IMG/VR virus record: IMGVR_UViG_3300040801_004428
Location: 64,001 to 118,605 of that record
Source of the DNA: a virus
Length of the DNA: 54,605 nucleotides
Strand: one strand, 5' to 3'
Numbering within the stretch: position 1 is the first letter of the stretch; every line of letters starts with the position of its first letter. Made by a program: the position numbers and the translations under genes. The notes beneath the pieces are model-generated. The model was not told the DNA's origin, did no database searches, and saw only the letters and a program-made list of their open reading frames with translations. Below, piece by piece: positions 1 to 54,605 of this stretch.

Positions 1-134
1 ATAGGCACTCTTCTCTTAGGGGTGAAAGTATCCGCAACTTCTTGCAACATGGGTTCTGTAAACTCCAGTGTTACATTATTCGAAGCGGTTTTCACCCCTG
101 GGGTAAATAGATGAATTCGGTAATACTTAGCCAT
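1..134 (-). CDS. Hypothetical protein, N-terminal part only
   Basis: Only the first 44 codons of a leftward gene are present; it runs off the left edge. It begins MAKYYRIHLFTPG. A GAGG ribosome-binding sequence lies about 10 nt before the ATG, and a GGTAATA late-type box lies 24 nt upstream, so it is probably expressed with the virion genes. No family is recognised. Its neighbours are baseplate genes, so a structural role is possible, but that is inference from position. Confidence 0.6.
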   Translation of the reverse strand, partial: MAKYYRIHLFTPGVKTASNNVTLEFTEPMLQEVADTFTPKRRVP

Positions 135-158
135 AGAGATAATCCTCAATCTAGGCTA

Positions 159-165
159 TATTACC
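159..165 (-). promoter_or_regulatory. Late-type GGTAATA box
   Basis: GGTAATA followed by TAG on the minus strand, 24 nt before the ATG of the partial leftward gene at the left edge. Confidence 0.55.
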
Positions 166-396
166 CTACGAAGGAGAGTAAGGTACTTTTCCTAGTTCCT
201 CCAAATCTTCAGGACTAGGAGTGTATTGCTCATACCGGCGGGTGAATTCTTTCACTGCTTCGGGATAGGTTGCGTCGTATCTTTCTTCCTTCATTTCTTG
301 ATAGATGCTGTTTACCTCGCGCTCGATGTAAACGGACTCAGCATCAAAATTAGCCGTGTCGTGAGAATTTCGGATATAAGCTTGTCGAGTATTCAT
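166..396 (-). CDS. Small hypothetical protein (76 aa)
   Basis: A 76-residue, hydrophilic, charged protein (MNTRQAYIRN...) with no signal peptide or membrane segment. It is divergent from the gp5/gpV-like gene. Each of the two has its own GGTAATA box in the intergenic interval, which suggests late expression with baseplate genes. No family is recognised. Confidence 0.65.
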   Translation of the reverse strand: MNTRQAYIRNSHDTANFDAESVYIEREVNSIYQEMKEERYDATYPEAVKEFTRRYEQYTPSPEDLEELGKVPYSPS

Positions 397-401
397 TGTT
401 T

Positions 402-408
402 GGTAATA
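402..408 (+). promoter_or_regulatory. Late-type GGTAATA box
   Basis: GGTAATATTC on the plus strand, 29 nt before the chosen ATG (438) of the OB-fold baseplate gene. It is one of a divergent pair. Confidence 0.55.
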
Positions 409-425
409 TTCTACAGAACGATAGG

Positions 426-432
426 TATTACC
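426..432 (-). promoter_or_regulatory. Late-type GGTAATA box
   Basis: GTGGTAATACC on the minus strand, 29 nt before the ATG at 396 of the 76-aa gene. Confidence 0.55.
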
Positions 433-437
433 ACAAA

Positions 438-1058
438 ATGGGAAAAGAACTCGATAGATTGGGCCGCTTATTGATGGAGGCAGAACGGGCGAGTCAAACC
501 ACCCTTGAGTTGAAAAAACGGCATTGGGGCCTAATCACAGGGGTGATAGTTGACATCCAGGATCCCAACGGTAAGGGGAGAGTAAGAGTCGCGCCCGATA
601 ACTTTGAGGGAGATTCGGCCACGGAGTATTGGTGCAGTGTGGCCGGATCCTTTGAGGGGTTGCAACCCAAAGCTATGGTAAACCAAAAAGTGCTTATAGC
701 CCCTCTTGAGGGAAGTCCTTATAGGTATAAAATCATTGCATTATTAGACGGTGATGTAGGGCTCTACGACGCTGGCACCGCGATGGGAGAATATAACGCA
801 AAGTTTTCAGCCGCCGATGAGGCCGCCTTAAATGATAGGAAGTCACTCTCGGCGCGATCGGGGTTTATGACAAGACTCCCGGTGTATAATCTCCGCGATG
901 GAGATTCACTCCCCAAGTGTCATCAAAAAAACTCTGGAGTCTTAGTTGTGTTGGACGATGGCTATGATGCATACCAACTTACCTGCCTACGCTATCGCGG
1001 AGGTTGGAAGTGGATAAAGTACTCCAGAGAAGTTTATTCAAACACTATAGATTCTTAA
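438..1058 (+). CDS. Baseplate spike protein, gp5/gpV-like OB-fold
   Basis: A 206-aa protein. Residues about 30-110 have the look of the gp5/gpV OB domain: GLITGVIVDIQDPNGKGRVRV, then a WCSVAGSF strand, then KVLIAPLEGSPYRY and KIIALLDGD. In this family the OB domain sits on the hub and carries the membrane-piercing spike. The last 60 residues are a separate small domain of unknown function. An in-frame ATG at 396 would put the promoter box inside the gene, so ATG 438 (MGKELDRLG) is preferred; 474 is also possible. It ends convergently with the tagged gene at 1055. The fold assignment rests on the pattern only. Confidence 0.65.
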   Translation: MGKELDRLGRLLMEAERASQTTLELKKRHWGLITGVIVDIQDPNGKGRVRVAPDNFEGDSATEYWCSVAGSFEGLQPKAMVNQKVLIAPLEGSPYRYKIIALLDGDVGLYDAGTAMGEYNAKFSAADEAALNDRKSLSARSGFMTRLPVYNLRDGDSLPKCHQKNSGVLVVLDDGYDAYQLTCLRYRGGWKWIKYSREVYSNTIDS

Positions 1059-1828
1059 TCATCGTCGATGCCCTTATTAAGAGCAGAGTTCCGCTCTTGT
1101 TTTAAGAATCCCTCCATGGTGGATCGAACCTTTTGGGCTTTATCCATCTCGTATTTGCTACCCTGAGCTTTAGTAATGGTCGCGGCAATGCGCGCTTGTC
1201 TGTTAGAATACATCTGCGCTAGACCACTCCCAAGTTTATCAGAACTAGGTTTGCCCTTTGTTACGAGTACATCCCCTAAAACTACGTACCCATCTCGGTT
1301 AAAGGCACCCGCGTATTTTTTGGCCACCGCACCAGGCAGTTTGCCAATATCATCAACCTCCAAAAGAGATACAGGCTTAATCATCGCCGATTTGTTTTGC
1401 TTATCCAGCTGGTCCTTAATAAAGGCCTGGCTGGTTAGCTTATAATCAGGCTTAAAAGAAGTCATTTGTGACTCTAGTCGCATTTTTACCAACTCTCCTG
1501 CCTCCACGTTAAGAGTGATGGATTTTGCAAGAGCTTCATTTGCTTCCTCACGGCTGCCCTTTCCTGCGAGAGGCTCATTCGGCTTGCCGGGCATATCAGC
1601 ATCGGCCAATCCAAGCACTTCCGCACCTTCTTTGTTTTTAACTGACTCGCTTTTCTTACTAGCCGAAATAGCCCCAATCACAAGACCAACACCCGCCGCG
1701 GTGAGGAGAATCTTCCCAACGGTTTTTGTTGTCCCGCTGAGTTCTTTCTTACCTCCACATACGTGTTCTTGAGGAATGCATCTCTTCCCGCATGGTTTAT
1801 TCCCCGGTCCACATTTTAGTACCCCCAT
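1055..1828 (-). CDS. Cys-tagged membrane-associated protein, family A copy 1
   Basis: A 257-aa protein. Residues 6-25 hold the four-cysteine tag (KCGPGNKPCGKRCIP...). Residues about 37-57 form an Ala/Gly-rich hydrophobic helix (GKILLTAAGVGLVIGAIS). The rest is charged and helical. The C-terminal 110 residues match the next gene: both have an LPxxxxxxxAxxFxRxGYxVxGxVxV block followed by a basic helical tail, so the two are tandem paralogues. It overlaps the OB-fold gene by 4 nt in convergent orientation and follows the 221-aa paralogue by 3 nt, so the pair is one transcription unit. The function of the C-terminal domain is unknown. Confidence 0.85.
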   Translation of the reverse strand: MGVLKCGPGNKPCGKRCIPQEHVCGGKKELSGTTKTVGKILLTAAGVGLVIGAISASKKSESVKNKEGAEVLGLADADMPGKPNEPLAGKGSREEANEALAKSITLNVEAGELVKMRLESQMTSFKPDYKLTSQAFIKDQLDKQNKSAMIKPVSLLEVDDIGKLPGAVAKKYAGAFNRDGYVVLGDVLVTKGKPSSDKLGSGLAQMYSNRQARIAATITKAQGSKYEMDKAQKVRSTMEGFLKQERNSALNKGIDDD

Positions 1829-1831
1829 GGG

Positions 1832-2497
1832 TTAAGCCTCCTTCATTTTAAGTTTGCCCATTTTGCGCAGATTGTTCACCATTTCTTCCTGAAGTCGGCG
1901 TTGCTCACTTTGAGATTTGTCTTTCATTTTGCGCATTTGTCTCTGTGCGTAGACAGACGTGTATGAGGCATATGCATTGCCATCCTTAGTGGGTTCGTCT
2001 TTGATTACTACTACGTTTCCAATTACCGCGTATCCTCTTTTGAATTCATTAGCATGGAGGGTTTGCAAATCTTTGGGTAGTTTGCTAAGATCTTTGGCAA
2101 AGACTTGTTGTACGGGCGGCTCTCCTTGGGCTTTCATTTCATTAATGATGAAATCATTGGCCTTTGAACCGCTCGGAATTGGGCTCAACTCATCCCCGTA
2201 GGCCTTTGCAGCTCTTTCACCATTCTTAAGTCCGTTTTTAACTCTTTGAGTGTAGCTTTCAGCTTCTTTTTCGTTAGTTGGTAGGCCCGCAACCTTGGCT
2301 CTTGCGCTATCCATTTTTTTAGACAATATTAATGCAGTAGCGCCGATGGCGATTACACCCACACCTGCAGCAGCAAGGGCCATTGTCTTCTTGGATTTTT
2401 TCGCATCACCGTCTCTTTTTTCATCATCGCATTCCCATTCTTGAGGGATGCAGCGTTTGCCACATTTTTTATTCCCCGCCTTGCATTTCATAAACAT
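1832..2497 (-). CDS. Cys-tagged membrane-associated protein, family A copy 2
   Basis: A 221-aa protein with the tag at residues 5-24 (KCKAGNKKCGKRCIP...) and a hydrophobic helix at about 38-60 (LAAAGVGVIAIGATALIL). The C-terminal domain is paralogous to that of the 257-aa neighbour (GYAVIGNVVVIK versus GYVVLGDVLVTK). A good AGGAG lies 10 nt before ATG 2497, and MKC six bases further in is an alternative start. It is the first gene of a leftward pair driven by a GGTAATA box shared divergently with the rightward tagged gene. The function is unknown. Confidence 0.85.
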   Translation of the reverse strand: MFMKCKAGNKKCGKRCIPQEWECDDEKRDGDAKKSKKTMALAAAGVGVIAIGATALILSKKMDSARAKVAGLPTNEKEAESYTQRVKNGLKNGERAAKAYGDELSPIPSGSKANDFIINEMKAQGEPPVQQVFAKDLSKLPKDLQTLHANEFKRGYAVIGNVVVIKDEPTKDGNAYASYTSVYAQRQMRKMKDKSQSEQRRLQEEMVNNLRKMGKLKMKEA

Positions 2498-2523
2498 TGT
2501 TAGAAATCTCCTTACTTAGGAAT

Positions 2524-2530
2524 TATTACC
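2524..2530 (-). promoter_or_regulatory. Late-type GGTAATA box, leftward
   Basis: CTGGGTAATAATT on the minus strand, 26 nt before ATG 2497. It is seven bases from the oppositely oriented box at 2537, giving a compact divergent promoter. Confidence 0.55.
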
Positions 2531-2536
2531 CAGTGT

Positions 2537-2543
2537 GGTAATA
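2537..2543 (+). promoter_or_regulatory. Late-type GGTAATA box, rightward
   Basis: GTGGTAATACTG on the plus strand, 27 nt before ATG 2571. Confidence 0.6.
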
Positions 2544-2570
2544 CTGTACATTGGAGAATTTGGGCTAATT

Positions 2571-3341
2571 ATGGTAGCTGTGTTGAAATGTGGCCCCGGC
2601 AACAAACCATGCGGTAAGCGTTGTGTGCCACGGGAATGGGAGTGCAAGGATGAAAAAGCCGCAGCAGAAGACAAAAGCAAAGACTTAAAACCACCTAAAG
2701 AGGGTAAGAAAAAGCCTGAGGTGAAGCCTATCTCTACGGAGCAGTTAAATAATTCTCGTGAAAGAGGGTTGGAAGAACCTTCATTGAGGACTAAACTCCT
2801 CGCGGTGGGTCATATTGCATCTGTTGGTGCTACGTTGGCATTTTCCGCTGGGGCTATTGCAGTAGCATATTCTGCCGCAAATCAGGACACTTCCACAGCG
2901 ACGGGACTTAGCTCATACAATGAAGGAACAGATCAGTTTGATAAACTGTATTTAGGCGCAGTGGCGTGTGCAATTGCCGCGGGGTCTTTTTCCGTCATGG
3001 GTGCAATGTCCGAAGATGAAGACAAAGCCGAGCAGGAGGAAAAAGAAACTGATGAGATTGCTAAAAATACGACTGAAATCGTTGATCGGTTAAAAGAGTT
3101 CGAAGAAAGCGTTGCGGGTATTGAAGACGAAGCAGCGGTAGCCGAAATGTATATTAAATCCGACAATCCTGAAAAAACCGCCGCGGATTTGAAAAAATTC
3201 ATTACTGGACATAAGGTTTCTGCAACGGAGACATATACCATCGCGCCGACAAAGAATGGCGAAGTTGCCGTCATCTACGATGGGATCAAGCAAAAACAGC
3301 TTGATGGCGTAGATCCGGAATTAAACAAATGGATGTATTAA
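2571..3341 (+). CDS. Cys-tagged protein with two hydrophobic segments
   Basis: A 256-aa protein. The start is set at ATG 2571 (MVAVLKCGPG), which puts the tag at residues 6-25 as in the other tagged proteins; an upstream GTG at 2535 would include the promoter. A Lys/Glu-rich linker follows, then two hydrophobic Ala/Gly-rich segments (about 75-105 and 120-142), then an acidic coiled-coil-like region and a small C-terminal domain. It leads a rightward run: 93-aa tagged gene, gp25-like gene, 84-aa gene. The function is unknown; tag plus helices suggests membrane association. Confidence 0.85.
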   Translation: MVAVLKCGPGNKPCGKRCVPREWECKDEKAAAEDKSKDLKPPKEGKKKPEVKPISTEQLNNSRERGLEEPSLRTKLLAVGHIASVGATLAFSAGAIAVAYSAANQDTSTATGLSSYNEGTDQFDKLYLGAVACAIAAGSFSVMGAMSEDEDKAEQEEKETDEIAKNTTEIVDRLKEFEESVAGIEDEAAVAEMYIKSDNPEKTAADLKKFITGHKVSATETYTIAPTKNGEVAVIYDGIKQKQLDGVDPELNKWMY

Positions 3342-3344
3342 ACC

Positions 3345-3626
3345 ATGGCAATTGTCAAATGCTCTGTGGGTAACAAAAAATGCGGTAAGCGTTGCGTGCC
3401 GCAGGAGCACAACTGCAAGGATGATCTAGACCTCATGGAGGAGGAAATGGAAGAGCAGGAGCAAATCCAAGATCTCCTCGACCAGTTTGATGCAAGCGGC
3501 AAGAAGAGTCATACCTTAGAGGGTGACGACGCTATGTTGGATAAACTCCGCGGGCATGTAAAACACCGTAGGGGTTTGAACATCGAGAGGAAAAACAAAA
3601 AGGAGATCGTGATCTTCCGTGATTAG
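3345..3626 (+). CDS. Short Cys-tagged protein (93 aa)
   Basis: The smallest tagged protein. The tag is at residues 5-24 (KCSVGNKKCGKRCVP...), followed by an acidic helix (LMEEEMEEQEQIQDLLDQF) and a basic C-terminus. There is no hydrophobic segment. It starts 3 nt after the previous tagged gene and overlaps the gp25-like gene by 8 nt, so all are co-transcribed with a baseplate component. The function is unknown. Confidence 0.8.
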   Translation: MAIVKCSVGNKKCGKRCVPQEHNCKDDLDLMEEEMEEQEQIQDLLDQFDASGKKSHTLEGDDAMLDKLRGHVKHRRGLNIERKNKKEIVIFRD

Positions 3627-3990
3627 AGACCTAAAGTGTATTGAAATTCCGCTAAGAATAGACCCCCAAACTGGAGACATAGCAATGTCTACAGGCGGAG
3701 ACTGTATCAAAGCGCAAATTCTCTCCGTGTTGCAGACCAAACCCGGAGAAAGAGTAATGCGCCCGCAGCTTGGCCTGCGTGAGCACGCATTGCAGGCTTT
3801 AGCTCCCACAGTTGTAACCTCCGACGTTGAGGATCAGCTCCAGTTTTGGATAACCTCCGAAGCACAGTGTGCCGTGTGGTATGATAAAAATCCGGAGAAA
3901 TTCGAAGAAGGTATACTAGACATAGAGGTTACATACTCCGATGGAGAACAAAAACAAACTTTCCGACTATCTGTTTCAGACGCATCCTAA
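3619..3990 (+). CDS. Baseplate wedge protein, gp25/GPW-like
   Basis: A 123-aa protein, the usual size for gp25/GPW. It matches the family layout: an N-terminal strand with IPLRIDPQTGDIAMS, then IKAQILSVLQTKPGERVMRPQLGLRE, where GERVMRPxxG is the hallmark loop, then helices and a C-terminal strand pair. In this family the protein joins wedge to sheath and starts sheath assembly. The GTG start at 3619 overlaps the end of the upstream tagged gene. Its 3' end overlaps the next small gene by 50 nt. Confidence 0.8.
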   Translation: MIRDLKCIEIPLRIDPQTGDIAMSTGGDCIKAQILSVLQTKPGERVMRPQLGLREHALQALAPTVVTSDVEDQLQFWITSEAQCAVWYDKNPEKFEEGILDIEVTYSDGEQKQTFRLSVSDAS

Positions 3991-4195
3991 GATTAAAGAA
4001 CGACTGGTTTATTTAGCCACTCAATTGAGACGCGACAGGTGGGAGTACTCCTACCCTGCGTTGTTAAACGAAGCTGTGAATAACCTCGGCAGTGAGTTTC
4101 CACGCGAGTTGGTGCAAATCCGTTTGCCGGAGGATCGATATTTGTTTATAACAAGCCCGGGACCAGGCTACACCTGTAATTGGGAGATCACGTAA
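3941..4195 (+). CDS. Hypothetical protein (84 aa) after gp25-like gene
   Basis: An 84-aa protein (MENKNKLSDYLFQTHP...) starting inside the end of the gp25-like gene and ending at a TAA inside a TACGTGA-type linker. It is helical at the N-terminus with PEDRYLFITSPGPGY near the end. Its last 130 nt lie opposite a leftward reading frame (4064-4630); the linker at 4185-4203 suggests that 4195 is the true boundary and that the leftward gene is the one extended past it. No family is recognised. Confidence 0.55.
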   Translation: MENKNKLSDYLFQTHPKIKERLVYLATQLRRDRWEYSYPALLNEAVNNLGSEFPRELVQIRLPEDRYLFITSPGPGYTCNWEIT

Positions 4196-4630
4196 GCCAT
4201 TGGCGGATTGGATCATACGCTTGGCCAACTTTATGTAGGGTTTGGTGTTCAATGGGTTGTATACAACAATGAGAGGGAAATCCTCAAAGTGTATGAAGAA
4301 CGCAGAGCGGTCCTCATAATATACGGTGACCTCCCCGTCGCGCTTAATCTGTGCGATGTAATCGCCCGTAAAGTCTTGGGCGGTTCTGCCTTGTTTCACC
4401 AAGTTCACGGCTTTACTTGTGACGTTTAACAACTCCAGGGGTGTATCTAACACTTGGAGATACATCGCATCGTACTGGTGATTTGCAATAAATTCCAACA
4501 CAGGTTCGTAACACTTCTCACAGAGAAGTTCCGCGGTGGACTCCCCAATATATTGGAGAGCGTAATCTGTTCCCACATACTTCCGCTCTGTGATATTGGC
4601 CATTAGAAAGAAAGCTTGTAACTCAGTCAT
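4064..4630 (-). CDS. Hypothetical protein (188 aa), C-terminus probably extended
   Basis: It starts at ATG 4630 after TTGGAGAA and a linker. It is soluble, with no family recognised. Around 4188-4205 the minus strand carries a CAATGGCTTACGTGA linker, the usual end of genes of this class, but in the gene's own frame it reads through as ANGLRD. In another frame it would end QWLT-stop, like the WCT-stop ends elsewhere. The last 43 residues may therefore result from a frameshift or lost stop, and they overlap the rightward 84-aa gene. Confidence 0.65.
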   Translation of the reverse strand: MTELQAFFLMANITERKYVGTDYALQYIGESTAELLCEKCYEPVLEFIANHQYDAMYLQVLDTPLELLNVTSKAVNLVKQGRTAQDFTGDYIAQIKRDGEVTVYYEDRSAFFIHFEDFPLIVVYNPLNTKPYIKLAKRMIQSANGLRDLPITGVAWSRACYKQISILRQTDLHQLAWKLTAEVIHSFV

Positions 4631-4644
4631 TCAATTTCTCCAAT

Positions 4645-4667
4645 TAGGTTTTTCTCGTACACCTCAG
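4645..4667 (-). promoter_or_regulatory. Early-type linker before 4630 gene
   Basis: Minus strand: GGTGTACGAG-AAAAACC, then TAATTGGAG and ATG. Confidence 0.5.
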
Positions 4668-5116
4668 GCGCGAATGCCGTAAGTCACAGCAGCTTTTGTT
4701 AGAATTAGTGAGGCATTTAAGGGTGAGTAAATGTAAATGTTGAAAGATACAGTGTTGTCAGTTGTATCTGTGATGTGCAGCCCGTGAGCCTGTACGCCAA
4801 GTTCTTTGGCTGGGCTTTCGAGGATGGGCACGTATTTGTATATCACACTAGCGGGTTCACTCTTCCCTCTGTTGTTTAACACCATGAAGGTGTATCCTGA
4901 TAGGGTTTCAAACATGCATATGCTAATCACTGTTGAATTTGCGCCCCAGTCAACTATAGCACGTAAGATTTCCGGATATTGGGCTAAAATCTCCGCTGTT
5001 TGATCATCTAAGGAGTCGAAATGAATTTGGTTGTTTTCGTCAGTGTAGGGTACGCGAACGTTTTGGAATAAACGATAGAGCGCGCAGTGTTCCATTAGAA
5101 TCTGTTCTTGTGACAT
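4664..5116 (-). CDS. Hypothetical protein (150 aa)
   Basis: The start is set at ATG 5116 (MSQEQILMEH), which has AGAGGAAG just upstream and follows the linker. A longer frame from 5179 would translate the linker itself. It is a soluble mixed alpha/beta protein with no recognised domain. It lies in a leftward series of small genes, each preceded by the same linker, which suggests early expression. Confidence 0.7.
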   Translation of the reverse strand: MSQEQILMEHCALYRLFQNVRVPYTDENNQIHFDSLDDQTAEILAQYPEILRAIVDWGANSTVISICMFETLSGYTFMVLNNRGKSEPASVIYKYVPILESPAKELGVQAHGLHITDTTDNTVSFNIYIYSPLNASLILTKAAVTYGIRA

Positions 5117-5126
5117 ACTTCCTCTT

Positions 5127-5149
5127 GTAGTTTTTTTCTCGTGCATCAG
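5127..5149 (-). promoter_or_regulatory. Early-type linker before 5116 gene
   Basis: Minus strand: CACTGATGCACGAG-AAAAAAACTAC, then an AGAGGA ribosome-binding site. The TGA in CACTGA is the stop codon of the upstream 200-aa gene. Confidence 0.5.
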
Positions 5150-5748
5150 TGCATTTGTACTAAATGGCGCTTGTGCCAATACATAGATGTTGATCCCACT
5201 TGGGTTATCAACATATTAGAGGTTAGTCGTTCTGCCCAAGTAGGCTTTCGGTCCACAAACACGCCTTCTAAATACTCCTTCGGCGCCCAACCACGCTCGA
5301 GTAGAATTATCAAATGCAGATAGCACGAGTATCGTCGCTCATGCTTGTCTGAATACGTTATGTGGGATCTACACATGCGAGCAATCTTAGTCCCATAGTT
5401 AATATCCACGTAGTCGTACATCTCAACCCACGTTCCGGGTCGAGATTCTTCTACATCACTATCTTCAACCCTGTAATATCGCCCTGAGATTTTGGCATGC
5501 GTAATATAAGTTGGCTTTTCGCCTAACTCCCTTATAAAGTAGACACACCCATCTATTGGGCTAACTTGCGCTATGGGAAAACCATCGCCGAATGAGATTA
5601 CAGCCCAAGGTCCTCCAACCTTACCTTCCGGTATGTCGCAAGTTAGGGTTTGTGCTACTTGGATAAGCCCGTTTGTTCGCAGCCAGTCGTAGATCTTAAA
5701 CGATAGGGTCTTAAAGGATCTCGGGCCCTTGTAGATTGGCATTGACAT
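5146..5748 (-). CDS. Hypothetical protein (200 aa)
   Basis: It starts MSMPIYKGPRS after GGAG, and its ATG overlaps the stop of the 43-aa membrane peptide gene (TGAATG), so the two are translationally coupled. No domain is recognised. It is rich in Tyr and Arg near the C-terminus, and its stop lies in the linker that serves the next gene. Confidence 0.7.
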   Translation of the reverse strand: MSMPIYKGPRSFKTLSFKIYDWLRTNGLIQVAQTLTCDIPEGKVGGPWAVISFGDGFPIAQVSPIDGCVYFIRELGEKPTYITHAKISGRYYRVEDSDVEESRPGTWVEMYDYVDINYGTKIARMCRSHITYSDKHERRYSCYLHLIILLERGWAPKEYLEGVFVDRKPTWAERLTSNMLITQVGSTSMYWHKRHLVQMH

Positions 5749-5880
5749 TCAAAGTACTCCATATTTGGTTTTTCTTGTACACCAGCGTAGTAAGTCCAAT
5801 ACTAGACTCACTAATGTAATCGTTTGGACCCCCACCAGGCCCACAATTAACCACACACATCCGCGTTTTGTTGGACTCAT
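5749..5880 (-). CDS. Small single-pass membrane peptide (43 aa)
   Basis: ATG 5880 has a strong TTGGAGGG ribosome-binding site. The peptide starts MSPTKRGCVW and has a hydrophobic segment of about 22 residues (WLIVGLVGVQTITLV..LVLDLL), then RWCTRKTKYGVL. Its stop overlaps the start of the 200-aa gene. It lies directly after the sheath terminator with a linker upstream, so it begins a new transcription unit. Reading frame, ribosome-binding site and coupling support it; the role is unknown, possibly a small inner-membrane effector. Confidence 0.6.
   Translation of the reverse strand: MSPTKRGCVWLIVGLVGVQTITLVSLVLDLLRWCTRKTKYGVL
5765..5787 (-). promoter_or_regulatory. Early-type linker inside end of 43-aa gene
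   Basis: Minus strand: CGCTGGTGTACAAG-AAAAACC, 17 nt before ATG 5748. The 43-aa frame reads through it as RWCTRKT. Confidence 0.5.
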
Positions 5881-5890
5881 AAGTCCCTCC

Positions 5891-5907
5891 AAGTTTTTTC
5901 TCGCACA
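5891..5907 (-). promoter_or_regulatory. Early-type linker before 43-aa gene
   Basis: Minus strand: TGTGCGAG-AAAAAACTTGGAGGG. It directly follows the T-run of the sheath terminator. Confidence 0.5.
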
Positions 5908-5930
5908 AAAAAAGGAGGCCGAAGCCTCCC
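5907..5930 (-). terminator. Rho-independent terminator after the sheath gene
   Basis: Minus strand: GGAGGC-TTCG-GCCTCC followed by seven T, about 13 nt after the sheath stop. It is a perfect six-base stem with a UUCG tetraloop and the most classical terminator in the window. Confidence 0.9.
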
Positions 5931-5942
5931 ATCAAACTGCAC

Positions 5943-8543
5943 TTAACCAAAACTTACATCGAAGATCGATCTATCACTTGCTAATGAGCCAATTTTTCTC
6001 CGCTTAATGGAGACGGTGACTCTTTCGAGGGTCATAACCGGGATGTAGTGCACATCCACGCCGATATCTCCCTCCTCTAGGTCGAAATCAGGGTTGTTAT
6101 CTCTACTACAGATGACTCTATAAGCCCGGTCAGGAGATGAGCCGTATAATGCTCCTCCTCTCCATAGCCTATACATAATGTCCTCCCCACCAGAACGAAT
6201 CCGGCGGAACACATCATCCGCAGTATCAATCTCCTCAAAGATGATAGAATCAAACGCCCCTTGGAAGGAGTTGACGATAACCGACCGGATGATCGCCGTA
6301 TTCATCCACTTCCACAATGTGCCTTGTTGCCGGCGCGAGACAGTACTCGCAGACCAGAAAACAGGCCCATAGTCTGGCAAATACCGACCGGCATTCAACC
6401 CTAAGGGGTTGGACGCTTCCTGATGTTGGCGGGTAATTTCCACATTAGGTTTCGTCACCCCCGCAATTGGGAACTGCGCACCGGCGGGTGGTCGCTGAAA
6501 GCCCTCCGACCGGTAGATTTTCAACCCAATGCCGGCTCTAAACGCCGATGCGGGTACATCATACCCTTCGAAGTCCACCCAGTAGGGGAATTCATAACTT
6601 GCGTACCCTGCCGGCGAGGTGTACATCAACCCGTCGCGCATAAAATCGGCGTGGGTTTTACAATTCCAGGGTACTTCTCTCGATTGGGCCGACAACATGC
6701 CGGGGATATACACCGACCGTTTGATGTTACCCGCGCGGAGGTTTTTCTCAATCCAGAGTTCATAATACGAGATGGGAATGTCCACATCGAGGTTCAACCT
6801 CTGCTGGGTGGGAGTAAACAATGTGGAGGTAGGCATAAACGAGCGCTTCACCCAATTGAGAGCTCCTCCATTAAGGACGATCTGCCCTTGGAAGAGATAC
6901 TCAAAGTCAGCGGCTAACGATCCGTTTGTGATAACCCCTGGAGTATCAACCCCAGTGTTGGTTATACTCGCATTTGCGAACCCTCCCCCAAGAGGTTGGG
7001 TAACCAAGATATCACCCGCACTATCTTCGATGGTCACCGGGTTGTCGCCAAAATTAGCGAGCAGTCGCCCGGCGATGGAGACCATCAATTCGGATTGAGT
7101 AGGCGCCACGGTGAATGTATCCGCAATGGTGCGAGTTACATCGTTGATTGTTACATCAAAGCTGTAGGCTTCTAAATCGGCGAGGGCCCCATTCACGGGT
7201 AGTACTAGTGTACTAGCCACGGCTGGAGTGCCCGGCGTGTTTTCAACCAAAGTTTTGAGTGGACCCACCAATGTTCCACCAGTCACCAGTGCGGCAACAT
7301 CTAGAGGGGTCGACAAAGGCGTGTAGTCCGCCACAACTCCGTAGAGTTGCCCTTCATGGGTGATCAACCGCCCAGCGTCGAGCTGCACACCCGCGCGTGG
7401 TACACTAACGTTTGCAAAATCAACCGGCAGATCAATCGCCGACATTGCGGTGGTTGTCATAGGCAGGCCGGAGTTGTTATACGCGGGTTCGTAGAAATCT
7501 TGGGTTTCATATACAAACACAGGCTTATTCTGCGTGGGATCAGGATCCGCGGTGTATACACCCTCCTCGATTCTAAACATCTCGAGTTGGTATTGCTCCG
7601 CGATCATACGCCCATCGCGCGGGCCTGCATCGATGAGTGCAAACCAATTGTAGTACTCACGCCGAGCGAGGTTCTCCAACCCCATGCCAACAATCTGCCG
7701 ATCTGCGGGGTTGTATTTTGCAAATGCAGCAGGTGCCATCAACCAACCTGGGCGGTGGATCGAAGGGTCTAGTGAGTTGTCAAAGGAGTATACGTAATCT
7801 TTTGGCGCAATAGTGGGGAAGTCATTCCCTGCGTCATCGGATGCTAAGATGGGTGATACAGCTCCACCGTGAAGATCCCCAAGTACGAGATCAGAGGCGA
7901 TTTCAACCAGTAAAGGTTGGTCCACCTGACGGGGGTATAGCTCAATCTCGGAGGAACCCTCCTCGTATCGTACATACACAAAGGAGGAAATCGGCCCGTC
8001 TTGGAGAATCTCATCAATGATGCGATTAGCCGCGCCTTCGAGGGTAGATCCAGCATCAACTACGACCCCAATATGTTCCTGCTGTCCAAGTTCGTCGTAA
8101 TCAACACGGCCGAGGGGGAAGCCATTTAGCGTTATTTCATACGCATAAACAGTTTCAAAATCACCGTTGGTGTCTTGAACTTCTTTGGCCATCGGTTGGG
8201 CGAGGGTGATCTTTGTTCCGGGTGCCGGCTTTACGCGGATTACGAAGAATGGTACAGAACCCGCATTGCGGAAGAACCCTTTGACGGAGTTGTACGATAC
8301 GAGTGCCGGACCCGCGGCTGGGACAGTCCCACCGAGGCGTTCTTTATAGTCTTCTAGACTCGTGATTTGGATAGGCGTATTGTAGGGGAGACCAACCGCG
8401 GGGTTGATACTCACATCGTCGTCGCACTCGACGAACATATACGCGGAGGAGAATGGAATAATAGAGATTTGCAAATCTGAGCTTGCATTCTCTACGACGT
8501 AGGTGCCTGGTGCGCCGTACGATACATTTGCTAATGATGCCAT
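5943..8543 (-). CDS. Contractile tail sheath protein
   Basis: An 866-aa protein. The N-terminus has the sheath start pattern (MASLANVSYGAPGTYVVE, then strands ending in VECDDD). The C-terminal 150 residues carry the conserved sheath core: WKWMNTAIIRSVIVNS, FQGAFDSIIFEE, GGALYGSSPDRAYRVICSRDNN and GVDVHYIPVMTLERVTVSI. The middle (about 200-600) is a large insertion with beta-rich repeats, making it longer than the T4 gp18-type sheath. Ribosome-binding site CGGAG before ATG 8543, late-type box upstream, and a strong terminator after it indicate a monocistronic late unit. Confidence 0.92.
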   Translation of the reverse strand: MASLANVSYGAPGTYVVENASSDLQISIIPFSSAYMFVECDDDVSINPAVGLPYNTPIQITSLEDYKERLGGTVPAAGPALVSYNSVKGFFRNAGSVPFFVIRVKPAPGTKITLAQPMAKEVQDTNGDFETVYAYEITLNGFPLGRVDYDELGQQEHIGVVVDAGSTLEGAANRIIDEILQDGPISSFVYVRYEEGSSEIELYPRQVDQPLLVEIASDLVLGDLHGGAVSPILASDDAGNDFPTIAPKDYVYSFDNSLDPSIHRPGWLMAPAAFAKYNPADRQIVGMGLENLARREYYNWFALIDAGPRDGRMIAEQYQLEMFRIEEGVYTADPDPTQNKPVFVYETQDFYEPAYNNSGLPMTTTAMSAIDLPVDFANVSVPRAGVQLDAGRLITHEGQLYGVVADYTPLSTPLDVAALVTGGTLVGPLKTLVENTPGTPAVASTLVLPVNGALADLEAYSFDVTINDVTRTIADTFTVAPTQSELMVSIAGRLLANFGDNPVTIEDSAGDILVTQPLGGGFANASITNTGVDTPGVITNGSLAADFEYLFQGQIVLNGGALNWVKRSFMPTSTLFTPTQQRLNLDVDIPISYYELWIEKNLRAGNIKRSVYIPGMLSAQSREVPWNCKTHADFMRDGLMYTSPAGYASYEFPYWVDFEGYDVPASAFRAGIGLKIYRSEGFQRPPAGAQFPIAGVTKPNVEITRQHQEASNPLGLNAGRYLPDYGPVFWSASTVSRRQQGTLWKWMNTAIIRSVIVNSFQGAFDSIIFEEIDTADDVFRRIRSGGEDIMYRLWRGGALYGSSPDRAYRVICSRDNNPDFDLEEGDIGVDVHYIPVMTLERVTVSIKRRKIGSLASDRSIFDVSFG

Positions 8544-8582
8544 GAAGTGAATACTCCGTATTTTTTCTTTCTAACTGGGGAG

Positions 8583-8589
8583 TATTACC
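8583..8589 (-). promoter_or_regulatory. Late-type GGTAATA box of the sheath gene
   Basis: Minus strand GGGGTAATACTCCCC, 39 nt before ATG 8543, at the very end of the upstream 276-aa gene. Confidence 0.6.
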
Positions 8590-9415
8590 CCCAGGTTTCA
8601 AGTGCACCAGTGCAGCGTTGCCAGTATTTGTAGTAGTTGCATTCAGCTGTGCTGAATTTTAGCTCGGCGAGATCCTCCTCGGGATCGTATAACGCTAGCA
8701 TAATGTTGTCATGGCAACTTACAAATGTAAGTTGTGTGATCATTTGCGGTTTCTCGTAACCACACCAGTCACCGTTGAAGTCATGCTCCACATAGTGGAC
8801 TGGTTTTGGCGCGTATCGATACACGGTAATTTCCGTGCTCGAATCAAACTGGAGCCGAAACTCCCCATCACCTAGGGAGTGAATCCCTCGGATCTTAAAC
8901 GCCCCGCTGTGGTCCATGTAGACCAGGACAGGGTGGAACTGCTCCTGGTTTTCCCCTTGAGTGAAGCTCTGACTGAACTCACACAGGCCGAGCCAGTTTG
9001 TCGTTTCCGTTACGGCGGGTTCAAAACTTTCGTAGAAAAAGCTCTTGCCGTTTGCAGTGCGGCGTTCTGTAATTTCCCACTTGGTCTCTGAAAATAGCCG
9101 CTCCTCAATCGGGCGCATTTCCTCCAGCGCCGATTGGAAATCTTCGTATTCGTGCCCTTCACGGGGAGTGTACGCGACTACCGCCTGATAATCGGCCTTG
9201 TCGTACGCCCTTGTGGGGTTTTGCGTCAATAGCAGGATTGGGCCCCTGCTTCCTGCGTTTCTGCACAGGTATGTTTGTATACCCGGTTTGATACCGCAGG
9301 TATCGACAAGCAGTACGGGTTCGTACGCGAATTGGAGGGTACCATGTCCCTCCCATGCGACGTCAGCGGAAATAACATTCGTTCCTTCGTAGCGTTGGTG
9401 GTACAATGTGACCAT
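8585..9415 (-). CDS. Hypothetical protein (276 aa)
   Basis: ATG 9415 with AAGGAGAAATCTC upstream and a linker before it. It is soluble, beta-rich and aromatic, with no recognised domain. It is the first gene of the small-gene bank left of the sulfotransferase-like gene, and its stop lies within the sheath promoter region. Confidence 0.7.
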   Translation of the reverse strand: MVTLYHQRYEGTNVISADVAWEGHGTLQFAYEPVLLVDTCGIKPGIQTYLCRNAGSRGPILLLTQNPTRAYDKADYQAVVAYTPREGHEYEDFQSALEEMRPIEERLFSETKWEITERRTANGKSFFYESFEPAVTETTNWLGLCEFSQSFTQGENQEQFHPVLVYMDHSGAFKIRGIHSLGDGEFRLQFDSSTEITVYRYAPKPVHYVEHDFNGDWCGYEKPQMITQLTFVSCHDNIMLALYDPEEDLAELKFSTAECNYYKYWQRCTGALETWG

Positions 9416-9430
9416 GAGATTTCTCCTTAA

Positions 9431-9459
9431 TTAGGTTTTTTTCTTTTTTACATACTCCC
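9431..9459 (-). promoter_or_regulatory. Early-type linker variant before 9415 gene
   Basis: Minus strand: GGGAGTATGTAAAAAAG-AAAAAAACCTAATT. The core is GTATGTAA rather than GTACGTGA. It is immediately preceded by the repeat stem-loop at 9460-9485. Confidence 0.5.
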
Positions 9460-9580
9460 AGTCCGGGGTAGGACTCGGAGAATAGAAAAAGTTCAAAAAA
9501 TACTACTAATTTTATTTTTTATACATTGTGGTTCTCCTAGCTGGGGGTAGAACCCCGGAGAATAGAAAAAGTTCAAAAAA
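9460..9580. repeat. Two stem-loop repeat copies upstream of sulfotransferase-like gene
   Basis: Plus strand copy 1 (about 9460-9515): stem AGTCC/GGACT around GGGGTA, then GGAGAATAGAAAAAGTTC and an A-run. Copy 2 (about 9536-9580): a different stem (GGGG/CCCC around GTAGAA) followed by the same GGAGAATAGAAAAAGTTC and A-run. The stem sequence changes while pairing and downstream sequence are kept, which suggests a conserved RNA element. A third copy is at 12463-12520. No gene is seen between 9416 and 9598. Confidence 0.7.
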
Positions 9581-9586
9581 CACTTG

Positions 9587-9592
9587 TATAAT
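9587..9592 (+). promoter_or_regulatory. -10-like TATAAT of sulfotransferase-like gene
   Basis: CTTGTATAATAAGA: an extended -10 (TG-TATAAT) ending 6 nt before ATG 9599, with no convincing -35 at 17 bp. Confidence 0.45.
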
Positions 9593-9598
9593 AAGAAT

Positions 9599-10261
9599 AT
9601 GAAAAAAATCCTCATTCTATCACACATGCGAGCCGGCTCGTCATTGTTGCAAAACCTAATTGTTAGTAATACAAACACAAAACTCTGGTCAAGAGGGGAG
9701 AGTAACGACACTTATCCTCCAACTCGGCCGAGGGTCATTTCCAATATGATGAAAAAACACCGATATGATGGATATATCGACAACGTACTCCATAATGATA
9801 TTATGGTAAACTTAGAACCCGATATGTTGCCAATCATCCTGGTTAGAAACCCTCTAGATTCACTCAACAGCATGTTGAATATCTTCGGAGATAAGGGAGT
9901 CTCTAATGGGAGAATCTCCGGGTTGGAGCAATACACCCGGTATTATGAAACCCGACTGGAGAAACTCTTCGGGTATGTGCACAAACGCGCGGCGTTGTTA
10001 ACTTACGAGGGGATAACCCGCGGTTGGAGCTCTACCTCTCAGTATTTGAGCAAATACTTAGACATGCCTATAAAAAATAGCCCTGTTTATACTCCCCAAC
10101 CGTGGGTCGGCTCTCGCGGCGACAAAGGCAAGTGGATAAAAACAGGGCAGATTCAACTAAACCGAGGGGAGGTTAGAAACTGGGTGGAAGTTCCCCCTAG
10201 ATTGGAACAATCCTACGCGCGGTTTATGCGCCATGGAATGAGTCCAAATCATATGCGGTAA
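9599..10261 (+). CDS. Sulfotransferase-like protein
   Basis: A 220-aa protein. Residues 1-20 hold a strand plus 5'-phosphosulfate loop, ILILSHMRAGSSLLQNLI, and about residue 82 onward holds IILVRNPLDSLNSML, the 3'-phosphate-binding RNP-S pattern of sulfotransferases using PAPS. It is short for the family but has both PAPS motifs. It is an isolated rightward gene among leftward ones and overlaps its convergent neighbour by 38 nt. TATAAT at 9587-9592 lies only 7 nt before the ATG, so the transcript may be leaderless. Substrate unknown; a surface glycan is possible. A generic P-loop NTPase is a less likely alternative. Confidence 0.7.
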   Translation: MKKILILSHMRAGSSLLQNLIVSNTNTKLWSRGESNDTYPPTRPRVISNMMKKHRYDGYIDNVLHNDIMVNLEPDMLPIILVRNPLDSLNSMLNIFGDKGVSNGRISGLEQYTRYYETRLEKLFGYVHKRAALLTYEGITRGWSSTSQYLSKYLDMPIKNSPVYTPQPWVGSRGDKGKWIKTGQIQLNRGEVRNWVEVPPRLEQSYARFMRHGMSPNHMR

Positions 10262-10592
10262 CTTCCAAAACGAGGTAGTTCCCATAAGATGGGTGGGAGG
10301 TTGGAACTGTTAACCTATACCAGGGGTGCTCTGGTGCGATTGATAGATGCAATATGCCGTCCTTAAGCACTGTAGCAATTCCCATCCGGTTTAGTAGCAT
10401 CATCAAGCTCTGCGGGCGGTAATCGTTACAACATACTGTTGAGTACAAATCTTCATTGATTGGATCAATTACATTGAGGCCTGTCAGTATGCCGAGTGGG
10501 TAGTCAAATTCGGAAGCACCCGTGTATAGGTGAAATCGCTGCGAGGCAATAATTCGATCTTCGTAAGGTAATTGGTGGATTTTTAGCAACAT
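10224..10592 (-). CDS. Hypothetical protein (122 aa), tandem paralogue 2
   Basis: Start ATG 10592 with AGAGGAA. It shares with the 121-aa upstream gene the blocks YTGxSE, then GIL, then HPWY, then HPxY and a final L-D-x(2-3)-F/L segment, so the two are diverged tandem duplicates. There is no known domain. Its end overlaps the sulfotransferase-like gene by 38 nt. An extended -10 (GGTATAAT) lies 27 nt upstream. Confidence 0.7.
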   Translation of the reverse strand: MLLKIHQLPYEDRIIASQRFHLYTGASEFDYPLGILTGLNVIDPINEDLYSTVCCNDYRPQSLMMLLNRMGIATVLKDGILHLSIAPEHPWYRLTVPTSHPSYGNYLVLEVTAYDLDSFHGA

Positions 10593-10619
10593 AGGTTGGG
10601 TTCCTCTAGATTTGATTTA

Positions 10620-10647
10620 ATTATACCAGTTTACGTACACCATTGCA
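10620..10647 (-). promoter_or_regulatory. Linker with a canonical -10 (TATAAT)
   Basis: Minus strand: CAATGGTGTACGTAAACTGGTATAATTAAATC. The usual linker core is followed by an extended -10 TGGTATAAT. This is one of two places where the linker class meets a recognisable sigma70-type -10. Confidence 0.6.
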
Positions 10648-10996
10648 GGTTGTCAAAGTAGATCTTCAACTCTCTAATCCGCTTGTAATTAGGGTGGTAA
10701 ATCCCCACCGCTTTCTTGTACCACGGGTGCGACATTGGCACCTGTAGTACACCTTGTTCATAGTGAATTTCCTCAATCTGGCCTAACATCAATCCTAGTT
10801 GTTTTGGATTTGATGTGAGACCCACAGCATGGACCGTTAGGTCTCGCGCCACGTCCCCTTTAAGTAGGATCCCATGATAGGGACTTAACGGTAGGTGGGT
10901 CTTTGGCTCACTTTCACCGGTGTAGATTTTATACCGGCGGGCAGCCCAAGCTAACTCGGAAGGAGATAGTACATCCTCCCAGGGGGTAATTATCAT
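10631..10996 (-). CDS. Hypothetical protein (121 aa), tandem paralogue 1
   Basis: ATG 10996 (MIITPWEDV) follows the stop of the upstream gene with an AGGAG 12-15 nt away. It is a paralogue of the 122-aa downstream gene (YTGESE, HGIL, SHPWY, YHPNY). It ends LQWCT, with its stop inside the linker, typical of this gene class. The function is unknown. Confidence 0.7.
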   Translation of the reverse strand: MIITPWEDVLSPSELAWAARRYKIYTGESEPKTHLPLSPYHGILLKGDVARDLTVHAVGLTSNPKQLGLMLGQIEEIHYEQGVLQVPMSHPWYKKAVGIYHPNYKRIRELKIYFDNLQWCT

Positions 10997-10998
10997 GC

Positions 10999-11493
10999 TC
11001 AAATTCTCACTCCTCTAAAAGCGTGGAAATCTACCCTAAGTCTTCCATCTAGGTAGACTATGGCGTAGACGTTGTTAGTCCGTTCTCGTTCAAATACCAC
11101 ATCAATTCCTAAATCCACGCAGAACTGGAACGATTCTTCACTTCTCACAACGTTAAATTGGCCCTTAGATTGCAGCATATTATCTGCATTTCCTGGATTC
11201 TTCAATGATCCCTTAACGCAGACAATCTGCAAGGTTTGGTCATGCTTTGCGTAGCGCAACACACGCTGGAATTTAGCCGAGGTGCTGGCTTTAGTGACAA
11301 ACCAATCCGGATCCAAAGACATGAGTCTTTGTACCTGATCCATAAGGTTCCTCGGCATTAAGTTTAACGTCGCCGCTAAGGTTGCGACTGCATCAACCTC
11401 GGCTATCCAAGCTTGTTTGTGTTCTAGTAAGTCCTCGTCGGACATGATTTCAAACACGGCCACTTGGGTGGTGGTGTCAATTAATACGTTCAT
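10999..11493 (-). CDS. Hypothetical protein (164 aa)
   Basis: ATG 11493, AAGGAG upstream, preceded by a stem-loop and linker. The N-terminal half is helical and the C-terminal half beta-rich. No domain is recognised. It forms a two-gene unit with the 121-aa gene, whose ATG lies 2 nt after its stop. Confidence 0.7.
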   Translation of the reverse strand: MNVLIDTTTQVAVFEIMSDEDLLEHKQAWIAEVDAVATLAATLNLMPRNLMDQVQRLMSLDPDWFVTKASTSAKFQRVLRYAKHDQTLQIVCVKGSLKNPGNADNMLQSKGQFNVVRSEESFQFCVDLGIDVVFERERTNNVYAIVYLDGRLRVDFHAFRGVRI

Positions 11494-11508
11494 GACTGTC
11501 TCCTTGTT

Positions 11509-11539
11509 TAGGTTTTTTTCTTTTCACGTACACCAGTGG
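11509..11539 (-). promoter_or_regulatory. Early-type linker before 11493 gene
   Basis: Minus strand: CCACTGGTGTACGTGAAAAG-AAAAAAACC, the fullest form of the linker. The stem-loop at 11546-11565 is immediately upstream. Confidence 0.6.
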
Positions 11540-11565
11540 CGCGTAGGGGAGGTTTTACCCTCCCC
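11521..11565 (-). repeat. Stem-loop plus linker cassette, copy 1
   Basis: 45 nt identical to 11816-11860. It contains a perfect 7-bp stem GGGGAGG/CCTCCCC (11546-11565) and the CGCGCCACTGGTGTACGTGAAAA linker core. The stem follows the stop of the 71-aa gene and precedes the next gene's leader. It may end one transcript and start the next. Confidence 0.75.
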
Positions 11566-11572
11566 GTTGATA

Positions 11573-11788
11573 TTAGCCTACCAGGAAGTCATAAGCTTCT
11601 TGGTGGCTTCGTAGCGTCTGGCCCGTTGAGGTCATGTACGCCACACTGTGCTTTACCTTAGTGACGTACCGACCCCCTACTTGCCAAGTTTCAACCCCCG
11701 TATTTAACTGTGTCTTGGGGGAAATGAACGAGTACTGATGTTCTGTTCCGCTTTCGCCAAGTAGTTGCGTGAGATTCAATGTTGTCAT
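11573..11788 (-). CDS. Small hypothetical protein (71 aa)
   Basis: ATG 11788 after TTGGAAG. Soluble, no known domain. It is flanked on both sides by identical stem-loop/linker cassettes, as expected for an exchangeable gene cassette. Confidence 0.65.
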   Translation of the reverse strand: MTTLNLTQLLGESGTEHQYSFISPKTQLNTGVETWQVGGRYVTKVKHSVAYMTSTGQTLRSHQEAYDFLVG

Positions 11789-11802
11789 AATAGTCTTCCA
11801 AT

Positions 11803-11834
11803 TAGTTCTTTTTCTTTTTCACGTACACCAGTGG
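11803..11834 (-). promoter_or_regulatory. Early-type linker before 11788 gene
   Basis: Minus strand: CACTGGTGTACGTGAAAAAG-AAAAAGAACTAATTGGAAG. Confidence 0.55.
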
Positions 11835-11860
11835 CGCGTAGGGGAGGTTTTACCCTCCCC
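11816..11860 (-). repeat. Stem-loop plus linker cassette, copy 2
   Basis: Identical over 45 nt to 11521-11565. The stem GGGGAGG/CCTCCCC is at 11841-11860. Confidence 0.75.
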
Positions 11861-11870
11861 TGTGTCGATG

Positions 11871-12089
11871 CTATAAAGGAAGACACTCATAAAATGTGTC
11901 TTCTTGTTTCGAGTACGCATACAACGTACCATATACGTCATTTGTGACCTTTGGATCATACCCTGCTTGTTGCAGGATACGAGCCGACCATTTGTTTGTG
12001 GTCATTGATTGGCCCTTAGAGGGCTTTTCAATAGCCACAAACCTATGTCCTGCCAAAACCATGTTTAGGTCTAATACGTGCATGTTCAT
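11871..12089 (-). CDS. Small hypothetical protein (72 aa)
   Basis: Start MNMHVLDLNM at 12089 with GGAGAC about 8 nt upstream. Soluble, no domain recognised. It has a linker upstream and a stem-loop cassette downstream. Confidence 0.65.
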   Translation of the reverse strand: MNMHVLDLNMVLAGHRFVAIEKPSKGQSMTTNKWSARILQQAGYDPKVTNDVYGTLYAYSKQEDTFYECLPL

Positions 12090-12100
12090 AGTAGTCTCCA

Positions 12101-12126
12101 GTACTTTTTTTCACGTACAACATTGA
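12101..12126 (-). promoter_or_regulatory. Early-type linker before 12089 gene
   Basis: Minus strand: CAATGTTGTACGTGA-AAAAAAGTACTGGAG. It immediately follows the structured stretch 12124-12207. Confidence 0.5.
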
Positions 12127-12207
12127 GGGCCGTATTCCCACTAGGAATACCGGGCGAGTCGGTGGGACGCTCAACGGCCCAACAGCCGGGCGTCTGAGGG
12201 CTTTTTT
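12124..12207 (-). ncRNA. Putative structured small RNA A
   Basis: About 85 nt on the minus strand lie between two linkers, with no start/ribosome-binding-site pair and a GC content clearly above the surroundings. Visible pairing: GTATTCC/GGAATAC (12132-12138 with 12144-12150), GGGCCGT/ACGGCCC (12174-12180 with 12127-12133), and GACGC/GCGTC (12190-12194 with 12166-12170). The linker at 12200-12227 sits where a promoter for it would be. That it is transcribed is inference. Confidence 0.5.
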
Positions 12208-12227
12208 TCTTTTCACGTACGCCAATG
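12200..12227 (-). promoter_or_regulatory. Early-type linker before RNA A
   Basis: Minus strand: CATTGGCGTACGTGAAAAG-AAAAAAAGCCC. It is followed by RNA A instead of a gene, which argues that the linker acts on transcription rather than only on translation. Confidence 0.5.
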
Positions 12228-12230
12228 AGC

Positions 12231-12264
12231 AGATAGGGTAGCCTCCTCCAAGACTACCCTATCT
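12231..12264. terminator. Strong stem-loop, possible terminator
   Basis: A perfect 11-bp stem AGATAGGGTAG/CTACCCTATCT with a 12-nt loop, between the 46-aa gene and RNA A. No clear T-run follows on the minus strand. Confidence 0.5.
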
Positions 12265-12283
12265 TAATTACTAATCGCTAGCT

Positions 12284-12424
12284 TCAGCTATTTTGCTTTG
12301 GTTGCTCCTTAAAGTGGTTGTATGCCTCCCTTTCAAAAGGGTGGCTTGGAGGTGGGCTATGAATGTCAATAAAGTTAGGGTCCTTTGGATCCGTAGAATA
12401 GGTTTTCCCTCTCTTATATTTCAT
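12284..12424 (-). CDS. Small basic hypothetical protein (46 aa)
   Basis: ATG 12424 with AAGGAG 8 nt upstream (MKYKRGKTYS...). Proline- and Lys-rich. It ends PKQNS; the 146-aa gene at 52933 ends EKQNS with nearly the same DNA around its stop, suggesting exchanged 3' ends. No domain. Confidence 0.6.
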   Translation of the reverse strand: MKYKRGKTYSTDPKDPNFIDIHSPPPSHPFEREAYNHFKEQPKQNS

Positions 12425-12440
12425 AAGATGTCTCCTTAGT

Positions 12441-12520
12441 AAGGTTTTTTTTCTTTTTACATACTCCCAGTCCGGGGTAGGACTCGGGGAATAGAAAAAG
12501 TTCAAAAAAATACTACTAAT
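12441..12520 (-). repeat. Third stem-loop repeat copy with linker variant
   Basis: Nearly identical to 9431-9515: A-rich leader, GTATGTAAAAAG core, stem AGTCC/GGACT, then (plus strand) GGGAATAGAAAAAGTTC, an A-run and TACTACTAATTTT. About 80 nt are shared, 3 kb apart. Confidence 0.75.
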
Positions 12521-13037
12521 TTTTCTTGTATACCAGCGAGAGCAAGCCTCTAGGTTTTGGCAGGTTAAATATAAAGTACTTGCTACTTCCGCTCATACCT
12601 ATAGAGGCATATTTAACCGCCTTTCTTATACCCACTGGTGGGTAAATACAAACCGTGAATTTGCACTTTCTTCCGTGCATTTCCACCGCAGCAGCAACTG
12701 GGGTTATCATCAATCCCGGCAATCGCTTCAAGGTGCTATGCTTTATCGTAACGGCGAATTGCCGGCGAGGGTCATCCATCCCAATCAGGTGGGTGACAGT
12801 TTTTATGTCATAGGCGATGTTATCTATTTCATAATCTCCTTCATCAACGCCCATATCATTAAGCTCATCCATTCGGCGAGCTTTATGATACTTCACCATA
12901 TGATTAACCACATGATCTTCTACGGCTAAACCAAACACGGCGTTATAATCCGTCGTGTTGGAATACTCCCTACGTCTTATCTCTAGCCACTGGTTTCTGT
13001 ACTCGTCAAGACCCGTCTCAAATTCAATCATTTCCAT
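12516..13037 (-). CDS. PD-(D/E)xK nuclease-like protein
   Basis: A 173-aa protein. Residues 36-50 (LAVEDHVVNHMVKYH) give an N-terminal helix with Glu40. Residues 66-80 (EGDYEIDNIAYDIKT) carry D68 followed by D77-I-K79, the beta-hairpin pattern of PD-(D/E)xK nucleases. A beta-rich tail ends LVYKKN. In phages this fold occurs in recombination, repair and host-DNA degradation enzymes. It lies opposite the promoter of the rightward tagged gene. The motif spacing fits, but the family is diverse. Confidence 0.5.
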   Translation of the reverse strand: MEMIEFETGLDEYRNQWLEIRRREYSNTTDYNAVFGLAVEDHVVNHMVKYHKARRMDELNDMGVDEGDYEIDNIAYDIKTVTHLIGMDDPRRQFAVTIKHSTLKRLPGLMITPVAAAVEMHGRKCKFTVCIYPPVGIRKAVKYASIGMSGSSKYFIFNLPKPRGLLSLVYKKN

Positions 13038-13044
13038 GGTAATA
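13038..13044 (+). promoter_or_regulatory. Late-type GGTAATA box
   Basis: CATGGTAATACTA on the plus strand, 25 nt before ATG 13070. It overlaps the start of the leftward nuclease-like gene. Confidence 0.55.
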
Positions 13045-13069
13045 CTATCTACTTGAATTTTTTTCTCCT

Positions 13070-13684
13070 ATGATTATAAAATGCGGTCCCGGTAACAAAC
13101 CCTGTGGGAAGAGATGCATCCCACAAGAATACAACTGCGCCGAGGATGACCTCGAGCCATTAGTGGAACTTGACAAAGAACCTGACCAAGAGCGCAACGA
13201 GCGGATCGAAAGAAACCGCGCGGAGCGAATGGTGGACTATAAACCGCGCGCGGCTTTTGACAGTCCGGTGACCATCCCCGGCAGCTTAAAAGGCCTGACT
13301 AGAGAGATTCTCGACCTTAGCACAACCGACATGGCCGAAATGGGCGTGAATGCCAACGACCGTGATATGATGGGCCACGAAGCTGCAGATACGGTTGATA
13401 TGATCCTCGAGCAATCAATCATAGCCCTAAGTCAGGGCGGCGGCCGTGGGGGAGCTAACATCTACATAGACGGCGCAAATGAAGATGTAATGTTAGACCT
13501 CGCCGACCATCCAAAATTCGCATATCTTTTTGGCACAGAGCCGACATTCTTCCGCGACGGGCGGCGACTAGGGATGAATATCGACTACGCAGGTCCTGGC
13601 GCAACGCCGGAGGACTTCGACCAGGATGTTGTCCCCGACTATGCTCCACCCAAAAAACGGAGAAAACTCTTCGGGATATTCTAA
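13070..13684 (+). CDS. Cys-tagged protein, family B copy 1 (204 aa)
   Basis: Tag at residues 4-23 (KCGPGNKPCGKRCIP...), then an acidic/basic linker, no hydrophobic segment, and a C-terminal domain about residues 75-185. That domain is paralogous to the one at 23911: FAYLFGTEPTFFRDGRRLGMNI here versus KYLFRGHTEYFEDADSGNIGLSI there. No purine-rich ribosome-binding site precedes ATG 13070. It ends KKRRKLFGIF, a basic tail. Isolated rightward late gene; function unknown. Confidence 0.8.
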   Translation: MIIKCGPGNKPCGKRCIPQEYNCAEDDLEPLVELDKEPDQERNERIERNRAERMVDYKPRAAFDSPVTIPGSLKGLTREILDLSTTDMAEMGVNANDRDMMGHEAADTVDMILEQSIIALSQGGGRGGANIYIDGANEDVMLDLADHPKFAYLFGTEPTFFRDGRRLGMNIDYAGPGATPEDFDQDVVPDYAPPKKRRKLFGIF

Positions 13685-14370
13685 CGCCCGCGGTCTGATT
13701 TTTTCAAATTGGCTTTAGCCTCTGTAAATTGAAGCTCACCATGGGTGGAGTGATACTCTGCCCAGGACTTCGTATGGTTGGGATTCTTAAACTCGGTGCG
13801 TTTACGATTAGGGTTCAAATCCGACCAGGTAAATCCCATCGTGGTGAGCCAATCCTCGGCGAGTTTAATAAACGGCACTACATGATCAACCGCCTTTCTC
13901 TGGCAGTGGAATAAATTCGCGCCGGAGAGTGGGCACGTGATGTGTTTCTCATAAGCGGATTTATCAACCTCGTAGAGACGGCCCGCTTGGGTGTACCACT
14001 CATGTTTGAATTCCTCAATCTGGGGGTGGATAATCGCCCGCATGGTTGTCAATACGTTGTTTCTATGCACTTTGGCTAGATCGCGCGGTTTGCGTCTCGG
14101 ATAAGCGGAGTCTAACCACCGTGTTTTAGACAACGGGTAGCATTTTTTCATTGCGGGATTATCTGAACAATGGCCAAACATCTTCACTTGGCGATTGCCA
14201 ATTTTGAAAAAATCCACAATGAGGAAGTCCTTACTCGCAATAGAATTATAGCTCGCTTTTTCAAGCAAGTATTTAACATCCCCTGTAATATATATTAACG
14301 TTTTCGGTGACGAAGTGCGTAATAAACCCGATAAGAATTTATTCGCCGCGGTTTTATTCATGTGCGCCAT
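13681..14370 (-). CDS. DUF3223/HNH-like protein
   Basis: A 229-aa protein. Residues about 145-200 contain CPLSGANLFHCQRKAVDHVVPFIKL and later YHSTHGELQFTEAKANLKKS. This is the layout of DUF3223-type, HNH-like domains: a Cys-bearing strand, an aligned VDHxxPF motif, then a TH...N-x-x-K end. The N-terminus is unassigned. The start is ATG 14370 or 14361. The first codons coincide with a linker-like sequence (TATGGCGCACATGAA-AAAACC). Possible nuclease in the DNA-metabolism cluster with the ligase; catalysis not shown. Confidence 0.55.
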   Translation of the reverse strand: MAHMNKTAANKFLSGLLRTSSPKTLIYITGDVKYLLEKASYNSIASKDFLIVDFFKIGNRQVKMFGHCSDNPAMKKCYPLSKTRWLDSAYPRRKPRDLAKVHRNNVLTTMRAIIHPQIEEFKHEWYTQAGRLYEVDKSAYEKHITCPLSGANLFHCQRKAVDHVVPFIKLAEDWLTTMGFTWSDLNPNRKRTEFKNPNHTKSWAEYHSTHGELQFTEAKANLKKSDRGR

Positions 14371-14373
14371 AGG

Positions 14374-14862
14374 TTAGTTCTCAATCCCCCATCTAAGGTC
14401 TCCGTTTAGTTTTGTTAGTTTGATGCTACTATTCCTACTAGTAGGATTATCTCTGACTGCATTAAAGCCCAAGGCTTCAAAGTCAGTCGAAAGGTAAGTA
14501 TTCTTCCCTACAAAAGCATCGTTGGTTCCAATCAATTTGATTAGTTCCTTCGCATCAGTGGAACTTAAAATGCGAGTTTCAACAAAGTCCGCATTTTCAA
14601 CAATCTCAAACCCGCAGACGTGGAGTCTGCTCAACGCGGAGAAATCGATCCCCGTGTTTCGAATTATCTCCGCCATATCCTCCAGGTCTAGATTGCGCTT
14701 AACCAGTGCACTGAACTCCACCCAATTGTAGATTGGTAAGTTCATATCTTGCAAATCTCGAGTTGCATTCTTCAACAACGCCCAGTAAGTTCTGTTCATA
14801 GACTCTTGAGGAGGTGGTGGAACCAACACACCGCCGAGAGTTGTGATTTTAATTACTTCCAT
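14374..14862 (-). CDS. Hypothetical protein (162 aa)
   Basis: ATG 14862 after TTGGAGTAACCC and a linker. Mostly helical with a beta-rich end. It lies between the ligase and the HNH-like gene. No recognised domain. Confidence 0.7.
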   Translation of the reverse strand: MEVIKITTLGGVLVPPPPQESMNRTYWALLKNATRDLQDMNLPIYNWVEFSALVKRNLDLEDMAEIIRNTGIDFSALSRLHVCGFEIVENADFVETRILSSTDAKELIKLIGTNDAFVGKNTYLSTDFEALGFNAVRDNPTSRNSSIKLTKLNGDLRWGIEN

Positions 14863-14875
14863 GGGTTACTCCAAT

Positions 14876-14903
14876 TAAGTTTTTTCTTCATGTGCGGCAT
14901 TGG
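14876..14903 (-). promoter_or_regulatory. Early-type linker before 14862 gene
   Basis: Minus strand: CCAATGCCGCACATGAAG-AAAAAACTTAATTGGAG. Confidence 0.5.
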
Positions 14904-14905
14904 AA

Positions 14906-15844
14906 TTAAATGATGATCCTTGCACCAGAGGGTCCAGTACGAATGTCTTTAAACCTCGGCGTGCGGGGGACATCCTTAATCATGGTCATGTACTCGACTT
15001 CGGCATAATAGCCGATCATTTCATCTCGGCGGGTCCAAATTGATTTTCTTTGTTGTTGAGTGAAGCCCGTCCCTACTTTGAATTTGGTTCCACTAGGGGT
15101 GGTTAAGACCAATGATCCGGCAAAGCCTTTGGGCTTTCCCCATAGGGAGGGGTCTACAGTTTTGAGATCTTTCCCATAGTGGGCTTCTTCCACGCCGGTG
15201 ATTTCAAACTCTGTAGATTCCAACGGTATGTGTTTGAACGCGTGCCAGTTGGTCTTTCCAGGTTTGCCCACAACTAATGGGGCCTTAACATGTGTGACTA
15301 CCAAACCTTCGAGGTTTTGCACTTTAGTTTCGTAGTAACCTTGGTAGATTGATAACGCTGATTCGGTGTCCTGCTGCGAGATTGAGTAATCCGCGAGTGT
15401 TAGCTTCGGATGTTGGCGCTCCTCAATTAAGTTGTTTGCAATTTGTAGGCGTCGCAACATTGGGAGGTCATCTCTCAGTAGGTTGAACACCACTAATTGC
15501 CAGTCAAAACGTGAGGGGTCAGCGCTCTCATCTGAAATAAGTGAAGTTGATTGGTTTACCTTATTATTTACATGTAGTTCGGCGACACATAGTGGAGGAA
15601 GGAGATCTTCAATTAATGCTCGTAGTTCAACATTAGGGATGGCTTTACCCTGCTTTGTCATAATCCGAGTGGTAGCTTCTCCCTTGTTTCCACGCAGTGG
15701 GAGGGTTGTCACCTCCGGGAGGGAGATTACCATAGTCCCATCATACTTCGGCATTATCAACAAATCTGAGTTGCCTCTCACTTTGTTGAATTTCGCAATA
15801 TCTTTCTTCTTCCCCACAACGGGGGTGTAATCAGTGTAGTTCAT
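14906..15844 (-). CDS. ATP-dependent DNA ligase
   Basis: A 312-aa protein with the nucleotidyltransferase motifs in order: motif I PKYDGTM with adenylated Lys33, motif III around AELHV (Glu89), FDWQLVVFNLL, motif IV LEGLVV at about 180, and motif V TNWHAFKHIP near 205. A C-terminal OB-like domain (FAGSLVL..FKVGTGF) follows. The length fits compact viral/phage ligases. It seals nicks in phage DNA during replication and repair. A GGTATAAT extended -10 lies 30 nt upstream of its ATG, and AGAGGAAT is the ribosome-binding site. Confidence 0.88.
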   Translation of the reverse strand: MNYTDYTPVVGKKKDIAKFNKVRGNSDLLIMPKYDGTMVISLPEVTTLPLRGNKGEATTRIMTKQGKAIPNVELRALIEDLLPPLCVAELHVNNKVNQSTSLISDESADPSRFDWQLVVFNLLRDDLPMLRRLQIANNLIEERQHPKLTLADYSISQQDTESALSIYQGYYETKVQNLEGLVVTHVKAPLVVGKPGKTNWHAFKHIPLESTEFEITGVEEAHYGKDLKTVDPSLWGKPKGFAGSLVLTTPSGTKFKVGTGFTQQQRKSIWTRRDEMIGYYAEVEYMTMIKDVPRTPRFKDIRTGPSGARIII

Positions 15845-15859
15845 ATTCCTCTACCTGTG

Positions 15860-15904
15860 TATATTTCTTTTTTCATTATACCAGGTTGTTCATGTGCGCC
15901 AATG
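15860..15904 (-). promoter_or_regulatory. Linker with canonical -10 before the ligase
   Basis: Minus strand: CATTGGCGCACATGAAC, then CTGGTATAATGAAAAAAG. TATAAT is at 15875-15880. The A-rich GAAAAAAG directly after the -10 aligns with the A-run of the other linkers. Confidence 0.65.
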
Positions 15905-15906
15905 AA

Positions 15907-16233
15907 TCACGGACTCACAAAATACCATGAGTCCCACCACGCGGGCGCGCCCGGCACATATTGCGCCAGGAACACGATCCCATCATCGTGCAGATAGATG
16001 GGGTCTCCATTCATGTCTGTTCCAATCTGCGTGGCATAGACCTTTACGGTCTTTTCGTACAACAGACCGAAAGAATTCTGTTCAACAAGCTCCTCGTTTT
16101 GGGACGCTAATTCAATGTTTGCATTGTTGTGGATTGCACCGCGTGCAGTAAACTGCACTAGGTTTCCCTTCTTAGCTTGGTCGATTTGCTCCTTTTGTAA
16201 GGCCAAAGCCTTCAAGTACTCAGATACGTTCAT
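15907..16233 (-). CDS. Hypothetical protein (108 aa)
   Basis: ATG 16233 (MNVSEYLKAL) has ATTGGAGGAC just upstream; a longer frame to 16260 would translate the linker. Soluble, aromatic C-terminus (WWDSWYFVSP). No domain recognised. It lies between the ligase and the tagged pair. Confidence 0.7.
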   Translation of the reverse strand: MNVSEYLKALALQKEQIDQAKKGNLVQFTARGAIHNNANIELASQNEELVEQNSFGLLYEKTVKVYATQIGTDMNGDPIYLHDDGIVFLAQYVPGAPAWWDSWYFVSP

Positions 16234-16245
16234 AAGTCCTCCAAT

Positions 16246-16262
16246 GGGTTTTTTTCTCAAAA
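16246..16262 (-). promoter_or_regulatory. A-run linker fused to stop of tagged gene
   Basis: Minus strand TGAGAAAAAAACCCATTGGAGG, where TGA is the stop of the upstream tagged gene. Confidence 0.4.
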
Positions 16263-16991
16263 AATAATCTGAGCTTCCTCCGGCAATGCGCTCTTATTCA
16301 AATCGGGGAGGTAATCACCCAAAGGTATGGGCAATGTTAAAAATTGCAACGCAGTGAGAGCCGAGTCTCTTTTGTACACATACAATCCTTTTCTCTCCCC
16401 ACTGGGGTAGTAAGCCACATTGTATTTAGCCCCCAACCGTTCTCGTGCCAGCGCGGCGAGATACCCACCCACGTTATCATCATGATATGAGTCCATCTTC
16501 ATCGCAATAGCCTCCCCATGTTCGAGGGTTTTCGACTCTTCGAGCATTTGATCAAAGCCTTCTTCAACTTTTGTGCCTTTTAACACCTTGGCGATATTCT
16601 TCCCCGGTTTGCTCTTTAAGATTTTCTTTCTCAACCGTGAATTAACAATAGAATTGTTCATCCGCGAAGCGATTCCCATACCCATAAATAGGCCGGTTCC
16701 CGCCACGCTTGCCAACGCCCAGACTTTTGCCGCTTGGGCGTAGTTTGCCTGCTCGGTGGAGGTAAAATCAGATGATTTAGACTTATAGCTGTTTGTTGCA
16801 GAGAGGCCCGCAAAAGTACCAACAACCACCGACGCGCCAATTAGCGACGTGATGGCCACCACCCTGCGGAGTTTATAGTCCTTTTGGAAGTCAACATCTT
16901 CTTGTTTTCCATCCCTGCAGGTGTACTCACTCGGGATGCATCTCTCCCCACAGGGTTTATTCCCCGGCGTGCATTTTACTAAACTTGCCAT
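16257..16991 (-). CDS. Cys-tagged protein with two TM-like helices
   Basis: A 244-aa protein. Tag at residues 6-25 (KCTPGNKPCGERCIP...). Two hydrophobic segments follow at about 42-66 (VAITSLIGASVVVGTFAGLSA) and 85-108 (KVWALASVAGTGLFMGMGIAS). Then come a basic stretch and a C-terminal domain. Its ATG lies inside the end of the polymerase-like gene (13-nt overlap), so the two are translationally linked. Function unknown; the two-helix hairpin after the tag suggests a membrane-inserting protein. Confidence 0.82.
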   Translation of the reverse strand: MASLVKCTPGNKPCGERCIPSEYTCRDGKQEDVDFQKDYKLRRVVAITSLIGASVVVGTFAGLSATNSYKSKSSDFTSTEQANYAQAAKVWALASVAGTGLFMGMGIASRMNNSIVNSRLRKKILKSKPGKNIAKVLKGTKVEEGFDQMLEESKTLEHGEAIAMKMDSYHDDNVGGYLAALARERLGAKYNVAYYPSGERKGLYVYKRDSALTALQFLTLPIPLGDYLPDLNKSALPEEAQIIF

Positions 16992-18862
16992 GAGTTCTCC
17001 AATTCTTCAAGCAGTTCTGCGCTTAGCTCGTCTTCATCCAAGGCGGCTTCTTTACCCATCTTGATGTCTAAGCGGGAGTTGGGCAAATTAGTCTCACGCT
17101 TAACCTTCTCCAATCGTCGATTCATGTAATTATTCACATCTTCGAGAGTGCGGCCGGGTTTTGGAATAATCCCCAGCCCATCAAAGCCGTTGTAAATAAT
17201 CTGATAAGGCATTAATTCTTCATCTTTATCATCATCGGGGTACATTGCTGTAATAAGCTTAGACTCATACGATTGGTTTACCGCCGACATTACGGATCTC
17301 GACTGTTTTGCATCCTTCACCTCAAAACACTTTCCGTAGGCGTTACACCCATAACCGTCTTCCAACATCTTTTTACGCCAACCTTCACCAGCCTTATACA
17401 AAGCTTGGAAATACTCATTTGCGAATAGAGTATCCCGAAACTCCTTATCTGCAGCAAATCCTAACGTGTCAGGAAAATCCGACGCCGCCATCCACAGCCT
17501 CCGTTGTACACCGGAGTTTTGACCCCCATAAGCCAAAGCAAAAAACTGCTCTTTAACCAACTTTTTAACTTCCGGGTTCCAGGGATACCCTGCCTTGTTG
17601 AAATCCGCCGCAAATTCATCCCACACGGATTTGTCTTCCGCCTTAAGTTCGTGAATTCGCTTCATGAGTTCGTCCAGTCTGGGGTCCTTGGTCTTATCTG
17701 CAATAATTGCAAAGTGGGCTGAAACTAAGTCCATTTCGGCCATTTCGGGGATCAACGCCGCGCGAACTGAAGACGACAAGCCTTGAATATGATTAGCGGA
17801 GAACATCCGCGTGGTTACCCTACTCGGCCGGTAGTAGCCTACCGGATTTGCGCGGATTGCATTGAGCTGGCGATATGCTGTTTTGGATGAATCCTCACCG
17901 CGGGTGAGTTTCAACTGCTCGGCCATTGTATACGCTTGGCGGAAGTTGTAGCGAGGCATATCCGCTGGAGTTTGGTTAGCATGGTAGAGGGCAACCTTCT
18001 TTTGGTCAGGATTATCGAGGGAGTTGGCTACTTCGATGGCCAGTTCTTTCTGAATTTTTCTAACCTTACCGATGTTCTCCTTATTGTAGGTTGCACCACC
18101 GAGGGCAAACACGCGATCTTTGGACTGCACCGTGGAGCGTAGGTCCTCCATGAATTGGTCCTTAATCGATTGGGGGAGGTTAAACTCAGCCTCGCGTGCG
18201 CGGCCGTATTTGTATGAGTAATCTGTGTAGTTGAAGTAGGGCTTTTTCGCGCGGGGAGTCTCTCCCATCACTTCGGAAAACTCTTTGAGGAAGGTTTCCC
18301 CATCGCGGTTGCCTGCGAATTTGTACAACACGTCTCGAGGGATGATTACTGTCCCATCAGATGTAGTATGGGCACTATACATCAAATGCCAGAAGAATTT
18401 CTCATGTTTCCCTTCTTCGAATATCTTAGGAAACTTTTTAACCATTTTGTCCCTAAGCGCTCTGGGGACTGAGTTCGACAAGCCGATTGTTTCTCGCACG
18501 GAGAATTTCTGCGACTCAACTGTCTTATGCGATTCGTCATACCGACAATTTCGATCAGCCGGGATGCATCTTGTCCCACATAGTTTTTTACCCGCGCCGC
18601 ATTTTTTATGCTTTGCGCCTCGATTCTCCCCAGGGGTTCCATACAATTTGTGTTCTTCAGGATCGAAGATGTCCACCGCGCGGAAGTCCAACGCCATGTC
18701 TTGACCCTGATATGCTTCAGAGAAACTTAGAGCTTCTTGGGTTGATGTAAAGCCCATAAGTTCTCCAAAACTAAGTATGGCGGATGGAGGCGCGTCTTGG
18801 GCCAAGAGTGCTTCTACCGTGAGCAGTTCTTCAATTGGCACATCGTATGTAATTTGATCCAT
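16979..18862 (-). CDS. Cys-tagged polymerase-like protein (family A palm)
   Basis: A 627-aa protein from ATG 18862 (MDQITYDVP). The tag is internal, residues 88-107 (KCGAGKKLCGTRCIP...). The C-terminal half looks like a single-subunit polymerase palm: motif A EMDLVSAHFAII at about 376, motif B-like KKLVKEQFFALAYGGQNSG at about 431 (K...YG), an N-Y-K segment GYGCNAYGKCF, then YNGFDGLGI at about 552 in place of the usual HDE motif C. Family A DNA polymerases or phage-type RNA polymerases are the nearest known layouts. The motif C change leaves activity uncertain. Own late-type box upstream. Confidence 0.6.
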   Translation of the reverse strand: MDQITYDVPIEELLTVEALLAQDAPPSAILSFGELMGFTSTQEALSFSEAYQGQDMALDFRAVDIFDPEEHKLYGTPGENRGAKHKKCGAGKKLCGTRCIPADRNCRYDESHKTVESQKFSVRETIGLSNSVPRALRDKMVKKFPKIFEEGKHEKFFWHLMYSAHTTSDGTVIIPRDVLYKFAGNRDGETFLKEFSEVMGETPRAKKPYFNYTDYSYKYGRAREAEFNLPQSIKDQFMEDLRSTVQSKDRVFALGGATYNKENIGKVRKIQKELAIEVANSLDNPDQKKVALYHANQTPADMPRYNFRQAYTMAEQLKLTRGEDSSKTAYRQLNAIRANPVGYYRPSRVTTRMFSANHIQGLSSSVRAALIPEMAEMDLVSAHFAIIADKTKDPRLDELMKRIHELKAEDKSVWDEFAADFNKAGYPWNPEVKKLVKEQFFALAYGGQNSGVQRRLWMAASDFPDTLGFAADKEFRDTLFANEYFQALYKAGEGWRKKMLEDGYGCNAYGKCFEVKDAKQSRSVMSAVNQSYESKLITAMYPDDDKDEELMPYQIIYNGFDGLGIIPKPGRTLEDVNNYMNRRLEKVKRETNLPNSRLDIKMGKEAALDEDELSAELLEELENSWQV

Positions 18863-18883
18863 GGGTTTTTTCGATCTAACTCT
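18863..18883 (-). promoter_or_regulatory. A-run linker before polymerase-like gene
   Basis: Minus strand AGTTAGATCGAAAAAACCC, abutting ATG 18862, just downstream of a late-type box. Confidence 0.35.
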
Positions 18884-18889
18884 GGGCAG

Positions 18890-18896
18890 TATTACC
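18890..18896 (-). promoter_or_regulatory. Late-type GGTAATA box of polymerase-like gene
   Basis: Minus strand AGTGGTAATACTGCCC, 27 nt before ATG 18862. Confidence 0.6.
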
Positions 18897-18902
18897 ACTG
18901 TT

Positions 18903-20183
18903 TCATGTGAGCCATTGATCGAGTGCGCGTTTGATCTTACCCTCCCAATGCCACTCATTACCATCCAGACTATCTGAGAAGTCTCTCAATTGGCTGAGAT
19001 CCTTCTGGATATGTGTTAAGCACTTTTTGAAGTACTCAATTTCAGTTTTCCCCATTGGGATTTGGCTGACATTGTCTAAGAGCTCCTCGGTTGTGTCTTC
19101 TCCTAACACCCATCGCTCAACAGCATCTCGAATACTATGCTTATTTGCTTCGCACATAATAAAGCGCCTAGCATAGGCCATTTCCTCACTAGTGGAGGAG
19201 GGTAATTGCTTTAATAGGTGCAACCCGTCGCAATTTGACAGATTGCCTTTTAGTACGGCGATTACCACTAATATTGGCCCACTAGGTTGGCAGAGGAGAG
19301 TATCCACTTTCTCCTCTAATACGTTGGAGACATAGTCAACTGTGGAATCTATACCTATAGGTAGTTGACTCTTAACAGTTGTTGTCTCATCTAAAGCAAA
19401 AACCATCCGGTAGATTTTGCTGTATTTTACAGACTCCACCGTGTGTTTATGCTCCAACATTAGGGTCATTAACGCATGGCGTAACGCCGGCAGATGTTCA
19501 AACCCCATGAAGAACGAGGCTTCCGCGCGGAAGCCCATTGGAGCGCTCACTCGCTGAGCAGTGTGGTAAGCCAAGATGGCTTCAACTGTACTAGCGCTTT
19601 CAACATTCTTGAATTCTAATTCCATGAGATTACTCCATAGTTTTTTTTTTTCACACAAACCATTGAGTCCTAAAATAGTCCGCCCTAAGATGTATCTAAA
19701 CCAAAACTGTGTTTCGGCTTTGTTCACTATCACAACGGCGTAGAGTTGGGACTCTTCTAATTCATTTGGATCCATTGCGTAAATTTCTAACATTGGAGCA
19801 TCAATGCGCGGCTCCAGCGCTAGTAGACTGTCAAACACGTCCAAGGCTTCAATTGGATATGCTTTCTGACCCTGGCACAAAACCGTGCTTTCTCTTAGCA
19901 ATATAGGGGTTAAGCTATACATTGGGCCTGATCTAGACAGTAGGGTAATGAATTCCCTGTATACTCCAGGCATAGTCGGCAAAGAAGATACGGGTATGCA
20001 ATCCCGCTTAACTTCTTCAATGATTTCTTGCACGCCGATTATCTCGGCAGCACAAGTATCTTGCGCGTATAGTGCAAGATCAATCAGTTCGCATAAATTA
20101 TTAACGTCCTCTCCCTTTGCGAAGTCGATACCCGACGCGGTTACTTTACCAAACCCGTGTGCAAATTTAATGTTTGCTTTCAT
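18903..20183 (-). CDS. Apparent fusion of two hypothetical genes (426 aa)
   Basis: Residues 1 to about 180 are paralogous to the upstream 186-aa protein (shared YSLTPxLL, E-x-L-D/N-VF-x-x-L, YAVV blocks). The frame then reads through a complete linker (LNGLCEKKKLWSNL) and continues into a second module starting MELEFKNVES at 19625, which has its own TGGAGTAATCTC ribosome-binding site. The second module alone would be 240 aa, helical, no known domain. An 11-A run in the linker makes a natural slip, a programmed site or a sequencing error all possible. Confidence 0.6.
   Translation of the reverse strand: MKANIKFAHGFGKVTASGIDFAKGEDVNNLCELIDLALYAQDTCAAEIIGVQEIIEEVKRDCIPVSSLPTMPGVYREFITLLSRSGPMYSLTPILLRESTVLCQGQKAYPIEALDVFDSLLALEPRIDAPMLEIYAMDPNELEESQLYAVVIVNKAETQFWFRYILGRTILGLNGLCEKKKLWSNLMELEFKNVESASTVEAILAYHTAQRVSAPMGFRAEASFFMGFEHLPALRHALMTLMLEHKHTVESVKYSKIYRMVFALDETTTVKSQLPIGIDSTVDYVSNVLEEKVDTLLCQPSGPILVVIAVLKGNLSNCDGLHLLKQLPSSTSEEMAYARRFIMCEANKHSIRDAVERWVLGEDTTEELLDNVSQIPMGKTEIEYFKKCLTHIQKDLSQLRDFSDSLDGNEWHWEGKIKRALDQWLT
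19640..19668 (-). promoter_or_regulatory. Early-type linker inside the fused gene
   Basis: Minus strand: CTCAATGGTTTGTGTG followed by 11 A and CTATGGAGT. It ends 14 nt before the internal ATG 19625. Confidence 0.5.
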
Positions 20184-20740
20184 TGTTGTCTCCTTAAGAC
20201 TAGCTTTTTTCTTTCATGTATGTCAAAGCACTTCTTGATGGTTGAACCCTTCAATTTAGCAAAAGTAAATTGCCTCCCATTATCATGTAAGAAAACAGCG
20301 CAATATGTGTGCGTGTCGTTGATTTCAAAATCCAGCTTTTCTACGACTTTGCGGTGAGTCGTAAGCTCCGGTCGCACCGCAATTAGGTAGTTAAACACGT
20401 TGAGTAATTCAACGTCATAGGTGTGGAACATATTCGTAGGTTGAGCATCAATTAAGAGCGGGGTCAAGCTACACCTCGCCGGTTCTAATTGCAACACATT
20501 GATTAAATAATGGTACCATTTGGGATGTTCTGCGATTGTCTTAACTGAAACAGTTAGTTGTTTCAAATAGTCTGTGATTTCGTCCATGCCTAGTACAACA
20601 ACACCTTCTAGTTGCTCCTCAATTAGGTCAATTGCGTTGATAAAATTGCAGAATTGTGTGATCTCAAATGGGTTAGTAAGGTCTACTTGCGACACTCTTA
20701 CTACCACAAATCCGCCAGAAATTTTAATCTCCGATTCCAT
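20180..20740 (-). CDS. Hypothetical protein (186 aa), paralogue of downstream gene
   Basis: Starts MESEIKISGG. Similar along its length to residues 1-180 of the next gene (FCNFINAIDL/LCELIDLAL; SLTPLLI/SLTPILL; LLNVFNYLIAVRPE/ALDVFDSLLALEPR). Its frame reads through the linker (HERKKLVLRRQQ) and stops at TGA overlapping the next ATG. No known domain. Confidence 0.68.
   Translation of the reverse strand: MESEIKISGGFVVVRVSQVDLTNPFEITQFCNFINAIDLIEEQLEGVVVLGMDEITDYLKQLTVSVKTIAEHPKWYHYLINVLQLEPARCSLTPLLIDAQPTNMFHTYDVELLNVFNYLIAVRPELTTHRKVVEKLDFEINDTHTYCAVFLHDNGRQFTFAKLKGSTIKKCFDIHERKKLVLRRQQ
20200..20227 (-). promoter_or_regulatory. Early-type linker before 20183 gene
   Basis: Minus strand: CTTTGACATACATGAAAG-AAAAAAGC, then TAAGGAG before ATG. 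It lies inside the coding 3' end of the 186-aa gene. Confidence 0.45.
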
Positions 20741-20757
20741 GGTGTATAGTTTCCTAT

Positions 20758-20781
20758 TATTTTTTTCATGTATGGCATTGC
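20758..20781 (-). promoter_or_regulatory. Early-type linker before 20740 gene
   Basis: Minus strand: CAATGCCATACATG-AAAAAAATAATAGG. Confidence 0.5.
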
Positions 20782-20783
20782 GC

Positions 20784-21548
20784 CTACTGGACTGGTGAAC
20801 CCGGCACTAGTAGATTGTCACGCCCTGCACGTTCAAGTTCTTGAGCTGCCGTTTCTTCATCTACCACTATTTGATAGTAGTAGTCTAATGCGTCTTGGTG
20901 GGTCTCATACAAGTCTGGATTTTGTACGTGCAAAGTGTATGCGTGTGGCATCGCTTTCGCACGGGTACCATCCCACTCTGGTGAGCAAGTGTATGCAAAC
21001 TGCAACCAAAGATCCGCGCCCGGTGCGGGTTGTGCCACCTGGGTTTCAAACTGACGCACGTTAAAGTTGACATCCTGGAGTTCTGGAGCTTCTCCGGCAA
21101 TAATCTCAATCATCTCTACAATGAAGTCAGAATTTCGGATGTTGACCGGGTTGTTGAGATGTGTATTTACATGGGTGATCCATTGTCCTACAACTTTGCT
21201 TTCAAGGTTATCCTTAAATAGTTCGATATCACCCCCTGAGCGGCCGAGCAGGCTTAAAAGCCCAGCTTCATCATCAGGAAGATCAAATGAGATTTCTCCA
21301 AGAACCGCAACATTAACTCCGCGGTTTTGGCCCGAGGCTGTGCACGTTTGAAACGTTAGCACTTGCTCATGGAGTTCAATCTCCACTTCATCGCGCAAGT
21401 CTCGGTTAACCCGCTCTCCTTGGCGAAACACCAGGATTTCTCCGGTCATTGCGTCGGTTCCAATAATCGCCCGGTTTTGTGGAACTACTGGATGCACACA
21501 CCCGGTTAGTAGAACCGCACCTAGAGTTGCTACTGCTGCTACTCGCAT
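20784..21548 (-). CDS. Lipoprotein, SPFH/prohibitin-like
   Basis: A 254-aa protein with a lipoprotein signal, MRVAAVATLGAVLLTGC, lipobox LLTG-C17, so likely anchored on the outer face of a membrane. Residues 25-175 resemble the SPFH/band-7 layout: an edge strand with IIGTDAMTGEILVF, then LHEQVLTFQTCTASGQNRGVNVAV (vTadg-like turn), a helical region, and a closing DVNFNVRQFE strand. Prohibitin-like proteins occur in phages with roles at the host membrane. Ribosome-binding site AAGGAGAC; linker upstream. The SPFH call is tentative; the lipobox is clear. Confidence 0.6.
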   Translation of the reverse strand: MRVAAVATLGAVLLTGCVHPVVPQNRAIIGTDAMTGEILVFRQGERVNRDLRDEVEIELHEQVLTFQTCTASGQNRGVNVAVLGEISFDLPDDEAGLLSLLGRSGGDIELFKDNLESKVVGQWITHVNTHLNNPVNIRNSDFIVEMIEIIAGEAPELQDVNFNVRQFETQVAQPAPGADLWLQFAYTCSPEWDGTRAKAMPHAYTLHVQNPDLYETHQDALDYYYQIVVDEETAAQELERAGRDNLLVPGSPVQ

Positions 21549-21568
21549 ATCTGTGTCTCCTTGAGATT

Positions 21569-21597
21569 AAGGTTTTTTCTTTCATGTACACCAATGG
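21569..21597 (-). promoter_or_regulatory. Early-type linker before lipoprotein gene
   Basis: Minus strand: CCATTGGTGTACATGAAAG-AAAAAACCTTAATC. Confidence 0.55.
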
Positions 21598-21711
21598 TGG
21601 CGTAATGATAGAAAGTTGCCGCGCAACGTCCGCTGACGTGTCTTTCTAGCCGCCTCCCGATGTATATACTAGAAGTTGTGCACCCTACGCGTCGGCGCCA
21701 GCCGAAATTTT
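21598..21711 (-). ncRNA. Putative structured small RNA B (three-way junction)
   Basis: About 110 nt without a credible reading frame. Closing stem TAGAAAG/CTTTCTA (21609-21615 with 21642-21648) encloses two hairpins, TTGC-CGC-GCAA (21616-21626) and CGTC-CGCT-GACG (21627-21638). A further hairpin TCGGC/GCCGA (21692-21705) lies at the 5' end of the minus-strand transcript. An A-rich linker-like sequence (CACTGGAGAAAAGAAAAAA) lies just upstream at 21706-21727. The remainder of this gap holds only that and the late box. Expression is inferred. Confidence 0.5.
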
Positions 21712-21725
21712 TTCTTTTCTCCAGT

Positions 21726-21732
21726 GGTAATA
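21726..21732 (+). promoter_or_regulatory. Late-type GGTAATA box
   Basis: CAGTGGTAATATTT on the plus strand, 29 nt before ATG 21762. Confidence 0.55.
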
Positions 21733-21761
21733 TTTACTAAGAGGTTTATAAATAACTCGTG

Positions 21762-22970
21762 ATGATTAAATGCAATGCTGGTAATAAACTCTGCGGTAAG
21801 AGATGCATACCGATGGATTGGCAATGTGGGGAAGAAGAAGATGATGAGTCTACTCCCAAAGCAAAAAGCCGTCTACCTCGTAATCTAGCCCTCGCTGGGG
21901 CTAGCCTACTAGTTGCAGGAACCGGGGTCGCTGTTATTGCCGGCGCGATGGGAAAAAGTGCCGCTGATTTGCCTGAGAGTGATACAGAAGAATTTGCTAA
22001 AGCTGTATCGGATGTAAATCCCAAACTATTTGGGCTGTTTGGCGGAGGAGGAGGCAGTTCTAAACCTGTTATTGCTTCAATCACCGTAGATGAGAACTTA
22101 GATTCATACCGTCCTTCTGACGGTGATGTGAGTAGTATTGTCACGGGCCGGGATGAGTACAATAGGCAGAATCCAAGTAAGAAGAAATACCTATCAAATG
22201 AGGATTTAGTAACCTATGGTGCATCGGATAGTGCTAGACTTAACAGGAGACTAAACGGCTTAAGTGCACAAGAATTTGCAGAGGGTCTAGCCGGTGAGAT
22301 AGCTCCCTACGCGGAGAATATCACAGTGGGTAGTGCCGCTGATGCTTTTCTTGACCCCGATAGTGAAATCGGCAAAATGTTGAGTGATGACTTGAAAGCG
22401 ATTATTAAAGACCGCAAAATCAGCCCTTCCAATATAAAGATTGTAATTGCAGATGAGATAAAGGTACCTGCTTTACGGGCTCCACATCTTATAAAATTTG
22501 CATCTGGGGGAATGACCATAAGTACCCCCGATCCCAATAGTCAGTTAATTTACGTGGCTAGGACAAAACAAGATAGTGAAAAATACAGTAGTAGTGTACT
22601 CAACCATGAGGCAGTACACTGTGTGCAAAAAATGTCAGGGTGGATGTTTTCGGACAAAGATTATGAGGCCGTTAAGTCTATCGTCGAAAGACAAAAAGTT
22701 CAGGTTATTGACCGAGGTGCTAAAAAGGGGCTTAAAAAGACCGTAAAGGGTAATTACAACCGTTGGGTGTATTTACCCCAATATTGGGGCATGGAGAAAG
22801 ATATGGCCCAACAATTTGGTGTCCCCAATCATAAAAAAGAAGAATTTGTTGAGTCAGCAAAGAGATTAGAGGTCGAAGCTTGGGCAATTGGCCAAGGGGC
22901 TCAACCTTGGATGTTGGAAAGAGCCAAGGGGTATAACTCCCAAGGAAAGACTGTAAAAGCTTTGCGTTAA
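21762..22970 (+). CDS. Cys-tagged zinc metallopeptidase-like protein 1
   Basis: A 402-aa protein. Start ATG 21762 (MIKCNAGNK) rather than the GTG one codon earlier. Tag at residues 3-22; hydrophobic helix about 41-66 (LALAGASLLVAGTGVAVIAGAMG). HEAVH at residues 282-286 is an HExxH zinc site followed by CVQKMSGWMF; about 85 residues later comes EVEAW, whose Glu is the probable third ligand (gluzincin arrangement). The same HExxH...ExEAW pair recurs in three other tagged proteins. Protease activity and target are inferred. It ends directly at the RNA gene on the other strand. Confidence 0.75.
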   Translation: MIKCNAGNKLCGKRCIPMDWQCGEEEDDESTPKAKSRLPRNLALAGASLLVAGTGVAVIAGAMGKSAADLPESDTEEFAKAVSDVNPKLFGLFGGGGGSSKPVIASITVDENLDSYRPSDGDVSSIVTGRDEYNRQNPSKKKYLSNEDLVTYGASDSARLNRRLNGLSAQEFAEGLAGEIAPYAENITVGSAADAFLDPDSEIGKMLSDDLKAIIKDRKISPSNIKIVIADEIKVPALRAPHLIKFASGGMTISTPDPNSQLIYVARTKQDSEKYSSSVLNHEAVHCVQKMSGWMFSDKDYEAVKSIVERQKVQVIDRGAKKGLKKTVKGNYNRWVYLPQYWGMEKDMAQQFGVPNHKKEEFVESAKRLEVEAWAIGQGAQPWMLERAKGYNSQGKTVKALR

Positions 22971-23045
22971 TGGAGATGCGGGGATTCGAACCCCGGTCCG
23001 TGACCCTCTCAGCGTCTAAGTCACGTCGATGCCTATCTCATCCCC
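22971..23045 (-). ncRNA. tRNA-like RNA with tmRNA-type ends (75 nt)
   Basis: Acceptor stem GGGGATG/CATCTCC (7 bp with one G-U), discriminator A, no encoded CCA. Perfect T arm CGGGG-TTCGAAT-CCCCG. No canonical D stem or anticodon arm can be drawn. Instead, 14 nt after the acceptor read AGATAGGCATCGAC, like the stemless tmRNA D region (GGxxUCGAC), and CGGAC precedes the T arm as in many tmRNAs. A 6-bp stem CGTGAC/GTCACG closes a 15-nt loop where tmRNA would carry helix 2 and the tag region. A degenerate tRNA is the alternative. Confidence 0.65.
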
Positions 23046-23069
23046 GTGTTTGTTCATGTGTAGCAGAGC

Positions 23070-23297
23070 TTACAGGTAATCTTCTTGGATTTCCCTTGCC
23101 AGCCGTTTGTCATACGGCTTGATTGTCTCAATTAACAAGACAATTAGGTCTTCGTCGTACGAAAACTGACATGCGGCCTCAACGATAAAGGATTTGTCAT
23201 CATCGTCTAATTGCCCTTCTCGGAGAAGGCCTTGTAATTCGGTGTAATCGCCATATTGGCGAATGTCCTCTATCGCTATTGTGAGTTCTTCTTCCAT
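23070..23297 (-). CDS. Small acidic hypothetical protein (75 aa)
   Basis: MEEELTIAIEDIRQYGDYTELQGLL..., helical throughout, very acidic, with paired-helix spacing reminiscent of a short helical repeat. No domain recognised. A linker lies upstream; a weak start context and the RNA gene lie downstream. Confidence 0.65.
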   Translation of the reverse strand: MEEELTIAIEDIRQYGDYTELQGLLREGQLDDDDKSFIVEAACQFSYDEDLIVLLIETIKPYDKRLAREIQEDYL

Positions 23298-23422
23298 TGT
23301 ACACTCGGTGTAGGTTTTTTCATTTTCACGCCTCGTTTGCCGCGCGGTAGGTATTTATACCTATCCGGCTTTTTACTCCCTCTTGGGGGGATGTAAACCT
23401 CTCTGCAAGAATTGCAAGACAT
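23276..23422 (-). CDS. Possible small CxxC protein (48 aa)
   Basis: ATG 23422 follows the stop of the 156-aa gene and GGGGGA. Translation gives MSCNSCREVYIPPRG..., a CxxC near the start and then a very basic stretch. It overlaps the next gene's start by 22 nt and covers a hairpin (TAGGTA/TACCTA, 23348-23363) and the linker. The interval may instead be an untranslated leader. Weak support. Confidence 0.25.
   Translation of the reverse strand: MSCNSCREVYIPPRGSKKPDRYKYLPRGKRGVKMKKPTPSVQWKKNSQ
23312..23335 (-). promoter_or_regulatory. Early-type linker before 23297 gene
   Basis: Minus strand: CGAGGCGTGAAAATG-AAAAAACC. Confidence 0.45.
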
Positions 23423-23426
23423 AGTT

Positions 23427-23897
23427 TCATGTCCCCCATTGGCTATCGCAATCACAGTTGCGAGTGTGGCATCTATAAACTTCTGGATCGATGTTCACGG
23501 CCTTCATCATGGCGATCAACTCGCCAATTTGAAACTTCAGTTGAGTGCCGCCCATCTCTGAGAGCTCCGCAGCAGTGCAAATGCACTGGGTGTACTTCTT
23601 AAATGGTGGGAAAATCCGCCCACCAATTTCTCTCACCCTGTTGTTGAAGTCAACTTTAACAGGAACGGTTAAATAGAGCTCAGGTGAATCGGCGTACGCG
23701 CAGGCGGGAAATAAGCTCTTCGGGAGCGTCATCCCTCTGTCAATGTACTCCACATACTCGCGAACCCAATTTGGGTCCTTCGACCAGTATGAAGGAACTG
23801 GATACACAGCACCGAGTGCTTCGATAAAATTCAGTCCCTGGCGCTGGACTTGGATGTCCCGCTCTTGCAATGCCTCAACCAGTTTTGCTACATTCAT
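23427..23897 (-). CDS. Hypothetical protein (156 aa), Cys-rich end
   Basis: Start MNVAKLVEAL with GAGGGAAC upstream. C-terminus RCHTRNCDCDSQWGT contains closely spaced Cys/His that could bind metal, and CICTAAE lies about 40 residues before the end. Ends QWGT with its stop in GGACATGA, the linker core. It is preceded by both a late-type box and an A-run linker. No family recognised. Confidence 0.7.
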   Translation of the reverse strand: MNVAKLVEALQERDIQVQRQGLNFIEALGAVYPVPSYWSKDPNWVREYVEYIDRGMTLPKSLFPACAYADSPELYLTVPVKVDFNNRVREIGGRIFPPFKKYTQCICTAAELSEMGGTQLKFQIGELIAMMKAVNIDPEVYRCHTRNCDCDSQWGT

Positions 23898-23910
23898 AAT
23901 GTTCCCTCAA

Positions 23911-24375
23911 TTAGGTTTTTTCTCCAATTGATAGTCCTATATTACCACTATCTGCATCTTCAAAATACTCAGTATGACCTCTAAATAAATACTTCGAATT
24001 AGGATCACTAACTAGTTTCTTAATTCGCCGTCTATCTAAATCAGACTCGGGCTTTATATAAAACACCGCTTTATCGTTAGACCCCGCTTCGTTCCAAGAG
24101 ACACCGGAATTTAGTATCTCCTCAGTATCTTTAATTTGCTTCAAGGCCTCAGCTCCTATTTTTTTCTTATCCACACCCCAGGTTTCTAAATAATTAGAAT
24201 CCTTTAGCACCTTGAGAACCTCTGAAGTAATTGCAGAAAAATTAGTTGGAAGCGGTTCCTTTCTCTCATAAGAGATGGTATCCTCTGATGGCTTCCCATC
24301 TGACTTGCAATTATATTTTTTCGGAATGCATCTCTTCCCACACGGCTTTGACGCTGCGCTGCACTTAAACTTCAT
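23911..24375 (-). CDS. Cys-tagged protein, family B copy 2 (154 aa)
   Basis: ATG 24375 (MKFKCSAASK) overlaps the stop of the Gp37-like gene. Tag at residues 4-23 with a SKPCGKRCIP core. No hydrophobic segment. The C-terminal domain is paralogous to that of the 204-aa tagged protein at 13070 (KYLFRGHTEYFEDADSGNIG). It has the lowest GC of the tagged set, an impression by eye. Function unknown; co-expression with a putative head/tail-joining protein supports a virion link. Confidence 0.75.
   Translation of the reverse strand: MKFKCSAASKPCGKRCIPKKYNCKSDGKPSEDTISYERKEPLPTNFSAITSEVLKVLKDSNYLETWGVDKKKIGAEALKQIKDTEEILNSGVSWNEAGSNDKAVFYIKPESDLDRRRIKKLVSDPNSKYLFRGHTEYFEDADSGNIGLSIGEKT
23912..23930 (-). 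promoter_or_regulatory. A-run linker before 23897 gene
   Basis: Minus strand CAATTGGAGAAAAAACCTAATTGAGG, at the 3' end of the tagged gene. Confidence 0.4.
23940..23946 (-). promoter_or_regulatory. Late-type GGTAATA box
   Basis: Minus strand AGTGGTAATATAGG, 42 nt before ATG 23897 and inside the 3' end of the tagged gene. Confidence 0.45.
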
Positions 24376-25477
24376 AGGTATATTCCACATCTACGTAATC
24401 CACATCAAAAGGCAGTCGTGCCATTCCAGAACTAATCTCTACCCTTAAAGTGAAGGTATACGTCCCCGGATCTACATTATACGCAGGAGAAAAACTAACA
24501 ATTAGTTCTCCATCCTCACCGAGGCTAAACCCCGTAATTAGCGGATCCACATCCGAATCAACTTGACTGATATTTACCACCACCGTCGTATCGGCAGGCT
24601 CAGATAAGAACAAAGAAATATCAATCTCCGAATTTGCGGAAACAACCTGCCCACCGACGGGAGACACATACAAGGTGGGGTAGACCGCCGCCATTGGATC
24701 CGACACTGCAAGTTGTTCATCACTCAGCCAGGGAGTCCTATTTATGGAGTCTTTCTTATATGGGATGATGGCATGCGGAACCCCAGAACCATCTGGTGTG
24801 CCCTCCGCCAGTTCTGCCGTATTACGCCAAAAAGCAAGTTTGAGTTCATAATTACGAGCAGGATACTTACCCGGAGTGAGACCGAGATCCTCGCCGCATT
24901 TGTTGTAATAACGACTTCGGCCAGAGACGCGATCGTAGCGTCTTCTCCAACAGGTGTTTATACCCCTCTCCGTGATGCCATTAAAACAGTTGTCACAATC
25001 AGGCGCAGCCTCATACGGGTCTGTGTAGAGCACATCACAGAGTTCATCCTCATGGGAGATGGACAACACATATGTGCGATAATTCCCATCGTCGATTTGC
25101 TGCCAGTTGGCGGACTTCGGATTGATGGGTTTAGTAGTACCGACGTCGAATCCCGTGAGAAGGGCCACAATTGTGGGGAGCAGCATCAACATGGGGGTGT
25201 GCCCACGCATGTCGCGAATCTCGAGCATTATTTCCCACGAGTGGGTTGCACGCAAAGCAATTGAGTCCCTATTGTAGGTTTGCGGCATGTAGGAGGTATT
25301 CTTATACCTGATGGTTAGATTATCATAGTCGGAGACTCTTCCGGAGTCGCGCAAAGCCTCGGCGAAGGGCCTTACACGGAGTGAAGGCGGCATGATGGGA
25401 TGGTTTCGGAGTAGATCAATCAGCTTAGCTTCTACACTAATGAGGAGGTCTAACTGCTTGGGGATATTATACAACAT
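24365..25477 (-). CDS. Gp37/DUF1834-like structural protein with Ig-like end
   Basis: A 370-aa protein. Residues 1-125 suggest the Mu Gp37-like layout (LLISVEAKLIDLLRNHP, then SIALRATHSWEIMLEIRD and a long helix). A Cys-rich middle (CDNCFNG...INTCWRRR...KCGEDLG) follows. Residues about 270-370 read as an Ig/cadherin-like sandwich (YVSPVGGQVVSANSEIDISLFLSEPADTT..). Such proteins act at the head-tail joint or tail terminator. No good ribosome-binding site before the ATG. The Gp37 assignment is weak; the beta-sandwich end is clearer. Confidence 0.5.
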   Translation of the reverse strand: MLYNIPKQLDLLISVEAKLIDLLRNHPIMPPSLRVRPFAEALRDSGRVSDYDNLTIRYKNTSYMPQTYNRDSIALRATHSWEIMLEIRDMRGHTPMLMLLPTIVALLTGFDVGTTKPINPKSANWQQIDDGNYRTYVLSISHEDELCDVLYTDPYEAAPDCDNCFNGITERGINTCWRRRYDRVSGRSRYYNKCGEDLGLTPGKYPARNYELKLAFWRNTAELAEGTPDGSGVPHAIIPYKKDSINRTPWLSDEQLAVSDPMAAVYPTLYVSPVGGQVVSANSEIDISLFLSEPADTTVVVNISQVDSDVDPLITGFSLGEDGELIVSFSPAYNVDPGTYTFTLRVEISSGMARLPFDVDYVDVEYTYEV

Positions 25478-25494
25478 AAGAAAAAAACTTCAGA
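25471..25494 (+). promoter_or_regulatory. A-run linker before 25504 gene
   Basis: Plus strand TACAACATAAG-AAAAAAACTTCAGAGGG, overlapping the start of the leftward Gp37-like gene. Confidence 0.45.
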
Positions 25495-25503
25495 GGGTTT
25501 GTT

Positions 25504-25797
25504 ATGAATAAAGTTGCAATGGCCAAGATCTATTTTTGCCTTAATGGGAACTTGAAAGGGGTACTTTGGTACCCAAACGGCACCGTCAGTTGTGGCGGTA
25601 ATGTCAAGTTTATAATAAAGGGGCAAAGGGTTTACAAAGAGACCGTGGAGTATGAGTTTATTGCTCCCTCTTTGGGAGAACTACCCACAGAGGTCCAGGA
25701 ATCAGTGCACTCCATCACGGAGTGCCATTTGACACCCCTCCAATGGCTTACGGTGCCCTTTATTGAATTTTGCCTAAAGGACCTCTGGTGTACTTGA
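25504..25797 (+). CDS. Hypothetical protein (97 aa)
   Basis: ATG after CAGAGGG. It ends CLKDLWCT with TGA inside a CTGGTGTACTTGA linker, the signature end of this gene class, although no rightward gene follows. No domain recognised. Confidence 0.65.
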   Translation: MNKVAMAKIYFCLNGNLKGVLWYPNGTVSCGGNVKFIIKGQRVYKETVEYEFIAPSLGELPTEVQESVHSITECHLTPLQWLTVPFIEFCLKDLWCT

Positions 25798-25799
25798 AA

Positions 25800-26018
25800 C
25801 TATATCTCCCACCCTGGGGGAAGAAACCTATGTGATTCTTTAACATCCGGGAGAGGAGCTTGCAATGCCTCAGAGGGTAAGATCGGACCCTCTGCAGTTT
25901 GGTGCTGGCGGACGAGCTCATCCACATAGCGTAATACACTCTCTTGTTTAATTTCCGCCATGTGTTGTAAGTCCCTCAAGTAGAGATCTGGAAAATCTTT
26001 TTGTACTTCTCTTGACAT
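25800..26018 (-). CDS. Small hypothetical protein (72 aa), late-type promoter
   Basis: ATG 26018 with an excellent GGAGGTGG ribosome-binding site. It has a GGTAATA box 19 nt upstream and is flanked by early-type rightward genes. Helical N-terminus, Pro-rich end. The promoter class suggests a minor virion protein; no homology is visible. Confidence 0.65.
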   Translation of the reverse strand: MSREVQKDFPDLYLRDLQHMAEIKQESVLRYVDELVRQHQTAEGPILPSEALQAPLPDVKESHRFLPPGWEI

Positions 26019-26037
26019 TATACCACCTCCGGTTAAA

Positions 26038-26044
26038 TATTACC
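26038..26044 (-). promoter_or_regulatory. Late-type GGTAATA box
   Basis: Minus strand TAGGGTAATATTTAACC, 19 nt before ATG 26018, the shortest spacing seen. Confidence 0.55.
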
Positions 26045-26074
26045 CTATGATTGAAAAAAACTTACTTGGGCATA

Positions 26075-26590
26075 ATGATTATGATCTACAAGGATTCGCT
26101 GAGGTTATACGAGTACAGCAGTGCTCGAGGCGCTGCAAAAGTACACATATTGAAGATATTCAAAGATTGTTTCAAGACAACTTGGGAGCTCGACTCAGAC
26201 TGGGGAGGGTCGTGGGATGGACACACCCTCATAACATCTGTCTCAGGACCCGCCTTGTTTTGGTACTCCTATCACGGGGACGTAACGAATAAGTCCCACC
26301 AGGAGTACTACCGAGTGCTCCCATCTTTGAAGATCATTCAAATCTCGAGGTGGAAGTACCTCGAATTACTGGGCAAATACCGACAAAACCTCATTGAAGA
26401 GGTCAAAGCCCAAATTAGGGCATATGACCCTTCATCGGGCCGATATTTCCGGTTTCCTGAGTGGTGGGGATGGAGCACCTACTATACGGATATTCGCCTT
26501 CATGAAAGGGGATTTTCCGCCCGGAACGTATGTTTGGGGATGAAACTTGAATACGTCGAATGGGCAGACGTATGGAAACACACCAATTAG
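26075..26590 (+). CDS. Hypothetical protein (171 aa)
   Basis: Start ATG 26075 (MIMIYKDSLR) or 26081; a frame from 26051 would translate the A-run linker (TTGAAAAAAACTTAC at 26051-26065). Trp/Tyr-rich and basic. No known domain. First of three rightward genes with linkers. Confidence 0.65.
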   Translation: MIMIYKDSLRLYEYSSARGAAKVHILKIFKDCFKTTWELDSDWGGSWDGHTLITSVSGPALFWYSYHGDVTNKSHQEYYRVLPSLKIIQISRWKYLELLGKYRQNLIEEVKAQIRAYDPSSGRYFRFPEWWGWSTYYTDIRLHERGFSARNVCLGMKLEYVEWADVWKHTN

Positions 26591-26595
26591 ATGTG

Positions 26596-26626
26596 TACAT
26601 TGGTGTACATGAATGAAAAAAACCTA
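26596..26626 (+). promoter_or_regulatory. Early-type linker before 26642 gene
   Basis: Plus strand: ACATTGGTGTACATGAATG-AAAAAAACCTAC. Clear plus-strand copy of the consensus. Confidence 0.55.
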
Positions 26627-26641
26627 CAAGAGATGATAGTT

Positions 26642-27160
26642 ATGCCATACAACCACCACCATTCCGGTCCAAACTTGCCAGATCCAATAAGAAATGCGAG
26701 AGTGGTTTATCCGCACCCGGATAAGCCTAACCACGCATATTTGGTCAGGTGGGATTCAATCCAGAAACCAAATCAGTCGTTTTTGGTTGACTTAGTGCCG
26801 TTAAACCAATGTAAATTACATCTACTATCTGATGAGTCTTTGCATCGGATAATAAACCAACTAATGGATGGCACGGGCCTGGTTAACTGGGCCGAATATC
26901 AGGCCGAGATGGACGCGGCCAACCGCTACCATCGCTGGGCGAAACAGTGGGGGACCGTGATCGAGGTCGATGGTGCCTACTGGGGGTGGACAGGTACTGG
27001 GAGCTCTTCAGTCATGGGAGCCATTCCGGTAGACCCAACAGAAGACTGGGAGCTTACTCCTGAAGAGGGTCCCACGCTAGCAGATTACGGATTATATGGC
27101 TTCATAGACACCGAAGAAAAGATCGAAAAGCTAAAGGAAGCTATTCGGTCCTATTGTTAA
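26642..27160 (+). CDS. Hypothetical protein (172 aa)
   Basis: Start ATG 26642 (MPYNHHHSGP) with AAGAG about 9 nt upstream; 26633 is possible. His-rich N-terminus, Trp-rich middle, acidic end. Opening the frame at 26591 would translate the linker. No recognised domain. Confidence 0.65.
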   Translation: MPYNHHHSGPNLPDPIRNARVVYPHPDKPNHAYLVRWDSIQKPNQSFLVDLVPLNQCKLHLLSDESLHRIINQLMDGTGLVNWAEYQAEMDAANRYHRWAKQWGTVIEVDGAYWGWTGTGSSSVMGAIPVDPTEDWELTPEEGPTLADYGLYGFIDTEEKIEKLKEAIRSYC

Positions 27161-27174
27161 CCCCGTATTGCTAC

Positions 27175-27206
27175 TCACTGGTGCACATGAATGGAAAAAA
27201 AAATTA
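27175..27206 (+). promoter_or_regulatory. Early-type linker before 27216 gene
   Basis: Plus strand: CTCACTGGTGCACATGAATGG-AAAAAAAAATTAT. Confidence 0.5.
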
Positions 27207-27215
27207 TAAAAGGCT

Positions 27216-27593
27216 ATGGTAAGATTAAGAGACATTGAGCTGGAAGTTCTTGCAGCCTATCTGGACTGCAAAGTTCCAAGCATTATCGGAGCTGCGCCGG
27301 CAGAGTTCCAAATAGGGCGGTTAACCGTCCGCAGGTGCCTTATCACCGGAATTACGGTAGAAATACCGGTGGCGCTACGGCACAACGATAACGCCATAGA
27401 GGTGCAGGCGCTAGCTATGGTAAAGCATGGCATGACTTTGTCCCAAGCAAAAGCTTGGAGCAAAGACCCGGGTGCTCAGGAGCACCGAGACTTGCATCGC
27501 ACAATTTGCGGAGATAGAACAACTATCCCCGCGCTACTCACTGGTGTACAAGAAAGTGTTAAGAATTCCCCGAGTCTTGTATACCTAAATTAG
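27216..27593 (+). CDS. Hypothetical protein (125 aa)
   Basis: ATG 27216 after an A-rich leader. Soluble alpha/beta. The 3' part reads through another linker copy (LLTGVQESVKN, from CACTGGTGTACAAGAAAG at 27538-27556) and overlaps the leftward DUF1320-like gene by 35 nt. No domain. Confidence 0.6.
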   Translation: MVRLRDIELEVLAAYLDCKVPSIIGAAPAEFQIGRLTVRRCLITGITVEIPVALRHNDNAIEVQALAMVKHGMTLSQAKAWSKDPGAQEHRDLHRTICGDRTTIPALLTGVQESVKNSPSLVYLN

Positions 27594-28854
27594 AAGAAGC
27601 CCTCTTATACCACTCAGGAAGAAATCCACCATTCATACGTCTATACACATCCTCACTTGGGAAAGATTGCATCCAACCGTTCAAGCCCAAACCATTTTCC
27701 AAATTATATTGTTGTGATATACCCCCAATCAACACTCTCCCCGACTCAGCACAATCGGCGGGTTTTAACGCATTCGATGCTGCGGTTTGTTGGATCCACT
27801 GCACCATGCGAGTAAAGTCCTCCGTCACATCGCGCGGGCGTCTATTAGCAAATAAATAATATCGCGCGAGTGTTAATTGCCCCTGTTTGAAAGAGCCCAT
27901 CAATAGGGCCTGCCCAGACCAGGTGGCTATATCAATATAGCCTTGAATCATCTTGGCGGTCTCATCCAAAATGAAGTTCATCCTCTCATAGTTAATGTCC
28001 ATTGCTTGAGGATTGCCAATGTTTGATACCTCAATTGCCTCTTGGAGGCCAAACATCTTAACGTAGTCATCCACGGTTGCGCATTCCCCATTGCGCACAT
28101 TATACGGCGTGCCAATCCCATTAACATGCACTTTATCCGGATCGCATTCTTCCGGCGGGTTGGGATCCAAACATTTTAGCTTAAACGAAAATGGAATCAC
28201 CACCCTAAAAGGGTTCTCCGTCGTGCGGAGGAAATTATCACTTGGGGGTTCGTATTCAATTATTGTGTTTTGCGTAAGCGTGACCGTAGGATCGTGGGTG
28301 ATGACAACATCTTTGCCTTCAATTGCGATAGAGGCCACATTCAAGATGGATTCATCCTCCGTGCGGTAGAAGAAACTACTCACTGGAGGTACATACGAAG
28401 GGTTCAAATACTCCGAGAAGGACATCACAACTGTGGTGCCATCCGGCGCGCATTGGATATTCTCAATACGGAGAGGAAGCTGTTGTTCTCTTTCCATAAT
28501 TGAGGTTGCTGAATCGAAGCAGTCGCCATCGGCGCACTGTACATCCGCCGTGGAGAGTGGAATATAATGTTGAGTTAGTGCAGTTCCGGGTTCAGGCCCC
28601 AACAGTACTGGTGTACTAACCTGCTTGTACACAATCCCAGCGGTGGATAGCTCCGCATCGTGAAGTGTATTCGAGCAGATGAGCACCAACTGCCCATATT
28701 CCGCATAAGCATTTACCACCTCATAAACGGTGGGATCCAACCCGCGGATTGTGAAACCTTCTATGGGGAATGGTGAACCGGTGGTTAGCACCGCCTCGTC
28801 GTAGGTTACATAAACTGTATCGCCTTCAATTTTTGTGTTAACTACTAGGGGCAT
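27559..28854 (-). CDS. SwmB/Ig repeats fused to DUF1320 (Mu gp36)-like domain
   Basis: A 431-aa protein. Residues 1-95 and 130-215 are two SwmB/Ig-like beta units (IEGDTVYVTYDEAVL...; APDGTTVVMSFSEYLNP...VTLTQNTIIEY). The C-terminal about 190 residues fit the gp36/DUF1320 head-completion pattern: CATVDDYVKMFGLQEAIEVSNIG, then an all-helical part with MIQGYIDIATW. Last gene of the leftward late operon, overlapping the tagged gene before it by 17 nt. Likely structural; the domain calls are by pattern. Confidence 0.55.
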   Translation of the reverse strand: MPLVVNTKIEGDTVYVTYDEAVLTTGSPFPIEGFTIRGLDPTVYEVVNAYAEYGQLVLICSNTLHDAELSTAGIVYKQVSTPVLLGPEPGTALTQHYIPLSTADVQCADGDCFDSATSIMEREQQLPLRIENIQCAPDGTTVVMSFSEYLNPSYVPPVSSFFYRTEDESILNVASIAIEGKDVVITHDPTVTLTQNTIIEYEPPSDNFLRTTENPFRVVIPFSFKLKCLDPNPPEECDPDKVHVNGIGTPYNVRNGECATVDDYVKMFGLQEAIEVSNIGNPQAMDINYERMNFILDETAKMIQGYIDIATWSGQALLMGSFKQGQLTLARYYLFANRRPRDVTEDFTRMVQWIQQTAASNALKPADCAESGRVLIGGISQQYNLENGLGLNGWMQSFPSEDVYRRMNGGFLPEWYKRASSNLGIQDSGNS

Positions 28855-29776
28855 TTAGCATCTCCGGGTTTAGATTAATAATCGCGTCAAGCGCAATATG
28901 GCCTTTTAAGATCTGAGTTATGAGGGCAACTTGTTGGTCTTTACTCAAATTTTGCTTCTCAATACCTTGGATAGCTTCCATAACGGCCGCAACAATTGGT
29001 GGAGTCTCACCTTCGGCAAATTCCAACTCGCGAGCATTTATACCCATCTCATTACGGCCGATTTTTTTTCTAACTGCCGCATCAACTATTGTATTAATTA
29101 TAGGGGAGAGGAACTTCCCAACCGCATCTTGTTGTGTCGATGTGGCTTTACCCTCCACAATAGCGCGCGCAACATGTTCGCAATTATTGTATAAGGTCGA
29201 ATATTTAATCGGCGCACCTTCGAGATTCATCGCCATTTGGCGAATCTCCTCAACGCTGCGTGCGGGCGCGGCTGAATCCACCGCTTCCCATTTTGACTGG
29301 TTGGGTTTATACGCTTTTTCAAAACTCTCCACGACGAAAGACTGCGGCGCGACAAAATCCCTCCCATCTGGGAGTTTTCGCCCTGTTTTGATGTGGGCAA
29401 TCTTGCCGTCGCCCAAATAGACGCCGTAGTGTGTACCCATGGCTTTGCCCGATTTTTCGGACTTCTCCACGTCGGTGGTAAAGTAGTTGCGGATTATCTG
29501 GCCGGGTTTTATTTCACCCACGGTGTAGACTTGCTGTTCGTCAGATTGCATGTCTTCGCGATGAAAATCTGGAACAAGAACCTTCTGGGTTTTCTTAATC
29601 GAGGCAATTTCTGTAAAAGGGTTGATAAGCTTCCTAGATTTTTTCTTCTCTAGGTCTATCTTCTCTTCGAGTTTGATATTGCTTTTCAGGCCTTCATGCT
29701 CGTGGCACTTTTGCTCGTGGGGAATACACCGCTGACCACACTTTTTATTCCCAGGAGTGCACTTAATTATCGACAT
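28838..29776 (-). CDS. Cys-tagged LRAT-like (NC domain) protein 1
   Basis: A 312-aa protein. Tag at residues 5-24 (KCTPGNKKCGQRCIP...). Residues about 86-205 match the LRAT/NC circularly permuted papain-like domain: KPGQIIRNYF, then THYGVYLGDGKIAHI (catalytic-type His about 115), then YNNCEHVARAIVEGK (NCEH Cys about 197). Family members are acyltransferases, phospholipases or peptidases acting on lipids or amides. No hydrophobic helix. Overlaps its paralogous neighbour by 14 nt. Activity is inferred from the His/Cys pair. Confidence 0.75.
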   Translation of the reverse strand: MSIIKCTPGNKKCGQRCIPHEQKCHEHEGLKSNIKLEEKIDLEKKKSRKLINPFTEIASIKKTQKVLVPDFHREDMQSDEQQVYTVGEIKPGQIIRNYFTTDVEKSEKSGKAMGTHYGVYLGDGKIAHIKTGRKLPDGRDFVAPQSFVVESFEKAYKPNQSKWEAVDSAAPARSVEEIRQMAMNLEGAPIKYSTLYNNCEHVARAIVEGKATSTQQDAVGKFLSPIINTIVDAAVRKKIGRNEMGINARELEFAEGETPPIVAAVMEAIQGIEKQNLSKDQQVALITQILKGHIALDAIINLNPEMLNAPSS

Positions 29777-30656
29777 TTTCTCCCTCTTGCTGTTGAGCGG
29801 CTATGTACATCATTGTAATTAGGTTCAAAAATTGTAACAATTCATCAAATTTGGCCATCTCCGTTTCGGGATTGACCGCATCGCCGATATTCTTCATAAT
29901 TGAGTCATACTGCGCGCGGATGTCAACCTCCGAGAAGTCTACCAACCCTTCGATGATTTCCTCCGAAGTGAGAGCAGGCACTTGTTGAATACCCCCACCA
30001 TCTTTGTATCTCAAAGTGCGGGCGAATACCTCATTTAGGGATTTACCCTTCCAACCTTTGAAAATCTTTTCGGAAAGCCCCTTACTGAAGAGTTTAGCCC
30101 CATGTCCGAGCTCATCATATTGGGAGGAGTATGGAACCCCGTAGGTTACCAAATTTGCAAATCTCTCACAATTTGATAGTACCATATTATAGGTGATCTC
30201 AGTCTTACCCTCCGACTGCGCTTTGTAAAGCGTGTCGATGGTTTTCTTAATCTCCGCTACGTCTCTCTTCTTATTGGGCAAAACCGGCCGCATTTTCTGC
30301 CACGTCTTTGCGTCAAAATCCGACGTGCGGATTTCTCCCTTCTTGTTTTTAGCATCCGGGCCGAGTTGAATAACCGTGTTGTTGCCTACATAAACGGCGT
30401 AGTGGATGAAGTTTTTGTGCTTCTCGTTGTTGCCAATAGAGAGGGGTGTAATAACCACATCACCGTATTGCAACTCTGATTCTTTGACTGGTTTGAGGTC
30501 ACCTAGTTTGATACCATTATTGGAGAGGTTTCGAGCCGTGTCGGCAATTCCCTCTGCGCGGGAAACTCCCCCGGTCATACCCTCTTTGCAGAAGTACTCA
30601 ACCGGGATGCATCTCTTCCCGCATTTCTTATTTCCCGGGGAGCATTTAAGAATCAT
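29763..30656 (-). CDS. Cys-tagged LRAT-like (NC domain) protein 2
   Basis: A 297-aa protein. Tag at residues 4-23 (KCSPGNKKCGKRCIP...). LRAT-like domain about 55-165: LQYGDVVITPL, then NFIHYAVYVGNNTVIQL (His about 82), then LSNCERFANLVTYG (Cys about 159); NCER replaces NCEH. Paralogue of the next gene; both end in helical regions. Overlaps the 376-aa tagged gene by 11 nt. A permuted NlpC/P60-like hydrolase is the alternative reading of the same fold. Confidence 0.72.
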   Translation of the reverse strand: MILKCSPGNKKCGKRCIPVEYFCKEGMTGGVSRAEGIADTARNLSNNGIKLGDLKPVKESELQYGDVVITPLSIGNNEKHKNFIHYAVYVGNNTVIQLGPDAKNKKGEIRTSDFDAKTWQKMRPVLPNKKRDVAEIKKTIDTLYKAQSEGKTEITYNMVLSNCERFANLVTYGVPYSSQYDELGHGAKLFSKGLSEKIFKGWKGKSLNEVFARTLRYKDGGGIQQVPALTSEEIIEGLVDFSEVDIRAQYDSIMKNIGDAVNPETEMAKFDELLQFLNLITMMYIAAQQQEGENVDN

Positions 30657-31776
30657 TGTTAATTACCTCATTGGGGTACAATCCAGCGACTAATGATACC
30701 AACATTAGGCATACAACCGGGTCATCAACCATAGTTGCAGAGATGAACTCAATGGCCTTATTCGGCGCATCTTCCATTTCCCCTGTGCATAGGCCAATCC
30801 TACCCACAAAGTTTAATATATCAAGCTCAGGTTCGAAATCTCCATCTTCTGCGAACTCAAACTGACCTAAGTCTTGCACCGGGGTTGTTAAAAACTTCCA
30901 GAGTTTATTATCCCCCGTGCGTTCTTTCACCTTTCTTTTTACCCGCTTTCCTAGACTTCTCACAGTATCCATACTAGCCAAATCACGGGTTAGTTGTTGA
31001 TAACCATCGTTTTCTCCTAAATCGGGGAGGTCAGTCTCCAAGCGGTATAACACTGCTTCGCGTATTTTAGCGCGGTTTTTGTCATTCCTCAAGTAGTTGG
31101 AAATTAAAATTTGTGCCTCACCTGATTTGGAATACTCATCCAAGCGGTCCACAAGCTGTGCGGGATCTTCCGGATTTTCTAAGGCTTTCTTTGCACCGGC
31201 TTTCGCCGCGCGGATTATGTCCTCCTTTGTGAGAGGCTGCCGGTCGGACATCGACTCATAGTCGGTATCTTCCCTAATTGTGGAAGTAAGCTCGTCGAAA
31301 GCGCCCACGGCGGCATTATTCGCAGCATCAATAGCCGCGGTTTTGATTTTCTCCCTATTTGCGTAGACTGCCACGCCGACTACAGCAATGCTTGCCACAG
31401 CCACAACCGCGGCTATATTGCCAATTTTGGTTTTCTTTTCTGCTTTTTTGGACTCTTTGTCTACATCAACTTCGCCGTCTCGACAGGTCCATTTTTTTGG
31501 TATGCAACGTTGGCCGCAGGGTTTGTTACCTGGGCCGCATTTGATTATCTCGGAGTAGTCTAGTAGGGCGAGGTCTATATCGGGGTCTTCTTCCACACTC
31601 ATGGAATCTGAAGACGTGGATTCTGTTTTCATGCGGCCATCATGGCTGAGGAAAACACCATCTGCAACGTATTTGAACCCGGTGCCTAGGTCAGGGGAGA
31701 GGGTAACATAGAGGGGGAATAGATCCTCATCGTAGTCTACGTCCAATGGTTGGCCGTTTATACTTAGTTTAGTCAT
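30646..31776 (-). CDS. Protein with internal Cys tag and TM helix (376 aa)
   Basis: The tag begins near residue 80 (KCGPGNKPCGQRCIP...) after an extra N-terminal domain (MTKLSINGQPLDVDYDED...). A hydrophobic helix follows at about 122-144 (IGNIAAVVAVASIAVVGVAVY), then a helical, charged C-terminus. Start ATG 31776 overlaps the previous stop by 8 nt, supporting the longer form. Function unknown. With the polymerase-like protein it shows that the tag need not be N-terminal. Confidence 0.78.
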   Translation of the reverse strand: MTKLSINGQPLDVDYDEDLFPLYVTLSPDLGTGFKYVADGVFLSHDGRMKTESTSSDSMSVEEDPDIDLALLDYSEIIKCGPGNKPCGQRCIPKKWTCRDGEVDVDKESKKAEKKTKIGNIAAVVAVASIAVVGVAVYANREKIKTAAIDAANNAAVGAFDELTSTIREDTDYESMSDRQPLTKEDIIRAAKAGAKKALENPEDPAQLVDRLDEYSKSGEAQILISNYLRNDKNRAKIREAVLYRLETDLPDLGENDGYQQLTRDLASMDTVRSLGKRVKRKVKERTGDNKLWKFLTTPVQDLGQFEFAEDGDFEPELDILNFVGRIGLCTGEMEDAPNKAIEFISATMVDDPVVCLMLVSLVAGLYPNEVINNDS

Positions 31777-34033
31777 ATATCATTCCACCTTTCTTAGATA
31801 GATGGACAAATCTCGGTCGTCCGTTTACATCGATGATAATCGCCCCTATGTCGTCTCTTGCTTCGGAGTAATTAACAGCGGAAATTTCAACAATCTGGGT
31901 ATTATTACCCCGCGCGAATTTCGCTACCTCAATTTGAGCGCGTTTTTTTAACTCCGAAAATGGGAGTTGACTCATACCTGAGGGATACTCATAGGAGGAT
32001 GAGGCTTGCACCCGACCGCCAGAAGCGCTTCGTTCAGACTCATAGGTGTAACGCTCAACTGTTTGGCCATCCTTCAAGGTGGTTTCACCCGCGACTTCGT
32101 AAGCAGCAAAGTCAGGCAACACCCTTTCGCCGAGGCTAATGGCTTTGTTGACAGCTTCTTTGTATTGTTTGAAAACCGAGGCAAATCCTTTTTTGTCGTA
32201 CTCACCTTTGGTGGTGAAAGCCTCGCGTGGGTTACTCACCCCGTAGTCAGAAGCAATTTTGTCAATAACAATAGTGTATTGAGAAACACCTTGGTCATTC
32301 ATATCCAAGATATATTGCTTTTTGCTGTTATCACCCTTAGCTTGTAACTCAGCCCAGAGGTCTTTAGCCTCGTTGAAGTTATCCTCCGTGCCGCCATTTT
32401 TCTTATGGTAAGACAGGGTGAAAGGTCTTTTGGGCAAATCTTCCCATAGGCGTTTTTGCTCGGCTGCTTGTTCACTACTAAGCCGGCCTTGGCCTTCTGA
32501 TTTGACTGTATCCAGCACGTCTTTTGCACGCCCACCGGATTCTTCCTTCATTACTTCATCAGAAGAGGCGATTACATTCCCCATTTCATCAATAACGGGG
32601 TCATACTGTCTCAACTCTGCTTCAGCTTTTGCAGCAATATCATCGGGAATTTCTCCCCCAGAGGTGGCAGCGGACCCTTGGGTTAAATTCGCCGGGTGGT
32701 ATTGATCCTCAATACGGTTTCTCTGATCGGAGGCATACTTAATATCGTCCATGCTTTCGCGCGTGCCCATTGAGTTGCCCAAAATTGGTCGCGCAAATTC
32801 GGATGAGAGATCCTCACCTTGTTCGCGATGTTCTCGGTTGAGGTCAGCTACGTAGTCGGAGACCTCAGCTTGGCCTGTTGTAACGTATTTGCGCTCCCAG
32901 TCACGATCCAACCCTTCTAGGATTTTATTACTAGGGTTTTTCTTATACTCTGCGCGTTCGTTGCGGCGGAGTTCATCCTTCCTTATGTTGAACCTCTCTG
33001 TGAGTTCTTCCTCCGTGGCATTTTTATTAAGCACGTAGTCCTCTTCCGCGGTTAGAGGCAAGTCCTCATTTTGCGTGGGTTTTTTAATACCCCTACGGGA
33101 TAGGACATAAGAGTCTAACTTAGCCCCACTGCCAACTTCAGAGATCGCATCTTCCCTAACATCGCGCAATGTACCATACCCTATCCAACTTTCCTGGTTG
33201 GTTTCGCGCGTGCTGATTTCCTCCGGAGAGTAGCCGAACGTATCTGTGAATGAATCCCTATAACGCCCTGACAACCCATCGGGTCCAAGCTCCTTTGCTC
33301 GGTCGTACTCATATTTTGCGCGATTTAACGCAATTGCATAATCTTCCTTTGCAGAAACTTTGCTGGGAATAACCTCATTATCGATTTGAAACTTTCTCGC
33401 TTCATCGTTGGTCCAAGCTCCACCTTCTGCCATTGCCCGCGCGGCTTGCGTATTCGCCCGGTTGGCTTCATTCGCTGTGGAGATTGTGGCAATTTCGGGT
33501 TTTTTATCCTTAGAGGTGGCAATGCCCGCGCCAATTACAGCAATTCCGGCAGCGCCCATGACTGCCATGGCACCAATTCGCCATTTATCCGAGGAGGATA
33601 GTTCTTTTTTGTCCTGCTCTTTGCGGATCTTATCCTCGGGGATTTTCTCCCCATAGTGTTCTGTTCCCCGCGCGGCTAGTTTTGAAGAAAATACAGGATC
33701 GGGGGTGTTTAACCTAACATTGGGATCGGAACCCATTGAAGTAGGAATATTCCAATTTTCTGACGCGGAGGAAAAATACCTCTTTTTAGTATCATCATCA
33801 ATGTTTTGATCGTCCGCAATGGCAACCGAATATTCTCCGGGCAGTTTTTTAGCCAACCCCGGATCGTTTTGCATTGCCGCGCGGAGGTCCTCACCCGGTA
33901 TGGTACCCGACTTGTAGGTTTTCAACTTCTCCGCTTGTGGCTCAAGCATGTCCTTATGACACGTCTGCGCGCGCGGGATGCAAATCATTCCACAGGGTTT
34001 GTTACCTGCACTACATTTCTGTTTCTTGCGCAT
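31769..34033 (-). CDS. Large Cys-tagged protein with TM helix (754 aa)
   Basis: Start ATG 34033 (MRKKQKCSAG) with AAAGGA upstream; ATG 34039 also possible, while a TTG at 34066 is less likely. Tag at residues 7-26, with a variant core GMICIP. Hydrophobic helix about 150-175 (IGAMAVMGAAGIAVIGAGIA). The remaining 580 residues are highly charged and helical, then a small alpha/beta C-terminus. No motif recognised. Largest tagged protein; candidate scaffold or ejected internal protein. Confidence 0.78.
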   Translation of the reverse strand: MRKKQKCSAGNKPCGMICIPRAQTCHKDMLEPQAEKLKTYKSGTIPGEDLRAAMQNDPGLAKKLPGEYSVAIADDQNIDDDTKKRYFSSASENWNIPTSMGSDPNVRLNTPDPVFSSKLAARGTEHYGEKIPEDKIRKEQDKKELSSSDKWRIGAMAVMGAAGIAVIGAGIATSKDKKPEIATISTANEANRANTQAARAMAEGGAWTNDEARKFQIDNEVIPSKVSAKEDYAIALNRAKYEYDRAKELGPDGLSGRYRDSFTDTFGYSPEEISTRETNQESWIGYGTLRDVREDAISEVGSGAKLDSYVLSRRGIKKPTQNEDLPLTAEEDYVLNKNATEEELTERFNIRKDELRRNERAEYKKNPSNKILEGLDRDWERKYVTTGQAEVSDYVADLNREHREQGEDLSSEFARPILGNSMGTRESMDDIKYASDQRNRIEDQYHPANLTQGSAATSGGEIPDDIAAKAEAELRQYDPVIDEMGNVIASSDEVMKEESGGRAKDVLDTVKSEGQGRLSSEQAAEQKRLWEDLPKRPFTLSYHKKNGGTEDNFNEAKDLWAELQAKGDNSKKQYILDMNDQGVSQYTIVIDKIASDYGVSNPREAFTTKGEYDKKGFASVFKQYKEAVNKAISLGERVLPDFAAYEVAGETTLKDGQTVERYTYESERSASGGRVQASSSYEYPSGMSQLPFSELKKRAQIEVAKFARGNNTQIVEISAVNYSEARDDIGAIIIDVNGRPRFVHLSKKGGMIYD

Positions 34034-35153
34034 CTTCATATCCTTTGCTTCCAATTTGCCAGTCAAGGCTTCGTCTGTCTTTTAACGGTGAGCGTGTGGC
34101 CATACGGAAGATTAGTTCCGTCGCGGCAAACACATCCTCCAAAGCGTCATGCGCATCGCCGAATTTAACCCCATTGTTGCGCGGCAAGTCTTGGTATGGA
34201 TCATACCAGTTGCCCATGTCGGCCATGTCTTTTCTTCGGGGTAGTTGTGGCTTGGCGTATAGCTCACCCGTGCTTCTTTTTGGCAATCGGCCGAGGTACA
34301 ACCCAAAGTTGTGCATAATATCGTTTTGAAGGGAGACATGGCCATCCTCCTCCCTGTTTGAGAACGCAATGCGTTCTAACCCATTCTTATCGCACATTGC
34401 ATCGAAGAGTTGAATATCGAAGCGGTTATTGAAAGCAAGTAGGTCCTTGCCTTCTAGTTTTTCTTTAAGAAAAGGATATATGTCCCTAAATGCTGGTTGG
34501 CCTTCAGTATCCGCGCGGGAAAGTCCATGCACGCGTTGTGACAAAGGGTTGATAGCCTCCTCTGGGTCAAGAACCACATTGAAGGATTCAGCCCCATCGG
34601 CGCGGTGGATTGCTATTTGGACAATACCAGGAGGGTTGACAGCCGCGAGGGACCCATAATCATCGGAGAGAGGATTAACTCCTTCGAATACATTCGCCGT
34701 TTCTAAATCAAAGACGTAAGTATTCTCAGCGTTTTTGACAACCCCCTGAGCCCAATCAACCGCCTGCGCATGACGATCATAGGGACTTGCACCAATTTCA
34801 TCTCCCGATATGATGAGCTTCTCATTCTGTCTTGGTTTCACCAAACGGCTCTCATCCGGCAATGCGGGTGCATTTTCGATCTGCTCCGCCGTGGGTGTAA
34901 AAGGCTTTTGGTATGTCTTCGCCGGGCTGTATTTAGACCTCGATACTAGGACGGCCCCGATGGCTATACCACCAAACGTGGCAGTAGCCGTTGCAAGGAG
35001 TGCTAAATTTTGCGGCTTAAAACTCGGCGGTTTTTTAACCCTCGGCTTTGCCGCGGCAACAACACCATCGACGTGGCATTCCCATTTGACGGGAATGCAC
35101 CGCTTGCCACACTGCTTATGGCCGTGTTTACATTGTAAGAAGGAGGTAACCAT
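34011..35153 (-). CDS. Cys-tagged DEDDh 3'-5' exonuclease (DnaQ-like)
   Basis: A 380-aa protein. Tag at residues 8-27 (QCKHGHKQCGKRCIP...) and hydrophobic helix about 48-70 (NLALLATATATFGGIAIGAVLVS). The DnaQ-like domain has YVFDLET (Exo I, D and E near 147-149), RVHGLS, LLAFNNRFDIQLFD (Exo II, about 238-248) and FGDAHDALEDVFA (Exo III, His and Asp near 330). All DEDDh residues are present, so 3'-5' nuclease activity is likely. It directly follows terminase and has its own late-type box. Confidence 0.82.
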   Translation of the reverse strand: MVTSFLQCKHGHKQCGKRCIPVKWECHVDGVVAAAKPRVKKPPSFKPQNLALLATATATFGGIAIGAVLVSRSKYSPAKTYQKPFTPTAEQIENAPALPDESRLVKPRQNEKLIISGDEIGASPYDRHAQAVDWAQGVVKNAENTYVFDLETANVFEGVNPLSDDYGSLAAVNPPGIVQIAIHRADGAESFNVVLDPEEAINPLSQRVHGLSRADTEGQPAFRDIYPFLKEKLEGKDLLAFNNRFDIQLFDAMCDKNGLERIAFSNREEDGHVSLQNDIMHNFGLYLGRLPKRSTGELYAKPQLPRRKDMADMGNWYDPYQDLPRNNGVKFGDAHDALEDVFAATELIFRMATRSPLKDRRSLDWQIGSKGYEDAQETEM

Positions 35154-35168
35154 AGTATATTTATCACA

Positions 35169-36911
35169 CTACAGTATATTACCCCAACTCTCGTATGCTG
35201 AATCGTAGGATGTCAAATCATAGATTAGTTCGGTCAATTCATCATACCGCAAACGTTCTTGTGTCTGCGCGATGTGAATTTTCCCACTTTTGAGGATTGT
35301 CAACCAGTACCAGAGACCCAATGCAAAGCTGTCAACCCGATCGTCGTGCGCGGCAAAGGGGAAGCTTGTCAGTTGGGAGACCAACTTAGTATTCCAGTCC
35401 CCTCTGATGAGGATCACTCTCCCCTCGCGTTGCGGCGGTAGGGTTTCCGAAAACCGTTGGGGTTTAGACTTCGTAGCGGGAACCAACTCAATTGGCATGC
35501 CATACTGAGCTTCTAGACTCTGCGCGAGTGACTTACCACTTGCAGCTGATTCGATAACAACCATTCCGGCGTGGTAATATTTCCACATTTGCACAACGGT
35601 TTGGGATAATTCGGGAAACTCCCACTCATTGGAGCCAATTTGATCTAGGATGTAAATATTCGGGTCCGTTTCATCTTCCGGCACGCCGAAGACCGTGATT
35701 ACGGACTCATCTAGTTGTACTCCATATGAGGAGTCAATCGACATATAGACGTAGCGCAGTCGAGGGGCGGAATCCAAAAAGTTGAGATACTTCCGTTTCC
35801 AGAGAGAACCTTTTTTAGGAACCGGATTGCCTTGATACAATGCGGAGAAGGTATACTCATCATCGGATCTCTTACTAATTAGGTCTTTTGCCGGGAAGTG
35901 GGTTGGCCACGCGGCGGCATCAATCTCCTTACGGAGTAGCGGATCACGGTCCACATCCTCACAGAGGGTCGGAATATTTAAGTATCTCCACCCGTCAGGG
36001 TTTCTCTCCGGGTGGTACTCATTAACATAGGGAGAATTCGGATCTTCGATATTCAACTTTCCCTTTAATAAGGTCTCATGCACATCCATTAAGCTATACC
36101 GCGTAGCAGTGATCAACTTAAAATGGTTCATATTCCCCCGGGTGAACATCTCCGACTTAACCCACTGATTAGTGGTTTCCATCACCTTTTCGGAGAGCGC
36201 ACTCTGCATGTCTTTCACCAAATCGTCGCCAATCAACGCGCCGGGGAATGCTGTCCATTCCATGACACCTGCTCCCATGCCCGTCAACGCGGCGTTGACT
36301 GAACTTGCGAAGAACTTACCACCCGCGAGGGTCGAAAACCGTTTGGCTGCCTTCGACGTTTGGGATAAACCCGCATTGGGGAATAATTCCAAAAAGTATG
36401 GGTTGGACAAATGGTCACGAATCTTCCCGCCAAAGATAGTGGATAGGTCGATCCCATACGAGGTGTATAGCGAATTGTTCATGCCACCATTCAGGCCGTA
36501 TAAAAACGACACGAGATGGCACATCAGTTCTGACTTCCCATGGCGTGGGCCAAGCGAAAGTAGGGACTTAGTATTCCGGCGAAAAATCAAATCGAGGAAA
36601 AAAGCGGCGATTACGTTATGCACCGTGTGGAATTCAAACTTCTGCTCGCTTACCACCTGGACGAATAACTTAAAATCGCCTGCTCTAATTCGCTTGTAGA
36701 TTAACTCGGTCTTAGCCGCATCGGAGAGTTTATCCGGATCTTCATCAGCATAATGGAGGAGTTCCTCCCATTTTGCTCTATGCCACTCAGTGTCCGAATC
36801 CGCGACAAGAATATTACTTCTTGCTAGAAACTCCGGATCTTCTAGCTGGTAGTTGCTGGGCAGGCGTCGTAGATCTTCTTTCATTAGGTTTAAACGAAGT
36901 TGGTAATTCAT
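35169..36911 (-). CDS. terL: Terminase large subunit
   Basis: A 580-aa protein. ATPase: Walker A LGPRHGKSE at about 119-126, Walker B ALIGDDLVKD near 222, coupling TATRYS. RNase H-like nuclease: YMSIDSSYG near 387, VVIESAASGKS, and DDRVDSFALG near 520. The pattern and length fit phage TerL, the packaging motor and genome-cutting nuclease acting at the portal. The start at 36911 overlaps the upstream 97-aa gene by 98 nt; ATG 36884 is an alternative and neither has a good ribosome-binding site. Confidence 0.92.
   Translation of the reverse strand: MNYQLRLNLMKEDLRRLPSNYQLEDPEFLARSNILVADSDTEWHRAKWEELLHYADEDPDKLSDAAKTELIYKRIRAGDFKLFVQVVSEQKFEFHTVHNVIAAFFLDLIFRRNTKSLLSLGPRHGKSELMCHLVSFLYGLNGGMNNSLYTSYGIDLSTIFGGKIRDHLSNPYFLELFPNAGLSQTSKAAKRFSTLAGGKFFASSVNAALTGMGAGVMEWTAFPGALIGDDLVKDMQSALSEKVMETTNQWVKSEMFTRGNMNHFKLITATRYSLMDVHETLLKGKLNIEDPNSPYVNEYHPERNPDGWRYLNIPTLCEDVDRDPLLRKEIDAAAWPTHFPAKDLISKRSDDEYTFSALYQGNPVPKKGSLWKRKYLNFLDSAPRLRYVYMSIDSSYGVQLDESVITVFGVPEDETDPNIYILDQIGSNEWEFPELSQTVVQMWKYYHAGMVVIESAASGKSLAQSLEAQYGMPIELVPATKSKPQRFSETLPPQREGRVILIRGDWNTKLVSQLTSFPFAAHDDRVDSFALGLWYWLTILKSGKIHIAQTQERLRYDELTELIYDLTSYDSAYESWGNIL
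35177..35183 (-). promoter_or_regulatory. Late-type GGTAATA box
   Basis: Minus strand TTGGGGTAATATACTG, 23 nt before ATG 35153, inside the last codons of terL. It starts the run of tagged genes. Confidence 0.6.
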
Positions 36912-37107
36912 TAACAGATGTTAATCGCCGCGTTGAGTCGGCCACATCTGATGTTGCATCCCTCTCGTAGATAACACACGCCGAGGAGCTGCACTCCACG
37001 GAAATATTACCATCCTTCCACATGTCAAACAACCCAGTGGGGTCAGACACCGGCTCGCCGTATTTTTCGCGCATTTGTTGCATCAAAGCATAGTGGCCAT
37101 TATTCAT
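36814..37107 (-). CDS. Hypothetical protein (97 aa) before terminase
   Basis: ATG 37107 has CGGAGGAAT 5-13 nt upstream and overlaps the previous stop by 8 nt (ATGAATAA), strong signs of a real gene. MNNGHYALMQQMREKYGEPVSDP..., basic Ser/Pro-rich end. The 3' part overlaps terL by up to 98 nt. No family recognised. Confidence 0.6.
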   Translation of the reverse strand: MNNGHYALMQQMREKYGEPVSDPTGLFDMWKDGNISVECSSSACVIYERDATSDVADSTRRLTSVNELPTSFKPNERRSTTPAQQLPARRSGVSSKK

Positions 37108-37396
37108 TGGGGATTCCTCCGATTAGGTTATTGAGCATGGAGCGTTCTAGGCCGAGTTTTTTATGAGGCTCGGCTTGTCGCTCCTCGACTTGGATCACTT
37201 GCGGTACTTGGACTCTATTCCGGCGTACTTTATCAAGTGCGTTGGAAGTTGCCGTGAGTAATTCTATTATATCACGATTTCCAAGAGAGTCCAGACGTGC
37301 AAAAGCCTCGCTTGCTACGTCGAACATTCCATCTTGAAGGACTTGCTCTAGCTCTGCAAGTCTGTCTACAGCATTTTTATTGGATGATTTTGGCAT
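37100..37396 (-). CDS. Small helical protein before terminase, possible small subunit
   Basis: A 98-aa protein (MPKSSNKNAVDRLAELEQVL..). A helical core and a charged tail resemble small terminase or tail-assembly factors by position and size only. Its start overlaps the end of the tube gene by 20 nt. The small-subunit suggestion is inference from order (tube - X - Y - terL). Confidence 0.6.
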   Translation of the reverse strand: MPKSSNKNAVDRLAELEQVLQDGMFDVASEAFARLDSLGNRDIIELLTATSNALDKVRRNRVQVPQVIQVEERQAEPHKKLGLERSMLNNLIGGIPNE

Positions 37397-37835
37397 AGTC
37401 TATAGGTAGTATCCTCATTGTAATATCGTTGGGTTTTTCCGCTTGGCGCGAAACTTGTGTGTGTTCAAACGCGAACCAGGTACAACCGTAGAGTTGATAC
37501 TTAAAAGGCAATTCGCGCGTGTCGCCGTTTATCCCATGGCAGGTAATTGGCTGGACTTCTACAAAAAACGCCGAGTTGTCATAAATCTGCCACGCATCAT
37601 CGATTGTTTTGAACATATCGGTGAGCATTGGGCCCGAGAGTTGTACCGGTTCGATTTTTCTAAACCCGACGGGAATCTGATACTCGCGGAGAAAAAACGG
37701 ATCGCGGTAAGGCTTAGGCTGAGCGGTAACCTTAATCCCGGAGAATTCAGTAAATTGGAGCACATCCGAACCGAAGAGATTCGGGATGCGTACATAATAC
37801 TGATTTGTCATTATCGGCCGGTCGATTCTTCTCAT
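37377..37835 (-). CDS. Tail tube protein, gp19-like
   Basis: A 152-aa protein. NQYYVRIPNLFGSDVLQFTEFSGIKVTAQPKPYRDPFFL matches the tube-protein start (F-x-V-x-I ... F-x-x-SGI), followed by GFRKIEPVQLSG, then a helix (MFKTIDDAWQIYDN) and a long closing beta part. Size is typical of T4 gp19-type tube subunits, which stack inside the sheath. Start 37835 overlaps the previous stop (ATGA coupling); ATG 37811 (MTNQYYV) is an alternative. Confidence 0.72.
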   Translation of the reverse strand: MRRIDRPIMTNQYYVRIPNLFGSDVLQFTEFSGIKVTAQPKPYRDPFFLREYQIPVGFRKIEPVQLSGPMLTDMFKTIDDAWQIYDNSAFFVEVQPITCHGINGDTRELPFKYQLYGCTWFAFEHTQVSRQAEKPNDITMRILPIDYAKIIQ

Positions 37836-39163
37836 TGTTTGTTCCTTCTAATGTTGGGATCAAATATGGTGTAATTTAACCCTCGGTTTACATTCTGCCG
37901 CGGAACTTTGATCGCTGATTCTGACTCACCGTCTAAGCTGGGCCCGTTGGACCTCTCTAAATTGTTTAGAGAACCTTTGGGGTATTGCTCAATGCTGTGG
38001 CTAACTGCCGCGGGGAGATTAGCCCCAACCGGGTTTACCTGCGTCTTGTTTGTATCCACAACAGTGGAGGAACTATCCCCAAAGTCGGTCACCCGCGGGT
38101 GTCTCCTCACTCCAAGGAATCCCTCCGCAGTGGGGGAGTCAACCCCGTTGGGGGGTTTTCCCTTCTCGGAGGAGAGCTCCGCGGTGCCGAAAGACTCACG
38201 GAGAGACGGACCTCCGATTTGCACAGTCCGGTCGAGTTTGCCCGCCATTGGTTGTAGTGGGTTTGATTCTGAATCTCTAGGGGAGAATGAAGTCAAGCCT
38301 TGCAAAGCCGCGGCGGGTGAAACATCTTGGATGATATTATTCAAAGTGTTTTCTACCTCCTGGGGGAGATTCCCAAGGAGGGATTGTATCCCCTCTAGTT
38401 CACCACCCAAGAGGTTTTGAATCTCCGCCATGCCTTGCTCAACCATGGGCATAAAATTCCCAAAGTCTTCCCCAAAGGAGCTGATAACCCCTGAGAGGAG
38501 ATCAGGAGCTTGGGCCAACAACAACGAGCCTATATCTCCCCCTTCGAGGTAACTACTCAAGGTGGAGCTAGCCCTGGAGATTACATCCTGAAATTGGGTC
38601 GGGCCCGTGGCTAGATACTCCCCAACGATGGAGTTAACCGCTGAAAGAGCTCCCAACGGTGTGTCTTGCTCCACTAAGGATTCAATCGTTGAGATTAGAG
38701 CCGAAACCTCGGCAGTGGAATTACCGGTCATTCTACCCACAGTTGATAAGAGCTCCTCTCTTACAGCTGTGAGTTCGTCCACCGAGCGGGCAACCAACCC
38801 ATCGGGTAAATCAACATCCGCGTTTGATATCGTCGAGATTAGTTGCCTCGAAGAAGAGTTAATCCCCTCAATTATACCCCCCGTCTCAGTGAGCAGCTCA
38901 TCCGCACTATCCGCCATCACGGAGCGGACATCCCTCAATTGGGAGAGCAACCCTTCAATGGAGGCCATCGCGCCGGAGGAATCGACCCGCCGTGCGATTG
39001 TCTGCGCTTCGCGCGCCGCATTTGTGGCTTCAATAGACAGGTTTTGTAGGCCCGGGTTGAGGTCTAACCTCAATAGGGAGTCTTCCCCCTCGTCGAGGAT
39101 TTCCCTCCATCGACGCCAATCACCTAAAGTGTTTTGTGCTACAGTGGTTGCATTAATTGTCAT
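37832..39163 (-). CDS. Helical tail-associated protein (443 aa)
   Basis: Long amphipathic helices with Ser/Ile/Leu heptads (about 10-290), then a Gly/Pro/Ser-rich low-complexity end. Between the CIS-tube-like and tube genes, overlapping both neighbours by a few bases. Tape measure, tail chaperone or tube-capping roles are possible; its length is short for a tape measure. Not recognised by sequence. Confidence 0.6.
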   Translation of the reverse strand: MTINATTVAQNTLGDWRRWREILDEGEDSLLRLDLNPGLQNLSIEATNAAREAQTIARRVDSSGAMASIEGLLSQLRDVRSVMADSADELLTETGGIIEGINSSSRQLISTISNADVDLPDGLVARSVDELTAVREELLSTVGRMTGNSTAEVSALISTIESLVEQDTPLGALSAVNSIVGEYLATGPTQFQDVISRASSTLSSYLEGGDIGSLLLAQAPDLLSGVISSFGEDFGNFMPMVEQGMAEIQNLLGGELEGIQSLLGNLPQEVENTLNNIIQDVSPAAALQGLTSFSPRDSESNPLQPMAGKLDRTVQIGGPSLRESFGTAELSSEKGKPPNGVDSPTAEGFLGVRRHPRVTDFGDSSSTVVDTNKTQVNPVGANLPAAVSHSIEQYPKGSLNNLERSNGPSLDGESESAIKVPRQNVNRGLNYTIFDPNIRRNKQ

Positions 39164-41219
39164 CGTTGCTTAACCCTCGGAGTTCATCTAAATAGGAGGA
39201 ATTACCTGTGGAGTCAGCCACATAAGTCATTGTTTCCCCATATGTGCGCCACACATTGCAGTTGTCATTCGCCGTGCAGGCATCATCATCAAGTTGGAGA
39301 AACGAGCTGTTGTAAAGCTCATCATAGCGTTGATTCATATAGGTTAGTTGATCGCGCGCAATTTGCTGCTGCTGAAGTTCTTGAAACCTCCGTTGTTGAG
39401 GGTCCGAGATTTGTGAGATCCGCGCGTTTGTGCTGTCATTCAACTCGGAGAGTGCGAGCACGCATTCTTCCTCATCATTGAAGCCATCCAATCCGCGGCG
39501 CCCAGCATTCACCATGTCAGAAATGCCGAGGGTAGCAACAGATAGGTAGCTTTGCCCGGCGGTTTGAGTCACATTTACGGCATTATCCATATATAGGTCT
39601 CTTCTCCTACAGGCGCTGCCATTCTGTAGTCTTGATAACGCATCTTGTGCGGCACCTCTTTGGAGGTCCACCTCCGAGTTGGGCTCACTAACATCTACGC
39701 AAGAACCCATTATCTGCTGCCCTTGTTGGATCGTATTTGTTTCGTTGAAAACACTGCCTGTTACATCTAAAAATCCGTCATACCACGCGCGGCTGTTCAC
39801 CGCTTGTTGGGCTGCATCTTGTGGTCCGCGCACTGAGCCGAAGAACCCTCCATCCCAGAGGCTGCGATAAGCGGTTACCCCTTCCGAGGAGGGAATATCC
39901 TCACAACCGTCGTCTCTCATCTCTTGGCGAGTCTCTACTAGTTGGTTAAAATCTTCGTTGATTGACGCACACTCGGTTAGAAACTCCGCATGTTGTTCAG
40001 AACCCTGCCATTCTTGCAAGTCCCAAGGAGGTGATTCGTTATTCCACCTACTGGCTCTCTCCTCCAAGGAGTTGTTCAACGTGCGTATTGTATTTGCCTT
40101 ATTTTGGCAATTATCTTCATCCTCCGACGTTGCGCCTTCAAACAACATCATGAGTTTTCTCCCATCGTTGACCTGATAAAAGGGGATTTCCTCCAACGTG
40201 AGGGAGACATTCGCGTGGAGTACTTCCCCTTGTGGGGTATAAGCCTCCTCTTTGACTTGCAACGATGTGATAACAAAAGGCAAATGGCGATTAGTAAAAG
40301 GATCCGACAACGTTCTGTCGCCAATAATCAATTTGTAACAATACGGCGATACTTGCGCAATCGGCGCTTTTTCATTAATCGACATAAGTATCTCCAACGC
40401 TTTGATGGAATTAGTCACAGTGTTGCCGATCGTCATGCCGTCTAGCATAATATTGCCCAAGTTAATCTTCTTCCCACTTGTCATGGTGAAGTGCTTAGGC
40501 TGGACGTTTGTCCCCCAGGTGGGGTCAGACTGCAACTGTGCAGTTCTCTGATATGATATGTCCTGCGGCGCGAATTGGAACCTAAATACTAGGCCAGTCT
40601 CAGATGCTGAGGTCGTATACTGCTTGAGGTAGATAACCCCCTCAGTGTTTAACAAATCCACGTTGTATAGACTCGGCGAAGGTAGAGGCTCCGTGACGGG
40701 GAATTTATCCATCCCGGAGGGAGCAAACTCAATAGCGGTTTTTACATACGGGAAGGCGGCATCCGCGGAGGTGGGAATATCCAGCGCGGGTTGAGACTCT
40801 TGGACAATTTCTCTATCCGGGCGAACTTCCGCAGCGAGTCCTAATGCGGCTTCTTCTGATACATCGTCGAAAGTCACAGGGTCGAAATTTGCCCCCATAA
40901 TGTTTTCGGCTAAATTGACCGTGTCCTCCAAACTGGGAGGACCTTCACCATTAACGAGTCTTAACACATGCTCGCTGAGGAAACTCTGTGAGAGGGGATT
41001 AGCCACGGGCGCATTTTGTGCAATGAATGCTTGCGTATCGCAGTTAGCAATATCGTCTATGCAAGCACTGAAGTCCGGTGTTTGCGTGAATGCGATTGTA
41101 TCATTGATTTCTTGCTCTGAGAGGGGTTGCAGCTGCTCGCCGAGGTTTCTAGCCAGGGCTGGATTTGAGATGGGGTGAGCTACGTCTCTCCCGGCTACGC
41201 TGTTGTCGTATATACGCAT
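39153..41219 (-). CDS. CIS-tube/LysM-adaptor-like tail protein
   Basis: A 688-aa protein. Residues about 180-345 follow the pattern of the contractile-injection-system tube N-domain: GLVFRFQFAPQDISYQRTA, KINLGNIMLDGMT, ALEILMSINEKAP, KLIIGDRTLS, LPFVITSLQVKEEAYTPQG and ANVSLTLEEIPFYQ. In such systems this adaptor (often with LysM) links tube and hub. Long helical N- and C-extensions are unusual, with paired Cys in the C-terminal half. First gene of the leftward late operon, from the palindromic promoter at 41236. Confidence 0.65.
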   Translation of the reverse strand: MRIYDNSVAGRDVAHPISNPALARNLGEQLQPLSEQEINDTIAFTQTPDFSACIDDIANCDTQAFIAQNAPVANPLSQSFLSEHVLRLVNGEGPPSLEDTVNLAENIMGANFDPVTFDDVSEEAALGLAAEVRPDREIVQESQPALDIPTSADAAFPYVKTAIEFAPSGMDKFPVTEPLPSPSLYNVDLLNTEGVIYLKQYTTSASETGLVFRFQFAPQDISYQRTAQLQSDPTWGTNVQPKHFTMTSGKKINLGNIMLDGMTIGNTVTNSIKALEILMSINEKAPIAQVSPYCYKLIIGDRTLSDPFTNRHLPFVITSLQVKEEAYTPQGEVLHANVSLTLEEIPFYQVNDGRKLMMLFEGATSEDEDNCQNKANTIRTLNNSLEERASRWNNESPPWDLQEWQGSEQHAEFLTECASINEDFNQLVETRQEMRDDGCEDIPSSEGVTAYRSLWDGGFFGSVRGPQDAAQQAVNSRAWYDGFLDVTGSVFNETNTIQQGQQIMGSCVDVSEPNSEVDLQRGAAQDALSRLQNGSACRRRDLYMDNAVNVTQTAGQSYLSVATLGISDMVNAGRRGLDGFNDEEECVLALSELNDSTNARISQISDPQQRRFQELQQQQIARDQLTYMNQRYDELYNSSFLQLDDDACTANDNCNVWRTYGETMTYVADSTGNSSYLDELRGLSNDDN

Positions 41220-41235
41220 GGTAATAAGTCTAACT

Positions 41236-41249
41236 GGGTAATATTACCC
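41236..41249. promoter_or_regulatory. Palindromic divergent late promoter
   Basis: GGGTAATATTACCC is a perfect 14-bp palindrome that places a GGTAATA box on each strand, exactly 22 nt from ATG 41266 on the right and 22 nt from ATG 41219 on the left. It would fire both large late operons symmetrically. Confidence 0.65.
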
Positions 41250-41265
41250 TGTAAGGGAGATTACT

Positions 41266-42273
41266 ATGGCATTATTAAAATGCGGGGTAGGAAGCAAACC
41301 GTGTGGTAAACGCTGCATCCCCGAAGAACATCGGTGTAGATTAAACGAATCTGAGGTTACCATCGAGAGGGAGTCTTCAAAAGAAGGTATTAAAAAATCC
41401 AAGCTTACTGCCCTAGCGATTGTAGCCACCGCAGGTGTTGCCGCAGCTGTTGTGGCAACCAAGGTTGCTAATCAAAGACAAGGTCAAATTGAAGCGGGTT
41501 TAGAAATTCCTTCTGAAGATTTTGAACGCGCTATGGTAGGTATGCGAAACCATCCGGATGTGCAACCCGCTGATGAGATTAGACAAGAATTGGACGACTT
41601 CTACTCAACGGATCCTGACATCACGGATGTAGAAATCTATAGGGGTATAACTCCCGAAGTAGAGAAGCAAATTGACCCTTTAATCTTAGAAACAATGGAA
41701 GCGCGTGGGATAGACAAATCTAAGATTACAATCTACATGTGTGATAACATCGAAGGGATGAAAGACGAAGAGAGTAGAGCAATCGCCCGTAATTCATTCT
41801 CCATGATGTCAAAAGAAGGGGAAGCTTTCATCCATATTAATAAGGCAATGGCATATCCGTCCGAAATGATTCCAGAAGCCGTAAGCAGGGCTCAATCAAT
41901 TGGGATGGACTACCCTTCTGTAAAGGAAACCTCACGGCGCATGTTGAATCACGAATTAACCCATGTTATACAACAACATGGTAAGTTTCTACTCACAGAT
42001 AGGGCTTACTCAATTGCGGAAAAATTCGTCCTGCCTTATCTCAACCTTAAGATTGACTCAAAAGGGATTAGATCCACCCAAGTTAGGTATACCTCCGAGC
42101 AGTACCAATCCCAATATAATGCGTTCTCCGAAGCAGCGCAAGAGATTCTTGGTAAGGATAAACTAACCGCTGAAGCAGGTCGTCAGCTGGCCATTCGTAT
42201 GGAGGCCGAAGCCTGGCTAGTTTCAGAAGCCCCTTGGTTGCTTAGGAAAATCATTAAGAGAGGTGTGGCATGA
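41266..42273 (+). CDS. Cys-tagged zinc metallopeptidase-like protein 2
   Basis: A 335-aa protein. Tag at residues 6-25 (KCGVGSKPCGKRCIP...), hydrophobic helix about 47-69 (LTALAIVATAGVAAAVVAT). HELTH at 229-233 is followed by VIQQHGKF; RMEAEAW at about 311-317 gives the probable third zinc ligand. A VEIYRGITPEVEKQIDP-type region precedes the catalytic part, with RGIDKSKITIYMCD as in its paralogues. Overlaps the next paralogue by ATGA, so coupled. Proteolysis inferred from the HExxH/Glu pattern. Confidence 0.78.
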   Translation: MALLKCGVGSKPCGKRCIPEEHRCRLNESEVTIERESSKEGIKKSKLTALAIVATAGVAAAVVATKVANQRQGQIEAGLEIPSEDFERAMVGMRNHPDVQPADEIRQELDDFYSTDPDITDVEIYRGITPEVEKQIDPLILETMEARGIDKSKITIYMCDNIEGMKDEESRAIARNSFSMMSKEGEAFIHINKAMAYPSEMIPEAVSRAQSIGMDYPSVKETSRRMLNHELTHVIQQHGKFLLTDRAYSIAEKFVLPYLNLKIDSKGIRSTQVRYTSEQYQSQYNAFSEAAQEILGKDKLTAEAGRQLAIRMEAEAWLVSEAPWLLRKIIKRGVA

Positions 42274-43514
42274 TTATAAAATGTCGCGCGGGGAATAAAC
42301 CATGTGGGAAGAGATGCATTCCTAATGAGTGGGACTGTGGTGAAAAAGACAAAACAGGAACCTTAAAACGCAACCATGATGCCGCAGTAGCGGTTATCGG
42401 CACCACATTTGTGTTGGGCGCGGGTGCCGCTGTGCTGGCTGGGGTTTTATCAAAATCAGGTAAAGGCGACTCACTGGGGCGGGTCTTTGAACGGCCTAAA
42501 GAGCCAAAAGTTACGGCGGAGCTTAACAAAGCTTATAGGGAAGACTTCTCCATCTTACAGCCTCCCACCCAGAAGGAAGCAAAAAACTCTTATACAGAAC
42601 CTGCCTCAGAACTTATCTCCAAAATGGAGGAGGTGGTTGACAACGAGTGGGTGTTACTACCCGGGGCTAATAGTGATACGTTAGAAGCCGCCTATGAAAG
42701 GGATGAGTTTAATAATAGGCATAAGTCCAAAGATGAGTATCTAACTAACGTAGATATGGTAAACTTTGGGAAGAAAAGCTCTGAGGCGGTTGGAATTAAA
42801 ACTGGGGTCGGCCAAAAACAATTCATGGAATGGATGGTGGAGGACTGCGATAGGTTTGGTAAAAATCTAGAGTACTATGACTCCTTGACTGATCTTGGAG
42901 ATGATTTAATTTCTAAAGAGACTCTAGACATTTTTAGAGATCGTAAAATCGACCCCAAAGATGTTAAGGTGATCCTCATAGATGGGATTGACACATCGGG
43001 AGCGGCCCCAAATGAAGACATTGTACCCATGGTGAACTTCCTCAAAGTGTCCAAAACCTTCTCTATTCCTGAAGGCGGGCAGTGTATCCTCGTAAATAAG
43101 CAGGTAGGCCAAGAGGCGGGCCTCAGCGAGCATCAAGCCAAAGCTGAGACTAGAAGCGTCGTTGATCATGAATGCGTTCATGCGATGCAAATGTTGTCGG
43201 GGTGGATGTTCACGGATGTAGAATATGAGCAAATTAAAACTATTGTTGAGAATGACCGCGTTCCGCTTCACAACACCGCGAGTTTTGGCTCCATTAGTGA
43301 TAATTACAACAATCCGGGTTATGCTTCCCAATATTGGGAAGTAAGTAATAATATGCGCTCGCGGATTGATAACAAAGATTTTGAAACCTACCAGCGCGCA
43401 GCTAAACGCATGGAGGTTGAAGCCTGGGCAATTGGAAATGGTCCTAGTTGGATTGCGGACCGGGCACGTGGCTATGATTCAGACTATAAACGAATTAGGA
43501 GATTAGGGCGGTGA
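42270..43514 (+). CDS. Cys-tagged zinc metallopeptidase-like protein 3
   Basis: A 414-aa protein. Tag at residues 4-23, hydrophobic helix about 36-60 (AVAVIGTTFVLGAGAAVLAGVL). HECVH at 300-304, then AMQMLSGWMF; MEVEAWAIGNGP near 380. Closest to the protein at 21762: both share the YERDEFNN/EYNRQNPSKK..YL region, DRKI-(S/D)P, WMF and the EVEAW end. Central copy of a three-gene tandem array; starts at ATGA overlap and ends at GTGA overlap. Confidence 0.78.
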   Translation: MIIKCRAGNKPCGKRCIPNEWDCGEKDKTGTLKRNHDAAVAVIGTTFVLGAGAAVLAGVLSKSGKGDSLGRVFERPKEPKVTAELNKAYREDFSILQPPTQKEAKNSYTEPASELISKMEEVVDNEWVLLPGANSDTLEAAYERDEFNNRHKSKDEYLTNVDMVNFGKKSSEAVGIKTGVGQKQFMEWMVEDCDRFGKNLEYYDSLTDLGDDLISKETLDIFRDRKIDPKDVKVILIDGIDTSGAAPNEDIVPMVNFLKVSKTFSIPEGGQCILVNKQVGQEAGLSEHQAKAETRSVVDHECVHAMQMLSGWMFTDVEYEQIKTIVENDRVPLHNTASFGSISDNYNNPGYASQYWEVSNNMRSRIDNKDFETYQRAAKRMEVEAWAIGNGPSWIADRARGYDSDYKRIRRLGR

Positions 43515-44584
43515 GAAAATGTACAGCGGGGAATAAACCATGTGGAAAGAGATGCATTCCTGAGGCTTGGAATTGTAATGTTACTGACACTGAAGAATTG
43601 GGCCTCAGTCTTGCTCAACGTCAGAAGATGTTCACCGGCGCGGTGAAAGAACGTCTGTCTACTCCATACGGGACCATTACGCTCCCCGGAGGAGCAGTCT
43701 CCACTGCGTTGAAGGTCAACAATCCTAAGACCACCAATATTAGGGAGATCACCAATGAGGAGCTAGTCACCGCTTTTGAAAAAACAAACGCAATTTCCTA
43801 CGCCCATAGTGGGATGAACAACAATGCAATGATCCGCGGCATGGCAGAGGCCTACAAACGATTGGGCAAAGGCGGGCGGCAGTACAACAGTTTTGATGAC
43901 TTCATGAAGTCGAAAGACTCCAAGTTGTTGAAACCCCAAGTGGCGGAGCTAATCCGCACGCGTGGTATTGATCCGAGTAAAATTCATATCGGCATTATTG
44001 ACGAGCCAAACGATGCGTTTTTCAAAAACCCACAAGCGATGGGGCATCTCTCCGATTGTTTTGGCACGGGTGTATGCATGGGTATGCAAGATGGGCATGT
44101 ATATGTCCATTGTTGTAAAAAATATTCCTTCCCCGGCTCTGATGATGAGGAGATTCGCTTGGGTGCTATACGCATGGGAGGCGGCTACTACAACGATGAG
44201 AAGAATGGCCGGGCGGTGTTATCCCACGAGTGTGTGCACGCCGTGCAAATGCTCTCCGGGTTTGTGTTCTCCCACGATACGTATGAAAAACTCGACCATT
44301 TAGTCGCACCTAGTATAAATCGCAAGTATAGTGTCAACTACGGTAGTGGCGCCGACCACGGGCGGATGAAGCAATTCTCGTTGAAGGATAGGTATGATAC
44401 TCCCGCCTATGATTCCCAATACGATAGTATTGGCAACAGCTTGAGGGTTTTTCTCCCCGGTAAGTCCAAAGAAGCGTATTTTCAAGCCGCGCGGAGGATG
44501 GAAGCCGAAGCGTGGATGGTGGGCCAGGCTCCAGACTGGCTTACGAATAGATTCCTTCAATATGAAGCAAAACAAGGTGAGTAA
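43511..44584 (+). CDS. Cys-tagged zinc metallopeptidase-like protein 4
   Basis: A 357-aa protein starting with GTG at 43511 (MRKCTAGNK), overlapping the previous stop. Tag at residues 4-23. No hydrophobic helix, unlike its three paralogues. HECVH at 239-243, then AVQMLSGFVF; RRMEAEAWMVG at about 328-338. Cys-rich pre-catalytic loop (CFGTGVCMGMQ..VHCCKK). Stop overlaps the hub start (TAATG), linking its translation to a baseplate protein. Confidence 0.78.
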   Translation: MRKCTAGNKPCGKRCIPEAWNCNVTDTEELGLSLAQRQKMFTGAVKERLSTPYGTITLPGGAVSTALKVNNPKTTNIREITNEELVTAFEKTNAISYAHSGMNNNAMIRGMAEAYKRLGKGGRQYNSFDDFMKSKDSKLLKPQVAELIRTRGIDPSKIHIGIIDEPNDAFFKNPQAMGHLSDCFGTGVCMGMQDGHVYVHCCKKYSFPGSDDEEIRLGAIRMGGGYYNDEKNGRAVLSHECVHAVQMLSGFVFSHDTYEKLDHLVAPSINRKYSVNYGSGADHGRMKQFSLKDRYDTPAYDSQYDSIGNSLRVFLPGKSKEAYFQAARRMEAEAWMVGQAPDWLTNRFLQYEAKQGE

Positions 44585-47500
44585 TGGCATTTGAGATTCC
44601 CACCGCGCAGTGGTTTGTCCACGACGCGGAAGCACCAATCACGGTTGTTCAACTCCCCTCGGAGGAAGAATACGAGCGACTAGCAGCAGCAGTACAAGAG
44701 CACTGCTCGGGCACTAACCTAACCACGGACTGCACACACGCATCGCTTGAAATGAACCAGTTTCTCCGCGTCGCTAATGCGGACGAAGTTGTGGTGCCAG
44801 ACCAAGGTGCAATTTCCACCCTCGGTGGTGGATTCGACGATCCTAGTCTCTCCAACCAATTTGGCGAAGCTTTTGGTGAAGACGCCAGCACAACTACCGA
44901 CTTACCGGAAATTGAAGTCCAACATTCAGCCCTCGGTACTCTTCTAACTCCCTATCTTTTAATCAAATGGGGCGATGTCGTACTCCATAATACATTCCCC
45001 TCCGAGATGTCGGGCCTCCCTATCATTAACCAAAACGTTTCATCCTGGGATATTGACCTAGCCTCCTCATCTTCTTCCTCCGGCGGAGGCGGAACCAGCG
45101 GAAATAAATTCAAACTAGTACTAAACCCCGTCCTTGTCGATGCCAACGGAGATAGGATACAAGTCCAAGCGGATGGTAAAGCACTAGATGTGATCTTCGG
45201 CTATCCGGGATCAGTCATGGTGCGCCGCCACACATTTGCGCAAACAAACATCTCGGATCAATACTTCAACTCTCAGCAAACCACGATTAACTTCAAAGGC
45301 TCGGAGTGGAACATCCAACGCTTTGGGCAGCAGCGAATGTATGCCTCCGGCAAATGGCAGGAGATGATTAATACGGCCTTTAAATCCTTCTGTGTTGAGT
45401 CGGGTATTATGGAAGAAGACTGCGTGGTGAATATATCCCCCGAAGATTTTGAACCCTCGCAGCAGGTCTCCCAACAAATTCAAACAGGCTCTAATCAGGA
45501 TTTCATCCGCTATTTGGTCAGAGACATTGCGGGTTGCAATTACTCCTACAATAGTGAAAACCCCGATGAGTTGGAGCTCGACATTGATTGTGAGGCTGAA
45601 ATGTCTGCGCGCGAGACAGAGGGCGTAGACCTCGAAGCTAATTTCAAACTAGTTGATAATGGCTACTGGTTGGGCGAACACTCTGTGGAGACCATCACCA
45701 TTTCGGGGAAAATCGGCGAGGGTGTAGACTCCGCCTATGGGAATCGCTGCTCCGGTTATGCCTCCTCCTATCCGGCTAATGAAATTTTGACCGGCCTGAC
45801 CAGTCGTGAGCATTGCGGCCATGATAGGAATGAACGCATGACGTTAAACGACCCTCAGAGGACTTCCCACTATCAGGCTCAACTCTCTAAGGAGACTGAC
45901 TACAATGTGCCATTACCAGCCCCGTTTCAATACCGCAATGGGGTTGCAGTCGGCGGGTGTGACGAAACCGCGGCAGTTGATACAGAATGTAATGAAGGCT
46001 ACGGAAACTATGTCGAAATAGAGAGTACTGAATCAGAAACATTAGGCCAAGTTTGGCGCTTTTACCACATCGATGATGGGCCTATTACTCCCATTGGTCT
46101 TCCTGGAGATATTATCGCCGCACAAAGTAGATCCGGCGCCACGTCGGAGTACAAATTCGGAATTTGGATAAAAAACGCGGAGGGTGAGAGCCTTCCCGCG
46201 CAAGAAGCAGAAGCTGCTATAAATGAATATATTAATACTCTCACGAGAGAATGTAACGTCGGATCATGGAATGGTGAGATGTGCTACCACGAGGATATGT
46301 TAACCTCCTACGTGGCGGCGCCATTTGGACCGTATCATATTCACATCGATGCGGGAAAAAACACCCTCCCTCCTTGGGACGATGGGGTTGTAGCCCTCGA
46401 GCAGGAGTACTTCGACGCGGCCGCACAATCGGGCATTTGTATTGATATGAATGGTATTGGGTCTGGCTCCTGTTATGAGGTGGGTGATACAGCGGCGGTG
46501 TTGTCGTGTATTACGGCTCACTCGCATAGTAATGTAGGTTATGGGTGTGATTTTTGGGTATCGGATCCTGGGACGAATAGGTTCCATCCAAGTTCGGAAG
46601 CTAAACCGTTTCCGGACCCTTGGCCGAATATTGGACGTACGTATTATAACTTCGGCGCGAATGTCGAAGCCGCGTGTGTGTATGACAACGATGTAAGAAT
46701 TATGCACGGTGAGCCGGGGCCAATGCAACCTCATTATGATAAGTATTATCCTGCTAATCCATGGTGTGCGGGTGCTTCGCTCTCCTTGTTGGAGAAATTT
46801 GACGCGGTGCCATATGATCCGAGGAGTGAACCCACAGGGGGTGGATACAACGTATCTGATTCTGACGCGGAGGCAATCACAGCCTGGGCGGAGTCAAAAG
46901 GACTGAATCCGGCCCTAGTTGCGGCATTCATCCAAGGCGAGTCTTCATTCAGCCCGGAGGAATATAACAGCAGTGGGTGTTATGGCATCTTTCAGTGCTG
47001 CTCTCATAGTAATCCATGCGGCGAGTGGGGCCTCTATGACTGTGGGTCAGATTATATTTGCCAATTAGACGTATTGTGGAACAATTATATTCCACACTCC
47101 GGGTGTGAGATTAACACCACGGCGGATATCTACACCTGTATTGCATTCCCTTATTGTACTACAGCCCCGGGGGATACAAACCTTGACTCGGTTCAACAAG
47201 GCACTTGTATAGAAAACGAAAACTGGCGCGACAGTGCGGGCAATTGCAACTGTGATGGTATTAGACAATACCTAATGAATAATGTCTTTGATGATCCGAG
47301 GTTTCCAGACTCAGAGGGAACACTCTCAACTGTGAGAAATAACGAAGATGGAAGTCCTTGTACGAACTCAGGTGGTACTAGCAATCTAAACTCCGCGGCG
47401 AGTAACTCTGGCATGGGAGGCATCAACGGTATTCAGTTTCAAGAAAAAGTCAGTCTTTCCGCTGAGATGGGCATCAATCCGAGGAATATGTTCTTAGCGC

Positions 47501-48165
47501 CAACTTCTCCTGGGAGTAGTACTCCTCAGTATATCCTCCTCTCCAATGCGGATAACTCCGACGGGTTTATTGACTTCAAAATTAAGTCCGTACGCATAAC
47601 ATGGAAAGGCCATTGGAGAATCAGCGTCACTGCGGAGAGACCTGGCTCGGATGGGGTTGAACTACCGAGGACATTAAAACCGCCGCAGTCTTACTACGAG
47701 TGGATTCAATACTACTGGTATCCGGACCCTGAACGGGAGGCTAGAGAGTTTGTAGTATCAGACACTTCGGCCAGATTTGACACAACTACCGGGGCATTAA
47801 CTAACGCGCGCGATGATGAAGTTGCTGCCCAGGATGCTCGCGCGCAGACGGATGTTGGTCAGGCGTACACAGCCCTGCGTGAGTCTCTAATCGACAATGA
47901 GGATTTCCTAGTAGCAGCTAATGATAATCCTGATAGCGAGCGGGCAGTTGAAGAAGTTAGGAGCTCCGCTCGGAGGTTTATAGAAGCTTGTGAGTCTGCC
48001 AACTTTGCGGGGTGTGATACCTCCTTGGAGGAGTTTGAAGATGATGATATTTGGACCTCGTGGGCGAATAGATTACAAATTGGGGATCAGTCTTTTAGGG
48101 ATTGGTATTATAGCGAGTTGGCCGAGCCAGTGAGAGATGGCGCAGACGCTCAGGAGGATAGTTGA
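44584..48165 (+). CDS. Baseplate hub with M23-like and lytic transglycosylase-like segments
   Basis: A 1193-aa protein. Residues about 120-400 resemble a hub/late-control-D-like ring (LLIKWGDVVLHNTFPSEMSG, IDVIFGYPG, Ser/Gly linker). Residues about 445-590 look like a degraded M23 peptidase: YGNYVEIEST, WRFYHIDDG, LPGDIIA, then YHIHID (H585, H587), but the first zinc His is not evident (YRNGVAVGGCD). Residues about 760-870 fit a goose-type/SLT lysozyme: GLNPALVAAFIQGESSF (E786), GCYGIFQCC. Cys-rich. Likely central hub that opens the cell wall. Confidence 0.68.
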   Translation: MAFEIPTAQWFVHDAEAPITVVQLPSEEEYERLAAAVQEHCSGTNLTTDCTHASLEMNQFLRVANADEVVVPDQGAISTLGGGFDDPSLSNQFGEAFGEDASTTTDLPEIEVQHSALGTLLTPYLLIKWGDVVLHNTFPSEMSGLPIINQNVSSWDIDLASSSSSSGGGGTSGNKFKLVLNPVLVDANGDRIQVQADGKALDVIFGYPGSVMVRRHTFAQTNISDQYFNSQQTTINFKGSEWNIQRFGQQRMYASGKWQEMINTAFKSFCVESGIMEEDCVVNISPEDFEPSQQVSQQIQTGSNQDFIRYLVRDIAGCNYSYNSENPDELELDIDCEAEMSARETEGVDLEANFKLVDNGYWLGEHSVETITISGKIGEGVDSAYGNRCSGYASSYPANEILTGLTSREHCGHDRNERMTLNDPQRTSHYQAQLSKETDYNVPLPAPFQYRNGVAVGGCDETAAVDTECNEGYGNYVEIESTESETLGQVWRFYHIDDGPITPIGLPGDIIAAQSRSGATSEYKFGIWIKNAEGESLPAQEAEAAINEYINTLTRECNVGSWNGEMCYHEDMLTSYVAAPFGPYHIHIDAGKNTLPPWDDGVVALEQEYFDAAAQSGICIDMNGIGSGSCYEVGDTAAVLSCITAHSHSNVGYGCDFWVSDPGTNRFHPSSEAKPFPDPWPNIGRTYYNFGANVEAACVYDNDVRIMHGEPGPMQPHYDKYYPANPWCAGASLSLLEKFDAVPYDPRSEPTGGGYNVSDSDAEAITAWAESKGLNPALVAAFIQGESSFSPEEYNSSGCYGIFQCCSHSNPCGEWGLYDCGSDYICQLDVLWNNYIPHSGCEINTTADIYTCIAFPYCTTAPGDTNLDSVQQGTCIENENWRDSAGNCNCDGIRQYLMNNVFDDPRFPDSEGTLSTVRNNEDGSPCTNSGGTSNLNSAASNSGMGGINGIQFQEKVSLSAEMGINPRNMFLAPTSPGSSTPQYILLSNADNSDGFIDFKIKSVRITWKGHWRISVTAERPGSDGVELPRTLKPPQSYYEWIQYYWYPDPEREAREFVVSDTSARFDTTTGALTNARDDEVAAQDARAQTDVGQAYTALRESLIDNEDFLVAANDNPDSERAVEEVRSSARRFIEACESANFAGCDTSLEEFEDDDIWTSWANRLQIGDQSFRDWYYSELAEPVRDGADAQEDS

Positions 48166-48176
48166 GAAAAAAACTT
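48161..48176 (+). promoter_or_regulatory. A-run linker after hub gene
   Basis: Plus strand GTTGAG-AAAAAAACTTTGGAG; the hub stop TGA lies inside it. No GTAC core. Confidence 0.35.
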
Positions 48177-48188
48177 TGGAGATGTACT

Positions 48189-48683
48189 ATGAGTGCCTAC
48201 GAGCATGAAGTCAACCTACTAAACCACAATCAGCGCGCAGAGATTGACAAAGCGGTGCTGGTAAGCCTTGCGGGAGACAACAAGCTAACAGAAAATGGAT
48301 TCTTAATTTTGCTAGAGTCAGCAGATCCAAAAGACCTGCCTGATATTTTGGCCGCGCGGAGAAAGCACATCCGTTTGCGGGCCTTAAGGGAAAGTAGGGA
48401 GTCTGAGGACTTTTCCAAATTTACCGAGGGGCTTTTAGCCTTACAAACAGAAAGTGAGATTAACGAGGTAGTGAGCCATGCCTCTGTGGCATTCTTACTC
48501 AAATGGATGAAGAGCCATCAAAGGGTACTAGAAACAGACCAACAATTTCTCGTCTGCTTGCTTAACGCATGCTTAGAGAATTTAGAAGGTACACTGGGGT
48601 TTTATAGTTTTAATAAAACTATTCGCTCCACAGTTTGTAACTACTTGTTAGCAATGCTATACGTGATTCATGTACGCCTATGA
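48189..48683 (+). CDS. Hypothetical helical protein (164 aa)
   Basis: ATG 48189 (MSAYEHEVNL) with TTTGGAG upstream; the frame from 48162 would translate the linker. Almost all helical. Ends VIHVRL, and its stop lies in an inverted linker pair shared with the convergent gene. No known domain. Confidence 0.65.
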   Translation: MSAYEHEVNLLNHNQRAEIDKAVLVSLAGDNKLTENGFLILLESADPKDLPDILAARRKHIRLRALRESRESEDFSKFTEGLLALQTESEINEVVSHASVAFLLKWMKSHQRVLETDQQFLVCLLNACLENLEGTLGFYSFNKTIRSTVCNYLLAMLYVIHVRL

Positions 48684-49327
48684 AATAGCTCCAACATTAA
48701 GAAGGCCTTAATATTAGCCCAAACTCCAACGCGGGGGTCTAAAATCCCCTGAGGGATTTCCTCCCCCATGATTCGATACTCATCCCAGTCTGATACGACC
48801 CCGCTTGGTGAGATCACACTCGGACGGTTGTCCAACAATGGGCGGTGGCTTATACCACTATCAGGTAAATTGACTGGGGTGGTAGTAAACCCGGCTAATT
48901 TGCCATCTTTTAAGACAGCACTTATCGGTTTTCTGTAATAATCATCCACGGCGTACCGTTTTGAATAGACGATTAGTTCTGCAGTCACGCCGTAGAATAG
49001 GGCGACAACGCCAGCTGCGGGGGTGAAGAAGAGAAGAGCTCCTCCTGCTAGGATCGCACTCAAAGCGGATCTGTGTATTAGCCCTATGATGGCAAATTCC
49101 GCCGAGTCTAATATTCCAATATGATGAGGCCCATCAGGGTAGCATAACCCTGTCCGTTCAACTACCCTCACTGGTTTAAACGGCGCGTGCCTATTGCACT
49201 CGCGAATTACTGCCTCTATTGGAGTCTCAACGTGATATATCGTCAACGCTTCTGCGGGAATCGATTCCCCGCGCGCGTTTGTGACCACCAATTCACCGGA
49301 CTTTAGTTGGATGATTCTTGTACCCAT
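48668..49327 (-). CDS. Membrane protein, two TM segments (219 aa)
   Basis: Soluble N-terminus, hydrophobic hairpin at about 86-120 (SALSAILAGGALLFFTPAAGVVALFYG), then ISAVLKDGKLAGFTTTPVNL and a C-terminal DPR-containing part. The same plan occurs in the genes at 50796 and 53437, suggesting a diverged family of inner-membrane proteins. Stop in GTACATGA. Role unknown. Confidence 0.65.
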   Translation of the reverse strand: MGTRIIQLKSGELVVTNARGESIPAEALTIYHVETPIEAVIRECNRHAPFKPVRVVERTGLCYPDGPHHIGILDSAEFAIIGLIHRSALSAILAGGALLFFTPAAGVVALFYGVTAELIVYSKRYAVDDYYRKPISAVLKDGKLAGFTTTPVNLPDSGISHRPLLDNRPSVISPSGVVSDWDEYRIMGEEIPQGILDPRVGVWANIKAFLMLELFHRRT

Positions 49328-49347
49328 GTTTAGGTTCCTCTGTAAGA

Positions 49348-49376
49348 CCTTTTTTTTCTATCACGTACAGCATTGG
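49348..49376 (-). promoter_or_regulatory. Early-type linker before 49327 gene
   Basis: Minus strand: CAATGCTGTACGTGATAG-AAAAAAAAGG. Confidence 0.5.
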
Positions 49377-50008
49377 TTATTATCTAAAACGTAGGCGAGA
49401 TCAAACATATTGTTTGACCTTAACCCTTGGATAATCTCCATCGAGGCTGAAGACTTTAGTCGGCTATATAACTCTTTAGCCTGATGGTTGTGGTCCAACC
49501 ACCTAAAAGCTAATTCTAACCTGGCTCCATATTCATGCTCCTCATAATTTTGCAATTTTGACACTAGTTGACTTAACGAATAGTAGATTGCGTGATCCTC
49601 AGGAATGAAGATCATTATCCCCTCATATTTGCAAAATGCGTGGATTGGTGAATCCTTAATTTGTATTAAATAACTGAAGTAATCATCCAAGAGATTAAGT
49701 TTCACCAATACGTCCATAAATTTCTTTTCGTCGTCGTAGACGTAGATTTTTAGTGATTCGTCTTTTCTATTGAGTAAGTTAAAGAGAGTGTAGACCGACC
49801 TTGTCTTATAGTAGCTCCTCACTTTGTACAACTCATCTTCCTTCTCTTCATGAGCGTCATTCCTAGTCACGGGAATTCTGACCGGATAGCTTATCAAGGA
49901 TTTTATAATCAAATCCAAAGCTTCATCGCTAAATTTATGGCCGTTGTACTCTTCGGCCCAGTAGTGAAAGAATTTGCGTAAGCCTAACACCAAATCATTG
50001 TATGCCAT
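49361..50008 (-). CDS. Hypothetical protein (215 aa), tandem paralogue 2
   Basis: ATG 50008 (MAYNDLVLGL) with TTGGAGAG. Paralogue of the next gene upstream: FSDEALDLIIKSLISYPVRI versus FSDATLDLIIDSLMYYPVYL; AFRWLDHNHQAKELYSRLK versus ALAWLEHHNMAKDLYTRLK; IIQGLRSNNMFDLAYVLD versus IIQGLRRNNLFETAALLD. Ends NNQCCT with stop in GTACGTGA. No known domain. Confidence 0.7.
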   Translation of the reverse strand: MAYNDLVLGLRKFFHYWAEEYNGHKFSDEALDLIIKSLISYPVRIPVTRNDAHEEKEDELYKVRSYYKTRSVYTLFNLLNRKDESLKIYVYDDEKKFMDVLVKLNLLDDYFSYLIQIKDSPIHAFCKYEGIMIFIPEDHAIYYSLSQLVSKLQNYEEHEYGARLELAFRWLDHNHQAKELYSRLKSSASMEIIQGLRSNNMFDLAYVLDNNQCCT

Positions 50009-50730
50009 TGTACTCTCCAATTGGGTTTTTTCTCACGTACAGCAGAGTCCAGAAGGGCAGCTGTCTCAAACAGATTGTTTCGTCTTAACCCTTGGATAAT
50101 GTAGTTAATTTCGTGATCTTCTTCGGCGAGGACCTTTAACCTGGTGTACAAATCTTTAGCCATGTTGTGGTGTTCTAGCCAGGCTAGAGCTAATTCAATT
50201 TTATCGTTAAATTCCATGCTCTCATCAACCAACTTTCGGATAACGATCCCAAGGGAGTAGTGCTCCGCAGCGTGCTCCTCGGGGATGTAAATCACCCAAG
50301 ATGGAAAGTTTGTCGCAAAGGCATGAATGGGCATATCACAATCCAACCTATTTAGGTAGGAATGGTACTCATTCATTGCTTGGCCCTTTAGTAGCCAATT
50401 TGTGAGGCTGACCTCGCCCGTGAATGCAAACACGCGCACCGTCATATCTTTAGACGCATTGTAGATGTTTGCAGAATTGGTCACGTCTAGTACTTTATAA
50501 TACTCTGTGGCATGGGGTGACATAGTATTTAAGAAATTTGCCTGATTTTCGGAGGTTCGCAGATACACAGGATAGTACATAAGCGAGTCTATGATTAAGT
50601 CTAGTGTAGCATCTGAAAAACCGTAGCCATCTCTATAGCAGCCAGCGTATGAGGCAATATCCACTCTGCCTTTGCTTCCCCATTGGAGAAGAATAGTTTT
50701 AATGCTTTTAGACAGGTGCTCAAAACTCAT
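49984..50730 (-). CDS. Hypothetical protein (248 aa), tandem paralogue 1
   Basis: ATG 50730 (MSFEHLSKSI) with AGAGGAAC. Duplicate of the following gene. Its frame passes through the linker (AVREKKPNWRVQWHTMIWC) and stops 25 nt inside the next gene. Helix-rich; function unknown. Confidence 0.68.
   Translation of the reverse strand: MSFEHLSKSIKTILLQWGSKGRVDIASYAGCYRDGYGFSDATLDLIIDSLMYYPVYLRTSENQANFLNTMSPHATEYYKVLDVTNSANIYNASKDMTVRVFAFTGEVSLTNWLLKGQAMNEYHSYLNRLDCDMPIHAFATNFPSWVIYIPEEHAAEHYSLGIVIRKLVDESMEFNDKIELALAWLEHHNMAKDLYTRLKVLAEEDHEINYIIQGLRRNNLFETAALLDSAVREKKPNWRVQWHTMIWC
50021..50046 (-). promoter_or_regulatory. Early-type linker before 50008 gene
   Basis: Minus strand: CTGCTGTACGTGAG-AAAAAACCCAATTGGAG. 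Confidence 0.5.
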
Positions 50731-50747
50731 GATTAAGTTCCTCTTGT

Positions 50748-50780
50748 AAGGTTTTTTTTTCAAATAAGAAAAAAACCTAA
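50748..50780. promoter_or_regulatory. Symmetric divergent A/T-run element
   Basis: AGGTTTTTTTTTTC-AAAT-AAGAAAAAAACCT: the linker A-run and ACC occur as an inverted pair, one arm facing ATG 50730 (-), the other ATG 50796 (+). No GTACGTGA core. Confidence 0.5.
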
Positions 50781-50795
50781 TTTGTGGAGCGTATA

Positions 50796-51581
50796 ATGCT
50801 ATATTTTGTTTTGTACAAAGAGGAGCCAGTGATGGTGATCAAAACTTCATCGTTGGTAGGAGGGCTACCTAACTACTTAAAAGATCTAGGCTACCACCTT
50901 AAATACTCAATAGAGATGAGATATAGTGAGAACTGCGGAGACAATATCTCCTACATCGAAGAAGGTGGGAGTTATAGTATAGTCCCAACTGGGGAGTATG
51001 ACGATGTGTTTCTATCAATTCCGTTGGAAATAGTTGAAATAGAGCATGTCCATGAGCACGTGGACAGGTTGCAAACCCAGGCCGCGGTTATGGTAACCAG
51101 ACGGCGTAGAGGTCGGAAAACTAAATTGAGCATAGCTATTACAGTTATCTCAGCAGCTCTAGCAATCTATGCAGGGATTACCATAAGCGCGTTCCTAGCA
51201 TTTATTATAGGACTAGCCAGTGTTGCAGTAGGACATGAGTTGCTACAGTGGTATCTTAACAGCCGCTTTCCAATACCCACTAAGAAGGAGACAAGCCCTC
51301 CGCGATACTTTGCCCGTCTACACGATGGGCATTTTATAAAACTCGTGGATATATCCCACGCCATGGACCTTCCAAATCTCAAGATTTACCACCAGCAACT
51401 TCCAAAATTCAAAGTTGCGGCGTACCACAATGGGGAATTTTTATGTGATTGGCATGATAAGATTCATCCAATTCCGTTAGAGGCTGCTAGGATTAATGAT
51501 CCTAGGTTCTATGGCGAACATGAAGAGTTTCAGGTACGCCAGTGGCTATACCACATGTTGGTGAGCCCAGTCGGGGACTGA
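50796..51581 (+). CDS. Membrane protein, two TM segments (261 aa)
   Basis: ATG 50796 (MLYFVLYKEE) after GTGGAG. A basic stretch RRRRGRKTK precedes a hydrophobic hairpin at about 113-150 (LSIAITVISAALAIYAGITISAFLAFIIGLASVAV). The C-terminal part LPKFKVAAYHNGEFLCDW...DPR is shared with the 183-aa protein at 53437. Positive-inside rule suggests a cytoplasmic N-terminus. Role unknown. Confidence 0.68.
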   Translation: MLYFVLYKEEPVMVIKTSSLVGGLPNYLKDLGYHLKYSIEMRYSENCGDNISYIEEGGSYSIVPTGEYDDVFLSIPLEIVEIEHVHEHVDRLQTQAAVMVTRRRRGRKTKLSIAITVISAALAIYAGITISAFLAFIIGLASVAVGHELLQWYLNSRFPIPTKKETSPPRYFARLHDGHFIKLVDISHAMDLPNLKIYHQQLPKFKVAAYHNGEFLCDWHDKIHPIPLEAARINDPRFYGEHEEFQVRQWLYHMLVSPVGD

Positions 51582-51920
51582 TTCCCCTTCTGGGACTATT
51601 AACAGGCGTACATTGTGCCTTCCTGTGGAGTGCAGGTCATACCGTAAATTAATAGCATCCCAGAAGTCTTGTGTAGACCTCCAGGTTAAGCTTTCTTCAC
51701 CATGCGGATACACATATGATATTATATATCCTGAAGGTGTCCCTTCCAGTAGAGAGAGGTATTCTTCGGTGTCTGCGTCTTTCCATGAGGCAGCCAACCA
51801 GGCTATCTTTTCTGCCGTTTCAATATCTAAAACTCTAGATTCACCAGATAAGTCCGTTAGGCGGATTTTACCTGCTTCGACGAGGTCAGCGCTCCACAAA
51901 ATATTTGGGCAATCAAACAT
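51546..51920 (-). CDS. Hypothetical protein (124 aa)
   Basis: ATG 51920 with GGAGAACATCC upstream. Alpha/beta, no known domain. Ends WAHQHVV and is followed on its strand by CCACTGGCGTACCTGAAA, a linker end lying within the convergent membrane-protein gene (36-nt overlap). Confidence 0.65.
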   Translation of the reverse strand: MFDCPNILWSADLVEAGKIRLTDLSGESRVLDIETAEKIAWLAASWKDADTEEYLSLLEGTPSGYIISYVYPHGEESLTWRSTQDFWDAINLRYDLHSTGRHNVRLLIVPEGESVPDWAHQHVV

Positions 51921-51942
51921 AGGATGTTCTCCATGACTAATT

Positions 51943-51972
51943 AATTCTTTTTCCTTTCTCGTGCACCAGTGA
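51943..51972 (-). promoter_or_regulatory. Early-type linker before 51920 gene
   Basis: Minus strand: TCACTGGTGCACGAGAAAGG-AAAAAGAATTAATT. Preceded by stem GGGTAG/CTACCC (51981-52004). Confidence 0.5.
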
Positions 51973-52015
51973 GTAAATAGGGGTAGAGTGTTAAAACCCT
52001 ACCCTTTGACTACTA

Positions 52016-52822
52016 CTAATCGTCGGCGTCGATGTCATAATCATCGCCGTCGTAATCCTCGTAGTCTTCGTCGCTGTAGTCGTCATAGTCTTCGTCATAT
52101 TCTCCGGCCAAGGGGCCGAGAAGCGAAATCATGCGCGAATGGGCGCGTTCCCACTCACGTAGAATTTCTTTAGCGTGATAGGGGGTTTGGTCGTAATCTT
52201 CGCCCCCGTTAAAGATTCGGCTTACGGAGTGCTCGATGTCTCTGATCAAGCTCTCCGCGATCCATTCTACCTCCCTGGTTCGAGGATGCATGCGGGGTTC
52301 CCAACCCCTAGGGACCATGTGTTCGGTCCAGTGCTTCCAATAGTCCACTCGATCTTGGTAAGAGGCACCGCCTGAATACCAGGTCTTCCACTGGGGTCCG
52401 GTCACCCCGGTGAGAGCAAGGTCAAGTAACATTGCGTGGAAACCTCCTTCCCGGTGTTCAGGGATTTCCACACCGTAGACTTCCGGGCCGTCCTCTTCTC
52501 CATAGGGGTTGAGGAGTTTTGCAACTACTAACAGAGTGCCGCTCGTGGTGTAATACCACGCCGCGCGGACGTAAGCGTCGACACCTTCCTCGTTGGGAAG
52601 GTCGACTTCCCCCAGGCCGTAGCCGCAGTACGGCCAGCCGTTTTCCGGGTCGACTTCTTTATTTCGTTGGTAAACCCAAGCCTCGGAGGCTTCGATCGTT
52701 TCCCCCAACTGTGCCCCAGAGCACATGCTCTGAAAGGCTTTAAATTGTGGCCAGTCCAGCCACACTAATGAACGGTCGACGGAGTAGACTACTTCCGGGA
52801 TTTGCGTTGAAATAGTTGACAT
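52016..52822 (-). CDS. Protein with very acidic C-terminal tail (268 aa)
   Basis: A mixed alpha/beta, Trp-rich body followed by about 28 residues that are almost all Asp, Glu and Tyr (EYDEDYDDYSDEDYEDYDGD...). Such tails occur in DNA-mimic and histone-chaperone-like proteins, so a host-protein inhibitor is possible; this is speculative. The GC content of this gene looks higher than its neighbours. Start after a GAGAGAGAGAGAAAG leader. Confidence 0.68.
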   Translation of the reverse strand: MSTISTQIPEVVYSVDRSLVWLDWPQFKAFQSMCSGAQLGETIEASEAWVYQRNKEVDPENGWPYCGYGLGEVDLPNEEGVDAYVRAAWYYTTSGTLLVVAKLLNPYGEEDGPEVYGVEIPEHREGGFHAMLLDLALTGVTGPQWKTWYSGGASYQDRVDYWKHWTEHMVPRGWEPRMHPRTREVEWIAESLIRDIEHSVSRIFNGGEDYDQTPYHAKEILREWERAHSRMISLLGPLAGEYDEDYDDYSDEDYEDYDGDDYDIDADD

Positions 52823-52841
52823 ATCTTTCTCTCTCTCTCTA

Positions 52842-52874
52842 ATTAGGTTTTTTCTTTTTTCACGTACAGCAATG
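52842..52874 (-). promoter_or_regulatory. Early-type linker before 52822 gene
   Basis: Minus strand: GCATTGCTGTACGTGAAAAAAG-AAAAAACCTAATT. Preceded by the stem-loop at 52880-52910. Confidence 0.55.
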
Positions 52875-52879
52875 CGGCA

Positions 52880-52910
52880 AGAGGGTAAGTGCTCATAACA
52901 CCTACCCTCT
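52880..52910. terminator. Stem-loop between 146-aa and 268-aa genes
   Basis: AGAGGGTAAGTG/CACCTACCCTCT, 12 bp with one mismatch and a 7-nt loop, between a stop codon and the next linker, as in the other cassettes. No T-run. Confidence 0.5.
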
Positions 52911-52932
52911 GCCTAGTCTATATTCTTAGCTC

Positions 52933-53373
52933 TTAGCTATTTTGCTTTTCGTAAACCTCCTTCATGGAGGTTAAATAGCCGCTTGCTAGTTCCAACAAAT
53001 CGGGGTTTTCCCCAATCTGTTGGAGGGTGAAACCCTGGATCCCATAGTGGATGGCGGTTTGCATCCGGGGTGAGCACACCTCGGACATTGTGCTCAAACA
53101 TCGGATAAACTCATCGTCATCTAGTCTGCGGAGGCTTTTGACAAATTCATCCATTTGATGACTGGTTAAATATTGTTCTAAAGCCAGCGGCCAAACTGGG
53201 TTGAATTGTTCAAGTGAGCTGTATAACACAGCTTGAATCAATTTTGGCGAGTCCTTGCAAATTGTTACCAATTCCTCAGTGGACAGTTTGCCATAATAAT
53301 GAAGATCCTCTAGGAATTCTCCATAATTAACTGAGGTATATAGATCTGGCGTTAGTTCTATCACAGGGTACAT
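52933..53373 (-). CDS. Hypothetical helical protein (146 aa)
   Basis: ATG 53373 after CGGAGAAAGGG. All-helical after the first 20 residues, with short repeating helix pairs. Ends YEKQNS; the DNA around the stop resembles that of the 46-aa gene at 12284. No domain recognised. Confidence 0.68.
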   Translation of the reverse strand: MYPVIELTPDLYTSVNYGEFLEDLHYYGKLSTEELVTICKDSPKLIQAVLYSSLEQFNPVWPLALEQYLTSHQMDEFVKSLRRLDDDEFIRCLSTMSEVCSPRMQTAIHYGIQGFTLQQIGENPDLLELASGYLTSMKEVYEKQNS

Positions 53374-53386
53374 ACCCTTTCTCCGA

Positions 53387-53424
53387 TTAGGTTTTTTTCA
53401 TTTGTAAGAAAAAAAAGCCTTATC
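53387..53424. promoter_or_regulatory. Symmetric divergent A/T-run element 2
   Basis: TTAGGTTTTTTTCATTTGTAAG-AAAAAAAAGCCTTA between ATG 53373 (-) and ATG 53437 (+). Same design as 50748-50780. Confidence 0.5.
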
Positions 53425-53436
53425 AAGAGGAAACGC

Positions 53437-53988
53437 ATGAAAGTAGTATACCAATACGGATTACCAAAAGCAAAACTAATCGGGGCGGATGACATCCCCC
53501 TATCTGACTATGCATCTAAGTGCAGTTTTGACGTATATGAGCCGGCGGGAACAATGCCACTTATGGTAATAAAGCAACCCAAGACACGACTGCAGTTCTA
53601 CAAAACTATGAAGAAACTGCTCCACACGTGGGGCATAAACGCATCTTGTGCAGTAGGACTACTGCTTTTAATACTCGCACCTAAATCTACCTCCCTCATA
53701 GTGTTGCTATCAATCACTGTGGCACCATTCTTAGTCATGGCAATACTAAGCTATTGGGCAAACACGCGGGCGCACAAACACCGGCGCGACAACAACCTAT
53801 ACTTGGTAACCAACCAAGGAGTATTCTTCGGAATATTTTATCACGCCGTGGTAGGGAAGGATGGTTTCCAAAGCTACCAACTTCCCTTTTACAAAATTGG
53901 TGGGTTCATCAACGGGGAGTTTATCCCCCACTGGGAGGCGGAACTCCTAGAATTGGACCAGGAGTATATAGTCCAAGATCCAAGATAG
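53437..53988 (+). CDS. Membrane protein, two TM segments (183 aa)
   Basis: ATG with AAGAGGAAAC. Hydrophobic hairpin about 68-108 (ASCAVGLLLLILAPKSTSLIVLLSITVAPFLVMAILSYW) followed by basic RAHKHRR, then LPFYKIGGFINGEFIPHW...DPR, matching the end of the 261-aa protein at 50796. Stop precedes an inverted linker pair. Role unknown. Confidence 0.68.
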   Translation: MKVVYQYGLPKAKLIGADDIPLSDYASKCSFDVYEPAGTMPLMVIKQPKTRLQFYKTMKKLLHTWGINASCAVGLLLLILAPKSTSLIVLLSITVAPFLVMAILSYWANTRAHKHRRDNNLYLVTNQGVFFGIFYHAVVGKDGFQSYQLPFYKIGGFINGEFIPHWEAELLELDQEYIVQDPR

Positions 53989-54578
53989 TGCCAATGGCAT
54001 ACGTGAGGTTTCTCGTACATCATTGCAAGTGGTAAGGAGCATCCTCCATATAGTGTTATCACCTCATATTGGTCCTTATCATGTAGGGTGCACCACTCTT
54101 GGTGGAATATAGCCCGGTGGTTGTAAATCACCAAGTAAGTTTCACCCTCTTTGGTGAGAGCCTTAAAGGCTTTCTTACGATAATCTGATAGTAACCTTTC
54201 GATTGCGTCACCTGTCACGAGATAGCCCATCCCGGATGGAATCTCTTGCACCAAGACTTGATCCGCCTCTTTAATTGACAACTTCTCAGAAAGTTCCTCC
54301 AATAGCTCGCGGTCCACCACGTAAGTGGGTACATCACTCACAAAATATGTTTTGCTCCCATCGGAGTGATACTCAATCTGAGCGCGTTTGCCATTAGCGG
54401 CGTATTGAATCCCAATACTAAGTCCATCCTCTATTAGGTATATCCCATTATGGTCTTTACAAATCTCATGTTTTCTCGGCGCATTGTCAAGATTGAGAAG
54501 ATTTACGGTCATTTGCGCAGGGAGGTTTAATTCCTCTGTGATGAATGTATCACATTGTGGTTTGTCTACTTCATACAT
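53889..54578 (-). CDS. Hypothetical protein (229 aa), end probably extended
   Basis: Starts MYEVDKPQCD. Soluble alpha/beta, no recognised domain. Around 54000-54025 the frame reads through a linker (LAMMYEKPHVCHWHY), and the remaining 40 residues overlap the convergent membrane-protein gene by 100 nt, so the ancestral end was probably near 54010. Ribosome-binding site is poor. Confidence 0.62.
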   Translation of the reverse strand: MYEVDKPQCDTFITEELNLPAQMTVNLLNLDNAPRKHEICKDHNGIYLIEDGLSIGIQYAANGKRAQIEYHSDGSKTYFVSDVPTYVVDRELLEELSEKLSIKEADQVLVQEIPSGMGYLVTGDAIERLLSDYRKKAFKALTKEGETYLVIYNHRAIFHQEWCTLHDKDQYEVITLYGGCSLPLAMMYEKPHVCHWHYLGSWTIYSWSNSRSSASQWGINSPLMNPPIL

Positions 54579-54580
54579 GT

Positions 54581-54605
54581 TGTGGTACCTAGTTTGTTTT
54601 TTTCA
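54581..54605 (-). promoter_or_regulatory. A-run linker at right edge
   Basis: Minus strand TGAAAAAAACAAACTAGG; its core is cut by the window edge. Confidence 0.35.

Follow-up and report, generated by a model that had tools for sequence, protein, structure and literature searches.

A tRNA-like domain of tmRNA without a tag reading frame, encoded in a virus genome and in a large family of phage relatives

Introduction

A small gene in the virus record IMGVR_UViG_3300040801_004428 encodes the complete tRNA-like domain (TLD) of tmRNA, closed by one hairpin. The stretch of DNA analyzed, termed here the window, comprises positions 64,001 to 118,605 of the record and is 54,605 nt in length. The gene, termed mini-tmRNA, is 75 nt in length and is located on the minus strand at window positions 22971–23045, with its 5′ end at 23045 and the discriminator residue A73 at 22971. 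It is almost certainly a real TLD-only tmRNA gene that is kept by selection. TLD-only phage RNA is already known as a kind from mycobacteriophage DS6A, but it has barely been described, and the window RNA is a further member. An earlier note on this DNA had treated the RNA as a singleton, which proved too narrow; the RNA is one of a large family in phages, and a precedent has been published.

Nearly all bacteria possess trans-translation, and the mini-tmRNA may bear on how phages deal with it. It is proposed, with a probability of about 0.6, that the RNA is a phage-encoded, SmpB-dependent, alanylated TLD-only tmRNA mimic that inhibits or diverts host trans-translation.

Structure of the window RNA

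The nucleotide sequence of the RNA reads, from 5′ to 3′, GGGGAUG-AGAUAGGCA-UCGA-CGUGACUUAGACGCUGAGAGGGUCACG-GAC-CGGGGUUCGAAUCCCCG-CAUCUCC-A, and all coordinates of its parts are on the minus strand. The acceptor stem is formed by GGGGAUG at 23039–23045 and CAUCUCC at 22972–22978, with all seven positions paired (GGGGATG/CATCTCC in the DNA). G3 at 23043 pairs with U70 at 22974. This third acceptor pair and A73 make up the identity of alanyl-tRNA synthetase (AlaRS), and both are present. CCA is not encoded, and A73 is followed by UUA (TTA in the DNA). The D region, AGAUA-GGCA-UCGA at 23026–23038 (GGCAUCGAC), is stemless, and E. coli tmRNA numbering fits it exactly. U17 and G19 of this region, and also A334, are positions that contact SmpB in tmRNA (PMC8363625), and all three are present in the window RNA. 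As aligned to the Rfam tmRNA model RF00023, the variable segment GAC is at 22996–22998 and the T arm, CGGGG-UUCGAAU-CCCCG, is at 22979–22995 and is perfectly paired. CGGAC precedes the T arm.

Between the two TLD halves there is a single 27 nt hairpin, P2, with the sequence CGUGACUU-AGACGCUGAGA-GGGUCACG at 22999–23025, which is assigned by folding and by P2 covariation across the family. It has six Watson-Crick pairs, two G.U pairs and an 11 nt loop, and occupies the place of the whole mRNA-like domain and pseudoknots. Pseudoknots PK1–PK4 are absent. With 316 model positions deleted and a loop of 11 nt, the RNA has no resume codon, tag frame or stop-bearing mRNA-like domain. It also has no D stem and no anticodon arm of 5 bp and 7 nt, and the TLD halves are in standard order and not permuted.

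These properties bear out the observation of the earlier note, whose features are all present at 22971–23045: the perfect acceptor stem, the perfect T arm, CGGAC before the T arm, the stemless D region and the lack of an encoded CCA are all seen in the sequence. The note gave no strand, which is minus. Its 6 bp hairpin in place of the anticodon and mRNA-like domain is indeed a single hairpin with six Watson-Crick pairs, but the two additional G.U pairs had gone uncounted.

RF00023 scores the window RNA at 65.6 bits, above the gathering score of 47 and far from what chance would give (E = 2.2e-23), and is the best model of clan CL00001. The alignment runs from the first to the last model position, with the 316 deleted positions lying inside. 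The score on a short stretch with laxer filters is 49.7 bits. A model of the family described below, termed R1, gives 63.1 bits, although the R1 alignment includes the window sequence. ARAGORN calls neither a tRNA nor a tmRNA. A covariance-model search and inspection of the acceptor for an alanine G-U pair were the checks proposed in the earlier note, and both turned out positive, with RF00023 above its cut-off and G3.U70 in place. A normal tRNA with a clear anticodon, the outcome that the note had set against its own reading, is not what was found, as there is no anticodon arm and no ARAGORN call. Its suggestion of a degenerate tRNA also finds no support: the D stem and anticodon arm are missing, RF00023 is the best model, ARAGORN makes no call, and the family is under strong purifying selection. 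A two-piece tmRNA was considered and rejected: the permuted tmRNA model RF04321 scores 25.5 bits, below its cut-off of 47, and the halves are in the standard order. The single-sequence fold is −27.4 kcal/mol, which is not significant (z = −1.35), and its shape is cloverleaf-like, as expected. Since single-sequence folding is not significant, the case for the window RNA rests on the family model and on comparative evidence.

A family of phage relatives

Viral contigs were scanned for TCGAC and a GGAC-T-arm with a short insert between them, and a perfect 7 bp acceptor and perfect T stem were then required. The pattern scan and pairing filter are passed by at least 342 contigs of viruses, in which 225 different sequences are represented. 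In most members the length to A73 is 78–80 nt, which is the length of a bare TLD, and lengths are tightly clustered. G3.U70 and A73 are found in all 342 relatives; the filter imposed pairing only and neither of these bases. As a guard against circularity in these counts, a second scan left free the acceptor, the D region, the variable segment and A73; its fixed elements were the inner hairpin and a portion of the T arm. This yielded 22 distinct relatives, all of which have the perfect acceptor, G3.U70 and A73; TCGAC is present in 19 of the 22 and GGAC in at least 19. The comparison supports a suggestion of the earlier note, that the RNA may be an alanylation substrate: the alanine identity is constant in the 342 relatives, and acceptor pairs 4–7 vary freely across the family, with compensation.

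Covariation was determined for 99 members aligned by fitting to model R1, and, with the caution that a fit to structure favours structure, 90.7% of cells pair. Two-sided changes number 529, compared with 173 ± 11 in shuffles, and the covariation score is 0.597 versus 0.131; sliding the partners destroys the signal. A pattern-anchored count of P2 made without a model shows 85% paired, compared with 42% for shuffled partners and 35–39% for slid ones. In 140 of 151 members, which have inserts of 29–34 nt, P2 runs past an A-rich internal loop into a 3 bp helix that is often CCG/CGG or CCC/GGG. A GNRA or CANG tetraloop is present at this inner helix in 61% of inserts but in only 1.3% of shuffled inserts. 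The inner helix is missing from the hairpin of the window RNA, and the relative L081 is similar. Comparative evidence thus indicates that the mini-tmRNA structure is under selection.

The family has divergent members. In L482 and L483 the acceptor, G3.U70 and inner hairpin are kept and GGAC is lost (GCAT, GTAC); L483 is also without TCGAC. These may be drifting copies or users of another partner. A minority has longer or different inserts, up to ∼72 nt (L057, L066, L333, L339, L402, L429 and L431), and may represent intermediates between full tmRNA and the 79 nt form.

Several other candidates were set aside. A tmRNA with a very short tag was rejected, as the inserts share no frame or stop, and only 84 of 151 relatives have stop triplets in them. 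Weak R1 matches of 24–36 bits in Pseudomonas SM1/PA_L9, Xanthomonas Rb1, Tunturi_4, S-CRM01, Kumao and Phabba were not counted; Kumao and Phabba are annotated as having full tmRNAs. ARAGORN “tmRNA” calls of 324–644 nt overlap some relatives, but those checked, in L031 and L229, look spurious because the Rfam match is confined to the short TLD.

The same pattern gave no perfect-acceptor case in 118 stretches from bacterial genomes, among the matches listed. The mini-tmRNA was also not found in 595 bacterial genomes of two phyla, a weak negative, as scoring was limited to 15 candidates per genome and no positive control gave a signal. Among plasmids there is a single match, and this is a phage-plasmid that has genes for terminase and capsid. 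In the samples searched, the mini-tmRNA is restricted to phage records.

Genomic setting and gene contexts

The virus record is 118,605 bases in length and has a terminase (terL) and a tail sheath that are cyanophage-like. The terminase is closest to those of cyanophages (33% to Synechococcus phage S-CBWM1), and the tail sheath matches cyanophages, among the matches listed. The host is therefore likely to be a cyanobacterium, judging from these two proteins. No second tmRNA is present elsewhere in the record, and its two tRNA genes are far from the mini-tmRNA. A BLAST search of the window DNA against phages gave no match. Twenty-four nucleotides upstream of the mini-tmRNA, on the same strand, is an open reading frame of 75 amino acids (23070–23297, minus strand) with no PHROG match, with which the mini-tmRNA could be co-transcribed. 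A convergent open reading frame at 21759–22970 (plus strand) has a stop codon that abuts A73; its Cys-tag protein has no PHROG or Pfam match.

This Cys tag recurs in the window. One Cys-rich motif, in most cases N-terminal (similar to KCGPGNKPCGKRCIPxxxxC), is common to approximately 16 proteins that for the most part have nothing else in common. On the minus strand their open reading frames are at 1055–1828, 1832–2497, 16257–16991, 16979–18964, 23911–24390, 28838–29776, 29763–30656, 30646–31776, 31769–34066 and 34011–35153; on the plus strand they are at 2535–3341, 13070–13684, 21759–22970, 41266–42273, 42270–43514 and 43511–44584. The protein encoded at 28838–29776 has an LRAT-type (NlpC/P60-like) domain, PF04970, behind the motif; most of the motif proteins have no Pfam match. 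One of these proteins that was tested has no relative in phage records, and a six-frame search of the other loci of the study found no copy of the motif outside this virus record. A role of the motif as a common tag for targeting, packaging or metal binding is conceivable.

The gene contexts of the family vary. Among 177 distinct sequences examined, terL, the RNA and portal are consecutive on one strand in 20 loci, and in 12 loci the RNA is immediately before the major capsid gene; some other loci are near replication genes. In approximately 13% a tRNA gene lies no more than 200 nt away, and in 33 of these 34 cases it is on the same strand; most loci are without tRNA. In the Streptomyces phages LuckySocke, Shaeky, BRock and pSt2308 the RNA is in tRNA arrays, with no feature listed for it in the records; in Shaeky it lies amid many tRNA species. 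RNA ligase genes are also present in some of the tRNA arrays in which the mini-tmRNA is found. In Stenotrophomonas phage Jojan60 it lies under a hypothetical open reading frame (79 bits).

A longer tmRNA is the best tmRNA match in only two of 53 carrier records, those of Riptide and G038, and the G038 locus is not a perfect-acceptor member. The Streptomyces phage Riptide (PV654398.1) apparently has both forms, a diverged mini-tmRNA at 83298–83376 and a longer tmRNA-like gene of ∼269 nt at 94862–95130 (92.9 bits). No smpB was found in the 53 carrier phage records, and therefore host SmpB would be used. A partner similar to RF-1 or ArfB is not a general neighbour, with an RF-1 domain above cut-off in three of 56 records, two of which carry the RNA. 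Tunturiibacter phage Tunturi_4 (PP885687.1, near 43,881–44,293; positions 1620–2034 of L452) has an annotated RF-1-domain release factor gene just upstream of a weak tmRNA-like T arm (R1, 24.8 bits), and possibly these are a rescue-related pair.

In six of ∼30 loci scanned, the strand that encodes the mini-tmRNA also has a Pistol self-cleaving ribozyme. Two are ∼105 nt upstream of it (L031, 6093–6154, and L078, 11838–11899, both minus strand), and four are ∼2–3 kb away (L041, 1621–1716; L050, 5916–6012; L038, 13302–13377; L404, 6292–6379). A close Pistol and the mini-tmRNA might be in one transcript.

Proposed function and alternatives

In tmRNA, AlaRS uses G3.U70 and A73, EF-Tu uses the acceptor and the T arm, and SmpB uses the D region; the mini-tmRNA has kept all of these and has lost the message. 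Charging, SmpB binding and competition are proposed on this basis. The phage RNA would undergo tRNA-type processing and CCA addition and would be charged by the host alanyl-tRNA synthetase through G3.U70. It may then bind host SmpB and compete with tmRNA for stalled ribosomes. Without a resume codon or tag, rescue would end after at most one alanine; SmpB would be titrated, tagging for proteolysis would stop, and host trans-translation would be inhibited or diverted during infection. We infer all of these steps, from transcription, processing and charging through SmpB binding and entry into the ribosome to inhibition and an advantage for the phage.

There are precedents for parts of this scheme. 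For DS6A and its TLD-only RNA, inhibition of the endogenous tmRNA of E. coli has been reported, as stated in PMC11915505 and PMC4131195, which cite Mao et al. 2009. A truncated tmRNA binds the ribosome together with SmpB and EF-Tu in a published crystal structure, as cited in PMC8363625. The “minimal charged decoy” of the earlier note is accordingly the best-supported candidate function, given the retained SmpB- and EF-Tu-facing parts, the lost tag and the DS6A precedent, with rescue without a tag as a less probable alternative. On the other hand, some phages might be expected to need trans-translation, which counts against inhibition. The passage on a similar RNA in PMC4131195 states that it inhibits tmRNA whether or not it is chargeable, so SmpB titration alone leaves the strict alanine identity unexplained. 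This identity favours competition for the A site, or tagless rescue, over plain titration of SmpB.

The main rival to inhibition is that the charged RNA, with host SmpB, takes the stalled peptide and frees the ribosome without tagging, as the phage's own rescue RNA. The strictly conserved charging identity (342 of 342) is in keeping with this, as is the location of several members in phage tRNA arrays such as that of Shaeky, as if they were part of a translation kit; moreover, mitochondrial tmRNAs that lack a coding sequence (CDS) persist together with SmpB (PMC11915505). Yet Helicobacter pylori cannot live with a tmRNA mutated in its resume codon, so that rescue in that species requires this codon and is not achieved by a charged TLD without it (PMC2584231), which is in keeping with inhibition. 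The DS6A RNA, in the account given in PMC11915505, inhibits tmRNA and does not support it. No release activity is visible in the RNA, and RF-1-domain proteins are rare in the records. Rescue of this type appears unlikely, though worth weighing. It is quite improbable that the RNA is a decoy for a host defence factor recognizing tmRNA or the SmpB-tmRNA complex, and not for trans-translation itself. CoCoNuT systems carry SmpB-like domains for which binding to tmRNA is predicted, and among the targets of RtcB, SsrA is reported to be the most frequent (PMC11090510); the RNA ligase genes in some of the tRNA arrays would also fit. This is prediction only, however, and such a system is not known from any host of these metagenomic phages.

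Two further explanations dispense with a function for the free RNA in trans-translation. The element might act in cis, as an RNase P or RNase Z processing site or a leader in polycistronic mRNA, and the 20 terL–RNA–portal loci and the 12 loci before the major capsid gene are arranged as such an element would be. However, G3.U70, A73 and the nucleotides that contact SmpB would be superfluous in a mere cleavage signal, and the RNA is also found in tRNA arrays, in replication modules and, in the case of the window, where a convergent gene ends, which makes this explanation very improbable. That it derives from a host tmRNA gene as an integration-site (attP) copy or a remnant, or is a tRNA that has degenerated, is hardly credible. 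tmRNA genes are common integration sites (PMC11915505), and bare 3′ fragments do occur, for example an attR-annotated match in a Pseudomonas phage (H51). Here, both TLD halves are present and paired, the stems covary, lengths cluster tightly, and the bacterial stretches searched gave no perfect-acceptor case among the matches listed. For the window RNA itself, an integration-site fragment was rejected in view of the complete 5′ half, the covarying halves and the lack of an integrase among the neighbouring open reading frames examined.

Inhibition or diversion of host trans-translation is thus the preferred reading. Because hundreds of phages carry relatives, phages appear to interfere with or take over the freeing of host ribosomes. 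Chances are roughly even that many phage lineages repeatedly took up a small alanylated tmRNA mimic as an anti-host (or anti-defence) RNA directed at trans-translation, and that such counter-factors, consisting of RNA and not of protein, are widespread and unannotated. If the RNA is charged and enters stalled ribosomes, phages would be using a natural dominant-negative tmRNA. The cultured carriers, Streptomyces phages LuckySocke and BRock and Stenotrophomonas phage Jojan60, make the hypothesis testable. Since ARAGORN misses the family and the GenBank records examined leave the RNA unannotated, the family can enter phage annotation by way of the Rfam tmRNA model or a dedicated model.

Comparison with known systems

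In a survey of tmRNA sequences, the class “Standard, no CDS” comprises nine of 97,179 sequences, those of DS6A and a handful of organellar or bacterial cases (PMC11915505). The main protocol of that survey consisted of ARAGORN and BLAST hits, and ARAGORN misses the window RNA. In the literature searched, mostly outside subscription journals, no description was found of a widespread phage family, a conserved alanine identity, a capped hairpin or the gene contexts.

Standard one-piece tmRNA (RF00023) has in common with the window RNA the acceptor with G3.U70, A73, the GGNNUCGAC D region, CGGAC, the T arm and the start of P2. It differs by its mRNA-like domain, resume codon, tag, stop codon and pseudoknots, all of which are absent here. 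Two-piece tmRNA (RF04321) also shares the TLD features, but in the window RNA a hairpin joins the two halves, which follow the normal order and are not permuted. Mitochondrial and plastid tmRNAs without a CDS keep the TLD and lack a tag frame, and two plastid cases are ∼65 bp in length; in contrast to the mini-tmRNA, the mitochondrial forms are usually permuted, and these organellar RNAs are treated as reductive forms, not as phage genes (PMC11915505). The truncated tmRNA of the ribosome-SmpB-EF-Tu crystal is likewise a TLD without the pseudoknot ring or mRNA-like domain, but it is a laboratory construct, as cited in PMC8363625.

The closest known RNA is that of mycobacteriophage DS6A (“Standard, no CDS”; PMC4131195, PMC11915505), which, like the window RNA, is phage-encoded, has the TLD in standard order and has no tag frame; the likeness is by description, the sequences not having been compared. 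DS6A is a single named phage, whereas the family reported here is present in at least 342 viral contigs and in many gene contexts, and most of its members have a recurrent capped inner hairpin.
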